A DNA stretch of 64,000 nt from an uncultured Clostridia bacterium (GCA_946547105.1 CAMNOV010000001.1:56548-120547); one strand, 5' to 3'. Counted from the first letter of the stretch, positions 1-64,000 are shown. Notes: generated by a model from the sequence alone, not told the origin. A program made the numbers and translations.

Positions 1-55
1 CGCATATTGACGGCTCAGACGGATTTTTTGTATCAAAAATGATACGGGGAACACT

Positions 56-1108
56 ATGAAAAAAGATATCGTCTCTCTGCTCCCGGAGGAGCTGGAGGAT
101 GAGCTTCGTCAGCTCGGAGAGCCCGCTTACAGGGCCGGACAGGTTTTTCGCTGGCTGGGCCGCGGCGTCCGTGATTTTGACGCCATGAGCGACCTTTCCA
201 AGGGCCTTCGTGAAAAACTGAAAGAGAACTACAGCATTTATGAACCGAAGGTCCTGAGAAAGCAGATTTCTGCCATCGACGGCACGATCAAATACCTTTG
301 GGAGCTTCATGACGGACAGGCTGTGGAGACGGTCGTGATGAGCTATCAACACGGCAACACGGTCTGCGTTTCCTCCCAGGTCGGCTGCCGCCAGGGCTGC
401 GCGTTCTGCGCTTCCACCATCGGCGGTCTCATCCGCAATCTGACGCCGTCGGAGATCCTGGACGAGGTCATGTTTTCGCAGCTGGACTCGGGAAAAGAGA
501 TCTCCAATATCGTGCTGATGGGGATCGGCGAGCCTCTGGACAACTTCGACAACGTGATGCGTTTTCTGGAGCTTGTCAATCATCCCAAGGGCATGAACAT
601 CGGCATGCGTCATATTTCTCTGTCGACCTGCGGCATCACGGAACGCTTTGACGATCTTGCGGCACGAAATCTGCAGCTGACGCTGTCGGTTTCGCTGCAT
701 GCACCGGACGATGAGACGCGTTCCCGGCTGATGCCGGCCAACCGCGGACGCGGCGTGGATCAACTGATCGCCTGCTGCAAAAAGTATTTTGAAACGACCG
801 GACGCCGCATTTCTTTTGAGTACGCCATGATCGACGGCGTGAACGATACGGCTTTCCATGCGCATAAGCTGGCCGAGCTTGCCAGGGAAGTGTCCGCTCA
901 CGTCAATCTGATCCCACTCAACCACGTGGAGGAACGCCAGTTTCGTCCGTCTACGTCCGGGCATATGAAAGCATTTATCAAAATTTTGGAGGAGAACCGC
1001 GTCAACGTCACCGTCCGCCGCCGCCTCGGCAGCGACGTGGACGCATCCTGCGGTCAGCTGAGAAGGAAACGGGAGCTTGACAGAAATCAGAATTCCGACG
1101 AGAGGTAA
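56..1108 (+). CDS. rlmN: 23S rRNA (adenine2503-C2)-methyltransferase RlmN
   Basis: Radical SAM CxxxCxxC motif (GCRQGCAFCAST), typical RlmN start and end. Confidence 0.96.
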   Translation: MKKDIVSLLPEELEDELRQLGEPAYRAGQVFRWLGRGVRDFDAMSDLSKGLREKLKENYSIYEPKVLRKQISAIDGTIKYLWELHDGQAVETVVMSYQHGNTVCVSSQVGCRQGCAFCASTIGGLIRNLTPSEILDEVMFSQLDSGKEISNIVLMGIGEPLDNFDNVMRFLELVNHPKGMNIGMRHISLSTCGITERFDDLAARNLQLTLSVSLHAPDDETRSRLMPANRGRGVDQLIACCKKYFETTGRRISFEYAMIDGVNDTAFHAHKLAELAREVSAHVNLIPLNHVEERQFRPSTSGHMKAFIKILEENRVNVTVRRRLGSDVDASCGQLRRKRELDRNQNSDER

Positions 1109-1111
1109 TTC

Positions 1112-1861
1112 ATGATGAAAAGCTTTGGATTAACCGACAAAGGGAACGTCCGGAAAGATAATCAGGACTGCTTTATCATTGAGTGCTGCGAATCGCAAAA
1201 CTGCCTCGTCCTCGCGCTCTGCGACGGGATGGGCGGCGCGAAGGCCGGCGGCGTAGCCAGCCAACTTTCCAACAAGGCCTTTATCTCGCATATTTACGGC
1301 CGTCTGACCTCCCGCGTTAAAAAGCGCCTGGATTACGAGGCTCTGCTGAAGGAAGCCTGCAATGAAGCCAATGGGGTATCTTTTGAATATTCCCAGTTCG
1401 ACGAGGCCTTCAACGGCATGGGGACCACACTTGTTGGCGGGATTTTGAAATTTGACGGATCCGGCTATATTATCAACGTCGGCGACAGCCGGGCCTATCT
1501 GATCTCCCGCCGCTCCCATCAGATCACGCAGATCACCAGAGATCACTCTTTGGTTGAAGAACTGCTGGAATACGGCGCGATCACTGCGGAAGAGGCGCGC
1601 GTTCATCCTCAGAAAAATATCATTACGCGGGCGGTCGGTTCCGAAGCCCAGGTCGAGGCGGATTATTATCGCTTTGCCCTGAGATCCGGGGATCTGCTCC
1701 TGCTTTGCTCCGACGGTCTTTCCAACACGCTGACCGATCAGGAGATGCTGTCATTTGCCGAAGACTATCCGGATCCGGAAGCCCTGTGCCATCAGCTGAT
1801 GGACTGTGCTCTGGAACGGGACGCCAGGGATAATGTCACGGTGATCGCCGTTGCAAAATAA
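1112..1861 (+). CDS. prpC: PP2C-family Ser/Thr protein phosphatase (PrpC/Stp-like)
   Basis: DxGxVRxxNxD and ALCDGMGG motifs; adjacent to PASTA kinase. Confidence 0.93.
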   Translation: MMKSFGLTDKGNVRKDNQDCFIIECCESQNCLVLALCDGMGGAKAGGVASQLSNKAFISHIYGRLTSRVKKRLDYEALLKEACNEANGVSFEYSQFDEAFNGMGTTLVGGILKFDGSGYIINVGDSRAYLISRRSHQITQITRDHSLVEELLEYGAITAEEARVHPQKNIITRAVGSEAQVEADYYRFALRSGDLLLLCSDGLSNTLTDQEMLSFAEDYPDPEALCHQLMDCALERDARDNVTVIAVAK

Positions 1862-1870
1862 GGGGACACT

Positions 1871-3556
1871 ATGAACGAGAACGATAAAAATATCGGTCTG
1901 CTGCTTGACGATCGCTACGAGCTTCAGGAGAAGGTCGGCGAAGGCGGCATGGCCGTTGTATACAGCGCGCTTGACCGGCGGCTGAACCGCAACGTCGCCG
2001 TGAAGATCATGCGCGATGAAATGGCGGCCGACGAGGAGTTCAAACGGCGCTTTTGCGCCGAGTCGCAGGCTGTCGCCATGATGTCGCATCCCAACATCGT
2101 CGCTGTCTATGACGTCAGTCACAGCGACAAGATGGAATACATCGTCATGGAGCTGATCGACGGTATCACGCTCAAGCAGTATATGGACCGCCGCGGCATC
2201 CTCAGCTGGAAAGAGGCCGTCCATTTTTCCAAGCAGATCGCTCGGGCGCTCGGTCACGCACATGAGCGAGGGATCATCCACCGGGATATCAAGCCGCAAA
2301 ACATCATGCTTTTGCGCGATGGCACCATCAAGGTGGCCGATTTCGGCATCGCTTCCCTGGAGAACGAGTTTCAGGAGGCAGACGGCCAGGCCATCGGCTC
2401 GATCCATTATATTGCGCCGGAGCAGGCGAGGGGCGATCTGCCCGACGCCAGAAGCGATATCTATTCGCTCGGCGTCGTCATGTATGAAATGGTAACGGGG
2501 GAAGTACCCTATACCGGCGATACGCTCGGAGAGATTGCGGTCAAGCACATGAACGCTGCCCCGAAACCGATCCGGGAGCTGAATCAGGATATCCCGGAAG
2601 TGCTGGAAGAGATCATCGGACGCGCTATGGCGCAAAACCTCGCCGATCGCTATCAGACCGCCGCGGAACTGGCCGACGATCTGGAGCAGCTGTCCCGTGA
2701 CGCAGCAAGCGGGCTTGTCGATCATGTTTCGGAAGAAGAAGTCAAGGCGCCGGACGTCAAGCCCGTGCGCTCCGTCAGTGAGCTTTCGAAAAAGAGCTTC
2801 GCCAGGCGTCGGCGCCGTGCCGATCGCGTCAGTTATTTATCCGGCAGCTTTCTTTTGCTTGCCCTTTGCATCGCCATATTTGCGTTTTTGTGGAAATACT
2901 GGATCGCGGATATCTTTGCCCCGGCCGAACGCTTTGAACTCCCGAATTTCGTCGGGCAGAATTATGAGCAGCTTGAAAACGATCCGGAGATCTTGAACCG
3001 TTATCGCTTTGAGGTCACCTTTGTCGTGGATGCGGATTCCCCTCCGGGAGTCGTGCTCAAGCAGGAGCCCAAGGCGGGGCGAAGCGTCATGCTCGTCCCC
3101 TCCGGCGTAGCTGTAAGCCTTGAAGTCAGCACCAACAGCAGTCAGGTCGTCGTGCCGGAGCTGTTGAACCGCAACTATGTCGATGCGCTTCTGCTTCTGC
3201 AAAACGCCGGCTTTGTCTGCGAGATCGAAAACGCCACTTCGGATACCGTTTCCCGCGATTACGTGATATCCAGCAGCCCGGCGGCCGGCGAACAGATCAG
3301 CTATGGATCTACGGTTTATATCACCGTAAGCAGCGGACCGGAAATCCTATACGTCGACGTTCCGAATCTTGTCGGTATTTCCGAAGACGCCGCCAAGGCC
3401 AAGTTGGAAGCCGCCCGTTTGAGCTATGGCGGTGCGGAGCACATCACCAGTGAGTTTGAAGCCGGAACGGTCATTGGACAGACGCCCGAGGCCTTTTCAC
3501 AGATCGAAGAGCACTCCAAGATCACCCTGCTGATCTCCAGCGGCCCGGGGGAATAA
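1871..3556 (+). CDS. prkC: Ser/Thr protein kinase with C-terminal PASTA repeats (PrkC)
   Basis: [13 protein letters not shown], single TM, repeated PASTA-type segments. Confidence 0.95.
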
Positions 3557-3557
3557 G

Positions 3558-4448
3558 ATGCAGGAAGGAAGAATCATCAAGGCGCTGAGCGGCTTCTATT
3601 ACGTTCAGACGGCAGATGAAGTGCTGGAATGTAGGGCGCGCGGAAAATTCCGTCTGGACGGGACTTCGCCGCTTGTCGGCGACCGCGTGATATGCAGCAC
3701 GGACGGTGATGGGAAAGGGCGCATCGACCGCGTTCTGGAGAGAAGGAACTGGTTTGTTCGCCCGGCCGTTGCCAACATCGACGCACTTGTTTTCGTCGCA
3801 TCCGGCGTAAACCCCGTTACCGATCCTTTTCTGATCGACCGTGTTTCCGTCATTGCCGAGGAAAGCGGCTGCGAGCTGATCGTCTGCGTCAACAAGACGG
3901 ATCTGAGTCCGGCGGACAACTTGTACGCCATTTGTGAAAAAGCCGGGTTCCCGCTGATCCGCACCAGCGCCGCGACCGGAGACGGCGTCGACGGGCTATT
4001 CCGCATGTTGCGCGGAAAAACTTCCGCCTTTACCGGCAACTCCGGCGTTGGAAAATCCAGCCTGCTCAACTGTCTGCTTCCCGACCTTCACGCGGAAACC
4101 GCTGAAGTCAGCGAGAAGCTGGGCCGCGGCAAACACACGACGCGGCATGTGGAGCTCTTTCGCTTGGACGAGAACAGCTATATTGCCGATACGCCCGGCT
4201 TTGCTTCCTTCGAGCTGGAAATGATGCAGACCATTGCGAAGGAGGACCTTGCCGCCGATTTTGCCGATTTTCGGCCGTATCTCGGCAAGTGCCGTTTTCA
4301 TGACTGCGCGCATCTGAAGGAGCCAGGCTGCGCCGTGACCGAAGCGCTTGCACGAGGAGATCTTCATCCCAGCCGTTACCGCTCCTACTGCCGGCTGTAT
4401 GAGCTCTGTGCACAGCAAAAATTCTGGGAAATCAAAAACGGCAAATAA
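3558..4448 (+). CDS. rsgA: Ribosome small-subunit-dependent GTPase RsgA
   Basis: GNSGVGKSSLLN, circularly permuted GTPase motifs, C-terminal Cys/His zinc site. Confidence 0.95.
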   Translation: MQEGRIIKALSGFYYVQTADEVLECRARGKFRLDGTSPLVGDRVICSTDGDGKGRIDRVLERRNWFVRPAVANIDALVFVASGVNPVTDPFLIDRVSVIAEESGCELIVCVNKTDLSPADNLYAICEKAGFPLIRTSAATGDGVDGLFRMLRGKTSAFTGNSGVGKSSLLNCLLPDLHAETAEVSEKLGRGKHTTRHVELFRLDENSYIADTPGFASFELEMMQTIAKEDLAADFADFRPYLGKCRFHDCAHLKEPGCAVTEALARGDLHPSRYRSYCRLYELCAQQKFWEIKNGK

Positions 4449-4463
4449 GAACATATTTCTGTC

Positions 4464-4520
4464 ATGAAAGACCGTCTTCCGCATAGAATGAAGTATTCTA
4501 CCATGTGGGAGGCGGTCTTT
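4464..4520 (+). terminator. Imperfect long hairpin after rsgA followed by TTTT
   Basis: AAGACCGTCTTCCGCAT...ATGTGGGAGGCGGTCTTTT inverted repeat. Confidence 0.6.
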
Positions 4521-4522
4521 TC

Positions 4523-4675
4523 ATGCGCAGAGGACGGCGATGTATTTGGGCGTTTACAGCAATCGGCCTCGGCATATTGATCATTCTTGGGGTGATTCTG
4601 CCAGGCGTGTTCTGGTGGCTGATGCTGGCCGCCGCTCTGCTGGCCTTGGGGATCTGGCTGCTGCGATGCTGTTGA
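4523..4675 (+). CDS. Small (50 aa) membrane protein immediately upstream of spoVM
   Basis: Translated by hand: MRRGRRCIWAFTAIGLGILIILGVILPGVFWWLMLAAALLALGIWLLRCC*; not in the ORF track. Confidence 0.6.
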   Translation: MRRGRRCIWAFTAIGLGILIILGVILPGVFWWLMLAAALLALGIWLLRCC

Positions 4676-4688
4676 CGGGGGAGGAGCT

Positions 4689-4760
4689 ATGAAAATCTAT
4701 ATCATTCGACTGCCGCGATTCTTATCCAGATTGTTCTTCCGGAAACGAAAGCAGGAATAA
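4689..4760 (+). CDS. spoVM: Stage V sporulation protein M (SpoVM)
   Basis: MKIYIIRLPRFLSRLFFRKRKQE*, resembles B. subtilis SpoVM MKFYTIKLPKFLGGIVRAMLGSFRKD; GGGGGAGGAG upstream; prpC-prkC-rsgA-spoVM order. Confidence 0.88.
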   Translation: MKIYIIRLPRFLSRLFFRKRKQE

Positions 4761-4813
4761 CCTGGATCGCTGTTCCATATCATGTAGCAAGTGTGCATGA
4801 AGGAGCGTGATCC

Positions 4814-6295
4814 ATGGAACTTCAATTCAAGGAAACAAGCGTTCAGGCCTTTCAGGATCTGACGCGCATGAACAAATCCGTTCAGCTTGCCATGGAGAGC
4901 GTTGTGCCGGATACCAAGGACGATATCGGGCGCATCCTCTCTGTTCGGCCCGAGGTTTATCTGAAAAGCAAGGAGCTCCGAAGCAAAACAGTCTCATTCA
5001 CAGGAGAAGCGCAAGTCACGGTCTTGTATATCAATGAGGACGAGACCGCCGTTTCCTTTTTCAGCGTGTCGCAAAGCTTTTCGCAGGAGTGGGAATGCCC
5101 GGCTGCGCTTGACAGCGATTTTCTGCAGCTGCGTTTACAGATCGGCAGCGTACAGGCAAGGATCCTGAACCCGCGGAAGCTGTCTGCAGATTTGGAGATT
5201 ATGGCCGATTTTACGATCAGCCGGAGTGTGGAATCGGTGATCTCCCAAGAGCTTCCGGATGCAAACCGAACGCCGATCCACGTACAGCGCAGCGAACAAA
5301 ACGCGGTGCTGACAACGGCGATTTGTGAAAAAAGCTTTTCCCTCAATGAGCAGCTTCCATTTCCGGAAACTGAACAGAAACCGGGGTACCTGATCGGTAA
5401 GGACCTGCATTATCTGATCCGGGAGCGTGAGGTAGTCGGCAGCCGTCTGCTGCTCAAGGGGGACGCACAGATCGACCTTCTGTATATGCTGTCAGAATCA
5501 TCGATCCCGTGCAGCTGTCGTCTTTCGATCCCGTTTTCTCAGCTGATCGATCTCGGGACGGAACAGGTGGAAACGGCCGAGGTCTGGATCGAAGCGACTT
5601 CCGACTATCTCAGCCTGATCGACAGCCTGGACGGAAGCAAGCTTTTGGACGTCGAGCTTCACGCCCTGGCCCAGGTTCGATCCATGCGGAATCAAAAGCT
5701 GCAGCTGATCACAGACGGTTACAGCAACCAAATGCCCTGCGAGTGCAGTTTCTGCGAGCAGGCTTCTTGCGAAAGGATCCGCCAGGTATCCGTAAGGCTT
5801 CGTTCTGAGGAACGGTTCGATCTTCCCGAAGAATTTCAGGACCTGGTATTCTCCTGCGCGACAATGGGATCTTGTTCGGCGGAGCAGGGGAGCGCTGCTG
5901 CCGATCTGCTCTGCAAGTCCAAAGACGGAAAGCTCTTTGTCATGCGAAGGAAACTAAGCCTTCAGCAGGAAGAGGATTACGGCAGCGTGGATGCCACCGA
6001 CTTCCGTCTGACGGATTTTCATATCAGCCGTGTTGACGGCCAGCTTGTTTTGTCCCTTTGTGCGGAAGCAGTGGGCCAGCTGCGGGAGACGAACACGATC
6101 CGCCTGGCAGAAAGTCTGACGCTGGACGAAGAACAGCGGTATAACGCCGCATCCTATCCGTCCCTGACGGCGGTCTGGGCGCAGACCGAATCTGTCTGGG
6201 AGCTGGCAAAGCAATATCATTCCAGCCCGGAGGCCATCTGTGAAATGAATCCGGATCCGGATCACCGCCCGATCATGATTCCCAAGGCAAAATAA
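4814..6295 (+). CDS. DUF3794 (SPOCS)/LysM protein, SipL-like spore morphogenesis factor
   Basis: Repeated SPOCS-like segments (FTGEAQVTVLYINEDE..., LLKGDAQIDLLYM...) and C-terminal LysM (ESVWELAKQYHSSPEAICEMNP). Confidence 0.8.
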   Translation: MELQFKETSVQAFQDLTRMNKSVQLAMESVVPDTKDDIGRILSVRPEVYLKSKELRSKTVSFTGEAQVTVLYINEDETAVSFFSVSQSFSQEWECPAALDSDFLQLRLQIGSVQARILNPRKLSADLEIMADFTISRSVESVISQELPDANRTPIHVQRSEQNAVLTTAICEKSFSLNEQLPFPETEQKPGYLIGKDLHYLIREREVVGSRLLLKGDAQIDLLYMLSESSIPCSCRLSIPFSQLIDLGTEQVETAEVWIEATSDYLSLIDSLDGSKLLDVELHALAQVRSMRNQKLQLITDGYSNQMPCECSFCEQASCERIRQVSVRLRSEERFDLPEEFQDLVFSCATMGSCSAEQGSAAADLLCKSKDGKLFVMRRKLSLQQEEDYGSVDATDFRLTDFHISRVDGQLVLSLCAEAVGQLRETNTIRLAESLTLDEEQRYNAASYPSLTAVWAQTESVWELAKQYHSSPEAICEMNPDPDHRPIMIPKAK

Positions 6296-6296
6296 A

Positions 6297-6334
6297 ACAC
6301 TCGGCTCGATGATTTTCGGGCCGAGTGTTTTTTA
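6297..6334. terminator. Bidirectional intrinsic terminator
   Basis: AACACTCGGCtcgatgattttcggGCCGAGTGTTTTTT. Confidence 0.85.
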
Positions 6335-6547
6335 ACCTTTGATGAGCTTGTCCAGCTCCTTCAGCAGTTCCGGAACCGGGATCCCGACCAGGTTGCTGGC
6401 GTCCTGGACTGTTTTCGTCTTCAGCAGCATTTTTCCCATGGGCGTAGAGATCACGTTGAGCCGCGGATCCAGTGCCTTCAGTTTGGGCTCCAGCTCGGGA
6501 TAGGCATTCAGAATATCAATCAGCTTGGTTTTTTCGTTGAATTCCAC
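6332..6547 (-). CDS. DUF1858-like small protein
   Basis: GTG start with AAGGAGG; VEFNEKTKLIDILNAYPELEPKLKALDPRLNVISTPMGKMLLKTKT...; the longer ORF in the track overlaps the YebC gene. Confidence 0.7.
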   Translation of the reverse strand: MEFNEKTKLIDILNAYPELEPKLKALDPRLNVISTPMGKMLLKTKTVQDASNLVGIPVPELLKELDKLIKG

Positions 6548-6701
6548 TCGCTTCGCCTCCTTTTTGTATTCAGTATAACTTTTTCGCAGCTTTTTTGCAA
6601 GCCTCTGCTTTTTACACTTGCCACAGAGAAATGCATGTGATAAAATACCAAAGGTTAAAAGTATTTGCTTTTTTATTCTATCAATCAGAGGAGCTGTTAC
6701 T

Positions 6702-7442
6702 ATGTCCGGACATTCCAAGTGGCACAATATACAGAAAACCAAGGGTGCGGCCGATGCCAAGCGCGCCTCTACTTTTACCAAGATCGCCCGTGAAATGATC
6801 GTTGCCGTAAAGGAAGGCGGCGGCGGAGATCCCCGCAGCAATTCCAAGCTGGCTGCGGTCATTGCCAAGGCAAAAGCGGCCAACATGCCGAACGACAATA
6901 TCAAGCGCACCATCGACAAGGCGCTTGGTTCCGGCAACACCGAAAACTATGAAAAGATCGTCTATGAAGGCTATGGCCCGCAGGGCGTGGCCGTGATCGT
7001 GGAAGCCATGACCGATAACCGCAACCGTACCGCCGGTGAGATCCGTCATTACTTCGACAAATACGGCGGAAATATGGGCGCAGCCAACTGCGTGTCCTGG
7101 TCCTTCGACAAAAAGGGCGTGATCGTCATCGATAACGAAGACGAAGAGCTTGACGAAGATACCGTTATGATGGACGCGCTTGACGCCGGCGCCGATGATT
7201 TCGAGGCCGACGGGGAAGCAATGACCGTCTATACGGGCGTGGATGACGTGGCCACCGTGGCGGAAGCCCTGACGGAGAAGGGCTATAAGCTGCTTGAGGC
7301 GCAAGTCGAGATGCTCCCGCAGAACGGTTATATCAAGCTGACCAATGAAGACGATATCAAGAACATGCAGAAGATGCTCGATATGTTCGAGGACTTCGAC
7401 GACGTCCAGAACGTCTGGCATAACTGGGAGGACGCGGAGTAA
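6702..7442 (+). CDS. YebC/PmpR-family protein
   Basis: MSGHSKWHNIQKTKGAADAKRA start and family signature; AGAGGAG RBS. Confidence 0.95.
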   Translation: MSGHSKWHNIQKTKGAADAKRASTFTKIAREMIVAVKEGGGGDPRSNSKLAAVIAKAKAANMPNDNIKRTIDKALGSGNTENYEKIVYEGYGPQGVAVIVEAMTDNRNRTAGEIRHYFDKYGGNMGAANCVSWSFDKKGVIVIDNEDEELDEDTVMMDALDAGADDFEADGEAMTVYTGVDDVATVAEALTEKGYKLLEAQVEMLPQNGYIKLTNEDDIKNMQKMLDMFEDFDDVQNVWHNWEDAE

Positions 7443-7462
7443 ACCTTCTTGATATGAATCCA

Positions 7463-7503
7463 AAAGAGCTTGTTTCTGTCAATATAGAACAAGCTCTTTC
7501 TTC
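7463..7503 (+). terminator. Intrinsic terminator
   Basis: AAAGAGCTTGTTctgtcaatatagAACAAGCTCTTTCT. Confidence 0.75.
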
Positions 7504-7564
7504 TGTTACGCGGCCTCTGTTTGAACCGGAACAGGCAGGCTGATAGAATCTATGATGTGATCGT

Positions 7565-9091
7565 ATGAATTTACTGAAAAACAAATCTGTCAGGATCGCG
7601 TTGCTTGCAGCCGGACTTATGCTGATTCTTCTGATTCTTTTTGCCTGTGGCGTTTTGCCGATCGGAAAAGGACCGGGAGCAGCGTCACTGCTGCCGATCG
7701 GCAACGATAACGTCTCCATCCATTTCATTACGCCCGACGCCGAGATCGTGAAGGTCGTGGAAAAAGGCTCTGACGTAACGCTCGAGCCCGGAGCCGAGAT
7801 CGAGAACTACACCTTCATCGGATGGCGCGACCAGCAGGGCAACCTGGAAAAACGGACGTCTGTCAAAGCCTTTCAGAATATCTATTATTCCGCCGTATAT
7901 GCAGTGGCTTTACAAACAGAAGCGCATGACCCATATCTCTTTCCCAACGAGTACGGCATGTTTCTTCCCAACGGTGAAATGACCCGTTCCGATGCGGCTG
8001 TGATGTTTTATTCACTGCTTTCGGTACCTATTTCCGGGCAGGAAGGCTTCCTGGATGTGACGAAGTCTGATCCGTGCTTTCAAGCGGCTTCCGCTTTGAA
8101 GGAACTCGGCGTGGTCTCCGGCAGCCGTTTTCATCCCGATGAAGGGATAACAAAGGCCGAACTGCTGGAGATGCTTGCCTCTTTCTATCCGCCCGCAAAT
8201 GAAAATTATACGTTCAGCGATCTTTCCGACAGCGACAGCTGCTATCCCGCTTTCTGTTCAGCGGCGGAACACGGCTGGATCGACGCCGGTGATCAAATCA
8301 AGGCTGAGCCAGACCACATCATGACCCGTGCTGAAACAGCAAAGCTGATGAACAGCGTTCTCGGTCGGACAGGTGCAGACAAGCTTACGGTCAAGCAAGT
8401 CGGCTATCTGGTCGACGTCAACAAAAACGACGCTTGTTATCCGGAAATGGCGGAGGCCTGCGTCCCGCACAGCTTCCGTTTGGAGGATGGCGCGGAGACT
8501 TGGACGGAGAGCACGCCGATCGCAAAAATGAGCGCAGGCGTTTATCTGTTTGGGCGAGACGTTTATGCCGTCGATCGCAGCGGCCACCTTGTTACGAGCG
8601 GGGAATGGGAGGGCTTCTCCTTTGATGAAAACGGGATCTACACCAGCGGAAACACGGAGCTGGACGAACTGATCCGCGACGTTTTTGATCAGATCCTCGA
8701 CGATTCCATGACCCAGGAAGAAATGCTCCGCGCGGCCTATGATTATACGGTGGATACCTACAATTACCGCAAGCGGAACATGTACTATTACAAAGACACC
8801 TCCTGGCTGATGGATGAGGCCTACACCATGCTGACGACAAAGAAAGGAAACTGCTATAATTTTGCGGCCGCCTTCTGTATGATGGCCAGGGCGCTCGGCT
8901 ACGACGCCAATGTTTACTGCGCGTTCATTGGACCGGACTACAGGCCGCATGCATGGGTAGATATCACGATAGACGGGCAGCTGTATATCTTCGATCCGGA
9001 GATCGAATATTCCTATAAACGCGATTATAAAACCGCAGATATGTATATGCTGACGCCGGAGGCTGCCGCCAAATGGACTTATACACGCTGA
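7565..9091 (+). CDS. Exported SLH-repeat plus transglutaminase-like protein
   Basis: Signal/TM N-terminus, SLH-like segments (EMTRSDAAVMFYSLL...), transglutaminase-like KKGNCYNFAAAFCMMARALGY...HAWVDITIDG. Confidence 0.8.
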   Translation: MNLLKNKSVRIALLAAGLMLILLILFACGVLPIGKGPGAASLLPIGNDNVSIHFITPDAEIVKVVEKGSDVTLEPGAEIENYTFIGWRDQQGNLEKRTSVKAFQNIYYSAVYAVALQTEAHDPYLFPNEYGMFLPNGEMTRSDAAVMFYSLLSVPISGQEGFLDVTKSDPCFQAASALKELGVVSGSRFHPDEGITKAELLEMLASFYPPANENYTFSDLSDSDSCYPAFCSAAEHGWIDAGDQIKAEPDHIMTRAETAKLMNSVLGRTGADKLTVKQVGYLVDVNKNDACYPEMAEACVPHSFRLEDGAETWTESTPIAKMSAGVYLFGRDVYAVDRSGHLVTSGEWEGFSFDENGIYTSGNTELDELIRDVFDQILDDSMTQEEMLRAAYDYTVDTYNYRKRNMYYYKDTSWLMDEAYTMLTTKKGNCYNFAAAFCMMARALGYDANVYCAFIGPDYRPHAWVDITIDGQLYIFDPEIEYSYKRDYKTADMYMLTPEAAAKWTYTR

Positions 9092-9104
9092 GCGGAGGCA
9101 TCAA

Positions 9105-10364
9105 GTGAAAAAGATCAACAAATACACGATCATGCTGCTTCTGCTGCTTGCCATATGCCTCAGCGCCTGCGGCCTGGAAGCAAGCACTGCCGAGCAGACC
9201 GAAGCCGCTACTGCAACGCCGGAAACAACGCCGCATGATCTTCCTCCGCTTCCGTCCGATACGCCGGAACCGCTTCCCACTGAAACGCCTCAGGATGAAC
9301 GAGAACTCTATATCGTCAGCATTGAGGGCACCAAATACCGCTCGGAACCCGTTTCCGAAGAAATCAACGTTCTCGGTACGCTTTCCGTCGGGACAAAAGT
9401 GTTATGTGTGGAAGACCGCGGTGAATTCATGCTTGTTGAACTGGAAAACGGCAAGCAGGTCTGGGTCAACAGCTGGTATATCGACGCCGCCGATGAAAGC
9501 CTTGCTCAGCAGCGAGCCGCAGACTATCTTCAGGCGCGTACCTCCCGGGAGAGCTATGTGCCGATGGAAGGTGAGCCGGTTTATTACTGCATCGCCTCCG
9601 TTCTCAACTGCCGGACTGAGCCCAACACGACCTCAACCATCCTTTATCAGATCGTCACGGGCACGAAGGTCAATATATACGGCCGCGACAACAACTTTTA
9701 TCTCTGCCGACTGCCCAACGGAAAAACCTGCTATTGCTCCATGGACTGGCTTTCTGATGAAGCGACCTTCGTTCAGCTTGACGGGGCCGTCGACTTGCGC
9801 GTGTTTCTCAGCGGTGCAGAGTTTGACCTGCTGTTTGCTTCCTCGAACAACATCACAGGAAAGGCTATGTATCCGGCGATCCCGCTTCTGGAAGAAAAGA
9901 CAGCCTTTATGCTTTTGGAGGCCTACCAGAAATTCCAGGAGGACGGATATACCATCAAAATCTACGACGCATACCGTCCTCGCTCGGCACAGATCAAGCT
10001 CTTTGACATCGTTCAGGACAGCCGCTTTATCGCAGACCCGAATTACGGCGGCTCCTGGCACCAGCGGGGGAGGGCGATCGACATGTCGCTGATCGATCTT
10101 TCGACCGGAAAAGAACTGGAAATGCCGACGCCGATGCACACCTTTAACATGGACGCCGCCCGCACCAGCAGCAGCCAGTGGACGGAGGAAGCGCGGAAAA
10201 ACGTGGACTACATGACGCAGGTCATGACTGACGCCGGCTTCGGCACCATTGAAACGGAATGGTGGCATTTTGAGTATACCGGTCCCGGACAGTATCTGCA
10301 CTACGAGATCGATTACTCCTCTTTGTGGACGCGTCCCGTATCGGAATACGTTCCGAAATATTGA
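9105..10364 (+). CDS. Lipoprotein with SH3-like domains and D-Ala-D-Ala dipeptidase (VanX-like, M15D) domain
   Basis: Lipobox CLSACG; IYDAYRPRSAQIKLFD...SWHQRGRAIDMSL...EWWHFEY. Confidence 0.85.
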   Translation: MKKINKYTIMLLLLLAICLSACGLEASTAEQTEAATATPETTPHDLPPLPSDTPEPLPTETPQDERELYIVSIEGTKYRSEPVSEEINVLGTLSVGTKVLCVEDRGEFMLVELENGKQVWVNSWYIDAADESLAQQRAADYLQARTSRESYVPMEGEPVYYCIASVLNCRTEPNTTSTILYQIVTGTKVNIYGRDNNFYLCRLPNGKTCYCSMDWLSDEATFVQLDGAVDLRVFLSGAEFDLLFASSNNITGKAMYPAIPLLEEKTAFMLLEAYQKFQEDGYTIKIYDAYRPRSAQIKLFDIVQDSRFIADPNYGGSWHQRGRAIDMSLIDLSTGKELEMPTPMHTFNMDAARTSSSQWTEEARKNVDYMTQVMTDAGFGTIETEWWHFEYTGPGQYLHYEIDYSSLWTRPVSEYVPKY

Positions 10365-10375
10365 TCATATGATGA

Positions 10376-10409
10376 AAAAACACCGGCTGACTGTCAGCCG
10401 GTGTTTTTA
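10376..10409. terminator. Intrinsic terminator
   Basis: AAAACACCGGCTGACTGTCAGCCGGTGTTTTT. Confidence 0.88.
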
Positions 10410-10410
10410 T

Positions 10411-10766
10411 GAAGAGTAAGCCTGTAAGCCGGGTTCTGTCATTGAAAACGACCATCTATCTAGGCCTGTCGTTGCCGACAGGCTCAAGCCACCTCCTGGG
10501 GACGGCCGGGCCGGCCTGTATGTCCCCATACCACGGTGTTGCTCCGGATAGAGTTTACAGCGTCCACGTGTCTCCACGCGACGGGTGGGCTCTTACCCCA
10601 CCTTTCCACCATCACCGCAGCAAGCTGCGGCAGTCTATTTCTGTTGCACTTGTCCGAGGGTCACCCCTGGCGGGCGTTACCCGTTATCCTTGCCCTGCGG
10701 AGCCCGGACTTTCCTCATGCACGGGCTTTCGCCCTGTGCCCGCGGTCGTTCAGCTTGCTCTCCCGG
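10411..10766 (-). ncRNA. rnpB: RNase P RNA, class A
   Basis: Reverse complement contains GAGGAAAGTCCGGGCTCCGCAGGGCA and GACAGAACCCGGCTTACAGGCTTACTC; 5' GAGAGCAAGC pairs with 3' GCTTACTCTTC (P1). Ends approximate. Confidence 0.92.
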
Positions 10767-10850
10767 GTATTTTAATCATTTTCCGCGGGCAAGTCAATCA
10801 TTTCTTGTATTTATGCCGCGAAAGAAGTATAATATATGTTTGTGAGGTGA

Positions 10851-12236
10851 ATGAATTTGACTTTATCTGAATATATCGAATCCATAAAAAATCGATCTGT
10901 TGCGGTGATCGGCATCGGTGTCAGCAATACGCCCTGGATCGAGCTGCTGCTGCAAAACGGCTGCGATGTGACGGCCTGTGATCAGCGCAGCCTCGAACAG
11001 ATGGGCGAAGAAGGGGAGCGCCTGATTTCACTCGGCGCCAAGCTCAAGCTCGGCAAGGATTATCTGGAAAACCTGGATCAGGATATTATTTTCCGCACGC
11101 CCGGTCTTCTGCCGTTTGACGAACATCTGGAAGCCGCCAGGTCGCGCGGCAGCATCGTCACCTCCGAAATGGAGCTGTTCTTTTCGCTTTGCCCCTGCCG
11201 GATCATTGCCGTGACCGGAAGTGACGGCAAAACGACGACCACGACCATCATTTCCGAGCTGTTGAAGGCCCAGGGCTATACCGTCCATCTCGGCGGCAAT
11301 ATCGGAAAGCCGCTCCTGTGCGAGCTTCCTCATATGCGGGCTGAGGATATCGTCGTGCTGGAGCTCAGCTCCTTCCAGCTGCACAGCATGGTCTGCCGCC
11401 CTGACGTGGCCGTGATCACCAATCTGACGCCCAACCACTTGGATAAACATAAGGATTTTCAGGATTACATCGACGCGAAGCGTTCTGTGTTTGAGCGGCA
11501 GAATCCCGACGATCTGCTGGTGCTGAACCTCAACGACGAGCACAGCGCTTATTATGCCTCTTTTGCCAAATCGAGGATCCATTATTTCTCCGCAACGGAT
11601 AAGGTGAATTCCGGCGCTGTCTGCGAAAACGGCGTTATTTATCGCGTGCTGGACGGCACCCGCCGTGAAATCATGCGCGCAGATGAGATCCGGATTCCCG
11701 GCGCGCACAACGTGCTCAATTATCTGGCAGCCTTCGCCGCTACGGACGGCCTTGTCAGCGAGGATGTGTGCCGAAGCGTCGCCATGAATTTCGGTGGCGT
11801 GGAGCACCGCCTGGAGCAGGTGCGCGTTTTAAACGGCGTAACCTATATCAACGATTCCATCGCCAGCAGTCCGACGCGCACGATCGCCGGGCTTCGTGCC
11901 ATGAAAACAAAGCCGATCGTGATCGCCGGCGGCTATGACAAGCACATTCCCTTTGATCCGCTCGGCGATGAGCTCTGCCTGCGTGCCAAACATGTGATCC
12001 TCTGCGGCGCGACCGCCGACAAGATCCGCGAGGCCATCGTATCGTCGTCCAACTATCCCGGCTGTGGCTTGACTTTTGAAACGACCGACGATTTTTCCGA
12101 CGCCGTTTACAGGGCGGCCGCCGAAGCAAAAGAAGGGGATATCGTTCTCCTTTCTCCCGCCTGCGCTGCCTTCGATCGCTTTAAAAATTTTGCCGAACGC
12201 GGCAAAACCTTCAAAAAACTCGTGATGGAGCTGTAA
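10851..12236 (+). CDS. murD: UDP-N-acetylmuramoyl-L-alanine--D-glutamate ligase
   Basis: GSDGKTTTTTIISELL, Mur ligase domains. Confidence 0.94.
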   Translation: MNLTLSEYIESIKNRSVAVIGIGVSNTPWIELLLQNGCDVTACDQRSLEQMGEEGERLISLGAKLKLGKDYLENLDQDIIFRTPGLLPFDEHLEAARSRGSIVTSEMELFFSLCPCRIIAVTGSDGKTTTTTIISELLKAQGYTVHLGGNIGKPLLCELPHMRAEDIVVLELSSFQLHSMVCRPDVAVITNLTPNHLDKHKDFQDYIDAKRSVFERQNPDDLLVLNLNDEHSAYYASFAKSRIHYFSATDKVNSGAVCENGVIYRVLDGTRREIMRADEIRIPGAHNVLNYLAAFAATDGLVSEDVCRSVAMNFGGVEHRLEQVRVLNGVTYINDSIASSPTRTIAGLRAMKTKPIVIAGGYDKHIPFDPLGDELCLRAKHVILCGATADKIREAIVSSSNYPGCGLTFETTDDFSDAVYRAAAEAKEGDIVLLSPACAAFDRFKNFAERGKTFKKLVMEL

Positions 12237-12239
12237 GCC

Positions 12240-13490
12240 ATGAAGTTATCCGATATCAAGCCCCAGGTCTATGAGATGGCCGACCGCGCGGAAGCTCAGA
12301 TCCGCCCGATTTTCGACCAGATCGACCGTGTGGCGCAGGAAAACACCCGCAAAGTGATGGAGGCCTTCCAGGATCATCGTGTTTCTGAGGCCTGTTTTGC
12401 GGGCACTACGGGCTACGGCTATGATGATCTGGGCCGCGAGACCCTGGATCGGATCTATGCGCAGATCTTCGGGACGGAAGCCGCGATCGTGCGCAGCCAG
12501 TTCGTCAACGGAACGCATGCGCTGACCTGTGCGATGTTTTCACTCTCTGATCCGGGGGAGACCGTTTTGGCTGTTACCGGCACGCCGTATGACACGCTGC
12601 GCTGTGCCATCGGCATTTCCGGCGACGGAGTCGGCTCCCTGCGTTATTACGGGATCGGATACAGCCAGGTCGACCTGACCGCGGAAGGCGAGCCGGATTA
12701 CGAGCAGATCCGTCAAGCGGCCGCTGATCCGAAGGTCACCGGCGTGATGCTGCAGCGTTCGCGCGGTTATGATGACCGCCGTGCACTGACGATTGAGGAT
12801 ATCCGCCGCATTTGTGATACCGTCCGGGACGTTAATCCCAAGGCTCATATTATGGTAGACAACTGCTACGGAGAGTTTACCGACGTCCTGGAACCAACGC
12901 AGGTCGGCGCCGATCTGATCGCCGGATCTCTGATCAAGAACCCCGGCGGAGGCATCGCCCCGACAGGCGGCTATATTGCGGGCAGGCGTGAGCTTGTGGA
13001 GCGCGCCGCTCTGCGGCTGACGACGCCGGGTATCGGTGGGGAATGCGGCTCTACGCTTGGGATCAACCGGCAGTTTTTCCAGGGTCTTTTCCTTGCGCCG
13101 CATACTGTGGCGCAGGCCCTGAAAACAGCGGTCTTCTGCGCCGCCATGATGGATCAGCTCGGCATCGAAAGCTCCCCGCGCTATGATGAAAAGCGTTCTG
13201 ATATTATACAAATGGTGAAGCTTGGCAGCGCTGATCGCATGAAAAAGTTCTGCCTCGGCATTCAGTCCGGCGCGCCGGTGGACTCCTATGTGACGCCGGA
13301 GCCATGGGCCATGCCGGGATATGACGACGAGGTCATCATGGCGGCCGGTGCATTCGTTCAGGGCTCATCGATCGAGCTGTCCGCTGACGGCCCGATGCGC
13401 GAGCCGTATATCGCTTATATGCAGGGCGGGCTGACTTACGAATCCGGAAAACTTGGCATCATGATGGCTGTCAGTGCCATGCTTGAGTGA
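12240..13490 (+). CDS. Methionine gamma-lyase/YnbB-family PLP enzyme
   Basis: GYGYDDLGRETLDRIYAQIFGTEAAIVR...AGSLIKNPGGGIAPTGGYIAG. Confidence 0.88.
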   Translation: MKLSDIKPQVYEMADRAEAQIRPIFDQIDRVAQENTRKVMEAFQDHRVSEACFAGTTGYGYDDLGRETLDRIYAQIFGTEAAIVRSQFVNGTHALTCAMFSLSDPGETVLAVTGTPYDTLRCAIGISGDGVGSLRYYGIGYSQVDLTAEGEPDYEQIRQAAADPKVTGVMLQRSRGYDDRRALTIEDIRRICDTVRDVNPKAHIMVDNCYGEFTDVLEPTQVGADLIAGSLIKNPGGGIAPTGGYIAGRRELVERAALRLTTPGIGGECGSTLGINRQFFQGLFLAPHTVAQALKTAVFCAAMMDQLGIESSPRYDEKRSDIIQMVKLGSADRMKKFCLGIQSGAPVDSYVTPEPWAMPGYDDEVIMAAGAFVQGSSIELSADGPMREPYIAYMQGGLTYESGKLGIMMAVSAMLE

Positions 13491-13524
13491 TCGACGGCAT
13501 ATACTGCACGGGGGAGGTGAACCT

Positions 13525-14190
13525 GTGCAGCATCACCGCAGCACTTATCATGTATCGAAACGTTCCACCATTCGATGGAGCGCCTGGTTTTTCACTCTTG
13601 CGCTGATGGCTTTTCTGGTCTGTATGTCGATCTATTTTCGAAGTATCTCCACACAGATTGCGATTTCCGACGCCAGCGACCTTGTCAGCATGCGTATCAA
13701 CAAGGCCATCGCAGAAATCATGAACGAAGGAAACTATGACGGAGATTATTTCGTCACCTTTGAAAAAGGGGACAGCGGCGAAGTGACCGCCATCAGCTGC
13801 AATATGGCGCGTGTCAACGCGCTTTCGGCCGAGATTCTCGACCGCGTCGTCGGAGCGACGGAAAATTATACCGCAACTGTCCATATCCCATTGGGCAATC
13901 TTACCGGTCTCAGCCTGCTGATGGGGCGCGGGCCGAAGGTCCCGGTGGAAATCGTCACCTTAACGTCTTCCCGCGTGGAATTCAACAACGGGATCGTCAC
14001 CGCCGGCATCAATCAGACCAAGCATCAGATCACACTCTGCATCAAGGTGGATATTGATATCCTTGTGCCCTGGGGCAGCGAAAGCACTCAGGTGGTCACA
14101 GAGGTCCTGATCGCTGATACCGTCATCGTCGGGCAGGTTCCAGGGACCTACCTGGATATTCAAGGCAGCGGCCTTGGGACAGGCAGCTGA
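13525..14190 (+). CDS. yunB: Sporulation protein YunB-like
   Basis: N-terminal TM and YunB-like sequence (SDLVSMRINKAIAEIM...GNLTGLSLLMGRGP...); GTG start with GGGAGGTG. Confidence 0.82.
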   Translation: MQHHRSTYHVSKRSTIRWSAWFFTLALMAFLVCMSIYFRSISTQIAISDASDLVSMRINKAIAEIMNEGNYDGDYFVTFEKGDSGEVTAISCNMARVNALSAEILDRVVGATENYTATVHIPLGNLTGLSLLMGRGPKVPVEIVTLTSSRVEFNNGIVTAGINQTKHQITLCIKVDIDILVPWGSESTQVVTEVLIADTVIVGQVPGTYLDIQGSGLGTGS

Positions 14191-16200
<2,010 letters not shown>

Positions 16201-16201
16201 T

Positions 16202-18115
16202 ATGATCGCTGTTTTGATTTATCTTTTGTCCGGACTCGCTCTTTCCGAACTCCTGCTTTCTGACAAACGCATCGCGATCCGGATCTGGATGGGGCTTGTT
16301 TTCGGCTGCGTCCTCTTGATGTGGCTGCCCTGCCTGTTTGCCTTTGCTTTCGGTTTTACTGTCAGCGCGCAATATTGTGCGCTGGCTATCGCCGGACTGC
16401 TTGCGCTTGGTTCGCTGTTTCTCATATACCGGAAGAAGCTTTCACTGCTGGGCCCTGCGGATGAGGCAGACTGGCGGGACCGGATCGGCTTTGCGCTTTC
16501 TCTTGTGTTGACCGGCTTTTGCGCGTATCTGCTGCATACGCACGTCCTGCGGCCGGAAACGGACGGAAGCCTTTGGGTCGGACAGTCCACTTACGGCGAC
16601 CTGGCCATGCATCTCGGCTTTATAGAGAGCCTGTTCCGTCAGGGGACCTTTCCGCCCGAGTACAGCATTTTCCCGGGCCAGCAGCTAAATTATCCGTTCC
16701 TGGTCGATGCTGCATCGGCAAGCTTGCGCTTCTTTGGCATGAGCCTGCGCGCCTCTGTGATCCTGCCGAGCCTGGTGATGCTGCTGTGCGTTTTCTGGGG
16801 CTTTTGGCTGCTTGCCGATGAGATCACCGGCAAGCTGTTGCCCGATCTGCTGTCCTGGCTGCTGTTCGTTTTGAACGGCGGCTTCGGCTTTGCTTTATTT
16901 CTCGGGAAATATCCGTTCTCTGATATCTTCTCCGGCTACTACACCACGCCCACCAACTACTACAGTGAAGATATCCGCTGGGTCAACGTCATCTGTGACA
17001 TGCTGATCCCGCAGCGGACGACGATGGCCGGCTGGTGCGTATTGATGGCCGCTGTGTATCTGCTGATTCTCGCCGTGCGACAATCTGTGCAAGGGCGCGG
17101 CAGACGGGAGATCCTGATCCTTGCCGTTTTGGCCTCTGCCATGCCGATGATCCACACGCACAGCTTTCTGGCGCTCGGCATTCTCTCCGCCGTCTGGTTT
17201 TTCTGTGCTTTGCCCCAGGCCGGAGAGAACGGGAACGCAGGCGTTTTGTTCCTGAATTATGTGTTCTATGGGTTGATTTGCCTTCTTCTGGCCGCGCCGC
17301 AGGTCCTTTACTGGACGATGGATTCGGTCAGCACCGGCAATTTGCTTCAGTGGAACCTCGGCTGGGTCGTCGGAGCCAGCGGCGCCATCAATAACTGGTT
17401 TCTCTTTTATACCATCAACTGCGGCATCGTCTTTCTGGCGATGTGGCCGATGCTCTTCTTCCTGCGCGGCGAAAAGCTGTCTATCTTTCTCGGTGCGGCG
17501 GTGATCTTTCTTCTGTCCAACCTTGTTGCTTTCCAGCCGAATCTCTACGACAACAACAAGCTTCTGTACGTCTGGTTCATGTTGACTGATATCCTGGTCT
17601 GCGACTGGCTTGGCAGCGCTCTTTCCGCTATCCGGCCTAGTGTGCTGAGGCATGTGATGGCGATCATTCTCGTTTTTCTCGGCACCTTCTCCGGACTTCT
17701 CAGCATCGGTAGGGAAACGGTCAGCAGCTACCGCCTTCTCTCCGGCGAACAGGCTGCCGCCGCAGAATTTATCACCGAGCACACAGAGCCGGACGCGCTC
17801 TTTCTTACCGCAACAAACCACACCAACGCCGTTTCTGTGCTGACCGGTCGGAACATCGTATGCGGCCCCGGGCTGTATCTCTATTTTCACGGCGTCAATT
17901 ACCAGGAGAGGGAACAGGAGGTTTCCCGCATGTATCGGGGCGGGGAAGCCTTTCTGCGTTCGGCCGGGGAACTCGGCGTGGATTACGTATATATCGGCGA
18001 ATATGAACGCGCGAAATACACGATCGACGAGTCCTGGTTTTCCGATCATTATCCGCTGATCTATGACAGAGGCGGCATTCAGATTTACCGCATTACTGAA
18101 AACGGCACTGACTGA
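16202..18115 (+). CDS. Large polytopic membrane protein
   Basis: Many predicted TM segments over 637 aa; no confident family. Confidence 0.75.
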   Translation: MIAVLIYLLSGLALSELLLSDKRIAIRIWMGLVFGCVLLMWLPCLFAFAFGFTVSAQYCALAIAGLLALGSLFLIYRKKLSLLGPADEADWRDRIGFALSLVLTGFCAYLLHTHVLRPETDGSLWVGQSTYGDLAMHLGFIESLFRQGTFPPEYSIFPGQQLNYPFLVDAASASLRFFGMSLRASVILPSLVMLLCVFWGFWLLADEITGKLLPDLLSWLLFVLNGGFGFALFLGKYPFSDIFSGYYTTPTNYYSEDIRWVNVICDMLIPQRTTMAGWCVLMAAVYLLILAVRQSVQGRGRREILILAVLASAMPMIHTHSFLALGILSAVWFFCALPQAGENGNAGVLFLNYVFYGLICLLLAAPQVLYWTMDSVSTGNLLQWNLGWVVGASGAINNWFLFYTINCGIVFLAMWPMLFFLRGEKLSIFLGAAVIFLLSNLVAFQPNLYDNNKLLYVWFMLTDILVCDWLGSALSAIRPSVLRHVMAIILVFLGTFSGLLSIGRETVSSYRLLSGEQAAAAEFITEHTEPDALFLTATNHTNAVSVLTGRNIVCGPGLYLYFHGVNYQEREQEVSRMYRGGEAFLRSAGELGVDYVYIGEYERAKYTIDESWFSDHYPLIYDRGGIQIYRITENGTD

Positions 18116-18136
18116 AGTCAGTGCCGTTTTTCCTGT
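18101..18136. terminator. Intrinsic terminator
   Basis: AAAACGGCACTGACTgaAGTCAGTGCCGTTTTT. Confidence 0.85.
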
Positions 18137-18456
18137 TAAAGCGCCTGCAGCTCCAGGATATCGTCCAGAGCAACCCAGGTGTCGTCAATGAGCATGCTTC
18201 GGCCGGTCAGATCGATCTTCATCACCGTGCCGCTGAGCGCGGTGTACTGGCGGTTGGCGTAATACACGGCGCACACCTCGCGCCCCGGACTAAGCGTATG
18301 CAGCCGGCGGTCCAACTCGATCTGCGCGTCCTCGCCGAGACAGACACGGTCGTCTACAGGCCGGTTGAAGTCGCTCAATGTGCGGTCCAGGCCTTCCAGA
18401 GCCGCAAACGGCATAAATTGCTTGGCCCGCTCGGTACGATCCATCTTTGCTCTCAT
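18136..18456 (-). CDS. YolD-like protein (polymerase partner)
   Basis: MRAKMDRTERAKQFMPFAALEGLD...; overlaps start of downstream-strand polymerase operon. Confidence 0.72.
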   Translation of the reverse strand: MRAKMDRTERAKQFMPFAALEGLDRTLSDFNRPVDDRVCLGEDAQIELDRRLHTLSPGREVCAVYYANRQYTALSGTVMKIDLTGRSMLIDDTWVALDDILELQAL

Positions 18457-19724
18457 GCACGGTGTCCTCCGATCTGACGGTTTCTCTCCATGGCTGTGGC
18501 GCCCTCCTGCAGATCCATACACTTGAGCAGACCGTTTTTCCCGTATTTTTTGCGGATGCTCACCATGGCATTCTGCAGCCGCTCCTCGCGCTGCTGCGCC
18601 TCCGCCCCTGTAAAGAGATCATATTGCCGGGTCTGCCGTTCCCGTACGCCGCCATAGCAGAGATTGATGCGCCGAATCGTGCTCTCCCGCTCCATGATGC
18701 GATCATAGAGCGTCTCGGCGGCAGCTGCCAGGGAACTGACCGAGCAGGTAGGCAGCTCCATCGCCACGCTTCCGTGCGCAGGCATTCTCTCGGCGCGATA
18801 GGTATATCCAAGAGAAAGATCCACAGTCTTTGCTTCCAGACCCTGTGCGAAGAGATCCAGCGCCAGATCCTCCGCCATTTCCCGCACCACGATCCGCCCC
18901 TTGGGATAGTCGTAATCGCAGATCAGGACCTGGCCGCGGCTCAGGCTCTTGCTCTGCGGACGAAACGCCTTGATATCAGCCATGGTCGTTGTTTCGCGTC
19001 CCCAGGCGTGGTCGATCAGCAGCTCGGCGTCGATGCCGAAGGTCTTGTAGAGCGCATCCTCGTTGGCGCGGGCGACGCCGCCCATATCAAAGATCCCAAG
19101 CCGCTCCAGGCGCCGCTGTGTGCCAGGGCCGATCCGCCAGAAGTCCGTGATGGGCCGATGGCTCCAAAGCTCCCGCCGGTAGCTCTCCTCGTTCAGAATG
19201 CCGATATGATCCGGCGTGCGCTTGGACATGATATCCAAGGCGATCTTGGCCAGATAGAGATTGCTGCCCAGGCCGCAGGTTGCCGTCAACCCGGTGCAGC
19301 GATGGATCTCATGCAGCAGCAGAGATGCGAAGGCCTTGGCCGTCAGACCGCGCGCTTCATGATAGTTCGTGATATCCAGGAACACCTCGTCGATGGAATA
19401 AACGTGGATATCTTCCTCGGACAGATAGCGCAGATAAATCCCGTAGATCCGTGCCGCATATTCCATATACAGCGCCATGCGGGGCCTGGCCATGATGTAG
19501 TCGATGTGCTTCGGGATCTCAAAGACCCGGCAGCGGTTGCGCACCCCCAGCGCCTTCATTGCCGGTGACACAGCAAGGCAGATGGTCTTCTCTGTCCGCT
19601 CCGGATCGGCGACCACCAGTTTCGTCGTCAGCGGATCCAGATGGCGCTCCACACATTCCACCGACGCATAATAGGATTTCAGGTCAATACACAAATAACT
19701 TCTCTCTCTGGCCATCTTGCTCAC
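18453..19724 (-). CDS. Y-family DNA polymerase (UmuC/UvrX-like)
   Basis: CIDLKSYYASVECVERHLDP, YSIDEVFLDIT, thumb and little-finger regions. Confidence 0.92.
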   Translation of the reverse strand: MSKMARERSYLCIDLKSYYASVECVERHLDPLTTKLVVADPERTEKTICLAVSPAMKALGVRNRCRVFEIPKHIDYIMARPRMALYMEYAARIYGIYLRYLSEEDIHVYSIDEVFLDITNYHEARGLTAKAFASLLLHEIHRCTGLTATCGLGSNLYLAKIALDIMSKRTPDHIGILNEESYRRELWSHRPITDFWRIGPGTQRRLERLGIFDMGGVARANEDALYKTFGIDAELLIDHAWGRETTTMADIKAFRPQSKSLSRGQVLICDYDYPKGRIVVREMAEDLALDLFAQGLEAKTVDLSLGYTYRAERMPAHGSVAMELPTCSVSSLAAAAETLYDRIMERESTIRRINLCYGGVRERQTRQYDLFTGAEAQQREERLQNAMVSIRKKYGKNGLLKCMDLQEGATAMERNRQIGGHRA

Positions 19725-19732
19725 AACCCCAA

Positions 19733-19786
19733 AAAATATCCTGTCAAGATCAGTATAGTCATTATACTATCTTATCAGGATATTTT
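19733..19786 (-). promoter_or_regulatory. Promoter embedded in an extended palindrome upstream of Y-family polymerase
   Basis: Minus strand TTGAAA (19789-19784) - 17 bp - TATAAT (19766-19761); arms AAAATATCCTG/CAGGATATTTT and AGTATA/TATACT. Confidence 0.75.
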
Positions 19787-19809
19787 CAAGCGTTTATTTC
19801 TCTTTTCGC

Positions 19810-20808
19810 TCAATATAGCAGGAGCCGGAGAAGCTTTTCCCTTGTCATTCCGCGCAGATAGAGGCCGGGATCCCATTCGGCGAGGGCTTGATCAAGGCCT
19901 TCCTCGTTCAGTTTCGCGCCGATCAGATGCTCAGCGAGCGCATCCGGTTCAAGTGTGCTGAAAAAGTCGCCGGAAAAGCTCAGAGTTTGGATCCGTCCCC
20001 GATCCACAGACAGAGAAGCCGTCACCGTGCCGCAGCCTTCGATGCGGCGCTTTTTCTCCATACTTCCGGCGGGTGAGCGCCCGTAGTTCCAATCCCAGCA
20101 GGCATAACGCTGCCGCCGGATCTCATCGATGGCCTGCCGGTCCGTTTCGGTAAAGAGATAAGGATCACCGGGGGTTTCCCGCTGAAATTCCGCCAGCAGC
20201 GCTTTGCGAAAGGCATCCAATCCGATCTCTTCGCCGAACCAGGGCCGCAGGTTGGTCACCCGACTGCGAACAGAGGCAACGCCTTTATTCTGCAGCTTCT
20301 CTGCGTCCACATGCAGCGCATGCCCAACCGCTTCCAGATCAGAGTCGAACAGAATCGTGCCGTGGTGCAGCACGCGTCCTTTGCGGATATACTGCGCATT
20401 TCCGGAAAACTTCTTCCCGTTCACCGTCATATCGTTTCTGCCGTTGAGTTCCGCCGGAACGCCGAAGGATCTCAATATCCGGATCACGGGCTGGCAGAAG
20501 CCTTGAAAATCGATCTTTCCGCTGCCGGATGCGTCGGTGATGAAGCTGTAATTCAGATTGCCAAGATCATGATAGACGGCCCCGCCGCCGGAAAGCCGGC
20601 GAACGACCTGAATCTTGTGCGCTTTGACATACTCGGCGTTGATTTCTACCGCCGTATTTTGATATTTCCCGACGATAACGGCATTTTTATTCTGCCAAAG
20701 CATCAGATAGCTCCGGTCGTTCGGAAGCGCATCAAAAACATATTGCTCTGCAGCCAGGTTCCAGGCCGCATCCGTCGTTCGGAGATTCAGATAAGAAAAC
20801 TTCATCAT
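19810..20808 (-). CDS. lplA: Lipoate-protein ligase A
   Basis: RRLSGGGAVYHDLGNLNYSFI, NDMTVNGKKFSGNAQ. Confidence 0.93.
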   Translation of the reverse strand: MMKFSYLNLRTTDAAWNLAAEQYVFDALPNDRSYLMLWQNKNAVIVGKYQNTAVEINAEYVKAHKIQVVRRLSGGGAVYHDLGNLNYSFITDASGSGKIDFQGFCQPVIRILRSFGVPAELNGRNDMTVNGKKFSGNAQYIRKGRVLHHGTILFDSDLEAVGHALHVDAEKLQNKGVASVRSRVTNLRPWFGEEIGLDAFRKALLAEFQRETPGDPYLFTETDRQAIDEIRRQRYACWDWNYGRSPAGSMEKKRRIEGCGTVTASLSVDRGRIQTLSFSGDFFSTLEPDALAEHLIGAKLNEEGLDQALAEWDPGLYLRGMTREKLLRLLLY

Positions 20809-20920
20809 GGACTTCCTTGCTCTTAATCAGAGTGTCAACAGCTGCACCGCATTCCGGTCAAAGTGTGCGGCCGAAGCATAGGATGGACCGGGGCAAGCCC
20901 CGATGCAACCGATGGGAGGA

Positions 20921-21364
20921 ATGAATTTGAACAGCAATCCAAGAGACTATCGGACCGGATCCCTGCCGGATCGCTTTCCGCTGGCCACTGCGCTCACACC
21001 GATGCAGGACAGTGCCGATCCTGTCTATGAGAGCAATGATGCGCTGAGCAGGGGAACGCTTTTTCCCGGTCTCGATCTGCCGTTTATGAACGTGATCAAT
21101 CCCGATCTGCCGTCTACGCCAATGACGGAAATGATGGCGATCGATTTTGTCGTTCACGAGCTTGGGCTTTACCTGGATACGCACGCCGAGGACGAAGAGG
21201 CATTCGCTCTTTTTCAAAGCTTTCTGGCCATGCAGAAGGAGGCGCGCAGACGCATGATCGAACTCTGTGGGCCGCTGAAAAAAACCGAACTGCTCGGCGC
21301 GGACCGCTATACCTGGCTGCATGATCCCTGGCCCTGGGACTACAGCGGCAGAAAGGAGAGATAA
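20921..21364 (+). CDS. Spore coat protein, apparent CotJA-CotJB fusion
   Basis: N-terminal CotJA-like FPLATALTPMQ...ALSRGTLFPGLDLPFMN, C-terminal CotJB-like IDFVVHELGLYLDTHAEDEEAFALFQSFL...YTWLHDPWPWDY; start could be TTG at 20927. Confidence 0.82.
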   Translation: MNLNSNPRDYRTGSLPDRFPLATALTPMQDSADPVYESNDALSRGTLFPGLDLPFMNVINPDLPSTPMTEMMAIDFVVHELGLYLDTHAEDEEAFALFQSFLAMQKEARRRMIELCGPLKKTELLGADRYTWLHDPWPWDYSGRKER

Positions 21365-21366
21365 GC

Positions 21367-21480
21367 ATGTTCGTCTATGAAAAGAAGCTGCAGTATCCCG
21401 TCAAAATCAAGAATCCGAATCCCGCTCTGGCGAAATTCATCATCAGTCAGTACGGCGGACCGGACGGCAGAAAGCGATGA
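21367..21480 (+). pseudogene. cotJC: 5' fragment of cotJC (Mn-catalase-like spore coat protein), interrupted by prophage
   Basis: MFVYEKKLQYPVKIKNPNPALAKFIISQYGGPDGRKR*; CotJC-like up to GGPD, then prophage-derived codons and stop; continues at 60066. Confidence 0.93.
21454..21464 (+). repeat. attL core GGCGGACCGGA
   Basis: Identical to 60066-60076 and in the same cotJC reading frame. Confidence 0.88.
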
Positions 21481-22929
21481 TTATGTAAAAAAATAAAGCG
21501 CCAGGCGGTTTTCGGGCTTCTCGTATACAATGTAGGAGAGGACAGAACGAAGGGCCGCATTCTTCGCAGACTCGCTCTGCTGCGGATCCTTGACGATCTG
21601 CAGCACGTTCAGTACAGTTTCTCGGAAAGCGATAGGCTGCAGCGTGCCGGCCTGCGCAGCTGCGTCGGCGGCGTCGCGCAGCTGCTTCAGCTCGGCAATG
21701 TGGGCAAAGATCTCCTTCTTGCGCCGGGCAAAGTCCTCAAGCGTGTAGACCTCCGTCTCATAGGCTTCCTGGATCCGGCGATACTTCACGCGCTCCTGGG
21801 CGATCAGCCGAGCATAGTCAGGGCCGGAGGCAGAGCGCTTGACCGTGTGAGGAGCCACGGGAAAAGCGAGGTTGTCACAGGCGTATTCCAGCGCGGCGAT
21901 CACCTGGCGGTTTGCTTTGTCGATCGACAGGGAGTGCGAGACGCGGCATTGCCCGTGGGCGTACTTGTGGCATTGCATAGACGGGCAGGCGAGAGCCTGA
22001 TACACAAGCGTGCTGCCGCAGGAGCTGCAGCGGACAAGACCCTTGAGCATCCAGTCGACCGGCTGATCCATGCGCTGATATTTCCGCCGGCCGCGGTCGG
22101 AGCGAGAGATCCGATCCTGCACCGCATCCCAGGCGGCTGTCTCAATCAGCGGCTCATGGTGCCCGTCTACCAGGTAACTGTTCTCACTGTCGAAGTTCTC
22201 GCGGCTGTAATTGGATTTGCCGGATCTCGACCAACGAAGCTTGCCGATGTATACAGGATTCTGCAGGATATATTTCACGTATCGGTTATCCGGCGGATTG
22301 CCGCGGGTGGTCCGGATCCCGGCAAGGCCGAGCTCCCGGGCAATCGTGGTGATCCCCTTGCCGGACAGATAGTCCGCGTAGATCTTCCGCACGGTGGGCG
22401 CGTCGCTGTTCGGCACATAGCACTTGGCCGCACTGTCCACATCATAACCGAAGGCGGGCGGGGTAACGATCTCGCCGCGGCTGACCTTCTCGGCCATGCC
22501 GCGCTTGACCTCTCCGGAGAGGCGGATGGAATAGAATTCATCCATCCATTCCAGGATGCGCTCAATCAGAGATCCGAAGGGACCCTCGGCCAGCGGCTCA
22601 GAAATGGAAATGACTTCGACACCGGAGCGGGCGAGCATGGACTTGTAGACGATGCTCTCTTCCTGGTTACGGGCAAAGCGGGAAAACTTCCAGACAAGGA
22701 TCGCCTCAAAGGGACGGTCCTTTTCTTTTGCCCAGCCGATCATACGCTGGAACTCCGGGCGCTTCTTCGCACTGCGGCCGCTGATCCCGTCGTCGGTGAA
22801 AACGAACTCGTCCGGGACGACCATATCATGCGTGGCCGCATAGCTGCGGATCAGCTTGAGCTGACTGTCCAGGCTGTATTCATCCTGCGCCTCCGTGGAC
22901 ACGCGGAGATACGCAGCGGCGGTTTTCAT
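21481..22929 (-). CDS. Large serine recombinase (phage integrase)
   Basis: AAYLRVSTEAQDEYSLDSQ, resolvase and recombinase domains, zinc ribbon CSSCG...C...C, coiled coil. Confidence 0.95.
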   Translation of the reverse strand: MKTAAAYLRVSTEAQDEYSLDSQLKLIRSYAATHDMVVPDEFVFTDDGISGRSAKKRPEFQRMIGWAKEKDRPFEAILVWKFSRFARNQEESIVYKSMLARSGVEVISISEPLAEGPFGSLIERILEWMDEFYSIRLSGEVKRGMAEKVSRGEIVTPPAFGYDVDSAAKCYVPNSDAPTVRKIYADYLSGKGITTIARELGLAGIRTTRGNPPDNRYVKYILQNPVYIGKLRWSRSGKSNYSRENFDSENSYLVDGHHEPLIETAAWDAVQDRISRSDRGRRKYQRMDQPVDWMLKGLVRCSSCGSTLVYQALACPSMQCHKYAHGQCRVSHSLSIDKANRQVIAALEYACDNLAFPVAPHTVKRSASGPDYARLIAQERVKYRRIQEAYETEVYTLEDFARRKKEIFAHIAELKQLRDAADAAAQAGTLQPIAFRETVLNVLQIVKDPQQSESAKNAALRSVLSYIVYEKPENRLALYFFT

Positions 22930-23195
22930 TTTGTATCAGAACCTTTCTTCGCGTGTTTCCAGCCGAGATAAAAGAACAGGATGGCAGTACCTATCGCAAT
23001 TTGCAACCAATTGGGGAAGAATAAAACATTAATTCCTATGATTAAAACAAGGACGATGACATACATGGTATAAGAAAAATGAAAAGGCAAAATATTATCC
23101 AGTTTGCCGCTTTCATTCAGCTCACTTAAAAACGCTGCAGCACCATAAAATTGTATGCCAATGCCAATGTAAGAAAAAGCTTCAAGAATATTCAT
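22926..23195 (-). CDS. Small two-TM membrane protein, translationally coupled (ATGA) to integrase
   Basis: 89 aa, hydrophobic; stop overlaps integrase start; AT-rich. Confidence 0.7.
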   Translation of the reverse strand: MNILEAFSYIGIGIQFYGAAAFLSELNESGKLDNILPFHFSYTMYVIVLVLIIGINVLFFPNWLQIAIGTAILFFYLGWKHAKKGSDTK

Positions 23196-23203
23196 ATATC
23201 ACC

Positions 23204-23839
23204 TCACCGGATCGCGCTGGTGAAGGCGACGGCGCGGCCGAGGATCCGGACGCGGTCCAGCTCGTCGCCGACAAAGACAAAGGGGGCGTAAGCGTCATTG
23301 GCAGGAGAGAGGATCAGCGTCTTGCTGGCCGGATTGTAATTGACGCGCTTGAGCGTGGCCTCGTCGCCGATCAGCACGGCGGCGATCTGTCCGTTGTCGA
23401 CGCTGTCCTGCTGCCGGATGTATACGATATCCCCGTCATGGATCCGGGCGTTGATCATGCTGTCGCCCTTGCAGCGCAGAGCAAAGTCCGCCGTGACGTG
23501 CTCGGGTACGGAAACCTCACCGTCCAGGTTCTCCTCAGCCAGGATCGGATCACCGCAGGCAATGACGCCCAGGAGCGGGACCGTGTTCATGACTGGCATA
23601 GGGATGATATTGTCAGGGATTGAGGGAGCCGGAGTAGTGCCGAGAAGTGTGTCCATATTAACGTTGAAATAATCGGCAAGCAGCTCTAACACTTCAAAAC
23701 TCGGCTTACGTTCTCCACGCTCATACATGCTGATCGTGCTCTTTGCGAGGCCTATCTTTGATGCGAGCTCCTGCTGCGATAGGTTATCACGACGGCGAAG
23801 AAAAACAAGCATATCAGAAAAAGAATTCATGGAAATCAA
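23204..23839 (-). CDS. CI/LexA-like repressor (XRE HTH plus S24 peptidase)
   Basis: HTH LSQQELASKIGLAKSTISMYERGER; S24-like ACGDPILAEENLDG...CKGDSMINARIHDGDIVYIR. Confidence 0.94.
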   Translation of the reverse strand: MISMNSFSDMLVFLRRRDNLSQQELASKIGLAKSTISMYERGERKPSFEVLELLADYFNVNMDTLLGTTPAPSIPDNIIPMPVMNTVPLLGVIACGDPILAEENLDGEVSVPEHVTADFALRCKGDSMINARIHDGDIVYIRQQDSVDNGQIAAVLIGDEATLKRVNYNPASKTLILSPANDAYAPFVFVGDELDRVRILGRAVAFTSAIR

Positions 23840-23888
23840 CTCCTCTATTTAAATGTTATCACGGAATGTAATAAAAAGCAAGAAAAAA

Positions 23889-23902
23889 GTTCACTTAAAG
23901 TG
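23889..23902. promoter_or_regulatory. Operator O1 GTTCACTTAAAGTG
   Basis: Exact copy at 24166-24179, inverted variant at 23928-23941; abuts -35. Confidence 0.75.
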
Positions 23903-23931
23903 TTGACATGACGTGAAAACCGTGGTACACT
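23903..23931 (+). promoter_or_regulatory. Rightward early promoter: TTGACA - 17 bp - TACACT
   Basis: Between repressor and Cro-like genes, flanked/overlapped by operators. Confidence 0.8.
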
Positions 23932-23941
23932 TTGGGTGAAC
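23928..23941. promoter_or_regulatory. Operator O2 CACTTTGGGTGAAC (inverted GTTCACCCAAAGTG)
   Basis: Overlaps -10; 12/14 match to O1 on opposite strand. Confidence 0.72.
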
Positions 23942-23962
23942 TTGCAGAGGAGGTGAGAATAA

Positions 23963-24166
23963 ATGTACAACATGACCGAAAATGGTGCACGATTGATCCA
24001 GCTGCGGGGCGAGAAAAGCCGTGAAGAAGTAGCATCTGCAAATAAAATCAGTGTTTCAGCGCTGACAATGTACGAGCTGGGGCAGAGAAATCCGCGTGAC
24101 GAGGTAAAGATTTCTCTGGCTTCATACTATGGCGTGCATGTCAGCGATATTTTTTTCCCCAATTAG
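23963..24166 (+). CDS. Cro-like XRE-family HTH protein
   Basis: 67 aa, GARLIQLRGEKSREEVASANKISVSALTMYELGQRNPRDEVKISLASYYGV; divergent to repressor. Confidence 0.88.
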   Translation: MYNMTENGARLIQLRGEKSREEVASANKISVSALTMYELGQRNPRDEVKISLASYYGVHVSDIFFPN

Positions 24167-24179
24167 TTCACTTAAAGTG
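24166..24179. promoter_or_regulatory. Operator O3 GTTCACTTAAAGTG
   Basis: Identical to O1; overlaps last base of cro-like stop codon. Confidence 0.65.
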
Positions 24180-24221
24180 CTCTCTCGCATCGGTTCACGA
24201 TGCATTGGAGGGGGAGGAGGT

Positions 24222-24257
24222 GAACAAGTGGTGCATGGCAATCTGCACCACTTGTTC
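24222..24257. promoter_or_regulatory. 14-bp perfect inverted repeat with 8-nt loop
   Basis: GAACAAGTGGTGCA tggcaatc TGCACCACTTGTTC. Confidence 0.8.
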
Positions 24258-24263
24258 TGGCGA

Positions 24264-24464
24264 TTATCGGTGTGTGGGGCCAAACCAGTTCCCGGTCTTC
24301 TGTTTTTCTTCCAACGTAGTGGCGAGCTCGTTGTATATGCGAAGGTAACTATCTAAGACTTCGGCGGGTCTTCGATTTGCAAGATTACTGCTTTGCATAA
24401 TCAGATACGTGAGCTTTTCAAGGTCAACTTCGGGAACAGCTTTTTGGTTAATCTGAGTCGTCAT
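24264..24464 (-). CDS. Hypothetical protein (66 aa)
   Basis: Strong SD (AAAGGAGGTGAACACTTATG); MTTQINQKAVPEVDLEKLTYLIMQSSNLANRRPAEVLDSYLRIYNEL... Confidence 0.65.
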   Translation of the reverse strand: MTTQINQKAVPEVDLEKLTYLIMQSSNLANRRPAEVLDSYLRIYNELATTLEEKQKTGNWFGPTHR

Positions 24465-24586
24465 AAGTGTTCACCTCCTTTCCCAGTACTCAACACTAAT
24501 CATAATCACTAACCGTGATAAATTTCTACACCACAGCCCCCCACTTTTTTAAAAAAGTTTGGTGAGGGGCAAAAGGGGAGACCGAG

Positions 24587-25000
24587 ATGACAAACACGAT
24601 GATGCCGAAGGACAAGCGCCTGCTGCCGAAGGAAGGCGAGGAGCAGGCGGCGCTGATGAGCTGGGCCCGTATGCAGAGTTGGCGATGGCCGGAGCTGGCG
24701 CTGCTGTTCCATATCCCGAACGGGGGAGCGCGCAGCAAATCCGAGGCTGCCCGCTTCAAGGCCGAGGGCGTCAAGGCCGGCGTGCCGGATCTCTTCCTCC
24801 CGGTACCGAGAGGGGAGTGGCACGGCCTGTTTATCGAGCTCAAGCGCCAGGCCGGCGGCCGGCTGAGCGACGAGCAGAAAGAGTGGATCCCCGCACTGCA
24901 GGCCCAGGGCTACCGCGTGGAGGTCTGCAAGGGCTGGGAGGCCGCGGCCGAACTGCTCAAAAATTATCTCGGACCGGGCAAAGCAAATCCCTGGGACTGA
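24587..25000 (+). CDS. VRR-NUC domain nuclease
   Basis: LLFHIPNGGARSKSEAARFKAEGVKAGVPDLFLPVPRGEWHGLFIELKRQAGGRLSDEQKEWI. Confidence 0.92.
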   Translation: MTNTMMPKDKRLLPKEGEEQAALMSWARMQSWRWPELALLFHIPNGGARSKSEAARFKAEGVKAGVPDLFLPVPRGEWHGLFIELKRQAGGRLSDEQKEWIPALQAQGYRVEVCKGWEAAAELLKNYLGPGKANPWD

Positions 25001-25045
25001 ATAGGGGACAGGCCCGGTCGAATAAGGATGAAAGGGGGTGTTGTG

Positions 25046-25249
25046 ATGGCGGCACGGAAAACCGAAAAGGCGAGGCCCGAGCTGAGCTTCGTCTGTTACA
25101 TGATCCTGGAGGACGGCAGTACCGTGCCGTTTGAGGACCTGACAGAGGAACAGCGCCAGCGCTTCCGCGAGAACGCACAGCAGCGGCTCTCGGAGCGTAT
25201 GAGCGACTATTACACGCAGCATCCGCAGGAGCTGCGAAACAGTACATAA
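25046..25249 (+). CDS. Hypothetical phage protein
   Basis: MAARKTEKARPELSFVCYMILEDGSTVPFEDLTEEQRQRFRENAQQRLSERMSDYY...; AGGGGGTG RBS. Confidence 0.75.
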   Translation: MAARKTEKARPELSFVCYMILEDGSTVPFEDLTEEQRQRFRENAQQRLSERMSDYYTQHPQELRNST

Positions 25250-25264
25250 GAAAGGAGAAAGACA

Positions 25265-25468
25265 ATGTCTACAGCAGCAAACCACAGAAAGAGGAGCCAC
25301 CGGAGCCAGAGGTCTCACTACCGCGAGCGGGAGACGCAGATCATGAGCGCGGCCAAGTACATGGGCATGCGCAAGAACGGCCTGTTCGGCTTCATGAACC
25401 CGATCCGCAAGATCATTTCCCGCCCGCCTGAGAAGGCTGCGGCGCAGATGGGAGGCGACGAGGAATGA
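25265..25468 (+). CDS. Hypothetical phage protein
   Basis: GAAAGGAG RBS; basic 67 aa. Confidence 0.6.
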   Translation: MSTAANHRKRSHRSQRSHYRERETQIMSAAKYMGMRKNGLFGFMNPIRKIISRPPEKAAAQMGGDEE

Positions 25469-25632
25469 CCAACTGGATCATCAGCCTGCTGATCGTCACG
25501 GTGTGCGTACAGATCGTGATCATCCGGATCTACCGCCTGCGGATCAGTGACCTGCGCCGCGAGCTGGCCGACGCCACGGACTGGATGGATCCCATCGTGA
25601 TCGGGGAGCCGGAAGACGATGACGAATTCTAA
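25465..25632 (+). CDS. Small membrane protein (55 aa)
   Basis: MTNWIISLLIVTVCVQIVIIRIYRLRISDLRRELADATDWMDPIVIGEPEDDDEF*; overlaps neighbours. Confidence 0.65.
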   Translation: MTNWIISLLIVTVCVQIVIIRIYRLRISDLRRELADATDWMDPIVIGEPEDDDEF

Positions 25633-26158
25633 GTATGCGGACTACCGGGATGCGATGCTGAACGCGCGTGTGCCCGGCCAGATAGACCGGATGCTCCGAG
25701 CCGCAGAGGCGGACAAAGAAATCAACTGCACGTACATGGACAAGCTGCAGAGCCTTGCCTCGCAGCGGAAGCGCCAGCTCGCGCTTGAGGGCTACTGTTG
25801 GCGGCGCAAATGTATATACTGGCGCAATCCGAACCGCGACTGCGTGAACAGCTGCAACTACATGATCGTTACCGGGCATTCGCGGATCGCGCAGATCCCG
25901 GACCGAAAGCTCCGCCGCGACTTCCAGCATTGCCCTTTGTTCGACAGCAAGAAGCCGGCGCCGAAAGAGAGGATCCCGTCGACGCAGGAGCAAACCAAGT
26001 ATGACTGGATCATGGGAAGGGCGCTCTATGATGCAGGAATGACTGACAGGGAAATCGCAGCGGCACTCGGCTGCACGCAGAGCGCGGTGAAATGGTGGCG
26101 CCGCAGGCGGTCACTGCCGGTAAACAAAGAAAAGGACAAGCCGGATGAAACAATGTAA
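25619..26158 (+). CDS. Hypothetical phage protein with C-terminal HTH
   Basis: YDAGMTDREIAAALGCTQSAVKWWRRRRSL; Cys-rich central part. Confidence 0.75.
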   Translation: MTNSKYADYRDAMLNARVPGQIDRMLRAAEADKEINCTYMDKLQSLASQRKRQLALEGYCWRRKCIYWRNPNRDCVNSCNYMIVTGHSRIAQIPDRKLRRDFQHCPLFDSKKPAPKERIPSTQEQTKYDWIMGRALYDAGMTDREIAAALGCTQSAVKWWRRRRSLPVNKEKDKPDETM

Positions 26159-26330
26159 TGGCTGTGGCTATATGGTCAGGGAAGGGCCGCACAAGCGCGG
26201 CGACTGCTACACGGTGCACTGCACCGATCCGGACAAGCCTGTGCTCGGCGCTCGCCGAACGATCGCCATCGGATGGACGGGCTATCCCGTCGACGTGCCT
26301 ACGCCGGCCTGGTGCCGGGGAAAGGAATAA
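26145..26330 (+). CDS. Small Cys-containing phage protein
   Basis: MKQCNGCGYMVREGPHKRGDCYTVHCTDPDKP... Confidence 0.7.
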   Translation: MKQCNGCGYMVREGPHKRGDCYTVHCTDPDKPVLGARRTIAIGWTGYPVDVPTPAWCRGKE

Positions 26331-26331
26331 T

Positions 26332-26556
26332 ATGACCCACGAAGAGCAAAAGAAAATGGGCCTCACGATGATTGAGACCCTGGTGGAAGAATTGGAAAAG
26401 AACCGCGCGGCGGGGTATATCCGGCAGGCAAAGGGCGCCTTTGAGCGGGCCTGCGGTGTGATCCTTGCGCTGGCGATCACCGAGATCATCAGCAGCGCGG
26501 AGGAGAAGGAGCTGCGGGAGGAGCTCTATCACAATCATTATGTGTATGTGCAATGA
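26332..26556 (+). CDS. Hypothetical phage protein
   Basis: MTHEEQKKMGLTMIETLVEELEKNRAAGYIRQAKGAFERACGVILALAITEI...; internal start in track ORF. Confidence 0.6.
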   Translation: MTHEEQKKMGLTMIETLVEELEKNRAAGYIRQAKGAFERACGVILALAITEIISSAEEKELREELYHNHYVYVQ

Positions 26557-26950
26557 AAAAACCGCCTGCCCGGCTGGACCCCGGACAAGCGGCAAAGACT
26601 TGGGAGATAAAGAAAACCCTGTCTGTGAAAAGACTATCACCATCCAGGAGAAAAGTCAAGACGGCGAATGGCATCACGACGCCGTGTTGATTGAAACACC
26701 GACGCCTTCCAGGGTAGAACCGGTCAAGAGCAAAAAGAGTGAGGCTCTGCTGCAGCAGTTGACCGAGAACTACAACATCGCGCGGCGCGCGGTGAAGATC
26801 GCCGCAAGGGTCATGAACGCTGACGGCCTGTGCCGCTATGACACCGTAGACAAATGCCGGAAGGTATGGCCGCCGGACGACGCGACCTGCGAAAAGTGCA
26901 TCGAGAAGTGGCTGCTGGCCAAGGCGAGAAAGGAGCTCAAGCATGACTGA
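26540..26950 (+). CDS. Hypothetical phage protein
   Basis: ORF overlaps neighbours by a few codons; start uncertain (26540 or 26546). Confidence 0.55.
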   Translation: MCMCNEKTACPAGPRTSGKDLGDKENPVCEKTITIQEKSQDGEWHHDAVLIETPTPSRVEPVKSKKSEALLQQLTENYNIARRAVKIAARVMNADGLCRYDTVDKCRKVWPPDDATCEKCIEKWLLAKARKELKHD

Positions 26951-27305
26951 TTATCAGGAGCGGGCGCTGGAAAAGCTCGAAAAGGAATACAAAGCCGGCA
27001 GCTATGACAAGTATGCGAGCGCCATGAAGAGCGCCGTGCTCAAGGCTCTCAAGGATTTTGTAAAGCAGGACGCGGAGTTCGCCCAGGCCGTCGTGCAGGG
27101 CGGCAGCTTCGAGGACTGCATGAAGGCCGTGGCCAAGAACTGCGGCTCTTCCATCAGTGATCTGGATGCCTATCAGCGCGCCGTGCAGTTTTATTTCCCG
27201 GGCGCGAAGATCCGCTTCACTATGACGATCGATCTGATCGGCGCCGCCGGCCAGGAAGAGGAAAAGCCGAAGGGCGTGATCCTCGACCTGTGGTCTCTAC
27301 TGTGA
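26943..27305 (+). CDS. PcfK-like protein
   Basis: Composition/order and adjacency to PcfJ-like; YDKYASAMKSAVLKALKDFVKQDAEFAQAV...FYFPGAKIRFTMTIDL. Confidence 0.72.
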   Translation: MTDYQERALEKLEKEYKAGSYDKYASAMKSAVLKALKDFVKQDAEFAQAVVQGGSFEDCMKAVAKNCGSSISDLDAYQRAVQFYFPGAKIRFTMTIDLIGAAGQEEEKPKGVILDLWSLL

Positions 27306-27314
27306 GGTGCGACC

Positions 27315-29027
27315 ATGGGAGGAAGAAACTATACCTATCTGACAGAGAAGCAGCTGGACGGAGAAATGGCGGACTTCCCGCCGCTGGACACCAAGCGCTG
27401 TGAGCGGGAGGCCAACAGCCTGTTCAAGACCTGGCTCTTTGTGAAGGACACGCGGGGCATGCGGGAGATCACCTGCAGCAGCTGCGGACACAGCGAGAAG
27501 CTGCTGACACCGATGCGAATCATGGATGAGCAATGGGCGTATCTTGTGACAGCCGGCCACGATCAACCAGCAACCTGCCCCTGGTGCGGCGCCGGCGGAA
27601 GGATCAAGGAGAGGCGCTACATCAGGAACGGCGTCAAGCTGACAGAATATCATCCGGTGTTGTTCCTGCAGGAGAAGGACGGCGTGCTCTACGCCCAGGG
27701 CTTTTGGACGAGGAAGCTGTACGACAACCAAATGGACGCCGCGCAGCTCGGTCAACCGCCGCTGTTCATGGAGACGGAGGCCTGCCGGTTTCAGATCGGA
27801 CGGGCGGACGGATACACGCGCAGCAGCTGGGACGGCCGATACATACGCACGACGGTCGAGGGGAACTACGGCCGCAACCATTGGCTGCGGGAAGCGTTCA
27901 CGTCAGGCATCGGATATTACAGCGGCTTTGAAGCCTACACCGTATTCGGAAGCGAGGCCTACTACCGCAGCGCGCTGAGATACTGCGGATATGAGATTTT
28001 CCGTGGGCGGCCGAAACTGACGGATGGGACGATCTGCGGAGATCTGATCCGGTATCTGACGGCGGCTACACAGTATCCGCAGCAGATCGAGCGGATCGCA
28101 AAAGCCGGCTGGCGAGGACTGATCGACGATCTTATCTATCAGAGAAAGAAGAACTTGGCGATCCTCAAATGGGAGGAGCCGGATCTGAAGAAGTCGCTGG
28201 GGCTGAGCGGAGAGGAGCTCAAGACCTTCCGCGATGCCAAGTGCTCGCCGTATCTGATCGGAGAATACAAGAAGTTCAGAAAGGCGGGGATCCCGGCGAG
28301 CTACGAGGACCTGCGAAGACTCAATGAAATGCCGTGGGGCAGCTATCATGAGGCGCTCAAACTTTGCCTGCACCACGGGATCCGGCCCGGACGACTCGTG
28401 CGCTACCTTGAAGAGCACACGGGAACGGTCAACAGTATCGCGGTATCAAAGTACAGATATGAAACTTTCCAGATCTGGAAGGACTGGCTGGATATGGCCG
28501 GGAAGCTCGGCTATGACCTGCAGAACGAGACGGTGCTGCTGCCGAAGGAGCTCGGCCGAAAGCATGATGAGGCGGCCGAAGAGCTGAACCGGCGCACCCT
28601 GCGTGAGGAGCGGAAGGCGCAGGCCGCGAGGATCAAGGAACGGCGGAAGAAGTACGCCGCCGAAATCAACAGCTTTGTGTTCCGTCCGGCGGAAAGCAGC
28701 CGGGAGATCGTGGCCGAAGGGAAAGCCCTGCAGCATTGCGTGGGCGGATATGCCGAACGGCACATGGCCGGGAAGCTGACGATCGTTTTCCTGCGGCGGG
28801 CCGAGAATCCGGAGGCGTCGCTGTACACGATCGAAATGCAGGGCACCGTGCTGATCCAGATCCACGGATTCAAGAACGAACGTATGCCGGGGTCAAAGAA
28901 TCCGCGCGAAGTCGTCGGGCCTGAGCTGGACGCCTGGCTGGCGTGGATCAAGCGCGGCAGTAAGAGAGACAAGCAGGGGAATCCGATCGTCCCCGCGATC
29001 AAAGATAAGGAGGAGAAAACGGCATGA
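27315..29027 (+). CDS. PcfJ-like protein
   Basis: ALQHCVGGYAERHMAGKLTIVFLRRAENPEASLYTIEM. Confidence 0.82.
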   Translation: MGGRNYTYLTEKQLDGEMADFPPLDTKRCEREANSLFKTWLFVKDTRGMREITCSSCGHSEKLLTPMRIMDEQWAYLVTAGHDQPATCPWCGAGGRIKERRYIRNGVKLTEYHPVLFLQEKDGVLYAQGFWTRKLYDNQMDAAQLGQPPLFMETEACRFQIGRADGYTRSSWDGRYIRTTVEGNYGRNHWLREAFTSGIGYYSGFEAYTVFGSEAYYRSALRYCGYEIFRGRPKLTDGTICGDLIRYLTAATQYPQQIERIAKAGWRGLIDDLIYQRKKNLAILKWEEPDLKKSLGLSGEELKTFRDAKCSPYLIGEYKKFRKAGIPASYEDLRRLNEMPWGSYHEALKLCLHHGIRPGRLVRYLEEHTGTVNSIAVSKYRYETFQIWKDWLDMAGKLGYDLQNETVLLPKELGRKHDEAAEELNRRTLREERKAQAARIKERRKKYAAEINSFVFRPAESSREIVAEGKALQHCVGGYAERHMAGKLTIVFLRRAENPEASLYTIEMQGTVLIQIHGFKNERMPGSKNPREVVGPELDAWLAWIKRGSKRDKQGNPIVPAIKDKEEKTA

Positions 29028-30091
29028 ACGAAATCCAGGCAGTCACGGCAGAGGTCAAGGATCTGTCGCCGGCACAGCTCGGCGGGGAGATCCGCCTCTT
29101 GACCGCGCAGGCTCGGCGCATGGCGCTGAGCTTCGGTATCCAGATCGGGTACCGGTTGAAGATCGCTCATGAAAAGGTTGGCCCTCACGGCTGGGCGGAA
29201 TGGCTGAAGAACGAGACGGACTTCTCTGCCGCTGCGGCGAGCCGATTTGAAAAGCTCTATGAGGGCTACGGCGCAGATCAGGGCAGCCTGTTCGGCGTGG
29301 AAAATAAATTTCCAACGTTGGAAAAACTCAGTATTTCCAATGCTTTGCGGCTCCTCGCGGTGCCGGAAGAGGAGCGGGAAACGGTGGCCGCAGAGGTCGA
29401 TGCCGAGCACCTCTCCGCCCGGGAGCTGGAAAAGGCGCTGGCCGAGCGGGACGAATGGATCAAACGGGCAAAAGCGGCAGAGCAGGCGCTGGACGAGGAA
29501 GAGGACAGCCACGGCCTGGCCATCGCGGAGCTGGAGGAGAAGATCGACGCCTTGCAGAAGGACGCCGAATTCGGGAAGTCCGCCAGGCATGAGCACGAGA
29601 AGCTGATGGATGAACTCGACATGGCCAAGCAGAGCTTGGAGACCGCCCGCGCAGAGATCAAGGAACTGGAGAACCGCCCGCAGCCGGTGGCCGTACAGCG
29701 GGACGAGAAAGCGATCCAGGAGGCCGCAGACGCCGCGAAGGCGAAGGCCGAGGCCGAGGCCGTCGAGAAGATCAAGAAGCTGGAGAGGCAGCTTGAGAAG
29801 GCGGAGAAGGCCAAGGAGAAAGCAGAGAAGGCGGGTAGCGGCGCTGGTGAAGAGATCGCCGCTGCGAAAGCCGAGGCCGCACGAGCGAAGGAGGAGCTGG
29901 AGACGGCCAAGAAAAAGCTGCTCGCAGCGGATAAAGACGTCGCGGAGGTCGGCGTGTATATCCGTCAGCTGCAGCTGGATCTGAACGAGATCCAGGCTCG
30001 CATCCGGAAGATCCGCGAGCGGGACAATGAGCTGGCCGAAAAGCTGCAGGCTGCTTTCCGCGGGCTCCTGGCGCCGCACATGGAGGGCTGA
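29024..30091 (+). CDS. DUF3102-like protein with long coiled coil
   Basis: IQIGYRLKIAHEKVGPHGWAEWLKNETDFSAAAASRFEKLYEGYG, followed by coiled coil. Confidence 0.75.
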   Translation: MNEIQAVTAEVKDLSPAQLGGEIRLLTAQARRMALSFGIQIGYRLKIAHEKVGPHGWAEWLKNETDFSAAAASRFEKLYEGYGADQGSLFGVENKFPTLEKLSISNALRLLAVPEEERETVAAEVDAEHLSARELEKALAERDEWIKRAKAAEQALDEEEDSHGLAIAELEEKIDALQKDAEFGKSARHEHEKLMDELDMAKQSLETARAEIKELENRPQPVAVQRDEKAIQEAADAAKAKAEAEAVEKIKKLERQLEKAEKAKEKAEKAGSGAGEEIAAAKAEAARAKEELETAKKKLLAADKDVAEVGVYIRQLQLDLNEIQARIRKIRERDNELAEKLQAAFRGLLAPHMEG

Positions 30092-30094
30092 GAT

Positions 30095-30259
30095 ATGGCC
30101 GTATCGGAACGCTGCTGCGCGACTTGTGCCGATGATGATTGCAGAACACGAAAGATTCTGCATATGAACGGCGCCTACCTGCAGCCTGAATATTGTGAAG
30201 GAAATGGTTATCGGCTATGGAAGCCGAGAGTGAAAGAAGAAAGGGAAGGAACAGAATGA
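30095..30259 (+). CDS. Small Cys-rich protein (54 aa)
   Basis: MAVSERCCATCADDDCRTRKILHMNGAYLQPEYCEGNGYRLWKPRVKEEREGTE*. Confidence 0.6.
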   Translation: MAVSERCCATCADDDCRTRKILHMNGAYLQPEYCEGNGYRLWKPRVKEEREGTE

Positions 30260-30357
30260 ATCCTTTACATCTTTTATGGATCGTCCCGGTTTCCGGGGCG
30301 TTCGGCATGGCGATCCTTGCGCTGTTTGTAGCCGGGAAGGAGGGCGACGACAAATGA
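30256..30357 (+). CDS. Small membrane protein (33 aa)
   Basis: MNPLHLLWIVPVSGAFGMAILALFVAGKEGDDK*; ATGA overlap with neighbours. Confidence 0.5.
   Translation: MNPLHLLWIVPVSGAFGMAILALFVAGKEGDDK
30337..30357 (+). repeat. Direct repeat copy 1 AAGGAGGGCGACGACAAATGA
   Basis: 20/21 identical to 30753-30773. Confidence 0.85.
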
Positions 30358-30773
30358 CTTGGTATATCATTCTTTCTGTGCTACTACTCTTGGCTATTTT
30401 CTGCGTTGCATGGCTCGCATTGAGACTCAGAAAAACTAAGAAGGCACAGGAGAAAGCATTGCAAGAAGCGTCTGACGCTATATGCAAACTCAAAATAGAG
30501 GCAAAGAAAGCAGCTGAAGAAAGACTCATAAGATCAGTTGATATTAAGTACGTACCTCAACGCTTTGAACAAATGGTTCTACAAGCAGCCGTTAGAATAC
30601 CACTGGGCTTTCCGAAGCATGTAGCAGAAAAGGAATTGAAAAGTAAAATCGCCGAACTAATCCCCGAGTTTTGGGAGATTTCACGTGATATGCCCGGACC
30701 ATTGGAGCAAGAGATACGTTATGTTGCCAGACTGTATGTATACAAAAAAGGAAAGGAGGGCGACGACGAATGA
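30354..30773 (+). CDS. TM-anchored coiled-coil protein, AT-rich cassette
   Basis: MTWYIILSVLLLLAIFCVAWLALRLRKTKKAQEKALQEASDAICKLKIEAKK... Confidence 0.7.
   Translation: MTWYIILSVLLLLAIFCVAWLALRLRKTKKAQEKALQEASDAICKLKIEAKKAAEERLIRSVDIKYVPQRFEQMVLQAAVRIPLGFPKHVAEKELKSKIAELIPEFWEISRDMPGPLEQEIRYVARLYVYKKGKEGDDE
30753..30773 (+). repeat. Direct repeat copy 2 AAGGAGGGCGACGACGAATGA
   Basis: 20/21 identical to 30337-30357. Confidence 0.85.
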
Positions 30774-31213
30774 AAATCCATAACCTGAAACTGCGGATCG
30801 AATTTGCTGACGCTGTGCTCGACGGGACAAAGCCGTTTGAGATCCGGGAAAACGATCGCGGCTATCAGAAGGGCGACATTATCAAATATGAGGTCGTCGA
30901 CCGCATGGGCCTGAACGTGCCTCATTCCGTCGAAAACCATGAATATGAAATTACATATCTCCTGCACGGCTGGGGTCTGAAAGACGACTGGTGTGTATTC
31001 GGGACCCGGGATGTTACGGATCTCAACGGAAAGAAACATGCTGAGGCGGGCAAATGGCTGCGGGTTGATCCGGGCGTTACCCTCGGCACCGATAAATACA
31101 TATGTTCCAAATGCAGGGAGGAGCCGTGGTGGTGCGGCGTCACTGAAGATGTACTGCCGAAATACTGCCCGAACTGCGGCGCACCGATGCTACCGTTTGT
31201 CAGCGATGAATGA
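30770..31213 (+). CDS. DUF3850/ASCH-like protein with C-terminal zinc ribbon
   Basis: MKIHNLKLRIEFADAVLDGTKPFEIRENDRGYQKGDIIKYEVVD; CSKCREEPWWCG...YCPNCGAPM. Confidence 0.78.
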   Translation: MKIHNLKLRIEFADAVLDGTKPFEIRENDRGYQKGDIIKYEVVDRMGLNVPHSVENHEYEITYLLHGWGLKDDWCVFGTRDVTDLNGKKHAEAGKWLRVDPGVTLGTDKYICSKCREEPWWCGVTEDVLPKYCPNCGAPMLPFVSDE

Positions 31214-31514
31214 TTGGGCAGAATCGCGGGCGGATATCGAACTTGCAAAGGCGGTGAACATGCTCCTGCGAGAGGTCGCCACAGGGCAGGAGGATATCAA
31301 GCGCGCCGACCAGATGGGCTATCCCCATGTGCTCCCGCATGAATGGTTTATCAAAGGCGTGATCAATGCTCTCGTCGGGGCGGGAGACAGTCAGATAGAT
31401 CTGCTGGCGAGTGCCTACCTGTACCAGGCAGCTGTGGTCGTGAAGCTGCTCTGGCGAGAGTGCAATGAATACAGAAGGAGGGAACATGAAAGAAATGGCA
31501 ACGGGGGTCACTGA
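31206..31514 (+). CDS. Hypothetical phage protein
   Basis: MNDWAESRADIELAKAVNMLLREVATGQEDIKRADQMGYPHVLPHEWFIKGVINALVG... Confidence 0.65.
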   Translation: MNDWAESRADIELAKAVNMLLREVATGQEDIKRADQMGYPHVLPHEWFIKGVINALVGAGDSQIDLLASAYLYQAAVVVKLLWRECNEYRRREHERNGNGGH

Positions 31515-31689
31515 TATGACCCGGCGCCTTCGGGCGGCAAGAGAGCGGGGCGGACTCGGCCTTTCCATGTGTGTGATGCTCAGACAGGCTGAGCAGATGA
31601 TCATAGATCTGTTCCAAATTCATCAAGAGGACAGAGCGGAGATCATCCGTCTGCGACGAATGATCGAGGCCAAGGAGGGCGAGACATGA
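31486..31689 (+). CDS. Hypothetical phage protein
   Basis: MKEMATGVTDMTRRLRAARERGGLGLSMCVMLRQAEQMIIDLFQIHQED... Confidence 0.55.
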   Translation: MKEMATGVTDMTRRLRAARERGGLGLSMCVMLRQAEQMIIDLFQIHQEDRAEIIRLRRMIEAKEGET

Positions 31690-31841
31690 CCAGGGGACAG
31701 ATCAGAGACAAATACGGAATCCGGCAGATTGAGGATCCGAAGAGAGCCAACGAGGAGCTGAGCGAGAAAGAGGCGGCGGACTATGAGCGCGGCCTGCTCG
31801 CCCTCTGGCCAGAGCTGAAGAAAGGAGCGGGACGATGCTGA
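31686..31841 (+). CDS. Hypothetical small phage protein
   Basis: MTRGQIRDKYGIRQIEDPKRANEELSEKEAADYERGLLALWPELKKGAGRC*. Confidence 0.5.
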   Translation: MTRGQIRDKYGIRQIEDPKRANEELSEKEAADYERGLLALWPELKKGAGRC

Positions 31842-32098
31842 TACCGCGAAGAAAATATGATGAGCTGCAGAAAAGCCTGCTCGACAAAGAGGATCGCCTT
31901 GAAAAGCTGCGCGGCGTGCTGCAGGACAAGGCGATCGAGATCCGCCAGCTGCGCCGGGAGATTGAACGGCTGAGGACAGAGAACAAGACTCTTGAAGTCC
32001 AGCTGGACGCAACGGTTGCCGCGCTCGACCAAACCAAGAATACGCTGGCCATATCAGAGAAGGCCAGGAAGCAGATGCTGAAAGAAAGGAGGCACTAA
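31835..32098 (+). CDS. Coiled-coil phage protein
   Basis: Heptad-rich 87 aa. Confidence 0.65.
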   Translation: MLIPRRKYDELQKSLLDKEDRLEKLRGVLQDKAIEIRQLRREIERLRTENKTLEVQLDATVAALDQTKNTLAISEKARKQMLKERRH

Positions 32099-32101
32099 GA
32101 A

Positions 32102-32713
32102 GTGGTCATCAAGAACATAGCAAAGCTCTGCAAGAAGACCGGGCAGGTGAGGCTCTTCTATGACGAGAGCCGAGACGTGCAGTGGATCAGCAACGGCTAC
32201 GCTTGCTGGGCGCTCTACGGAATGCCGATGCTGGACGCCGAGAACGTGCTGACAGCACTGGACATCCCGGAAAAGGACTGGAATAAGATCGTTGCCATGG
32301 AGCGGCGGCTCCCGGAGGAGCTGGATCTGAACGACGTCGCCGACGAAGAGGAGCTGCCGGATCCGGTGATCAGTATCTGTTATGGCGGCCAGCTGGTTAT
32401 GCCGCTGCGGAGCTCGGCAGGAACAATCCTCGCGGATCCGGAACTGTTTAAACCGCTGCGCGACGTGGATCATCTGACGGTGCACGCACGGAGAACGGCG
32501 AGCGGGAAGATCTATCTGGCCGCCAAAGGCGGGCTGCTCCTGCAGGGGATCATCCTGCCGGCAAGTCTGCACAGCTTTGAAGCGCTGCCGGATATTCTGG
32601 CCGATCTGTCGCGCGAGCTGGAAAAGAGCATCACCGCCGAGGCCGAAGCCGGCGCCGGCGAGGATGAAGATCAGATGGAGATCGACCCGGAGACGGGCGA
32701 GGTAAAGGAATAG
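32102..32713 (+). CDS. Hypothetical phage protein
   Basis: 203 aa, AAAGGAGG upstream, GTG start. Confidence 0.75.
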   Translation: MVIKNIAKLCKKTGQVRLFYDESRDVQWISNGYACWALYGMPMLDAENVLTALDIPEKDWNKIVAMERRLPEELDLNDVADEEELPDPVISICYGGQLVMPLRSSAGTILADPELFKPLRDVDHLTVHARRTASGKIYLAAKGGLLLQGIILPASLHSFEALPDILADLSRELEKSITAEAEAGAGEDEDQMEIDPETGEVKE

Positions 32714-32726
32714 AAAGGGGAACAAC

Positions 32727-32981
32727 ATGAACAACGATAAAGTGTGTGTCGGAGAGGCGAGACAAAGCCTTCCTCAGAAGGTTGATGAGACGAACAGCAT
32801 CTTGGTGAAATGCATCGATATCGCAGGCAGCATATTGCTTACGCTGAAACAAAAAGAAAAAATAGGTTCACCTGGAATGAGCCCTGGGTGTTTCCTCGAG
32901 GCAGTTGATATTCAACAGGTAAATGCGAAACTGCTGCATGATGAACTTGTAGAGATTGCTTTTGTTTTTGGCTGCGAATGA
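32727..32981 (+). CDS. Hypothetical phage protein
   Basis: AAGGGGAAC RBS; lower GC than neighbours. Confidence 0.6.
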   Translation: MNNDKVCVGEARQSLPQKVDETNSILVKCIDIAGSILLTLKQKEKIGSPGMSPGCFLEAVDIQQVNAKLLHDELVEIAFVFGCE

Positions 32982-32990
32982 AACAACAAA

Positions 32991-33016
32991 CCGGGTAGGG
33001 CTGCGGCCCTACCCGG
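32991..33016. promoter_or_regulatory. GC-rich perfect hairpin without T tract
   Basis: CCGGGTAGGGC tgcg GCCCTACCCGG. Confidence 0.75.
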
Positions 33017-33080
33017 GGAAGATGTGAAGACGAGCGGCTCATGCTGTGGACCGCCGGTCTTTGCACCTTGGATTTTGGGG

Positions 33081-33707
33081 ATGGGAAAAACTATGGACGA
33101 AGAAATAACACTCAAAGAGCTGGTCAAGGAGCACCAAGAGTCCAAATGGAGATATATTCTCGCGGTTTGGGATAGATTGCTCCCACTTGTTAAATGGATG
33201 GCGTTTCATAGAGAGAACCGTATTCGGGGAAGGTTTTTAAACGACGCGGATGATTATGTGCAGGAGGCGTTCCTTGTCCTCGTTCGCTGCATGGAAAGTT
33301 TCGACTGCGACAGAGGGCCGGACTTCAAATCATATTATATTGAAGCCTGCAGGCACAGATTCTGGGCCATCGACAGATGGGACAGCCGCGAGAAAAGGCG
33401 CAAAGAGATCAAGACGGTCTCGCTGTTTGAGCCGGTCTATATTTCAGATGACGGCGACGAAACATTACTTATAGACACGTTATTCTCTAAAGATGATCCT
33501 TTTGAGGACGTCACGAACACAGTGGCCCTGGAAGAAGCAATTGGAACACTACCAAAGAACAAGCGTGATGTTGCTTGGGCCTACTATGTCGAGGAGAAAA
33601 GCATGGAAAAGATCGGTAAAGATCTGGGCTGCTCCCGTCAGAATGTGAGATATCTGCTGGGCGAGGCAACGAGAGAACTCGGGCGGAGATTCGCCGGCAT
33701 GAAATGA
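33081..33707 (+). CDS. Sigma-70 family RNA polymerase sigma factor-like protein
   Basis: NDADDYVQEAFLVLVRCMESFDCDRGPDFKSYYIEACRHRFWAIDR (region 2-like); SMEKIGKDLGCSRQNVRYLLGEATREL (region 4-like). Confidence 0.85.
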   Translation: MGKTMDEEITLKELVKEHQESKWRYILAVWDRLLPLVKWMAFHRENRIRGRFLNDADDYVQEAFLVLVRCMESFDCDRGPDFKSYYIEACRHRFWAIDRWDSREKRRKEIKTVSLFEPVYISDDGDETLLIDTLFSKDDPFEDVTNTVALEEAIGTLPKNKRDVAWAYYVEEKSMEKIGKDLGCSRQNVRYLLGEATRELGRRFAGMK

Positions 33708-33735
33708 ACCTTTTCAGCTGAAGAAGGAATCGAGG

Positions 33736-33766
33736 AAACGCTCTGCGCGCGTGCGCGCACGCGTTT
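33736..33766. other. Alternating purine-pyrimidine palindrome / possible terminator
   Basis: AAACGCTCTGCGCGCGTGCGCGCACGCGTTT; CGCGTGCGCGCACGCG is a perfect palindrome. Confidence 0.7.
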
Positions 33767-33825
33767 CTTAAAAGACTTTTTTACGCCTAACATTACGACA
33801 TATTGGAATAGAGAGGACAGGAAGG

Positions 33826-34620
33826 ATGAAGCAGCTGATGGAATACAAGATCATTTCCGGGAGGGTGACGGAGATCCGTCGTACATGGCTGCCCGTCCGA
33901 AGGGCAGGAGAGCCGGCACCGAAACGAGCGCCCCGTGTAGCCGGGGCCAGCTCGGAGAGGAAGATCCGAGAGAATGAAAAGAATTCGGCAATGAATTTGG
34001 CTCGGGTGATCAACGCGACCTTCCGGAAGGGAGACGCGTTTGTGACAGGGAAGTATGACGACGACCATCTGCCGGCCGATTACGATTCCGCCGATCGCGA
34101 CGCCGAAAAGGTTTTGCGAGAGCTCCGCCGCAGATTCAAGGCGATCTATGGGCGCAATCCCGCGGCCGTCCGCGTGACCGCAAACTGGAGCCCGAAGAGA
34201 AATGCGCCGGCCCGTCTGCATCAGCACATCATCATGGAGCGGGACGCCGAGCCGATCTTCCGCGAGATCTGGCAGGGCGGAGGCTATAGCATGGAAGAGC
34301 TCGACAACCGCGGCGATCATTCCGACCTGGCTGCATACCTGGTGGCCAATGTAAACGGCCGGCCGGGAAAAAAGAAATGGCACGCCAGCCGCAACGTCTG
34401 CCGTCCAATCTATACCGAGCCTGAACCCGTGGACGATGTGGAAGATATCAAACCGGAGAAAGGCAGCGTGATCAAAGAGCACGTAGCGAACTGCGACGAG
34501 GAGGGCCACGTGACGAGCACCTATATCCGCTGCCTGCTGGACAAGCCGCAGAAGGTCCGCGGCGGGAAGATCGTAACTCCGAAGCAGGACAGGAGGGGAG
34601 GGCGAAAACGTGATCGATAA
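33826..34620 (+). CDS. HUH/rolling-circle Rep-like protein
   Basis: ARLHQHIIME (HxH-like) in a Rep-like context; family assignment tentative. Confidence 0.6.
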   Translation: MKQLMEYKIISGRVTEIRRTWLPVRRAGEPAPKRAPRVAGASSERKIRENEKNSAMNLARVINATFRKGDAFVTGKYDDDHLPADYDSADRDAEKVLRELRRRFKAIYGRNPAAVRVTANWSPKRNAPARLHQHIIMERDAEPIFREIWQGGGYSMEELDNRGDHSDLAAYLVANVNGRPGKKKWHASRNVCRPIYTEPEPVDDVEDIKPEKGSVIKEHVANCDEEGHVTSTYIRCLLDKPQKVRGGKIVTPKQDRRGGRKRDR

Positions 34621-34840
34621 AACGAGAGTAAAGCCGGTACATATGGCGATCTGTACGCCGTGCCTTGAGAAGATCCGGGCAGAATACGGAGAGCGGGCCG
34701 AGGATCACCCGGGTACTTGGCACGGGAGATGCGGACTGTGCTGGGAGGAAAAGACGGTCCACGGCGTCGATCTTTGGCCGAAGGTCCGCCGTACATACAG
34801 GCAGCAGACAGGCGGCGGCGAGAGACGACGGGCAGGCTGA
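34610..34840 (+). CDS. Small Cys-containing phage protein
   Basis: MAICTPCLEKIRAEYGERAEDHPGTWHGRCGLCWEEK. Confidence 0.65.
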   Translation: MIDKTRVKPVHMAICTPCLEKIRAEYGERAEDHPGTWHGRCGLCWEEKTVHGVDLWPKVRRTYRQQTGGGERRRAG

Positions 34841-34842
34841 TC

Positions 34843-35079
34843 ATGGCGAGCTACGACGACTGGAAGGACGCCGATATCCGCTGCCCCTTTTTCCGCACAC
34901 AGAACAGGAGCAAGCGCCGCGTCGGCTGCGAGGGGTATCTCCCTCGCTCCACCATCATTCATACCTTCCGGCGTCAGAGGGACTTTGACAGTCACCTGAC
35001 GCGGTTTTGTGCTGCCGATTATGAACGATGCCCGTATTACCGGGCGCTGATGAAAGAGAAATACGACGACAAAACATGA
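34843..35079 (+). CDS. Cys/His-containing phage protein
   Basis: MASYDDWKDADIRCPFFRTQNRSKRRVGCEG...CAADYERCPYYRALM. Confidence 0.7.
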   Translation: MASYDDWKDADIRCPFFRTQNRSKRRVGCEGYLPRSTIIHTFRRQRDFDSHLTRFCAADYERCPYYRALMKEKYDDKT

Positions 35080-35115
35080 ACCCCATGACCTGAACAGAAG
35101 GCCATGGGGTTTTTG
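35080..35115 (+). terminator. Intrinsic terminator ahead of packaging module
   Basis: AACCCCATGaCCtgaacagaaGGCCATGGGGTTTTT. Confidence 0.85.
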
Positions 35116-35120
35116 CTACG

Positions 35121-35167
35121 CCTGTCGTAGAGAAGGGCGCCGGGTAGTCGATAGACTACAGGCAGAA
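35121..35167 (+). promoter_or_regulatory. Late element copy 1 (candidate late promoter)
   Basis: CCTGTCGTAGAGAAGGGCGCCGGGTAGTCGATAGACTACAGGCAGAA; 40/47 identical to 51252-51298. Confidence 0.8.
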
Positions 35168-35190
35168 GCAAAGCGAAAAGGAGGGGCGGC

Positions 35191-35769
35191 ATGCGGAACT
35201 GGACAGAAATTGAAACTCAATACATCACTGGAAACATGAGCCAGAAGGAGCTCGCAGAGAGCCTTCAGATCAGCTATTCGACCCTGTCGAAGGTGGCCAC
35301 GGAAAACAAGTGGAGCGACAAGCGGAAGAAGTTCCGCAAGAAAGCGGCAAACAAAGGCCTCGAGCGCGCGGGCGCGCGGATCAGCAGGAAGCTTGCCAGG
35401 CTCGCCGAGGGCACGGAGCTGCTGATCGACGCCGCCCTGAAAGCGCTGGGGGATGAGCAGCAGTTCTATCGCTACATTGTGACGGACGGCATGGGCGAGG
35501 GCGTGAGCGTGACGAAGGAACAGATCTTTGAGAAGCTCGACGCCAAAGCGCTGAAGGATGTGACATCCGCCCTGCGCGACCTGACGGCCATGAGACGCGA
35601 TCTGTTCGGCCTGCCGACCCAGGGCGAGACCGTGGCACAGAAGATCGCACAGGAGAAGCTGGAGCTTGAGAAGCGAAAGCTGGAGCATGAGATCAGCGAG
35701 GGAGAGGACGGCGAGTCCGGCGTCATCCTGATCCCAGAGCGGAGCGGAGGCCGACCCGACGATGAGTAA
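35191..35769 (+). CDS. Terminase small subunit
   Basis: N-terminal HTH (ITGNMSQKELAESLQISYSTLSKVATENKWSDKRKKFRKK), position before terL. Confidence 0.85.
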   Translation: MRNWTEIETQYITGNMSQKELAESLQISYSTLSKVATENKWSDKRKKFRKKAANKGLERAGARISRKLARLAEGTELLIDAALKALGDEQQFYRYIVTDGMGEGVSVTKEQIFEKLDAKALKDVTSALRDLTAMRRDLFGLPTQGETVAQKIAQEKLELEKRKLEHEISEGEDGESGVILIPERSGGRPDDE

Positions 35770-37279
35770 CGCAGTCGAGGAAACAAGCCGGAACGTGATA
35801 TGGGCCCCGCAGCCGAAGCAGGCCGAGTTCATGCGCAGGACGGAATACGAGGCGCTGTACGGCGGCGCCGCCGGCGGCGGCAAGAGCGACGCCCTGCTGA
35901 TCGAGGCGCTGCGCCAGGTGGACATCCCGCACTACCGGGGGATCATCTTCCGGAAAACCTACGAGCAGCTTTCGGAGCTGATCGACCGGTCCCAGACGCT
36001 TTACTCGCTGGCCTTCCCGAAAGCCAGGTACAACGAGGGGAAGCACATGTGGAAATTTCCGAGCGGGGCGAAGATCTTCTTCGGAAATATGCAGCACAGC
36101 AAGGACAGGACGAACTATCAGGGCAAGCGCTACGACTTCATCGGCTTTGACGAGCTCACTCACTTCACCTGGGAAGAGTACAGCTACATGTTCTCCCGAA
36201 ACAGACCGAGCAAAAATCCGCGGAGCAGGAAACGGACTGTCTGCTATATGCGCGCGGCCACCAACCCGGGCGGGATCGGCCACGGCTGGGTGAAGGAGCG
36301 CTTTATAAAGCCGGCAGATCCTGGGACGAGGATCAGCGAAGAGGTGACGGTGCGCGATCCGGAGGGGAAAGAAATCAAGATCATCCGCGACCGCGTGTTC
36401 ATCCAGGCAAAGGTTTTTGACAACAAGGCGCTGCTGGACGAGGACCCGGAATACCTCGGCAGCCTGGCGCTGCTGCCGGAAAAGGAACGGAAGGCGCTGC
36501 TGGAGGGCGACTGGGACAGCTACGAGGGCCAGTACTTCACGGAGTTCCGCACCGCGCCGGACCTGAACGAGGCGAGAGACCACGGCTGCACGGAGAGCGC
36601 CGAGCAGCTGCTGCAGGAGCGGCGCTGGACGCACGTGATCGATCCGATCGATCTTTCTCACGGCGAGTCGCGCGGCTGGCGGATCTACCGCAGCTACGAC
36701 TTCGGCTACGGAAAACCCTTCAGCTGCGCCTGGTGGGCGGTTGACTACGACGGCGTGCTGTACCGGGTGCTGGAGCTCTATGGGTGTGCCGGTACGCCGA
36801 ACGAGGGCGTGAAATGGACGCCGGACCAGCAGTTTGAGAAGATCGCGGAGATCGAGCGCACGCATCCCTGGCTCAAGGGAAAGCGCATCGAGGGCGTCGC
36901 GGACCCGAGCATCTGGGACGGCAGCCGGGGCGAGAGCGTGGCCGACACGGCCTCGAAGTATGGGATCTACTTCTCGCCGGGCGTCAACGAACGGATCCCC
37001 GGCTGGATGCAGTGCCATTACAGGCTGCAGTTTGACAACAACGGATACCCGCGGATGTACGTCTTCAAGGGATGCAACGCGTTCATCCGGACGATCCCGC
37101 TGATGATGTACGATCCGGTGAAGCCGGAGGATCTGAACACGAGCCTCGAGGACCACGTGGCCGACGAGTGGCGATACATGTGCATGTCGCGGCCGATCAA
37201 GCCGATGCGGCCAGAAGAGAAAAAGGAGGTCCGGTTCGTCAACGACCCGCTGGACCTGTTGAAGGAGAGGAGACACTGA
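35762..37279 (+). CDS. Terminase large subunit
   Basis: YGGAAGGGKSDALLIEAL Walker A, FIGFDELTHF Walker B. Confidence 0.94.
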   Translation: MSNAVEETSRNVIWAPQPKQAEFMRRTEYEALYGGAAGGGKSDALLIEALRQVDIPHYRGIIFRKTYEQLSELIDRSQTLYSLAFPKARYNEGKHMWKFPSGAKIFFGNMQHSKDRTNYQGKRYDFIGFDELTHFTWEEYSYMFSRNRPSKNPRSRKRTVCYMRAATNPGGIGHGWVKERFIKPADPGTRISEEVTVRDPEGKEIKIIRDRVFIQAKVFDNKALLDEDPEYLGSLALLPEKERKALLEGDWDSYEGQYFTEFRTAPDLNEARDHGCTESAEQLLQERRWTHVIDPIDLSHGESRGWRIYRSYDFGYGKPFSCAWWAVDYDGVLYRVLELYGCAGTPNEGVKWTPDQQFEKIAEIERTHPWLKGKRIEGVADPSIWDGSRGESVADTASKYGIYFSPGVNERIPGWMQCHYRLQFDNNGYPRMYVFKGCNAFIRTIPLMMYDPVKPEDLNTSLEDHVADEWRYMCMSRPIKPMRPEEKKEVRFVNDPLDLLKERRH

Positions 37280-37280
37280 T

Positions 37281-39194
37281 ATGGACGATTACAGAAGGAG
37301 CGAACAAAGAATGCTGGAGGCTGCCCGGATCACACGCCAGGTGCAAGCCGGGGCTGCGGAGCCGCCGGCTGTGCCGGCGCCGGCGCAGGTCGTCACCGAA
37401 GAAACGCTGATCCGGTGGATGGAGATCCTGAAGAAGTACAAGGCCGGGAAGGCTAATCTTGAGAGCCGTGTGATCGCGGCGGAGAACTGGTGGAAGCTGC
37501 GCAACGATATCGAGGAGGCCAAGAGCAGCAAGCAGGGCCGGTATGATTTCAAGGCGAAGAGCGGCTGGCTGCACAACGTGATCGTGTCAAAGCACGCCGA
37601 CGCGCTCGAAGCCTACCCGGAGGCGAACATCCTGCCGAGGGAAAAGAACGACGTTGAAGAGGCGAGGATGCTGACAGCGATCATCCCATGCATCCTCGAG
37701 CAAAACAAATTCGAGGCGTGCTACAGCGAGAACATCTGGCAGAAGCTGAAAACCGGTACCGCCGTGTACCGCGTGGTCTGGGATCAGGACAAATTGAACG
37801 GGCTGGGCGACGTGCGGATCGACCGCGTCAACCTGCTGAACGTGTTCTGGGAGCCGGGGATCACCAACATCCAAGACAGCAAACACTTCTTCTGCACGCA
37901 CCTGGAGGACCGCGAGGAGCTGGAAAGCCAGTATCCGCAGACGGCGAATCGGATCAAGAGCAAAAGCTTCGAGGCGAGCAAGTTCCTTTACGACGACCAT
38001 GTGGATACGGCGAACATGGCGACGGTGATCGAACACTACTACCATCGCTGGAAGAACGGCAAGCGCGAGCTGCACTATGCGAAGTTCGCGGAGGATATCC
38101 TGCTGGAGAGCACCGAGAACCAGGGGACACCGCTGTACGATCACGGCAGATATCCCTTCGTCATGGACACGCTGTTTCCGATCGAGGGCTCGCCGGCAGG
38201 CTACGGCTTCATCGACCTCGGTAAAAACGCGCAGACGCAGATCGATCTGCTGCGCACGGCCATCCTCAAAAACGCCATGGTCAGCGCGACGCCCCGTTAC
38301 TTCGCGCGCGTCGACGGTGCAATCAACGAGGATGAGTTCCTGGATCTGTCAAAGCCGATCGTACATGTGCAAGGCCAGATGGATGAGACATACATTCGCG
38401 CCATTGAAACCAGCCGCCTGAATGCAAACTACATCAATTACCTGAGTGATATCATCTATGAACTGCGACAGGTGACCGGAAACACGGAGACCAGCACCGG
38501 AAGCAGTACGAGCGGCGCTACGGCTGCGAGCGCGATCGCGGCGCTGCAGGAGGCCAGCGGCAAGGGCAGCCGCGACAGCAGCAGGAGCAGCTACCGCGCC
38601 TTCGCGGAGATCGTGGAGCTGACGATCGAGCTGGCCAGGCAGTTCTATGATACGCCGAGGAAGTTCAGGATCGCCGGCGAAATGGGTGCGGACGACTACA
38701 CGACTTTTGACAACAGCGGGCTCAAGCCGCAGCCGCAGGAAAACCTGGACGGATCTACCGCAGGCGTGAGGCTGCCGGTGTTCGACCTGAAGATCGAGCC
38801 GCAGAAGCGTAACGCCTACACGCGCATGAGTCAGAACGAGTTGGCGCTGCAGTTCTACAACGCGGGCTTCTTTGCTCCGCAGAACGCGGACGGAGCCCTG
38901 ACTGTGCTCGGCATGATGGAGTTCGAGGGCAAGGACCAGATCATGCAGAAGATCGCGGAGAATGGGACGATGGCCCAGCAACTGAAAATGTACCAGCAGA
39001 TGGCTCTGGCGCTGGCAAAGGAATACCGACCGGATCTCGCTGAGGGACTTGCGCAGAGCATGGGCGCCGCTGCGCCTGCGTCGGCGCGGGGGAACGTGGA
39101 GTCGGCGCAGCTCGAAGAAAAAGCGCCGCAGGAAAACAGACGCGTGCAGGCCGCCAGGCAGCGAAGCGCCGAGGCATCGCAGCCACAAGGATGA
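37281..39194 (+). CDS. Portal protein
   Basis: Position after terL; portal-like sequence (GRYPFVMDTLFPIEGSPAGYGFIDLGKNAQTQIDLLRTAIL...). Confidence 0.88.
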   Translation: MDDYRRSEQRMLEAARITRQVQAGAAEPPAVPAPAQVVTEETLIRWMEILKKYKAGKANLESRVIAAENWWKLRNDIEEAKSSKQGRYDFKAKSGWLHNVIVSKHADALEAYPEANILPREKNDVEEARMLTAIIPCILEQNKFEACYSENIWQKLKTGTAVYRVVWDQDKLNGLGDVRIDRVNLLNVFWEPGITNIQDSKHFFCTHLEDREELESQYPQTANRIKSKSFEASKFLYDDHVDTANMATVIEHYYHRWKNGKRELHYAKFAEDILLESTENQGTPLYDHGRYPFVMDTLFPIEGSPAGYGFIDLGKNAQTQIDLLRTAILKNAMVSATPRYFARVDGAINEDEFLDLSKPIVHVQGQMDETYIRAIETSRLNANYINYLSDIIYELRQVTGNTETSTGSSTSGATAASAIAALQEASGKGSRDSSRSSYRAFAEIVELTIELARQFYDTPRKFRIAGEMGADDYTTFDNSGLKPQPQENLDGSTAGVRLPVFDLKIEPQKRNAYTRMSQNELALQFYNAGFFAPQNADGALTVLGMMEFEGKDQIMQKIAENGTMAQQLKMYQQMALALAKEYRPDLAEGLAQSMGAAAPASARGNVESAQLEEKAPQENRRVQAARQRSAEASQPQG

Positions 39195-39198
39195 CGCC

Positions 39199-39516
39199 AT
39201 GATCAGGATCATCTACGAGCGGGACGAGTACACCGTGACTGTCATGGGACACGCGGGAAGCGCCGAAGCCGGGAAGGATACCGTCTGCGCTTTCGTCTCC
39301 GCCCTGTCGGAGGCAATGATGAAAAGAGTAAAAGGGAACAGGAAGTGGCAGCCGGCCTATTGCATCAACAGGGAAAAAGCCATCGTCCGCGTGCATCTGA
39401 CGCCGCGGAGCCGATATGAGGCGCTGACGGCGAGGGAAATGCTCGAGACCGTCTGCGCTGGCTACCGTGCGGTCGCCGCTGATTACCCGGAGTTCGTCAG
39501 ATTCGAGGAGAGATAG
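39199..39516 (+). CDS. Phage-encoded Prp-family cysteine protease
   Basis: GHAGSAEAGKDTVCAFVSALSEAM; catalytic-type His and Cys 12 residues apart as in S. aureus Prp (H22/C34, from memory). Confidence 0.88.
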   Translation: MIRIIYERDEYTVTVMGHAGSAEAGKDTVCAFVSALSEAMMKRVKGNRKWQPAYCINREKAIVRVHLTPRSRYEALTAREMLETVCAGYRAVAADYPEFVRFEER

Positions 39517-39519
39517 CGC

Positions 39520-41244
39520 ATGGCAACATACTATTTGCCGGATCAGACAGGATGGAGCGGCAGCAGTTCGGAGAGCATTGACATCATGCTCCGCTTCGAG
39601 ATCGAACAGAGCTACGACGCGGCCACGAACAAAAGCACCTTGACGGTTAAGATGCAGGCCAAGCTGACGGGCAGCGGCTATACCTTCTCAGACTACCAGA
39701 TCGAAGCTGGCACGATACAGATCGGGAGCGGCAGCGCGCAAAGCGCCGTCGGTTGCAACGTCAACCTGAACACGCTCAACGTGTGGCGGTATCTGACGAG
39801 CGGCGGCAGTACGAAAACCTGGACCTATACGGTGACGCACAATGCGGACGGAACGGCAAGCGTGCCCTTCCACATGACCGCGTTCAACATCTACAAGTAC
39901 TACAACGGCAGCCACAACTGCCGCTTTTCGGGAGATCACACGGCCACGCTCAGTCTGGCAGAGGCCAGGCGCAGCACAATCGCAAGCTGCAGCACAAGCG
40001 TGAACACTCAGGGCAGTATCGCTCTGAGTATGAACCGGACCGGAAATCTGTACCATAAGGCACAGGTGAAGCTCGACAGCACGGTGCTGACGACGACGTC
40101 CGCCTTCGCAACGACGATCTCGATCTCCGTGCCCAGGAGCTGGTTTAGCTCCAAGCCGAATGATACGAGCTTCTCGGTCACGGTGAGCGTGCAGAGCTAC
40201 ACCGACAGCAGCTGCACCACGGCCTGCGGCACGCCGGACACCAGAACGGTGACGATCAACGCCGACAGCGGTATGAAGCCGGTCCTTCAGAGCGGGTACG
40301 CGTCTGCAAGTCCGTACAACACAGGAAGCGCCGCCGAAGGGATCAACAAATTTGTCTCCGGTTACTCAAAAGCCACTGTCACGCTGGACAGCAGCAAGCT
40401 CGACATGAGTGCGGCGGTCGGCGCGGATGTGAGCACCATCAAGGTCGAAGGCGGCGGCGTGACGGCAACGAGCTCGCCATACCGGACGGGTGTACTGCGC
40501 GACACGGCGACGATCACGGTCACGGTGACAGACACCAGGGGACGGAGCGGGACCCTGACGCTGAGCGTGACCGCGCTGGCCTACAACAACCCGAGGCTGA
40601 GCGCGATCACGGTGATCCGCTGCAATTCCTCGGGGACGGAGGCGGAGGACGGCGCTTACTACGCGGTAACCGCGACGCTGACGATCAGCAGCCTGGACGG
40701 CGCCAACAGCGCGACGCTGACCGCAAACGGAAACGCATTGACGAGTGGGACGCGTCGGATCCTCGGCGGGTCGCTGAACGCGGACCAGAGCTACACGGTG
40801 ACGATCCTCGGCGAGGACGCGCTGGGGAACACAGCAATGGTGACAGTTGTGCTGCCGGGGCGGAAGTGGGCGATGCGCTTCCGGGAAGACGGGAACGGAG
40901 TCGGCTTCGGCATGACGCCGGAGATCGGATTCGCGATCGAGATACCGGAGAGCTGGAGCATCCTTATCGGAGCACATAAGATCTGGGGGAAACGAGTCGG
41001 CTTGAATGCCGGCGGGTCGACCACTGTGCAGCTCAGCCCTTGGACGCAGTACCTGGTGACACCGGATTACGGTCAGGTGTGGATCGTGCAGACAAGAGCT
41101 GCCAATCAGCAGCCGCTTGTGGCCACAGCTTTCTCAGCCGTGAGCAACAGCAATATCAGCTGCACGGCAGGAAGCGACTGCACGCTCACACTTCAAAATA
41201 CGCACAGCTCGTATTCATACGCATTCGACATCAGAAAACTTTGA
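39520..41244 (+). CDS. DUF859-like phage structural protein
   Basis: Repetitive beta-rich T/S-rich sequence; end ...GRKWAMRFREDGNGVGFGMTPE. Confidence 0.78.
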   Translation: MATYYLPDQTGWSGSSSESIDIMLRFEIEQSYDAATNKSTLTVKMQAKLTGSGYTFSDYQIEAGTIQIGSGSAQSAVGCNVNLNTLNVWRYLTSGGSTKTWTYTVTHNADGTASVPFHMTAFNIYKYYNGSHNCRFSGDHTATLSLAEARRSTIASCSTSVNTQGSIALSMNRTGNLYHKAQVKLDSTVLTTTSAFATTISISVPRSWFSSKPNDTSFSVTVSVQSYTDSSCTTACGTPDTRTVTINADSGMKPVLQSGYASASPYNTGSAAEGINKFVSGYSKATVTLDSSKLDMSAAVGADVSTIKVEGGGVTATSSPYRTGVLRDTATITVTVTDTRGRSGTLTLSVTALAYNNPRLSAITVIRCNSSGTEAEDGAYYAVTATLTISSLDGANSATLTANGNALTSGTRRILGGSLNADQSYTVTILGEDALGNTAMVTVVLPGRKWAMRFREDGNGVGFGMTPEIGFAIEIPESWSILIGAHKIWGKRVGLNAGGSTTVQLSPWTQYLVTPDYGQVWIVQTRAANQQPLVATAFSAVSNSNISCTAGSDCTLTLQNTHSSYSYAFDIRKL

Positions 41245-41256
41245 GGAGGGGCCAGG

Positions 41257-42687
41257 ATGGACGAGAAGAGATACAAGAGGATCCAGGAGAAGATCAACAA
41301 CACAGGGGCCGCCGACGCCAGAGAGCGCGCCGAGCTGCAGAGCATCGCGGCGCGGCCGGTGCAGGTGGAGCAGCCGGCGCAGCCGGTAAGACCGGCCCAA
41401 CCGAGGCAGGCGGCGAGCGTGCAGAGCGCCCAGGGACCGCAGGCCGACGAGCAGCAGAACAGCGGCCGTGCTTATCAGACCTACGAGGAGACCGGCGAAG
41501 CGGCGCCGCAGAACGCACCGTCCCCGCAGCCGCAGGAAACGCCGAACGCAGGGGGCGGCTATGTCAGCCCGTACAGCCAGCAGATCAACGACTTGTACCA
41601 GCAGATCACCGGACGCCAGCCCTTCAGCTACAACATCGACGAGGACGCCATGTGGCAGAGTCTGAAAGCCGACTATCAGCAGATGGGGAAGAAGGCCATG
41701 CGCGACACCATGGGGCGTGCGGCGGGGCTGACGGGCGGCTACGGCAGCAGCTACGGCCAGGCGGCAGGCCAGGCGGCTTATGACGAGTACCTCACGCAGC
41801 TGAGCGAGCGGGCGCCGGAGCTCTACGACCGGGCGCTGAACCGCTACCAGCAGGAGGGGAACGATATGCTGGACCGCCTCGGCATGCTGATGGAGCGTGA
41901 CGCGAACGATTATAACCGCTACGCGAGCGAGCGGGCCTACGCCGACGAGCGCGCGGATCTGGAGTACCAGCGGCAGCAGAGGGAGAAGGAGTACGCCGAC
42001 AGCCGCGCCGACGTGGAATACCAGCGCCAGCAGAAGGAGCGGGACTACATCATCGGGCTGATCCAATACGGCTACAATCCGACGGACGAGGATCTCGCCG
42101 GCGCTGGCATGACCAGGGAAGAAGCGGACAAGCTGGCCGCGTACTGGCAGGCGGGCAACCCGGACATGGCCTACCGCCTCGGCCTGATCAGCGCCGATGA
42201 ATACTACCGCATGACCGGAGAGTATCCGGCTGGGTATACGCCGGAGATCACGACGCCGGTATATTACGGAACCGGTTCCGGGGGCAACGACGGTAACGGC
42301 GACGGCGGGCAGGGCCTCTCTGATGAAGAGTTCAAGCGGCTGATGCAGGGCGTCGGTACGTCGAGAAGCGATGCGGAAAGGGCGGCGACCATCCAAAGAC
42401 TCAAGGAGTCCGGCGTGTACGATAAGCTGTCGCCCGAACAGCAGAATCTGCTGAACCGGGTGAAAGGATCGGCGGCTGGCACAAGAGGCAGCGGAGGCCA
42501 GGGCTATACCTACGGCAGCGGGATCCCGGCGCAGCAGTTCTACAGCATCGAATCTGCTATCGCCAATGCGGGATCTCCGGCAGCAGCGATGAGTCAGTTT
42601 GATAAAATCACAGACAGCACCTTCAACAATATGAGCAAGGCACAGCTCGATCGACTGTCCGCAGCTATGAGGAAGGCAGGGACGTAA
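41257..42687 (+). CDS. Hypothetical virion-associated protein
   Basis: Gln/Ala/Pro-rich N-terminus; EYQRQQ(R/K)E(K/R)-YADSRADVEYQRQQ repeats; structural operon. Confidence 0.7.
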   Translation: MDEKRYKRIQEKINNTGAADARERAELQSIAARPVQVEQPAQPVRPAQPRQAASVQSAQGPQADEQQNSGRAYQTYEETGEAAPQNAPSPQPQETPNAGGGYVSPYSQQINDLYQQITGRQPFSYNIDEDAMWQSLKADYQQMGKKAMRDTMGRAAGLTGGYGSSYGQAAGQAAYDEYLTQLSERAPELYDRALNRYQQEGNDMLDRLGMLMERDANDYNRYASERAYADERADLEYQRQQREKEYADSRADVEYQRQQKERDYIIGLIQYGYNPTDEDLAGAGMTREEADKLAAYWQAGNPDMAYRLGLISADEYYRMTGEYPAGYTPEITTPVYYGTGSGGNDGNGDGGQGLSDEEFKRLMQGVGTSRSDAERAATIQRLKESGVYDKLSPEQQNLLNRVKGSAAGTRGSGGQGYTYGSGIPAQQFYSIESAIANAGSPAAAMSQFDKITDSTFNNMSKAQLDRLSAAMRKAGT

Positions 42688-42688
42688 T

Positions 42689-45600
42689 ATGACAAAAGAT
42701 GAATTTCTGAAAAGCAGGCAGGGGAGCGACGCGAGGCAGAGCTCCCCTGCCTCTGAGCAGACAGGCAAGACAAGTGCGAGCAGCGCCGGGAGCGGAACGC
42801 TTACAAAGCAGGAGTTCTTGAAGTTGAGACAGCAGGGGGGGCAGCTGCCGTGGCAGGATGAGTCACCCTATGCGAGCCTGCTGCCGGGCTATCAGCCGAA
42901 GCAGCAGCGCTCCGGTCAAGTGTTCACGTTCTCGGGCGCCGGCGGGAAGATCGACGGCGGCAGCGAGTGGAGACGCGATATCGACGTGACCGACGGCAAT
43001 CGGCTTGTCAATCTCGCCAGCTACGACAGCGCGACCGATCGCTTCCTGCGGGAGCTGCAGGAGGAGCGGGACAAGGCGGCGGCCTCCGGCATGAGCAGCG
43101 AGGACTGGTACGCGCAGCGGAAGAACGAGCTGCAGATCCTGAGCGAGGAAAACGCCAAGGCACAGGGCGCCAAGCAGAAAGCGTCCGCCGGACTCGGCGC
43201 AGGAGCAGCAGCCGGTGAGTTCGGCTATATGTTTGAAGACGAACGCAAGGCGGCCGAGGAAGCATACGGATCTGCCAAGGATGAAGCGGACAAGGCGTTT
43301 CAAGCGCTGCAGGACGCGAAAAAGCGGCTGAGCTATGCCGAGCTCTTCCGTTGGGACGACACACGAAACGGGGAAGGATTCCAGGCCGCCGCAGAAAAAG
43401 GCGCGGCCAGCGACCGGAACAAGGTCACGCTCGCCGAGCGGGAAAGAGAGAACATCCTCAACGGCGGGTACAACTCCGACGTCAACGTCCTGATGCGCGA
43501 CGACTATGATCCATACTTCGACATCGACCCGGAGTCGCTCCTCGCTTACACGCACATGAGCGAGGACGAGAAAGAGATCTACAACTACCTGCTGGGCGCA
43601 CGCGGCGAGCAGGCGGCCGACGAGTACCTGGAAGATATCCGGGAGACTCTGAACGCCAGACAGGGCTATGCGGCGGCCGAGCGGATCGAGCAGCAGGGGA
43701 AGGGCCTGCGGCTGGTCAACGAGCTGGCACTCGCCGGCGGGTCCGGCCTGGAAAACGCGGTCGAAGGCATCGGCCAGAACTTCAGCGCGAAGGCGCGCAA
43801 GACCTCGCCCACGCAGTACGCGAGCCAGTATGCCCGGCAGAACATCGAGAGACACAGCGGGCCGAGGCTCGCAGGCCGCAGCCTGGAAGGCGTCGCCTAC
43901 GATGCGACGAATACCATGGCCAACATGGTGCCGAGCCTCGCCGTCGGCGCGATCAACCCGATCGCCGGCGCGGCGACGATGGGTCTGCAGAGCAAGGGCA
44001 ACGCCTACAAGCAGGCGCTGGACGAGGGCTATACCAGAGGACAGGCCGAGATCTACTCTTTCACGATAGGCACAGCCGAAGCCGGACTGCAGTATCTGCT
44101 GGGCGGCTTTGCCAAGCTGGGCGGCATTGAGCAGTTCACCGGGAAGATGACGGCGAAGATCGGCAAGGCCGGCCTGCGAGCCGCGGCGGAGATCGGCATC
44201 GATATTGTGGGCGAGAACACGGAGGAGTACCTGCAGAACAAGCTGGAGCCTCTGCTGCGCAACACGATCTTCGGCGAGAACAACGAGATCCGTCTGTGGG
44301 ATGACGAGGACACCTACACGCTGATCCTCACCACGTTGACGACCGGCATAATGAACGGCGCAGAGAAGGGCGTCAACGTAGCGCTCACGAGGAATCAGAT
44401 CCGCAGCGTAGGCAAGAGCTGGATGCAGCAGGGCCTGGACACGGAACTGATCGAGAAAGCGGCGGCGATGGAGGACTCGAGCGTGCAGCAGCTCGCCACA
44501 CAGCTGCAGGCCGAGGGACACAAGCCCAGCGCCCGAGAGCTCGGCGAGCTGGCGATCGCCTATGAGGCGGCCGGCGGCGACATGAGCTTTGTGATCGAGC
44601 ATTCGCTGAAAACGGACGAGAAGGCCACTGACGCCATTCGGAAAACGGAAGGGCAGGACGCTGTGCCCGGCGGGGAAAACGCGGCAGAGACCGAGATCGA
44701 GCGCGCCGCGGCCATCCACGGCAAAGACGCGAAGGTGATCGAGGACATGTACCAGGAGGGACAGGACGCGGACGAATACGCCCGCGCCATGGACGCCGGT
44801 ATAAATCTGCTGGCCGCCGAAGGATCCAACCGGGAGGCTCTGGACAGGAGCAGCCTGACCGCCTATCTGACAGAGCAGCAGAAGAACGCCGCCTGGGAGA
44901 TCGGTCATGTCAAGTATGAGAACCGACAGCAGCGCGCCGCCGAGCTCAGCCGGAGAGGAAGCGAGCGGGAGGTGAGCGAGATCCGGCAGGGGAACGTCAG
45001 CTATGAAGGCGCGACGATCGACGGCGTGGAGTATCAGGGCGTGGACCGTGCTGCGCTGAGCGAGCAGACAAGAAAGCAGGCGGACGCCTGCGGCAGCCTG
45101 GCCGAGTCGCTCGGCGTAGATCTGACCTTCTTCGACGGGGAAGGCAGCGACACTCAGGGCGCGTATCGTCAGGGCGGAAAGATCTATCTGAACGTGAACG
45201 CAAAGGGAAGCATGGGCGAGGCACTGCTTGTCAGCACCTTCAGCCATGAGGTCACGCACTTCGCTGAGGAGTACGGCGGGACCGCCTATGAGGAGCTGCG
45301 CAGCTATGTCGTCAAGACGCTGGCCGGGAACGACACGGCGAAGTTTGAACAGCTGGTGGAGGCCAAGCGCAAGACGCGCGGCGGGATCAGCTATGAGGAA
45401 GCGCTGAGCGAGGTCGTGGCCGACGGCTGCGAGATGATGCTGCGGGACACGCACGCGCCGGAGAGGCTTGCCCGGGAAAACCCGACGCTGCTGCGGCAGA
45501 TCTGCGACTGGCTGGACGGCTGGGTGAAGAAGATCAAGGCTGCCTTCGGCGGCGTGGACGCCCGGCACCCGGAGGCAAAGGCGCTGATGGAGAACGCCGA

Positions 45601-48600
45601 GGCGCTGCAGGCCCGCTGGGACAAGGCGCTGGCCGAGGCCGTGCAGAATCGGGAAGCTGAGCGAGACGTCGAAGGCAACAAAAAAGCCGCCGAAGACGGC
45701 GGCCGCGTGCAGTATTCGAAAGAGGAGCAGGAAGAGATCCTTCATCTTCAAGATCAGATCAGAGCACACGAAGATGAGCTGAATGCCATGGATCCCGTGG
45801 CATCGATCAAAGTACCTGATACGATCGATCCATTTGATGTGAAAAAGATGATCAAATGGGCAATAAACATTCTAAAACCGTTTCGGGTCGTTGACACGAA
45901 ACTTATCGGAAAAGTTGAGCTTGACGCTGAGCAGATCGACAACAGCTTTAACTACTTGCCAAGCCCGAAAAGTAAAACGAGAAAGGAGAATACAAGGAGA
46001 GCTGTCATAGCTGCGTATCCGGCAATTCCGAAGGTTCTTAAGCAAGGGATTGAGATAGAAAGGCATGTGAAGCATAAAGGAAACAACCACGATACAGTTA
46101 CAATTGCCGCACCCGTGATGCTGAACAATGAGCGCGGGAACATGGGGGTTGTTGTAAAACTAACAAAAGGAAACCGATATAAAGTTCACAGAATTTTGAC
46201 CCCGGGAGGAGACCTCTTGACTCTGAATAGAGAAGAAGCAGGCCGTCAACCCGCGGGGCGGATTTCCGAAGAAATACCGGTGACGCCGCGCAAACTGCCT
46301 GCTTCTGATAATAAGATATCACAGACGGAGGATGATGTCAAGATTCAGAAATCCGAGCGGGACAACAGCGTGAGCGACCGGGAGCTCCTGCGGGAGGCGG
46401 CAGAGCACGAGGGTGCAAGCGAGGAACTGAAGAAGTACGCCAAGAAGGCCGACAATCTGGAAGCCTATCAGCACCGGCTGGAGCGACAGGAAGCCAAGCT
46501 TCGAAACGGAAATATCAGCTCAGAAGAGCGGGCCCAGGTCGAGAAGCGTATCAGCGAGACGAAGGCCCTGATCGGCAGAACACAGGATGCGTTGACCCAG
46601 ATGGAGCTGCGGCCGAGCATGCAGCAGGAGATCCAGGCTGCCAGAGAAACCTGGTGGAACGCGAACATGGGCGACGCCGTGCAGACGGCCCGAGAGATCC
46701 AGCGGGAAAACCGCGAGCTGAAGGAGGCCGTCGATTACTACCGCGAGCAGGCCAAGTTGACCGGACCGGAGAACCGACGCGTGGATCCGGCCGACGTCAA
46801 ACGTTTTGTCCGGGCCCTGCTGAAGGAGCACGAATCAAGCGCCGATGCAGAGAAGGTTTCCACCATACTGCAGAAGCTGGGCGACAAGCTGGTGCGCGGC
46901 GACAGCGGCAGCCTGGACTATTTCGAACTGAAGAGGCAGGCGGACAGAGCGGCAAAGCTGATTGTCGACGAGGTCTACAAGGACGTGAACGCAGAGATCG
47001 CGGACGAGCTGAGCGGCCTTTCCTCGCGCGTGAGGGAAGCCAGGCTGCAGATCAGCGACGAGCTGCGCGGGGACATTCCAGACTTCAACGCATGGCGGAA
47101 GGCGCGGCTCGGACGCTTCACGTTGGTCAATGAGGGCGGCAGGAGCATCGACGATTTCTATCAAACGCTGCGGGACGACTACGGCGAGGGACACTTCCCG
47201 TCTTCGATCACGTCCGCATCCGGACAGATCGAGCAGATCGAACGCAAACTGGATGCGGCCCGGCCGAGGTATCAGTACGCATACACCGAAATGCAGCACG
47301 ACGAAAGAGTGAGTCTCGTCTCGCAGGAGATCATGGACACGATCCTTTCGGGCGAGATCCGGGAGGCCGAGACCATCGCCGACAGGAACTATCGGAAGAT
47401 GCAGGAGCGCATGCTCACAGCCCGAGAAGCGCAGAGGGATGCCGAGCGCCGGGCAAACGCCGCCGAGCGCAGGGCAGACCGCGCGGAGGAGACAGCGCTC
47501 CGGCAGGCGCGCGAAGAGCAGCGGGAGATCACCCGAGATAAGATCACTCTGCTGCGGGAGGAACTGAACGAGGGGCGCGAGGCGCAGCAGAAGCGCATCA
47601 ACATCGAGCGCATGCGCGGCAGGCTGAGCCGCCTGATCCGGGAGAACAGCGCCAAGAAGCACGTGCCGGAGGCGCTGCGCGGAGACATCGGCAAGTTCCT
47701 GCTGAGCCTGGATACGCTGGGGCCGTTCAGCGAAGGCACCAAGAGCGAAGCGAAGTTCAAACAGGAAATGCAGGAGATCGAGCGCGCGCTCGGGAACATC
47801 ATGAACAACGGCGAGCTCGGGGATTTCTATGGAGACCTCGAGCTGACAGAGGGCGTGAAGGCCATGCTGCAGAACAACATCGCCGACGTGAGGGCTGCGA
47901 TCGGCGGCCTGGAAAACGGGAAGCAGGTAACACGCCGGATGAATCTCCAGCAGCTGCGCTCACTGGAAGAGACGCTGACCGTGCTGAGCACTGCTGTGAG
48001 GAACATGAACGAGCTGCTTTCCGACGGCGAACACCGCTACGCCCACATGGACGAGCTGGGCGAGCACACGATCAGCGAGACGCGAGAAATCGAGGAGAGG
48101 AAGAAGGCCGGAGGCGAACTCGGCCGACAGCTTAAGTGGGCGAACCTCACCCCATACTATGCCTTCAAGCGCTTCGGGGAAGCGGGGCAGGAGATCTTCC
48201 GCGGACTGACCAGAGGCTGGGGCAAGATGGCCCGGCACATCGAGCAGGTGCAGAGCTTTGCCGAGAACGCCTACACCGCAGAGGAAGCGAAGAGCTGGGA
48301 GCAGAAGGAGCACAGCTTCAAGCTGGTGCCTCGCGGTCTCAAGGCGGGATCTGAGAGCGCCGTGCTGAGCGGGGACATGGACTTGAAGAAGGACGCCGAG
48401 ACCGTGACGCTCACCGAGGCGCAGATCATGAGCCTATACTGCCTCAACAAGCGCGAGCAGGCGCGCGGTCACCTGTACGGCGCCGGCATCCGCATCGGGG
48501 ATTACCAGATTGGGAATCACAGGCCCACGACGCAGAGCGAGCATTATCTGCTGGATCTCGACGACATGGCGACGATCCTGAAGACGCTGAGCCCGCGACA

Positions 48601-51193
48601 GATCGAGGTCTGCGATACGCTGGTGAAGTACATGAACACCGTCGGCAGTTCCTGGGGCAACGAGGTGAGCATGAAGCTCTACGGCATCCGGGGCTTTACC
48701 GAGGAGAACTACTTTCCGATCCGCACCGACAGCACGCAGCACAAGGCGAAGACCAAGGACAGCGACCGGGGCAATCTGTTCCGACTGGCCAATCAGAGCT
48801 TCACGAAGCAGCTGACGAAGAACGCGAACAACGCGATCATCGTCGACAGCATCTTCGACGTCTGGTCCGATCACATGGCGGACATGGCCAAGTATAACGC
48901 GATGGTTCTGCCGATGCTGGACGCCATGCGCTGGTATAACTACCAGGCGGAAACGACGAGCGTGCAGCAGGCGCTGCAGCGCGCCTTCGGCGGAGAGGCC
49001 GGGCGCTACTTCCTGGACTTCATGCAGGACATGAACGGAGCGGGAGAGGGCGGACGCGGAGAGCAGGTGTTCAGCAAGCTGATGAGCGGAGTCAAGGTGG
49101 CCAGCGTAGGCGCCAACGTGCGCGTGGCGCTGCAGCAGCCGACCTCGATCGCGCGCGCTTCGCTGCTGGTGAATCCGAAATACCTGGCTGCCGGAGCCGC
49201 GATCAAGGGAGGCAGGGAAAAGGCCATCAAGTATTCCGGCCTTGCAGTATGGAAGGATCTCGGCTATTTCGACGTGAACGTGAACCGCGGCATGCGAGAG
49301 CAGATCAAGCATGCGGACACGCTGAAGGAGAAGATCCAGGACGTCAGCCTGACCCTTGCGGAAAAGGGAGACCAGCTCACTTGGGGCGCGCTGTGGAACG
49401 CCTGCGAGCTGGAGACCAAGGACAAGACCGGGCTCGCCGGCGAGGAGTTGATGCAGAAGACGGCCGAGCGCTTCGACGAGGTGATCCTGGCGACGCAGGT
49501 GATGGACAGCACGCTGACCCGCAGCTCCAACATGCGCAGCAAGAGCATGATGATGAAGGAGTTCACCGCTTTCATGGCCGAGCCGACGCTGACCTACAAC
49601 ATGCTGCTGGACTGCTACAGCGAGTTCGACAAGATCAAGCGGAGCAAGGGGACGGCCGCAGCCATGAGCCAGATGAAGGGGCCGGCCCTGCGAACCGCGG
49701 CCGTGTACTGCGTGAGCGCCGCGCTGACCGCCATCGCACAGGCCGTGGCCGACGCCGGGCGTGACGATGACGATTATGAGACCTGGCTGCAGAAGTTCAC
49801 GCAGCACTGGAGCGAGAACTTCTTCGACAACCTGAACCCGACGAAGCTTGTGCCGATCGTTCAGGATCTCTGGACGATGATCGTGGAAAAGAAGGACAAG
49901 CAGCTGCTTGTGCTGCAGCCGATCCAGCAGGGTCTGCAGGCTTATCAGATCTGGCGCGAGTGGTATCTTGTCGAGAGCGGGAAGCAGGACAAGGCGACGA
50001 AGACGACCTGGTACGGCAACATGACGATGTACGGCCAGATCTACAAGACGCTGCAGTTCTTCAGCAGCCTGAGCGGGCTACCGATGGGAGCGGCGACGAG
50101 GGAATTTCAGAGCGGGTACAACACACTCCTGCGGCCGCTGCTGAATGCCACCTGGGGCAAGGCAAGCGGGAAGGAGTTGCCGAAGTGGCGCACCTACGAC
50201 GGCGGGCCGCAGCGGCAGATCAAGAGCGCCTGGGAGAGCGGCCTTCTCGACGACGAGGAGGCGAAGAAGCTGCTGATCAGCGAGGGCGTGGCCAAGGACG
50301 AGACCGAAGCCGGAAAGACGATCTACTGCTGGAGCATCGACGGGGCGAGCGCATACAAGGCGGTCAAGGAGGCCGCGGTCAAGGGCGACACGAAGGCCTA
50401 CTGGGAAGCCATGAACGCCATGACAGCCGCCGGCTATACCGAAAAGGACGTGCAGACCGAGGTCAAAAAAGAAATCAAGCAACAGTATCTGCAGCCGGAG
50501 AGCGGGCTTGAGCTGAGCAAGGCCTACTGCGTCAGGTATCTGGTGCAGTTCGCCGGGATGGATCAGACCGACGCCGAGAAGCTCGCCCAGGAGTGGACCT
50601 GCTTCAAGGTGACCGGGATCGCCTATGACGACCTGAAGGAAGCCTACGTCAGCAGGGAGATCAGCGCGGATAGGGCGAAGCAGCTGCGCATGACCTACGG
50701 CGGGATCGATCAGACCAAAGCCAAGAAGACCGTGCTCGGCTGGGCCTGCGAGAAGGAATGCGGCTATGATCCCTCCGAACTGGACGACGCTTACATGGCC
50801 GGCGACCTGAACAGGAAAGACGCGAAGCGTCTGCTGCAGAAGTACGGGAACATGGACAGCGAGTCGGCGGAATTCGAGCTGCAGAAGCTGGACTTCCGGA
50901 AAAAAGTACCGGCTGCCTCGGACATCTCGGATGATGCATTAAGGGACTTCAAAGAATACGCCGAGCCGGCCGGGATCAGCGCGGCAACGTACTATAGCTT
51001 CTGGTCCGCGACTAAAGAAGGTGTGATAAAATCCGACCGTGACGCCAACGGGAAGGAAATCAAAGGCAAGAAAAGAAAGGATAAAGTCGTCGCATACATC
51101 AATGGGCTGAACTTGGAGGCAACTCAGAAGGATGCTCTGTTCCTTGTGTATTTTGCAGAAAGCGGCCTGAAAAAAGCACCATGGAACAAGTGA
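42689..51193 (+). CDS. Giant (2834 aa) large polyvalent/ejection-type protein with HEVTH metalloprotease motif
   Basis: STFSHEVTHFAEEYGG; coiled coils; N-terminal duplicated TK(D/Q)EFLK(S/L)RQ; C-terminal degenerate repeats. Confidence 0.85.
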   Translation: MTKDEFLKSRQGSDARQSSPASEQTGKTSASSAGSGTLTKQEFLKLRQQGGQLPWQDESPYASLLPGYQPKQQRSGQVFTFSGAGGKIDGGSEWRRDIDVTDGNRLVNLASYDSATDRFLRELQEERDKAAASGMSSEDWYAQRKNELQILSEENAKAQGAKQKASAGLGAGAAAGEFGYMFEDERKAAEEAYGSAKDEADKAFQALQDAKKRLSYAELFRWDDTRNGEGFQAAAEKGAASDRNKVTLAERERENILNGGYNSDVNVLMRDDYDPYFDIDPESLLAYTHMSEDEKEIYNYLLGARGEQAADEYLEDIRETLNARQGYAAAERIEQQGKGLRLVNELALAGGSGLENAVEGIGQNFSAKARKTSPTQYASQYARQNIERHSGPRLAGRSLEGVAYDATNTMANMVPSLAVGAINPIAGAATMGLQSKGNAYKQALDEGYTRGQAEIYSFTIGTAEAGLQYLLGGFAKLGGIEQFTGKMTAKIGKAGLRAAAEIGIDIVGENTEEYLQNKLEPLLRNTIFGENNEIRLWDDEDTYTLILTTLTTGIMNGAEKGVNVALTRNQIRSVGKSWMQQGLDTELIEKAAAMEDSSVQQLATQLQAEGHKPSARELGELAIAYEAAGGDMSFVIEHSLKTDEKATDAIRKTEGQDAVPGGENAAETEIERAAAIHGKDAKVIEDMYQEGQDADEYARAMDAGINLLAAEGSNREALDRSSLTAYLTEQQKNAAWEIGHVKYENRQQRAAELSRRGSEREVSEIRQGNVSYEGATIDGVEYQGVDRAALSEQTRKQADACGSLAESLGVDLTFFDGEGSDTQGAYRQGGKIYLNVNAKGSMGEALLVSTFSHEVTHFAEEYGGTAYEELRSYVVKTLAGNDTAKFEQLVEAKRKTRGGISYEEALSEVVADGCEMMLRDTHAPERLARENPTLLRQICDWLDGWVKKIKAAFGGVDARHPEAKALMENAEALQARWDKALAEAVQNREAERDVEGNKKAAEDGGRVQYSKEEQEEILHLQDQIRAHEDELNAMDPVASIKVPDTIDPFDVKKMIKWAINILKPFRVVDTKLIGKVELDAEQIDNSFNYLPSPKSKTRKENTRRAVIAAYPAIPKVLKQGIEIERHVKHKGNNHDTVTIAAPVMLNNERGNMGVVVKLTKGNRYKVHRILTPGGDLLTLNREEAGRQPAGRISEEIPVTPRKLPASDNKISQTEDDVKIQKSERDNSVSDRELLREAAEHEGASEELKKYAKKADNLEAYQHRLERQEAKLRNGNISSEERAQVEKRISETKALIGRTQDALTQMELRPSMQQEIQAARETWWNANMGDAVQTAREIQRENRELKEAVDYYREQAKLTGPENRRVDPADVKRFVRALLKEHESSADAEKVSTILQKLGDKLVRGDSGSLDYFELKRQADRAAKLIVDEVYKDVNAEIADELSGLSSRVREARLQISDELRGDIPDFNAWRKARLGRFTLVNEGGRSIDDFYQTLRDDYGEGHFPSSITSASGQIEQIERKLDAARPRYQYAYTEMQHDERVSLVSQEIMDTILSGEIREAETIADRNYRKMQERMLTAREAQRDAERRANAAERRADRAEETALRQAREEQREITRDKITLLREELNEGREAQQKRINIERMRGRLSRLIRENSAKKHVPEALRGDIGKFLLSLDTLGPFSEGTKSEAKFKQEMQEIERALGNIMNNGELGDFYGDLELTEGVKAMLQNNIADVRAAIGGLENGKQVTRRMNLQQLRSLEETLTVLSTAVRNMNELLSDGEHRYAHMDELGEHTISETREIEERKKAGGELGRQLKWANLTPYYAFKRFGEAGQEIFRGLTRGWGKMARHIEQVQSFAENAYTAEEAKSWEQKEHSFKLVPRGLKAGSESAVLSGDMDLKKDAETVTLTEAQIMSLYCLNKREQARGHLYGAGIRIGDYQIGNHRPTTQSEHYLLDLDDMATILKTLSPRQIEVCDTLVKYMNTVGSSWGNEVSMKLYGIRGFTEENYFPIRTDSTQHKAKTKDSDRGNLFRLANQSFTKQLTKNANNAIIVDSIFDVWSDHMADMAKYNAMVLPMLDAMRWYNYQAETTSVQQALQRAFGGEAGRYFLDFMQDMNGAGEGGRGEQVFSKLMSGVKVASVGANVRVALQQPTSIARASLLVNPKYLAAGAAIKGGREKAIKYSGLAVWKDLGYFDVNVNRGMREQIKHADTLKEKIQDVSLTLAEKGDQLTWGALWNACELETKDKTGLAGEELMQKTAERFDEVILATQVMDSTLTRSSNMRSKSMMMKEFTAFMAEPTLTYNMLLDCYSEFDKIKRSKGTAAAMSQMKGPALRTAAVYCVSAALTAIAQAVADAGRDDDDYETWLQKFTQHWSENFFDNLNPTKLVPIVQDLWTMIVEKKDKQLLVLQPIQQGLQAYQIWREWYLVESGKQDKATKTTWYGNMTMYGQIYKTLQFFSSLSGLPMGAATREFQSGYNTLLRPLLNATWGKASGKELPKWRTYDGGPQRQIKSAWESGLLDDEEAKKLLISEGVAKDETEAGKTIYCWSIDGASAYKAVKEAAVKGDTKAYWEAMNAMTAAGYTEKDVQTEVKKEIKQQYLQPESGLELSKAYCVRYLVQFAGMDQTDAEKLAQEWTCFKVTGIAYDDLKEAYVSREISADRAKQLRMTYGGIDQTKAKKTVLGWACEKECGYDPSELDDAYMAGDLNRKDAKRLLQKYGNMDSESAEFELQKLDFRKKVPAASDISDDALRDFKEYAEPAGISAATYYSFWSATKEGVIKSDRDANGKEIKGKKRKDKVVAYINGLNLEATQKDALFLVYFAESGLKKAPWNK

Positions 51194-51205
51194 ATCACCA
51201 TGCGA

Positions 51206-51237
51206 AGAGGCAGGGGATACCCTGCCTCTTTTTCTTT
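51206..51237 (+). terminator. Intrinsic terminator after giant gene
   Basis: AGAGGCAGGGgataCCCTGCCTCTTTTTCTTT. Confidence 0.92.
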
Positions 51238-51251
51238 GAAAAAGTTTAAGG

Positions 51252-51298
51252 CCTGTCGTAGAGAAAGGCGGCGGGTAGTCGGTAGACTTTGAGCAGAA
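51252..51298 (+). promoter_or_regulatory. Late element copy 2 (candidate late promoter)
   Basis: CCTGTCGTAGAGAAAGGCGGCGGGTAGTCGGTAGACTTTGAGCAGAA. Confidence 0.8.
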
Positions 51299-51361
51299 CA
51301 GGGGGAGTCATCCGCCCGCGGCAAATACTTCCGGCCGCAAAGAGGATCGTAAAGGAGACCT

Positions 51362-52381
51362 ATGGAAGACATGATGATTCTGGGCCTGCAGTTCTTCGCC
51401 GGGGAAGGCGCAACCGGCGGCGAAGGCGGAAGCGGGGGAGGATCGGATCCGGGCGTAACAGCTGCCGCCCCGGGGCAGGAGGCACAACTGGAACAGCTGG
51501 GCGTACCCAGAAGCGAGGCGAAAAAATACGGGGCGAAAATGAGGATGCCGCAGCCGGCGCAGCCGACGGAGCCGAAAGGCGAACCTGTCGCGCCGGATCC
51601 GGCAGGGCAGACCCCCGCTGCCGAGCCTGCGGAGGGGCAGAAGCCGACGCGGAAAAACCTGGCGGAGCTTATCAAGGAAGACCCGGAGCTCAACCGTGAG
51701 CTGCAGGGGATCCTGAGTGAGCGGGTCAAGGGATTCGCGCAGGCACGTGACACGCTGAAAGGTCTGGAACCGGCGCTGGCGATCATCGCCAGGAGCTACG
51801 GGATGGACGTCAGCGATATGAGCAAGCTGGACTACGGTGAGCTCAGTAAGCACGTGACCGAAGACGACCGCTATTGGGAAGAACTTGCCGGAGAGTACGG
51901 CGTGACTCCGGACGTGGCCAGAAAGATCAAGGGCTATGAACAGCTGCAGGAAGCGGAGACGCAGCGGCAGCAGCAGGCGCAGCAGGACAGAATGTTCCGC
52001 AATCACATTGCGAAGCTGGTCCAGCAGGGCGAGGAGCTGAAGACAGTCTTCAAAGACTTCGACCTCATGCGCGAGCTGCAGGATCCGAACTTCAAGCGAC
52101 TGACGAGCCCGGAGGTCGGGCTGAGCGTTAAGGACGCCTACTACACGGTCCACCGGGAAGAAATCCGAAAAGCGGAAAACGAACTGATCGCACAGCGAAC
52201 CAGGGAAGCCATGGCCAACAGCATCGCGGCCGGCCAGTACAGGCCGCGGGAAGGCGGCGGCGGACAGGCTGCCAGCACGGGCGGGCTCAGCCGGACCAAA
52301 TGGGACAAGGCGAGCATCGCAGCCGTCAAGAAGGAGGCAGAGGCCGCCATCGCCCGGGGAGAAACATACTACATCAGATAG
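51362..52381 (+). CDS. Scaffold-like protein with N-terminal Prp-type cleavage motif
   Basis: MEDMMILGLQFFAGEGATGG...; Gln/Glu-rich helical, directly upstream of capsid gene. Confidence 0.85.
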   Translation: MEDMMILGLQFFAGEGATGGEGGSGGGSDPGVTAAAPGQEAQLEQLGVPRSEAKKYGAKMRMPQPAQPTEPKGEPVAPDPAGQTPAAEPAEGQKPTRKNLAELIKEDPELNRELQGILSERVKGFAQARDTLKGLEPALAIIARSYGMDVSDMSKLDYGELSKHVTEDDRYWEELAGEYGVTPDVARKIKGYEQLQEAETQRQQQAQQDRMFRNHIAKLVQQGEELKTVFKDFDLMRELQDPNFKRLTSPEVGLSVKDAYYTVHREEIRKAENELIAQRTREAMANSIAAGQYRPREGGGGQAASTGGLSRTKWDKASIAAVKKEAEAAIARGETYYIR

Positions 52382-52416
52382 CCGGGGCCGAGCTCCCCGG
52401 CGGAAGGGAGCAACAT

Positions 52417-53730
52417 ATGAGAAACATGATCCTTGGCCTGCAGTTCTTCGCGGACGCGGGCACGCTGGTCAACACCAGCGTTAATTACGCGAATGCCTAC
52501 GATCCCTCGCAGGCGCAGAGCTTCAGCCCTCCGGACACGCTGAGTCCGGAGATGAAGACCTTCTATGACACCGCCCTCCTGGAGCACGCGCGCGACAAAC
52601 TGGTCTATGCGCAGTTCGCCAAGAGACAGCCGCTGCCGAAGAACCACGGCAAGAATGTCGAATGGCGCAAGTTCAACACCTTCAAGAAGGCGACGCAGCT
52701 GGTCGAAGGCGTGATCCCCACCGGCCAGAAGATGGGCCTCGTGACGATCACGGGCAGCATCGATCAGTTCGGTACGTACACGTCGATCAGCGACCGCCTG
52801 GAGCTGAGGGGCTACGACCCGATCATCATGGTGGCCACCGAGGAGATGGGCGCTTCCGGCGCCCGCACGCAGGAGGAGCTGATCCGCGACGCGCTGTTCG
52901 CCGGGACGAACGTCCTCTACTGCGACAAGATCGCCGCCGCCAACGGCGCCGCGACCAAGGTCAGCAAGCAGTCCGACCTCGTCGACAACGCCAGCTACAG
53001 CTGCCGCATGACCGACAGCATGGTCCTGAAGATGCGCACGATCATGCGCAAGAACAAGGCGCCCACGATCAACGGCTGGTACGTCGCCGTGATCCATCCC
53101 TCTGTGGAGGAAGATCTCCGCAGATGCCAGGGCTGGCGCGAGGCCCACATGTACGCGCAGCCGGAAGAGATCTACAAGGACGAGATCGGCGAGCTGCACG
53201 GCATCCGCTTCATTTCGAGCGAGAACGCGCCCGTGTTCAAGGCTGCGCCCCTGCACGCTGCGGGCAGAACCCTGCTGATCAACTACCAGAGCGGCTACAC
53301 CGGCGCCATCACCAGCGTCGCATTTGACGGCGGCACGGTGGCGAACGACGCGCTGAAGGATCACTATATTTCCATCAACGGCGTCGTGGCCAAGGTGACC
53401 GGCAACACCGCCAACAGCATCAGCTTCGCCTCCACCAACTTCGGCAGCATCGCCGACAACACGGTGATCTATCCCGCCGACTTCGGTGCGGACGACGTCG
53501 CCGCCTACGCGACCTACGTCTTCGGCGCCGACAGCTTCGGCATCATCGATCCGGAGGCCGGCGGCATGGAGATGATCGTGAAGAGCCGCGAGCAGGCCGG
53601 CGGCCCGCTGAATCAGTTCAGCACCGTGGGCTACAAGTTCGAGTCGAACGGCGCGACGATCCTCTACGAGGAACGCCTGCTGCGCGTGATGAGCACGAGC
53701 AGCTACTCCGACACCGACGAGGCCAACTAA
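52417..53730 (+). CDS. Major capsid protein, N4-gp56 family-like, with N-terminal Prp-type cleavage motif
   Basis: MRNMILGLQFFADAGTLVNTS...FAKRQPLPKNHGKNVEWRKFNTF. Confidence 0.9.
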   Translation: MRNMILGLQFFADAGTLVNTSVNYANAYDPSQAQSFSPPDTLSPEMKTFYDTALLEHARDKLVYAQFAKRQPLPKNHGKNVEWRKFNTFKKATQLVEGVIPTGQKMGLVTITGSIDQFGTYTSISDRLELRGYDPIIMVATEEMGASGARTQEELIRDALFAGTNVLYCDKIAAANGAATKVSKQSDLVDNASYSCRMTDSMVLKMRTIMRKNKAPTINGWYVAVIHPSVEEDLRRCQGWREAHMYAQPEEIYKDEIGELHGIRFISSENAPVFKAAPLHAAGRTLLINYQSGYTGAITSVAFDGGTVANDALKDHYISINGVVAKVTGNTANSISFASTNFGSIADNTVIYPADFGADDVAAYATYVFGADSFGIIDPEAGGMEMIVKSREQAGGPLNQFSTVGYKFESNGATILYEERLLRVMSTSSYSDTDEAN

Positions 53731-53738
53731 GCAAAACG

Positions 53739-53765
53739 GGGAGGGTTCCGGTCCGGAGTCCTCCC
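53739..53765. promoter_or_regulatory. Nested hairpin downstream of capsid gene
   Basis: GGGAGGgtTCCGGtCCGGAgtCCTCCC. Confidence 0.6.
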
Positions 53766-53787
53766 TATGAAAAAGAAAGGAGCCATC

Positions 53788-54036
53788 ATGGCGAATAACA
53801 AAAAGGACGTCGTCGACGACGGCCTGGAAGAAATCTATATCCCGCGCTCCGGGACCGGAGAGGAAGAGCAGCTCGTGATCGGCATTAACGGCGTGAACAC
53901 CGTGATCCCGAAGGGGATCCGCGTGAGGGTCAAGCCGGAGGTGGCCGAGGAGGTCAGGAGAAGCCAGGCTGCGAAGGATCTGATGTACCGCCGCAAGGAG
54001 GAAATGATCCGCCAGGCGCAGGAGAACAGCAAGTGA
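53788..54036 (+). CDS. Hypothetical head-region protein
   Basis: MANNKKDVVDDGLEEIYIPRSGTGEEEQLVIGINGVNTVIPKG... Confidence 0.8.
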   Translation: MANNKKDVVDDGLEEIYIPRSGTGEEEQLVIGINGVNTVIPKGIRVRVKPEVAEEVRRSQAAKDLMYRRKEEMIRQAQENSK

Positions 54037-54040
54037 GCGG

Positions 54041-54065
54041 GAGGGGCCTTTTGAAAGGGCCCCTC
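54041..54065. promoter_or_regulatory. GC-rich hairpin
   Basis: GAGGGGCC ttttgaaag GGCCCCTC. Confidence 0.7.
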
Positions 54066-54091
54066 GCAAAGCATAAGGAGGAAGTGAAGAC

Positions 54092-54457
54092 ATGACAATC
54101 GGAGACGTCATCAACCGCGTGGACGAGCTGGCGCCGAACCAATACAGCGAGGAGCAGAAGATCCGCTGGCTGACAGGCCTGGACGGAAAGATCTTTGAGG
54201 AGATCATCCGGACGCACCAGGATCCCGTCAGAGAAAACTTCAGCGTCTATGAGGACACGAGCTGCGAGCTGCTTGTCCCGTTCCCTTATGCGGAGGATCT
54301 CTATTCCTGGTACCTGCAGGCGATGATCGCGGCACAGAACGCAGAAAGCGCAAAGTTTGAGCAGCTGCGCGTGCTGTATAACGACGCGCTGAAACAGTAT
54401 CAGGATTGGTACAACCGGACGCACCGGCCGATCAGCGGGCCCCGGTTCTGGTTTTGA
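54092..54457 (+). CDS. Head-tail connector/adaptor-like protein
   Basis: MTIGDVINRVDELAPNQYSEEQKIRWLTGLDGKIFEEII...; position. Confidence 0.72.
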   Translation: MTIGDVINRVDELAPNQYSEEQKIRWLTGLDGKIFEEIIRTHQDPVRENFSVYEDTSCELLVPFPYAEDLYSWYLQAMIAAQNAESAKFEQLRVLYNDALKQYQDWYNRTHRPISGPRFWF

Positions 54458-54466
54458 GGTGAGCGC

Positions 54467-56221
54467 ATGAGGGGATTGCCATCGATCGGCGTCAAGAGCA
54501 CGGCGCGGATCAGCACCGACGTTTTCCAGGGCATCCGGAACGCAATTAAGATCGGAGACGGAGAGTGGAGCTTCACCGAGAATATGAGCTCTGCACACTA
54601 TCCGATGCTGGCCAACCGGGGCAAGAGAGGCGTCGTGGGGACGCTGATCGCGCCGGGCGGACTGCTGGAAAAGGACGCGCTGGCCTATGTGGACAACGGG
54701 ACGCTGTACTACAACGGGCAGCCGACGGGCCTCACCGACCTGAGCGCCGGGGAAAAGCAGATGGTCAGCATGGGCGCCTTCCTCTGTATCTGGCCGGATA
54801 AGGTATACTATAACACCGCAAACGGAAACGACCTCGGCTCTATGGAGGCGAGCTACAGCACGACAGGGAGCATCAGCTTCAGCGCGTGCCGCAGCGACGG
54901 CAGCACCTACGACAACGTGATCAGCAGCGACAGCGAACCGGAGCACGGCTCCTGCGACGTCTGGATCGACACGAGCGGGACGCCCGTCGCCATGGAGTGG
55001 AGCACCAGCACGGGCGGCTGGGTGGAGATCCCGATGATGTACACCAAGCTGACCTTCACCAGCCAGGGGACAATCCCGAACCTGTTCAAGGAGTACGACG
55101 GCGTAAGCATCTCCGGCGCCGCTTTTGACGACGCCAACGGCGACAAGGTGATCTATGCGCTCGGCGGCGAGAGCGAGACAGCTTACGACTACATCGTGAT
55201 CGTGGGGCTGCTGGAGACGGCCATGACGCAGGAGACCGGGAGCATCACGATCCAGCGGAAAATCCCAAACCTGGATTACGTCTGCGAATGCCAGAACAGA
55301 CTGTGGGGCTGCTACTATGGCCTCGACGGCGACGGAAAAAACCTGAACGAGATCTACTGCTGCGCGCTCGGCGATTTCAAGAACTGGCGCCAGTATCAGG
55401 GACTCAGCACAGACAGCTGGGCGGCTTCGGTCGGCTCCGACGGTGTATGGACCGGCGCGGCCAACTACCTCGGGCACCCGGTGTTCTTCAAGGAGAACGT
55501 GATCCACATGGTGACGGTGAGCTCCGCCGGCGCGCACCAGATCGACGAGACGATCTGCCGCGGTGTGCAGAAGAACTCCTGGCGCAGCATCCAGGTGGTC
55601 AACGAAACGCTGTACTACAAGAGCAGGGTGGACGTGTGCGCCTGGCAGGGAGGCTTTCCGCAGTCGGTCAGCGAAGCGCTGGGCGACGAGAAATACTACG
55701 AGGCGGCCGCCGGCTCCTTCGGCGGACGGTATTATATCTCCATGCGCGACGGAAACAACGCCTGGCATCTGTTCGTTTACGATATCTCCCGGGGCATCTG
55801 GCTGAGAGAGGACGCGCTGCACGCGCTTTGCTTTGCCAAGGTGGACGACGAGATCTACTGCATCGACGCAGCGAGCAAAAAGCTGCTTGCCATCAACGGC
55901 ACGACCGGGACGTCCGAGGACACGGTATCGTGGCAGGCAGTGAGCGGGATCCAGTACTACGAGTACCCGGACAGGAAGTACATCAGCCGCTTCAATATCC
56001 GCCTGATGATGGAGAGCGGGGCCAGCTTCAGCGTGTATCTGCAGTACGACAGCGACGGCGTGTGGCACAATTGCGGCACGCTGCGCCGCGCGCAGACCGG
56101 CACGGTGACGCTGCCGATCCGGCCGAGACGCTGCGACCATATGCAGATGAAGATTGCGGGACAGGGGAATGTGCGCGTGTTCAGTATCACGCGGATCCTG
56201 GAGGTGGGTTCCGATAAATAA
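54467..56221 (+). CDS. Virion tail/stabilization protein
   Basis: 584 aa beta-rich protein following adaptor. Confidence 0.68.
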   Translation: MRGLPSIGVKSTARISTDVFQGIRNAIKIGDGEWSFTENMSSAHYPMLANRGKRGVVGTLIAPGGLLEKDALAYVDNGTLYYNGQPTGLTDLSAGEKQMVSMGAFLCIWPDKVYYNTANGNDLGSMEASYSTTGSISFSACRSDGSTYDNVISSDSEPEHGSCDVWIDTSGTPVAMEWSTSTGGWVEIPMMYTKLTFTSQGTIPNLFKEYDGVSISGAAFDDANGDKVIYALGGESETAYDYIVIVGLLETAMTQETGSITIQRKIPNLDYVCECQNRLWGCYYGLDGDGKNLNEIYCCALGDFKNWRQYQGLSTDSWAASVGSDGVWTGAANYLGHPVFFKENVIHMVTVSSAGAHQIDETICRGVQKNSWRSIQVVNETLYYKSRVDVCAWQGGFPQSVSEALGDEKYYEAAAGSFGGRYYISMRDGNNAWHLFVYDISRGIWLREDALHALCFAKVDDEIYCIDAASKKLLAINGTTGTSEDTVSWQAVSGIQYYEYPDRKYISRFNIRLMMESGASFSVYLQYDSDGVWHNCGTLRRAQTGTVTLPIRPRRCDHMQMKIAGQGNVRVFSITRILEVGSDK

Positions 56222-56993
56222 CATCTATGAGCAGCCGCCGATCCTGCGAGGGACGCCGGCGGAGCAGACGGTGCAGCTGCGGGACTACCTGGCCCGCATG
56301 GTCCGGGACATCAGAGCGGCCAGCTCTCCGGATGTGATCCGTCAGATCACGGAGGCGAGCGTCCGCGAGGCGTACAAAAACGAAGCGGCAGGCAGCCTGG
56401 AAAAGGCGAAGAACAGGATCGCGGCGCTCAAGGCGCTGATCCTCAAGACGGCTGACGACGTTTATCAGTACGTCGATCAAATCGTAACGGAACTCAACAG
56501 CGTGTATATTGCCAAGAGTGAGTTCGGCGAATACACGGAGACGATCCAGAGAATCATCGAGGAAACGGCCAGAGGGACCGTGGAAAGCTACCATTACACG
56601 GAGCTGATCGAGGCGCTCGGCGGAGATCTGGAGGACCTGGAGAGCGCGGTAACGATGATCAACGGACAGATCCGCCGCGGCGTCATTGAGGATCCGGAGA
56701 CGCATCAGCAGGTGCTCGGTATTGCGATCAGCGAGGAGCTGGAGCTCACCGGGCAGACGGTCGAAGAAAACGGCCTCGTATATTACTGCCTGGCACCGGG
56801 ACAGACGCTGGGCTTGTACACGAGCACCGGCTGGCAGTTTTGGATCAATGGTTATAAAGCCGGCTGGTTCAACAGCGGCGACGGGAAGCTGCACGTGGCC
56901 AATGTGCAGATCGAGAACTCGCTGCAGATCGGCGCCGGCTGGATCATGACGGCGGCCGGAGGCCTCGGCATCCGATACACAGGAGGGACATGA
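56154..56993 (+). CDS. Hypothetical virion protein (start uncertain)
   Basis: INNIYEQPPILRGTPAEQTVQLRDYLARMVRDIRAASS...; real start probably near 56200. Confidence 0.65.
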   Translation: MRDRGMCACSVSRGSWRWVPINNIYEQPPILRGTPAEQTVQLRDYLARMVRDIRAASSPDVIRQITEASVREAYKNEAAGSLEKAKNRIAALKALILKTADDVYQYVDQIVTELNSVYIAKSEFGEYTETIQRIIEETARGTVESYHYTELIEALGGDLEDLESAVTMINGQIRRGVIEDPETHQQVLGIAISEELELTGQTVEENGLVYYCLAPGQTLGLYTSTGWQFWINGYKAGWFNSGDGKLHVANVQIENSLQIGAGWIMTAAGGLGIRYTGGT

Positions 56994-57712
56994 TGAGTAA
57001 AACAACGGAAGCGGTCAGACTGGCCGTGCAGATGGCGAACGATCCGAAGTACGGATATGACCAGGCCAAGCGCTGGGGACCGGACTATGACTGTTCGTCC
57101 TTCATCACCGATGTGTGGGAGCGGGTCGGCGTCAAGCTCAAAAGCGCCGGCGCGAGCTACACGGGAAACTTCCGCGGCGTCGCCCAGGGACTTGGCTTCC
57201 GGGACGTCACGAAGCAGGTCGACGTGAGCAGCGGTGCCGGCCTGCAGTTGGGCGACGTCCTGCTGAACGAGCGAGCGCACATGGCGATGTTCATCGGCAA
57301 CGGTCAGCTCGTGCATGCAAGCATCAACGAGAAGGGAACCGTCACAGGCGGCCAGACCGGAGATCAGACCGGCAGGGAAATTTGCACGCGCGGGTATTAT
57401 AACTTCCCGTGGGACTGCGTGCTTCGGTACGGAGCAGAGGCGGAGAAGAGCGAGGAAAGCAAAACTTCGCCTGCCAGTAAGACAGATGATCTGCCGACGC
57501 TACGGCGCGGCGTGTACAAAAATCTAAGCGTGCTGGCCATGCAGGCCGTCCTGATCACTCGCGGATTCGACTGCGGCGATGACGGTGCCGACAGCGATTT
57601 CGGCGAGAATACGGAGAAAGCGGTCATGGCATTCCAAGAACACTATCGCCTTGAGGTCGACGGCGTATGCGGCCCCATCACCTGGGGCTGTCTGCTGGGG
57701 GTGAGAAAATGA
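56993..57712 (+). CDS. Endolysin: NlpC/P60-like peptidase plus peptidoglycan-binding domain
   Basis: DYDCSSFITDVWERVG...AHMAMFIGNGQLVHAS; C-terminal LQ-repeat PG-binding domain. Confidence 0.85.
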   Translation: MSKTTEAVRLAVQMANDPKYGYDQAKRWGPDYDCSSFITDVWERVGVKLKSAGASYTGNFRGVAQGLGFRDVTKQVDVSSGAGLQLGDVLLNERAHMAMFIGNGQLVHASINEKGTVTGGQTGDQTGREICTRGYYNFPWDCVLRYGAEAEKSEESKTSPASKTDDLPTLRRGVYKNLSVLAMQAVLITRGFDCGDDGADSDFGENTEKAVMAFQEHYRLEVDGVCGPITWGCLLGVRK

Positions 57713-58941
57713 TTGCGAAGGTGAGCGGATCCCATTGTAAGATTCTAAATACAGAGCAGCTTGCTGCCGGCAGCGTCGGCATCTACCCGATCACGGTGCA
57801 GCTCAGCGAGGAGTGGCAGGAGCTCGACGGGGTGATTGCAGTCTTCTCGACCTATGGCGTCTCGATCGACGTCAACGTTTCGGGAGACGGCGCGGTGATC
57901 AAGATCCCGCATGAGGTGTTGGAGGTCGACGACGCGCCCGTGCATCTTGGATTCGATGGGAAGCGGCAGGACGGGACTGTAGTGCGCAGGACCGTGCCGG
58001 TCCTTCTTGGAAATGCAGCCCACACGCTGTCGCCGTCCGATGAGAACGAGGGGGAGGTGACGCCGAGCCTGGTCGCACAGATTCAGGCAATTGCAAATGC
58101 CCTTTCCGTCTCTGCCTCCAAGAGCGGCAACACCGTGACGATCACGATCACAAGACACAATTCCACGACCGGGGAGACTGACACCGAGACCGTAACCTTA
58201 AACGACGGAGACAAAGGAGATAAGGGAGACAAAGGAGACAAAGGAGATAAGGGCGACAAGGGCGACAAGGGAAATACCGGCGCAACAGGCGCCGCCGGCA
58301 AAGATGGATCCCAGTTCTGGTTTACCTCTACAGAACCGATTCTGGTTTCTGAGTCCATCGGAGGCGGAGGCGATGCGGGGCTCACTTCCCTGGGAGGCGG
58401 ATTTAGCCCGATCAGCATCCCGATCAGCATTTCCTATTGGCAGTTCACGATCAGCGATCTGTCCGGACCGAGCACTGGTTCCACGCCGAAGGAAGGAGAC
58501 ATCGTTTTCTGCGGCACGTACTATTATGAGATCTCTTTTATCTCCGGAAGCTACGCGCGGGCATATGCCAGACAGAACCTTAAAGGAGATACTGGCGAGA
58601 CCGGCGCGACGGGTCCAACCGGCGCGACGGGATCGCAGGGGCCTCAGGGCGAACAAGGACCTGCTGGGCCTGCTGGTGCTGACGGCGCACAAGGCGAAAA
58701 GGGAGACAAGGGCGATAAAGGCGACACGGGTGCCACGGGAGCAACAGGGGCCACTGGCAATACTGGCCCTCAAGGTCCCGCAGGCGCTGACGGCGACGAC
58801 GGGACGACCTTCACGCCGAGCGTTTCTTCCGCGGGGGTCATCAGCTGGACGAACGACGGCGGGAAGACAAACCCGCAGAGCGTCGACCTGGTGTCCGCGG
58901 TCATCAATGCGCTGCCGAGCGCCGTGGGGGTGATGTTCTAA
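57709..58941 (+). CDS. Tail fibre/adhesin with collagen-like Gly-X-Y repeats
   Basis: (GDK)7, GATGATGPTGATGSQGPQGEQGPAGPAGADG... Confidence 0.85.
   Translation: MIAKVSGSHCKILNTEQLAAGSVGIYPITVQLSEEWQELDGVIAVFSTYGVSIDVNVSGDGAVIKIPHEVLEVDDAPVHLGFDGKRQDGTVVRRTVPVLLGNAAHTLSPSDENEGEVTPSLVAQIQAIANALSVSASKSGNTVTITITRHNSTTGETDTETVTLNDGDKGDKGDKGDKGDKGDKGDKGNTGATGAAGKDGSQFWFTSTEPILVSESIGGGGDAGLTSLGGGFSPISIPISISYWQFTISDLSGPSTGSTPKEGDIVFCGTYYYEISFISGSYARAYARQNLKGDTGETGATGPTGATGSQGPQGEQGPAGPAGADGAQGEKGDKGDKGDTGATGATGATGNTGPQGPAGADGDDGTTFTPSVSSAGVISWTNDGGKTNPQSVDLVSAVINALPSAVGVMF
58207..58269 (+). repeat. Seven 9-bp tandem units encoding GDK
   Basis: GGAGACAAA/GGAGATAAG/GGCGACAAG units. Confidence 0.9.
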
Positions 58942-59166
58942 ATGAGCAAGAGAGCCTGGCTCGGAAAAAGCAAGAAGACTCTCGAGAGCATCAGTAAAGA
59001 ACAGATACGGCGCGTAGAAGATCCGACGCTCAGAACCATCCTCATTTTTCGAATTGAAAAAAATATGACGGTGTCTGAGATATCCGATGAATTGCACTAC
59101 TGCCTTCGACACACATACAGGCTAATTAAAAAGGCTGCGCAAGCGGCCAAAGAAAGGATGAACTGA
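58942..59166 (+). CDS. Small HTH protein (74 aa)
   Basis: MTVSEISDELHYCLRHTYRLIKKAAQAAKERMN, helix-turn-helix-like. Confidence 0.7.
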   Translation: MSKRAWLGKSKKTLESISKEQIRRVEDPTLRTILIFRIEKNMTVSEISDELHYCLRHTYRLIKKAAQAAKERMN

Positions 59167-59168
59167 AC

Positions 59169-59504
59169 ATGGAAGCGTACAAGGAAAGAATGATCGAGGA
59201 GTACAAGCAGCTCAAGGAGCGGTACAATAAGCTGCACCGCCTGCTCGTGAAGTACGACGCAGGAACGCTTGACTTCACGCTGAACTGCCCGGTTGATCTG
59301 CTTCGCAGGCAGGCAGAGGCCATGTGGGACTATCTGTATATTCTGGAGGTCCGGGCAGAAATCGAAGGCGTTCCGCTGGAAGACCTCGGCGAAAGTGTCA
59401 GTGCTGAACCGATTGACGCCTCGCCGATCGACCTCTCGCCGTTCAAACCGATCGCCCCGATCCCGACCCCTCGGCCTGTTGAGCCGATCAAAGAAGACAA
59501 ATAA
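59169..59504 (+). CDS. Hypothetical phage protein
   Basis: 111 aa coiled-coil N-terminus, Pro-rich C-terminus. Confidence 0.7.
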   Translation: MEAYKERMIEEYKQLKERYNKLHRLLVKYDAGTLDFTLNCPVDLLRRQAEAMWDYLYILEVRAEIEGVPLEDLGESVSAEPIDASPIDLSPFKPIAPIPTPRPVEPIKEDK

Positions 59505-59523
59505 GAGCAAAGGAGAAATAACA

Positions 59524-60006
59524 ATGAATGCACCTGATAAAGCAACCGAAATCAAGGCCGCAATCACAATGATGATCACTTTCTTCACTTCCCTTTGGGG
59601 CTGGCTCGGATGGGCTGTGATCGTCTTTCTGTTCTGCCTGGTCATGGACTACATCACCGGGTCCTGGGCAGCCAGAGCAAAAGGGGAGTGGTCAAGCAAG
59701 ATCGCCCGAGAGGGCCTGTGGCATAAGCTGGGCGAGATCGTCGCACTGCTGGTCGCAGCCATGTGCGACATCGCGGTAAAAGTTATCCTTGAAAGCACTG
59801 CGGCGCCGCTCCTGGGGACGATCCAGTACGAGAATTATTTGACAATGATCGTGGCCATCTGGTACATATTTACGGAGCTCGGCTCTATTATTGAAAATGC
59901 AGGTGAGCTGGGAGCTCCGATCCCGAAATGGCTGACGAAGGGAATCGCAAAATTTAGAGGGAAAATTGACGACGCAATCCCGGAGGAAGCAAAAGAGACT
60001 GAATAA
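59524..60006 (+). CDS. Phage holin (toxin secretion/phage lysis holin-like)
   Basis: Two to three TMs, FLFCLVMDYITGSWAARAKGEWSSKIAREGLWHKLGEIVALLVA. Confidence 0.85.
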   Translation: MNAPDKATEIKAAITMMITFFTSLWGWLGWAVIVFLFCLVMDYITGSWAARAKGEWSSKIAREGLWHKLGEIVALLVAAMCDIAVKVILESTAAPLLGTIQYENYLTMIVAIWYIFTELGSIIENAGELGAPIPKWLTKGIAKFRGKIDDAIPEEAKETE

Positions 60007-60012
60007 TACAAC

Positions 60013-60049
60013 AGCGCCTCGGCCTTCGCCGGGGCGCTGGTTTTTATTA
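60013..60049 (+). terminator. Intrinsic terminator just before attR
   Basis: CAGCGCCTCGGccttcgCCGGGGCGCTGGTTTTTATT. Confidence 0.88.
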
Positions 60050-60065
60050 TCTGTTTTTGGAACTT

Positions 60066-60076
60066 GGCGGACCGGA
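60066..60076 (+). repeat. attR core GGCGGACCGGA
   Basis: Identical to 21454-21464. Confidence 0.88.
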
Positions 60077-60572
60077 TGGGGAGCTTGGCGCTTCCATGCG
60101 TTATCTGAGCCAGCGCTTTTCCATGCCGTATCCCGAGCTGAAAGGGCTGCTGACCGATATCGGCACCGAAGAGCTGGGCCATCTGGAAATGGTCGGCGCG
60201 ATCATTCATCAGCTGACGCGGAGCATGAGCCCGGAAGAGATCAAGAAGGCAGGCTTTGACACCTATTTTGTCGATCACACCGCCGGCGTCTATCCGACGG
60301 CCGCTTCCGGCTTTCCATGGAACGCAGCCTCGATCGCTGTCAAGGGCGATGTCATCACCGACCTGAGCGAGGATATGGGCGCCGAGCAGAAAGCCCGCAC
60401 GACCTATGACAATATCCTGCGGCTTTCCGATGATCCCGACGTCAACAATGTCATCCGCTTCCTTCGTGAAAGGGAAGTGGTGCACTTCCAGCGCTTCGGC
60501 GAAGGGCTGCGGCTTGCCATGGATAAAATGGACAGCAAAAACTTCTATGCGGTCAATCCCGCTTTTGACTGA
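60066..60572 (+). pseudogene. cotJC: 3' fragment of cotJC (Mn-catalase-like spore coat protein)
   Basis: GGPDGELGASMRYLSQRFSMPYPELKGLLTDIGTEELGHLEMVGAIIHQLTR...NPAFD*; lacks its own start. Confidence 0.94.
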
Positions 60573-60591
60573 AAGCGAAAATCATTCAGCC

Positions 60592-60630
60592 ACGGAGCAT
60601 CGCTCACGATACTCCGTGGCCTTTTTTACG
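60592..60630. terminator. Intrinsic terminator
   Basis: GCCACGGAGcatcgctcacgatACTCCGTGGCCTTTTTT. Confidence 0.82.
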
Positions 60631-61302
60631 GATGTAAAGGATGTTACTGACCAGATGGATACTGTACTTTTTGACGTAAGCTAAGTATTCCTCACGGTTG
60701 ATGTAATATTTTCTGCCCCAGGAGGCGATCCGGATCCATTGATCGTCCATCCCGGTAATGGTCACGTAATGAGCATGCGTCTGAGGTCCCGGGATATATG
60801 CGCCGTCGCTGCGCTGAACGTAGAACCTCAGCTGATGATGCTGCCAGAAAAGAGGGAAGTTCGGGCCGATGGAAAAAATAACGGGTATATCCTGTTCCAA
60901 CAGTTCCTGGACCGAAGACCAAAGCCTGGCGTAAGGAACGCCCCAGAATGCGAAAAAGGGGAGCCGGTATTTCAAAAAGAAAGCGTTGATGCCGATCGCC
61001 AGGCTGACTCCGTTGATACCGTGTCCGGGGATCAGCGGGAAATATTTTTTTCTGTATTCATGCAGGAGTGAAAGATACTGCTGCCGGTCCAAAGGCCAGA
61101 CGGAGGGAAACATAGCGTTTTGACCGCGCTGTCTAGGATCCGCATGATAGCGGCATAGATAGAGAAACAGGTCCAGCGCGGCAATCGCGCCGCAGCCAAC
61201 CGTCCGCTCCGTTTTGTTTTCCGAACACATTTGATTGCCGCCATAGCTGACGGCCGGACCGTTCGAAACGGAAACATACGGATGTTTGAGTTGGAAGAGC
61301 AT
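60604..61302 (-). CDS. Hypothetical protein, C39/papain-like peptidase fold possible
   Basis: VGCGAIAALDLFLY (Cys), QTHAHYVTITGMDD (His). Confidence 0.6.
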   Translation of the reverse strand: MLFQLKHPYVSVSNGPAVSYGGNQMCSENKTERTVGCGAIAALDLFLYLCRYHADPRQRGQNAMFPSVWPLDRQQYLSLLHEYRKKYFPLIPGHGINGVSLAIGINAFFLKYRLPFFAFWGVPYARLWSSVQELLEQDIPVIFSIGPNFPLFWQHHQLRFYVQRSDGAYIPGPQTHAHYVTITGMDDQWIRIASWGRKYYINREEYLAYVKKYSIHLVSNILYIRKKGHGVS

Positions 61303-61508
61303 GTTTTCATCTTCCTTTCTATTGCTGAGATCAGTATATCAGCAGGCAGCCGTTTGCGCAAGCCGGCAATCTAATTCTTATGATCCTTAGGAATTTTCTG
61401 TTTTCCTTGAAAATACAAAACATATGGTGTATAATGCTAAAAGATTTTTTGAAAGGATCACTTGTAGCGTTTTACGTTACATTTTACTATACAGCGAGGA
61501 TAACCGTT

Positions 61509-63032
61509 ATGAAGAAAACCCGTTTATTTTCCGTTATCTCCTTTATTGTCCTGATAGCAGTTTCCATCCTGTTTGGCTATCACGTGTACCGTTCTCAGCT
61601 GATCCCTGAAAGGCTGCTTCTGCTTGCCCTTATTCTTTATATTATTGTTTTCTGCCTTCTCGTGCTGCTCGTTTTCCGCTCCAAGCAGCGTTTCCTGACC
61701 GTTCTCGGCGGGATATTATGTCTTGCTCTCTGCGTTGTTCTGCTTGCGACCACCATGTATTTCAATCGCGCAGTCAATGCCGCCCAGACGATCACGACAA
61801 CGAAAACAGAAGTATCTAACGTCAGCGTTTATATGCTGAGTGATCGGACGGACGAATCCACTGCCCTGACCGTTGAGATGACCTACGGCATCCTGAACGA
61901 GCAGGATCGCGCGAATACCGACAAGGTCATTGACAAATTGCAGGAAGAGCTGGAAGGCTCGCTGAATATCCGTCCGTTTGACAGCTTATCCGGACTTTTT
62001 GACGCTCTCCTTCATCAAGACGTCGATGCAGTCATTGTAAACAGCGCATTCCTGCAGCTCCTGAATGAAACCGAAGGATATGAAAACCTGGAAAGCCAGC
62101 TGCGCGAGATCCACAAAGTTCAGGTCATTGAAGAAAAAACGGAAGAAAAACCTGCTCCCACAAAAAAACCGGTTACCGTAAAGCCGGAGAAGACCCAGAG
62201 CGAACCTGAGAAGAAGGATTGCTTCATTGTCTATCTCAGCGGCATCGATACGCGCGGCTCACAAATGATCGAAAAGAGCCGTTCCGACGTGAACGTTCTG
62301 GCTGTCGTCAACCCGAATACGCATCAGATTCTGCTGCTCACCACGCCCCGCGACTACTATGTGACGCTGCAGTTTGAGGATTATCAGTCCTACATCAAAG
62401 ACAAGCTGACGCACGCCGGCATGTACGGCGTCCAGGTGTCCATGGATACTTTGGGCCTGCTTTACGATATTGATGTCGATTATTATTTCCGCGTCAATTT
62501 CACTGGCTTTGTTGATATCGTCAACGCGCTCGGCGGAGTTACTGTTGAATCTGAGAGCGAATTCTGGGAAAGAAGCGGACCGAATCTCTACCATTTCTAT
62601 GAGGGCCCCAATCAGCTCAACGGCGAAGAATCCCTTGTCTTTGTTCGCGCGCGCGAGGCGATCGGCGATCAGCAGCGCGGCCGCAACCATATGGCATTTA
62701 TCAGAGCCGTCATCGATAAAGCGACTTCTTCCGATCTGCTCCGGAATTTTGATGATATCGTCAAATCCGTGGAAGGCAGCTTTGAAACCAGCATGCCTTA
62801 TGATCTGATCAGAGATCTGGTAAAAGATCAGATCGAAACGGCGCCTAAATGGAACATCGTCAGCTATGCCGTGTCGGGTGACGGCGCCAGCGCGCAGGTT
62901 TATTCTCTGGACATTGACGTGTTCGTCTTCCTCCCCAATCTCACAACTGTTGAAACGGCCAAGGGCCTGATTCAGCAGGTGCTGAACGGCGAAGAAATCG
63001 TCGCACCCGAACCGACGCCCAGACCTTGGTAA
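61509..63032 (+). CDS. LytR-CpsA-Psr family protein
   Basis: YLSGIDTRG...LLTTPRDYYVTL...RAREAIGDQQRGRNHMAFIRAV. Confidence 0.92.
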   Translation: MKKTRLFSVISFIVLIAVSILFGYHVYRSQLIPERLLLLALILYIIVFCLLVLLVFRSKQRFLTVLGGILCLALCVVLLATTMYFNRAVNAAQTITTTKTEVSNVSVYMLSDRTDESTALTVEMTYGILNEQDRANTDKVIDKLQEELEGSLNIRPFDSLSGLFDALLHQDVDAVIVNSAFLQLLNETEGYENLESQLREIHKVQVIEEKTEEKPAPTKKPVTVKPEKTQSEPEKKDCFIVYLSGIDTRGSQMIEKSRSDVNVLAVVNPNTHQILLLTTPRDYYVTLQFEDYQSYIKDKLTHAGMYGVQVSMDTLGLLYDIDVDYYFRVNFTGFVDIVNALGGVTVESESEFWERSGPNLYHFYEGPNQLNGEESLVFVRAREAIGDQQRGRNHMAFIRAVIDKATSSDLLRNFDDIVKSVEGSFETSMPYDLIRDLVKDQIETAPKWNIVSYAVSGDGASAQVYSLDIDVFVFLPNLTTVETAKGLIQQVLNGEEIVAPEPTPRPW

Positions 63033-63042
63033 ACAAAAACAA

Positions 63043-63083
63043 GAGCCAGACGGCCGATCAGCCGTCTGGCTCTTGTTTTATTA
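63043..63083. terminator. Bidirectional intrinsic terminator
   Basis: AACAAGAGCCAGACGGCcgatcaGCCGTCTGGCTCTTGTTTTATT. Confidence 0.9.
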
Positions 63084-63090
63084 TTTCAGT

Positions 63091-64000
63091 TTACGCAAGG
63101 ACCTTTTTCAGTCTCGCATAGCGGGGGAGGGAGTGCTCCATCGGGATCTTGGGCTCGCCCTGGATCAGAGGCAGAACGTAATCGATCAGTTCCTGCTTGA
63201 CACCGTTGTGCTCGTCGTTGATCCAAGCCAGGGGAATCTTCTTCTCGTAGTTGGCGGTCGAAGCAAGCGGAACCAGCGTCAGCTCGCAGGTATACTTGCC
63301 GTCGTCCATATTGCGGTGGAAGGCGACCATATAGCCGGAGGTACCCTTGACCGCTTCCTCTACGGCTCTCTTGCCGGCGGCATAAGCTTCCTTGATATCG
63401 GTCTCAGACGCGATATGCGCCGCGCAGCGCTGCAGCAGGCTCAGCTCGATACCGCGGACCTTGGCGCCGGTCTTCGCCTTGACAAGATTGGCCAGCATGG
63501 AAGCCAGGCCGCCCAGCTGCGCATGACCGAAGCCGTCGGTCGCGGAGGTTTTTGCTTCGGAAACGAAGCTGCCATCCGCATAATGGATGCCCTCGGAAAC
63601 CGCAACCAGAACTTTTCCGTTCTTCTGGTACACACTCTCAATATCGGCAAAGAACTGATCCATATCAAAGTCGGTCTCCGGCAGATAGATCAGATCCGGA
63701 CCGGAACCGAAATAAGTCGCCAGACCGGAGCTCGCCGCCAGCCAGCCGGCGTGACGGCCCATGATCTCGACGATCGTGATCATGCCGTTGTCATAAACGC
63801 GGGAGTCCTTGCTGATCTCCATGCAGGAGGTCGCAATATACTTGGCGGCGCTGCCAAAGCCGGGGCAGTGGTCCGTGCCAAAGAGGTCGTTATCGATCGT
63901 CTTGGGGACGCCCATCACGCGGCATTCGTAGCCGACAGATTCCATATAACGGCTGATCTTGTTGCAGGTATCCATGGAGTCGTTGCCGCCGTTGTAGAAG
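63091..64000 (-). CDS. 6-phosphofructokinase (partial, runs off window)
   Basis: GGNDSMDTCNKISRYM...GVPKTIDNDL; start lies beyond 64000. Confidence 0.93.
   Translation of the reverse strand, partial: FYNGGNDSMDTCNKISRYMESVGYECRVMGVPKTIDNDLFGTDHCPGFGSAAKYIATSCMEISKDSRVYDNGMITIVEIMGRHAGWLAASSGLATYFGSGPDLIYLPETDFDMDQFFADIESVYQKNGKVLVAVSEGIHYADGSFVSEAKTSATDGFGHAQLGGLASMLANLVKAKTGAKVRGIELSLLQRCAAHIASETDIKEAYAAGKRAVEEAVKGTSGYMVAFHRNMDDGKYTCELTLVPLASTANYEKKIPLAWINDEHNGVKQELIDYVLPLIQGEPKIPMEHSLPRYARLKKVLA

Follow-up and report, generated by a model that had tools for sequence, protein, structure and literature searches.

A prophage-encoded Prp-family protease and putative matching cleavage sites on scaffold and capsid in a Clostridia lineage without cellular Prp

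Introduction

Tailed phages classically remove the pro-segments of their capsid and scaffold proteins with serine prohead proteases, which serve the same role as that considered here with a fold and chemistry different from those of Prp. In the case of phage 80alpha, scaffold and capsid are cut by the Prp cysteine protease of the Staphylococcus aureus host at N-terminal sites of the LQFF/A type, the slash marking the bond between F and A at which Prp is known to cleave (PMC5744158, PMC9405229). Blocking the cleavage of 80alpha capsid or scaffold leaves the phage viable, though the scaffold N-terminus itself is essential (PMC5744158). The second precedent is the protease orf13 of Streptococcus phage Cp-1 (MEROPS C108, clan CR), a phage-encoded Prp-family enzyme that trims the major head protein of its own phage. 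Other phage-borne proteins of the Prp fold are catalogued as phrog_4478 "peptidase" or as "YsxB-like" and "cysteine protease" entries of metagenomic phages in BFVD, all by similarity alone and with no substrate or matched site stated.

Here, we describe a prophage whose Prp is such a phage-borne protein too and which shares with the S. aureus Prp/80alpha system the protease family, the fold and N-terminal LQFF/A-type sites on scaffold and capsid. Unlike S. aureus Prp, which is host-owned, essential and also trims ribosomal protein L27, it is phage-encoded in a host that has neither a Prp nor an L27 site. Its resemblance to the Cp-1 protease extends to sequence, profile and a gene position in the late operon. 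In contrast, Cp-1 has a phi29-type capsid from which 48 residues are removed and which lacks an LQFFA site, its protease has a short His-Cys loop, and its host S. pneumoniae has a Prp of its own (PMC9405229); moreover, that the prophage enzyme acts on its own capsid is suggested by linked sites and joint loss. In a non-exhaustive literature search, we found no description of a phage that encodes Prp along with L27-like capsid sites, nor of such a pairing in a Prp-less host, and this arrangement is a variant of its two precedents, host Prp acting on 80alpha and the Cp-1 protease.

Results

The stretch of DNA that we analysed (64,000 nucleotides; hereafter the window) corresponds to C1:56548-120547 of a 1.89-Mb MAG of 85.6% completeness from the genus that holds Candidatus Limivicinus. 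Host genes flank the prophage on the left (a cotJA/cotJB ORF, DNA ligase, lipoate ligase and SipL) and on the right (LytR-CpsA-Psr and phosphofructokinase). A serine integrase at the left end (21481..22929, minus strand; PF00239/PF07508, phrog_95) abuts the fused cotJA/cotJB spore-coat ORF (20903-21364), an arrangement that points to an insertion within or beside the cotJ operon, and a small ORF near its right end (59169-59504) matches the crAss001_48 family (PF21825). The plus strand encodes the terminase large subunit (35762..37279; PF03237, phrog_979) and a P22/SU10-like portal protein (37281..39194; PF16510 E=2e-34, phrog_156 E=4e-81) directly upstream of the Prp gene. Prp is separated from the scaffold by a tail-like gene, a 476-aa ORF and a 2834-aa ORF (42689..51193, plus strand; phrog_22978 E=2e-170) that does not carry the motif described below, so that the interval 39199-53730 consists mostly of other genes. 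This large ORF sets Prp 12 to 17 kb from the scaffold in window-type phages, as directly seen in two sister phages that also have it (L337 and L338); it is absent from relatives with short operons, shows an HEVTH metallopeptidase-like motif though no Pfam domain, and possibly encodes an ejected internal protein.

The Prp ORF (39199..39516, plus strand) is intact from its ATG at 39199, 4 bp downstream of the portal stop, to a stop codon ending at 39516. Its 105-aa product is a member of the Prp cysteine proteases (MEROPS C108) by profile, by its His-Cys dyad with an accompanying Asp (His18, Asp27 and Cys30) and by fold. A Pfam profile search matched it to PF04327 (Peptidase_Prp) at E=1.8e-12, scoring 47.8 bits (cut-off 27), and it also matched phrog_4478 at E=4e-12; together with a His18-Cys30 spacing of 12, this bears out the original prediction of a Prp-like protease at this position. 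Residues G17, H18, A19, G25, D27 and C30 (window Prp numbering) are invariant in an alignment of 21 divergent phage Prps. The AF2 model (pLDDT 92.5) found its best PDB match in S. aureus Prp (7kld, TM 0.83; 7jvs, TM 0.82), in crystal structures that contain a ligand or substrate peptide. Elsewhere in the family, the Prp of one phage locus (L320:5855-6271) has an insertion within the catalytic loop (GHAGYGGKAAPPSPQGEGLGGDIVC).

The scaffold protein (51362..52381, plus strand; assigned by position and family, phrog_13908 E=6e-41) begins with MEDMMILGLQFFAGEG, and the major capsid protein (52417..53730, plus strand; phrog_1357 E=1.5e-61), which belongs to the N4-gp56 family with 193.6 bits against the TIGR04387 cut-off of 60, begins with MRNMILGLQFFADAG. 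The string common to both N-termini is exactly MILGLQFFA, as had been claimed from the sequence, and the DNA coding for these nine residues is identical at 24 of 27 positions; a purine-rich stretch precedes each start codon of Prp, scaffold and capsid. This sharing is beyond chance: At window composition, LQFFA has a probability of ~6e-7 per position, with ~0.0006 N-terminal matches expected among 60 genes, and the four occurrences of the back-translated motif in the whole 1.89-Mb genome include N-terminal ones in scaffold and capsid only. The putative Prp site of the scaffold covers codons 1-13 (51362..51400, plus strand), with the cut predicted at F12/A13 (MEDMMILGLQFF/AGEG) by analogy to 80alpha (PMC5744158), and that of the capsid covers codons 1-12 (52417..52452, plus strand), with a predicted cut at F11/A12 (MRNMILGLQFF/ADAG) next to an F11 that is invariant in 16 aligned relatives with the motif. 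Because known Prp cleavage falls between F and A, we would expect mature proteins starting at A13 and A12, respectively, and the cut originally proposed was placed one residue too far downstream. The structure model of the capsid was weak (pLDDT 60.7) and was left out of the analysis.

The only Prp found in the host genome, searched as an 85.6%-complete MAG, is that of the phage. Host L27 is encoded on the contig of the prophage, 25 kb from the window, and starts with MAHKKG (MAHKKGMGSTKNG) with neither an extension nor a Prp site; the gene order is rplU, rpmA, obgE, with no prp beside L27 and nothing between rplU and rpmA. Likewise, L27 is short and has no linked Prp in each of the 33 genus genomes where it was detected, so that the ribosomal Prp/long-L27 system was either lost by the host or never present in it, and no Prp of any kind was found in five genus genomes of 95-99% completeness (G001, G008, G012, G018 and G022). 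The genus has 19 other Prp loci, each of them adjoining a phage portal, and every genus genome with a Prp also carries the N4-gp56 capsid type of the window. In the order's other families, a long L27 (..IQFFAHKKG) and an adjacent Prp coincide in 15 genomes, and both are missing from 7.

These absences bear on two other views of the enzyme. Host Prp cuts 80alpha capsid and scaffold at similar sites and some related phages live in Prp-bearing hosts, from which one could argue that the host's own Prp processes the phage proteins and that the phage gene is a passenger. We consider this very unlikely, since a host without Prp, in which the 80alpha type of maturation by a host-encoded enzyme is lacking, cannot process phage proteins in this way; the idea is contradicted for the whole genus, and phage Prps are conserved, under purifying selection (dN/dS 0.04-0.52) and on a tree branch of their own. 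It is scarcely credible that the phage Prp mainly targets host L27 and thereby alters the host ribosome: Prp-family enzymes do cut L27 at such sites in Firmicutes, but the L27 of this host offers no extension or site, which contradicts the idea here, and the window Prp, encoded after a portal gene rather than between rplU and rpmA and with no long L27 at hand, reached 34.1 bits against the NCBIfam equivalog of ribosomal Prp (YsxB), far under its cut-off of 166. The suggestion that the phage enzyme may also act on host L27 thus does not hold for this host, for which it is likewise misleading to speak of substrates that mimic L27; relatives in hosts with long L27 may differ in this respect.

Relatives gathered by a capsid search comprised 80 viral contigs and 80 named genome contigs, the latter mostly from rumen or gut Oscillospiraceae MAGs and including one cultured Butyrivibrio. 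The prophage of cultured Butyrivibrio proteoclasticus P6B7 (L252) has a Prp, the capsid motif FDIQLFA and the scaffold motif FDLQLFG. The window Prp, used as query against viral contigs, retrieved no close relatives, and searches of annotated phages returned distant Prp matches alone, without annotation. Dereplication at 90% capsid identity left 89 loci with a portal, of which 75 have both Prp and the capsid motif, 10 have neither and 4 carry the motif but no Prp that the HMM detected (Fisher p=2e-10, for loci that are not independent). Three of the four (L112, L120 and L133) carry a divergent short His/Cys ORF at the place of Prp. In most related phages, Prp is encoded after the portal and the capsid has an LQxFA-like start, and the order portal-Prp-scaffold-capsid recurs among them; the scaffold motif is common though not universal, and many close relatives have the motif on the capsid only. 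The sole unexplained exception is L236, whose host (G110) has a short L27 and which combines an IDLQLFA capsid with no Prp after the portal; this host has another Prp elsewhere in its genome (G110:C9:1217-1480). We also note window-type phage loci (L202/L337 and L334) in a MAG labelled Bacteroidales (G112; L27 MAHKKGQSSSKNGR), which reflects misbinning or else a broader host range.

Protease and capsid motif were lost together at least three times, in three ingroup lineages, and are also both missing from the distant isolates Pascal and API480. The capsids of Prp-less phages start with MNLTVNTTAGDVNAFD, close to the expected first residue of the other capsids after trimming. One phage of the window's genus (L353) has no Prp, only 14 bp from portal stop to scaffold start and a capsid beginning MAVTDITVNM, while L155, whose capsid body is 89% identical, has a Prp and the capsid start MNINLQFFADAG; another phage, in a host with short L27 (L352), has neither Prp nor motif. 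On the capsid tree, Prp requires five changes and the motif four, the extra change being L236. The joint losses are not numerous, and pairs were too few for an independent-pairs sign test to reach significance. They weigh against the quite improbable reading that MILGLQFFA is an uncut assembly or chaperone-binding signal, with Prp binding the segment as a partner or acting elsewhere. For 80alpha, it is indeed the scaffold N-terminus and not its cleavage that is essential (PMC5744158), but in the relatives studied here the segment vanishes with the protease and leaves a capsid that starts near the predicted mature end, and the catalytic His, Asp and Cys are invariant in phage Prps.

Scaffold and capsid sites within a phage agree at 192 of 219 core positions, compared to 120 expected by shuffling. 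Since single linkage joined all phages into one capsid cluster, within-cluster permutations were replaced by nearest-neighbour controls, in which scaffold and capsid match at 3.6 of 5 positions within a phage and at 2.7 of 5 with its three nearest neighbours, a rough comparison that treats phages as independent. Sister-pair contrasts were too sparse to add to this, with 5 concordant and 1 reversed of 22. The motif class in which P3 is not Q pairs with short-loop Prps in one clade, where FHLF[AD]-type sites occur in phages whose Prp loop from His to Cys is short (NHxxxHDxC) and recalls that of Cp-1. Such Prps with a His-Cys spacing of ~7 lie at L118:8606-8944, L136:6905-7228 and L141:5251-5574; the subfamily falls short of the usual Prp thresholds, and annotation would overlook it. 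We discarded the view that the FHLFD phages have no protease, as they do have the short-loop Prp.

Discussion

We propose, with a probability of roughly 0.87, that the prophage supplies its own Prp-family protease for procapsid maturation. The His-Cys dyad of this enzyme would cut the N-terminal pro-segments of both proteins, scaffold and N4-gp56 capsid, at the F/A bond of an LQFF/A site, probably during or just after procapsid assembly, and removal of the pro-segments may aid virion assembly. With neither a Prp nor a cleavable L27 in the host, the phage enzyme would be the sole Prp activity available, and structural proteins of the phage rather than the ribosome its likely targets. The earlier idea of a dedicated capsid and scaffold maturation protease is thus supported by the pattern across the 89 loci and the repeated joint loss.

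One might think that phage Prp merely compensates for Prp-less hosts. We rejected this explanation because some phages bring a second Prp into hosts that already have an L27-linked one (e.g., G085, G086, G098, G100, G102 and G105) and because Prp-less phages occur in Prp-positive hosts as well (G060-G063 and G067-G069). The presence of phage Prp in both kinds of host rather points to a dedicated maturation enzyme of the lineage, though the viability of 80alpha without capsid or scaffold cleavage (PMC5744158) implies that cleavage may be of minor effect.

In a tree of 40 L27-linked and 72 phage Prps, a single branch separates the two groups (support 89/85; recovered in 88% of bootstrap trees), and there is no sign that phages repeatedly captured Prp from their hosts. 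It is conceivable, if unlikely, that Prp and LQFF/A sites form an ancient phage procapsid-maturation module of which the L21-L27 operon captured both parts, giving rise to the Prp/long-L27 pair of Firmicutes.

Prp is an antibiotic target for which substrate-matched natural variants would be useful, and the phages described here provide protease-substrate pairs of matched specificity (LQFFA, IQLFA, LTKFD and FHLFD), along with a host genus where no essential cellular Prp would interfere with work on the phage enzyme. They also allow a possible phage origin of ribosomal Prp to be examined. In hosts without ribosomal use for them, sites and protease are kept and are lost together, which argues that L27-like cutting is selected for virion building itself; in the host of the window, trimming thus appears to be retained for the assembly of virus particles. 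This bears on the question of why Prp cleavage of scaffold and capsid occurs in 80alpha, which can do without it.
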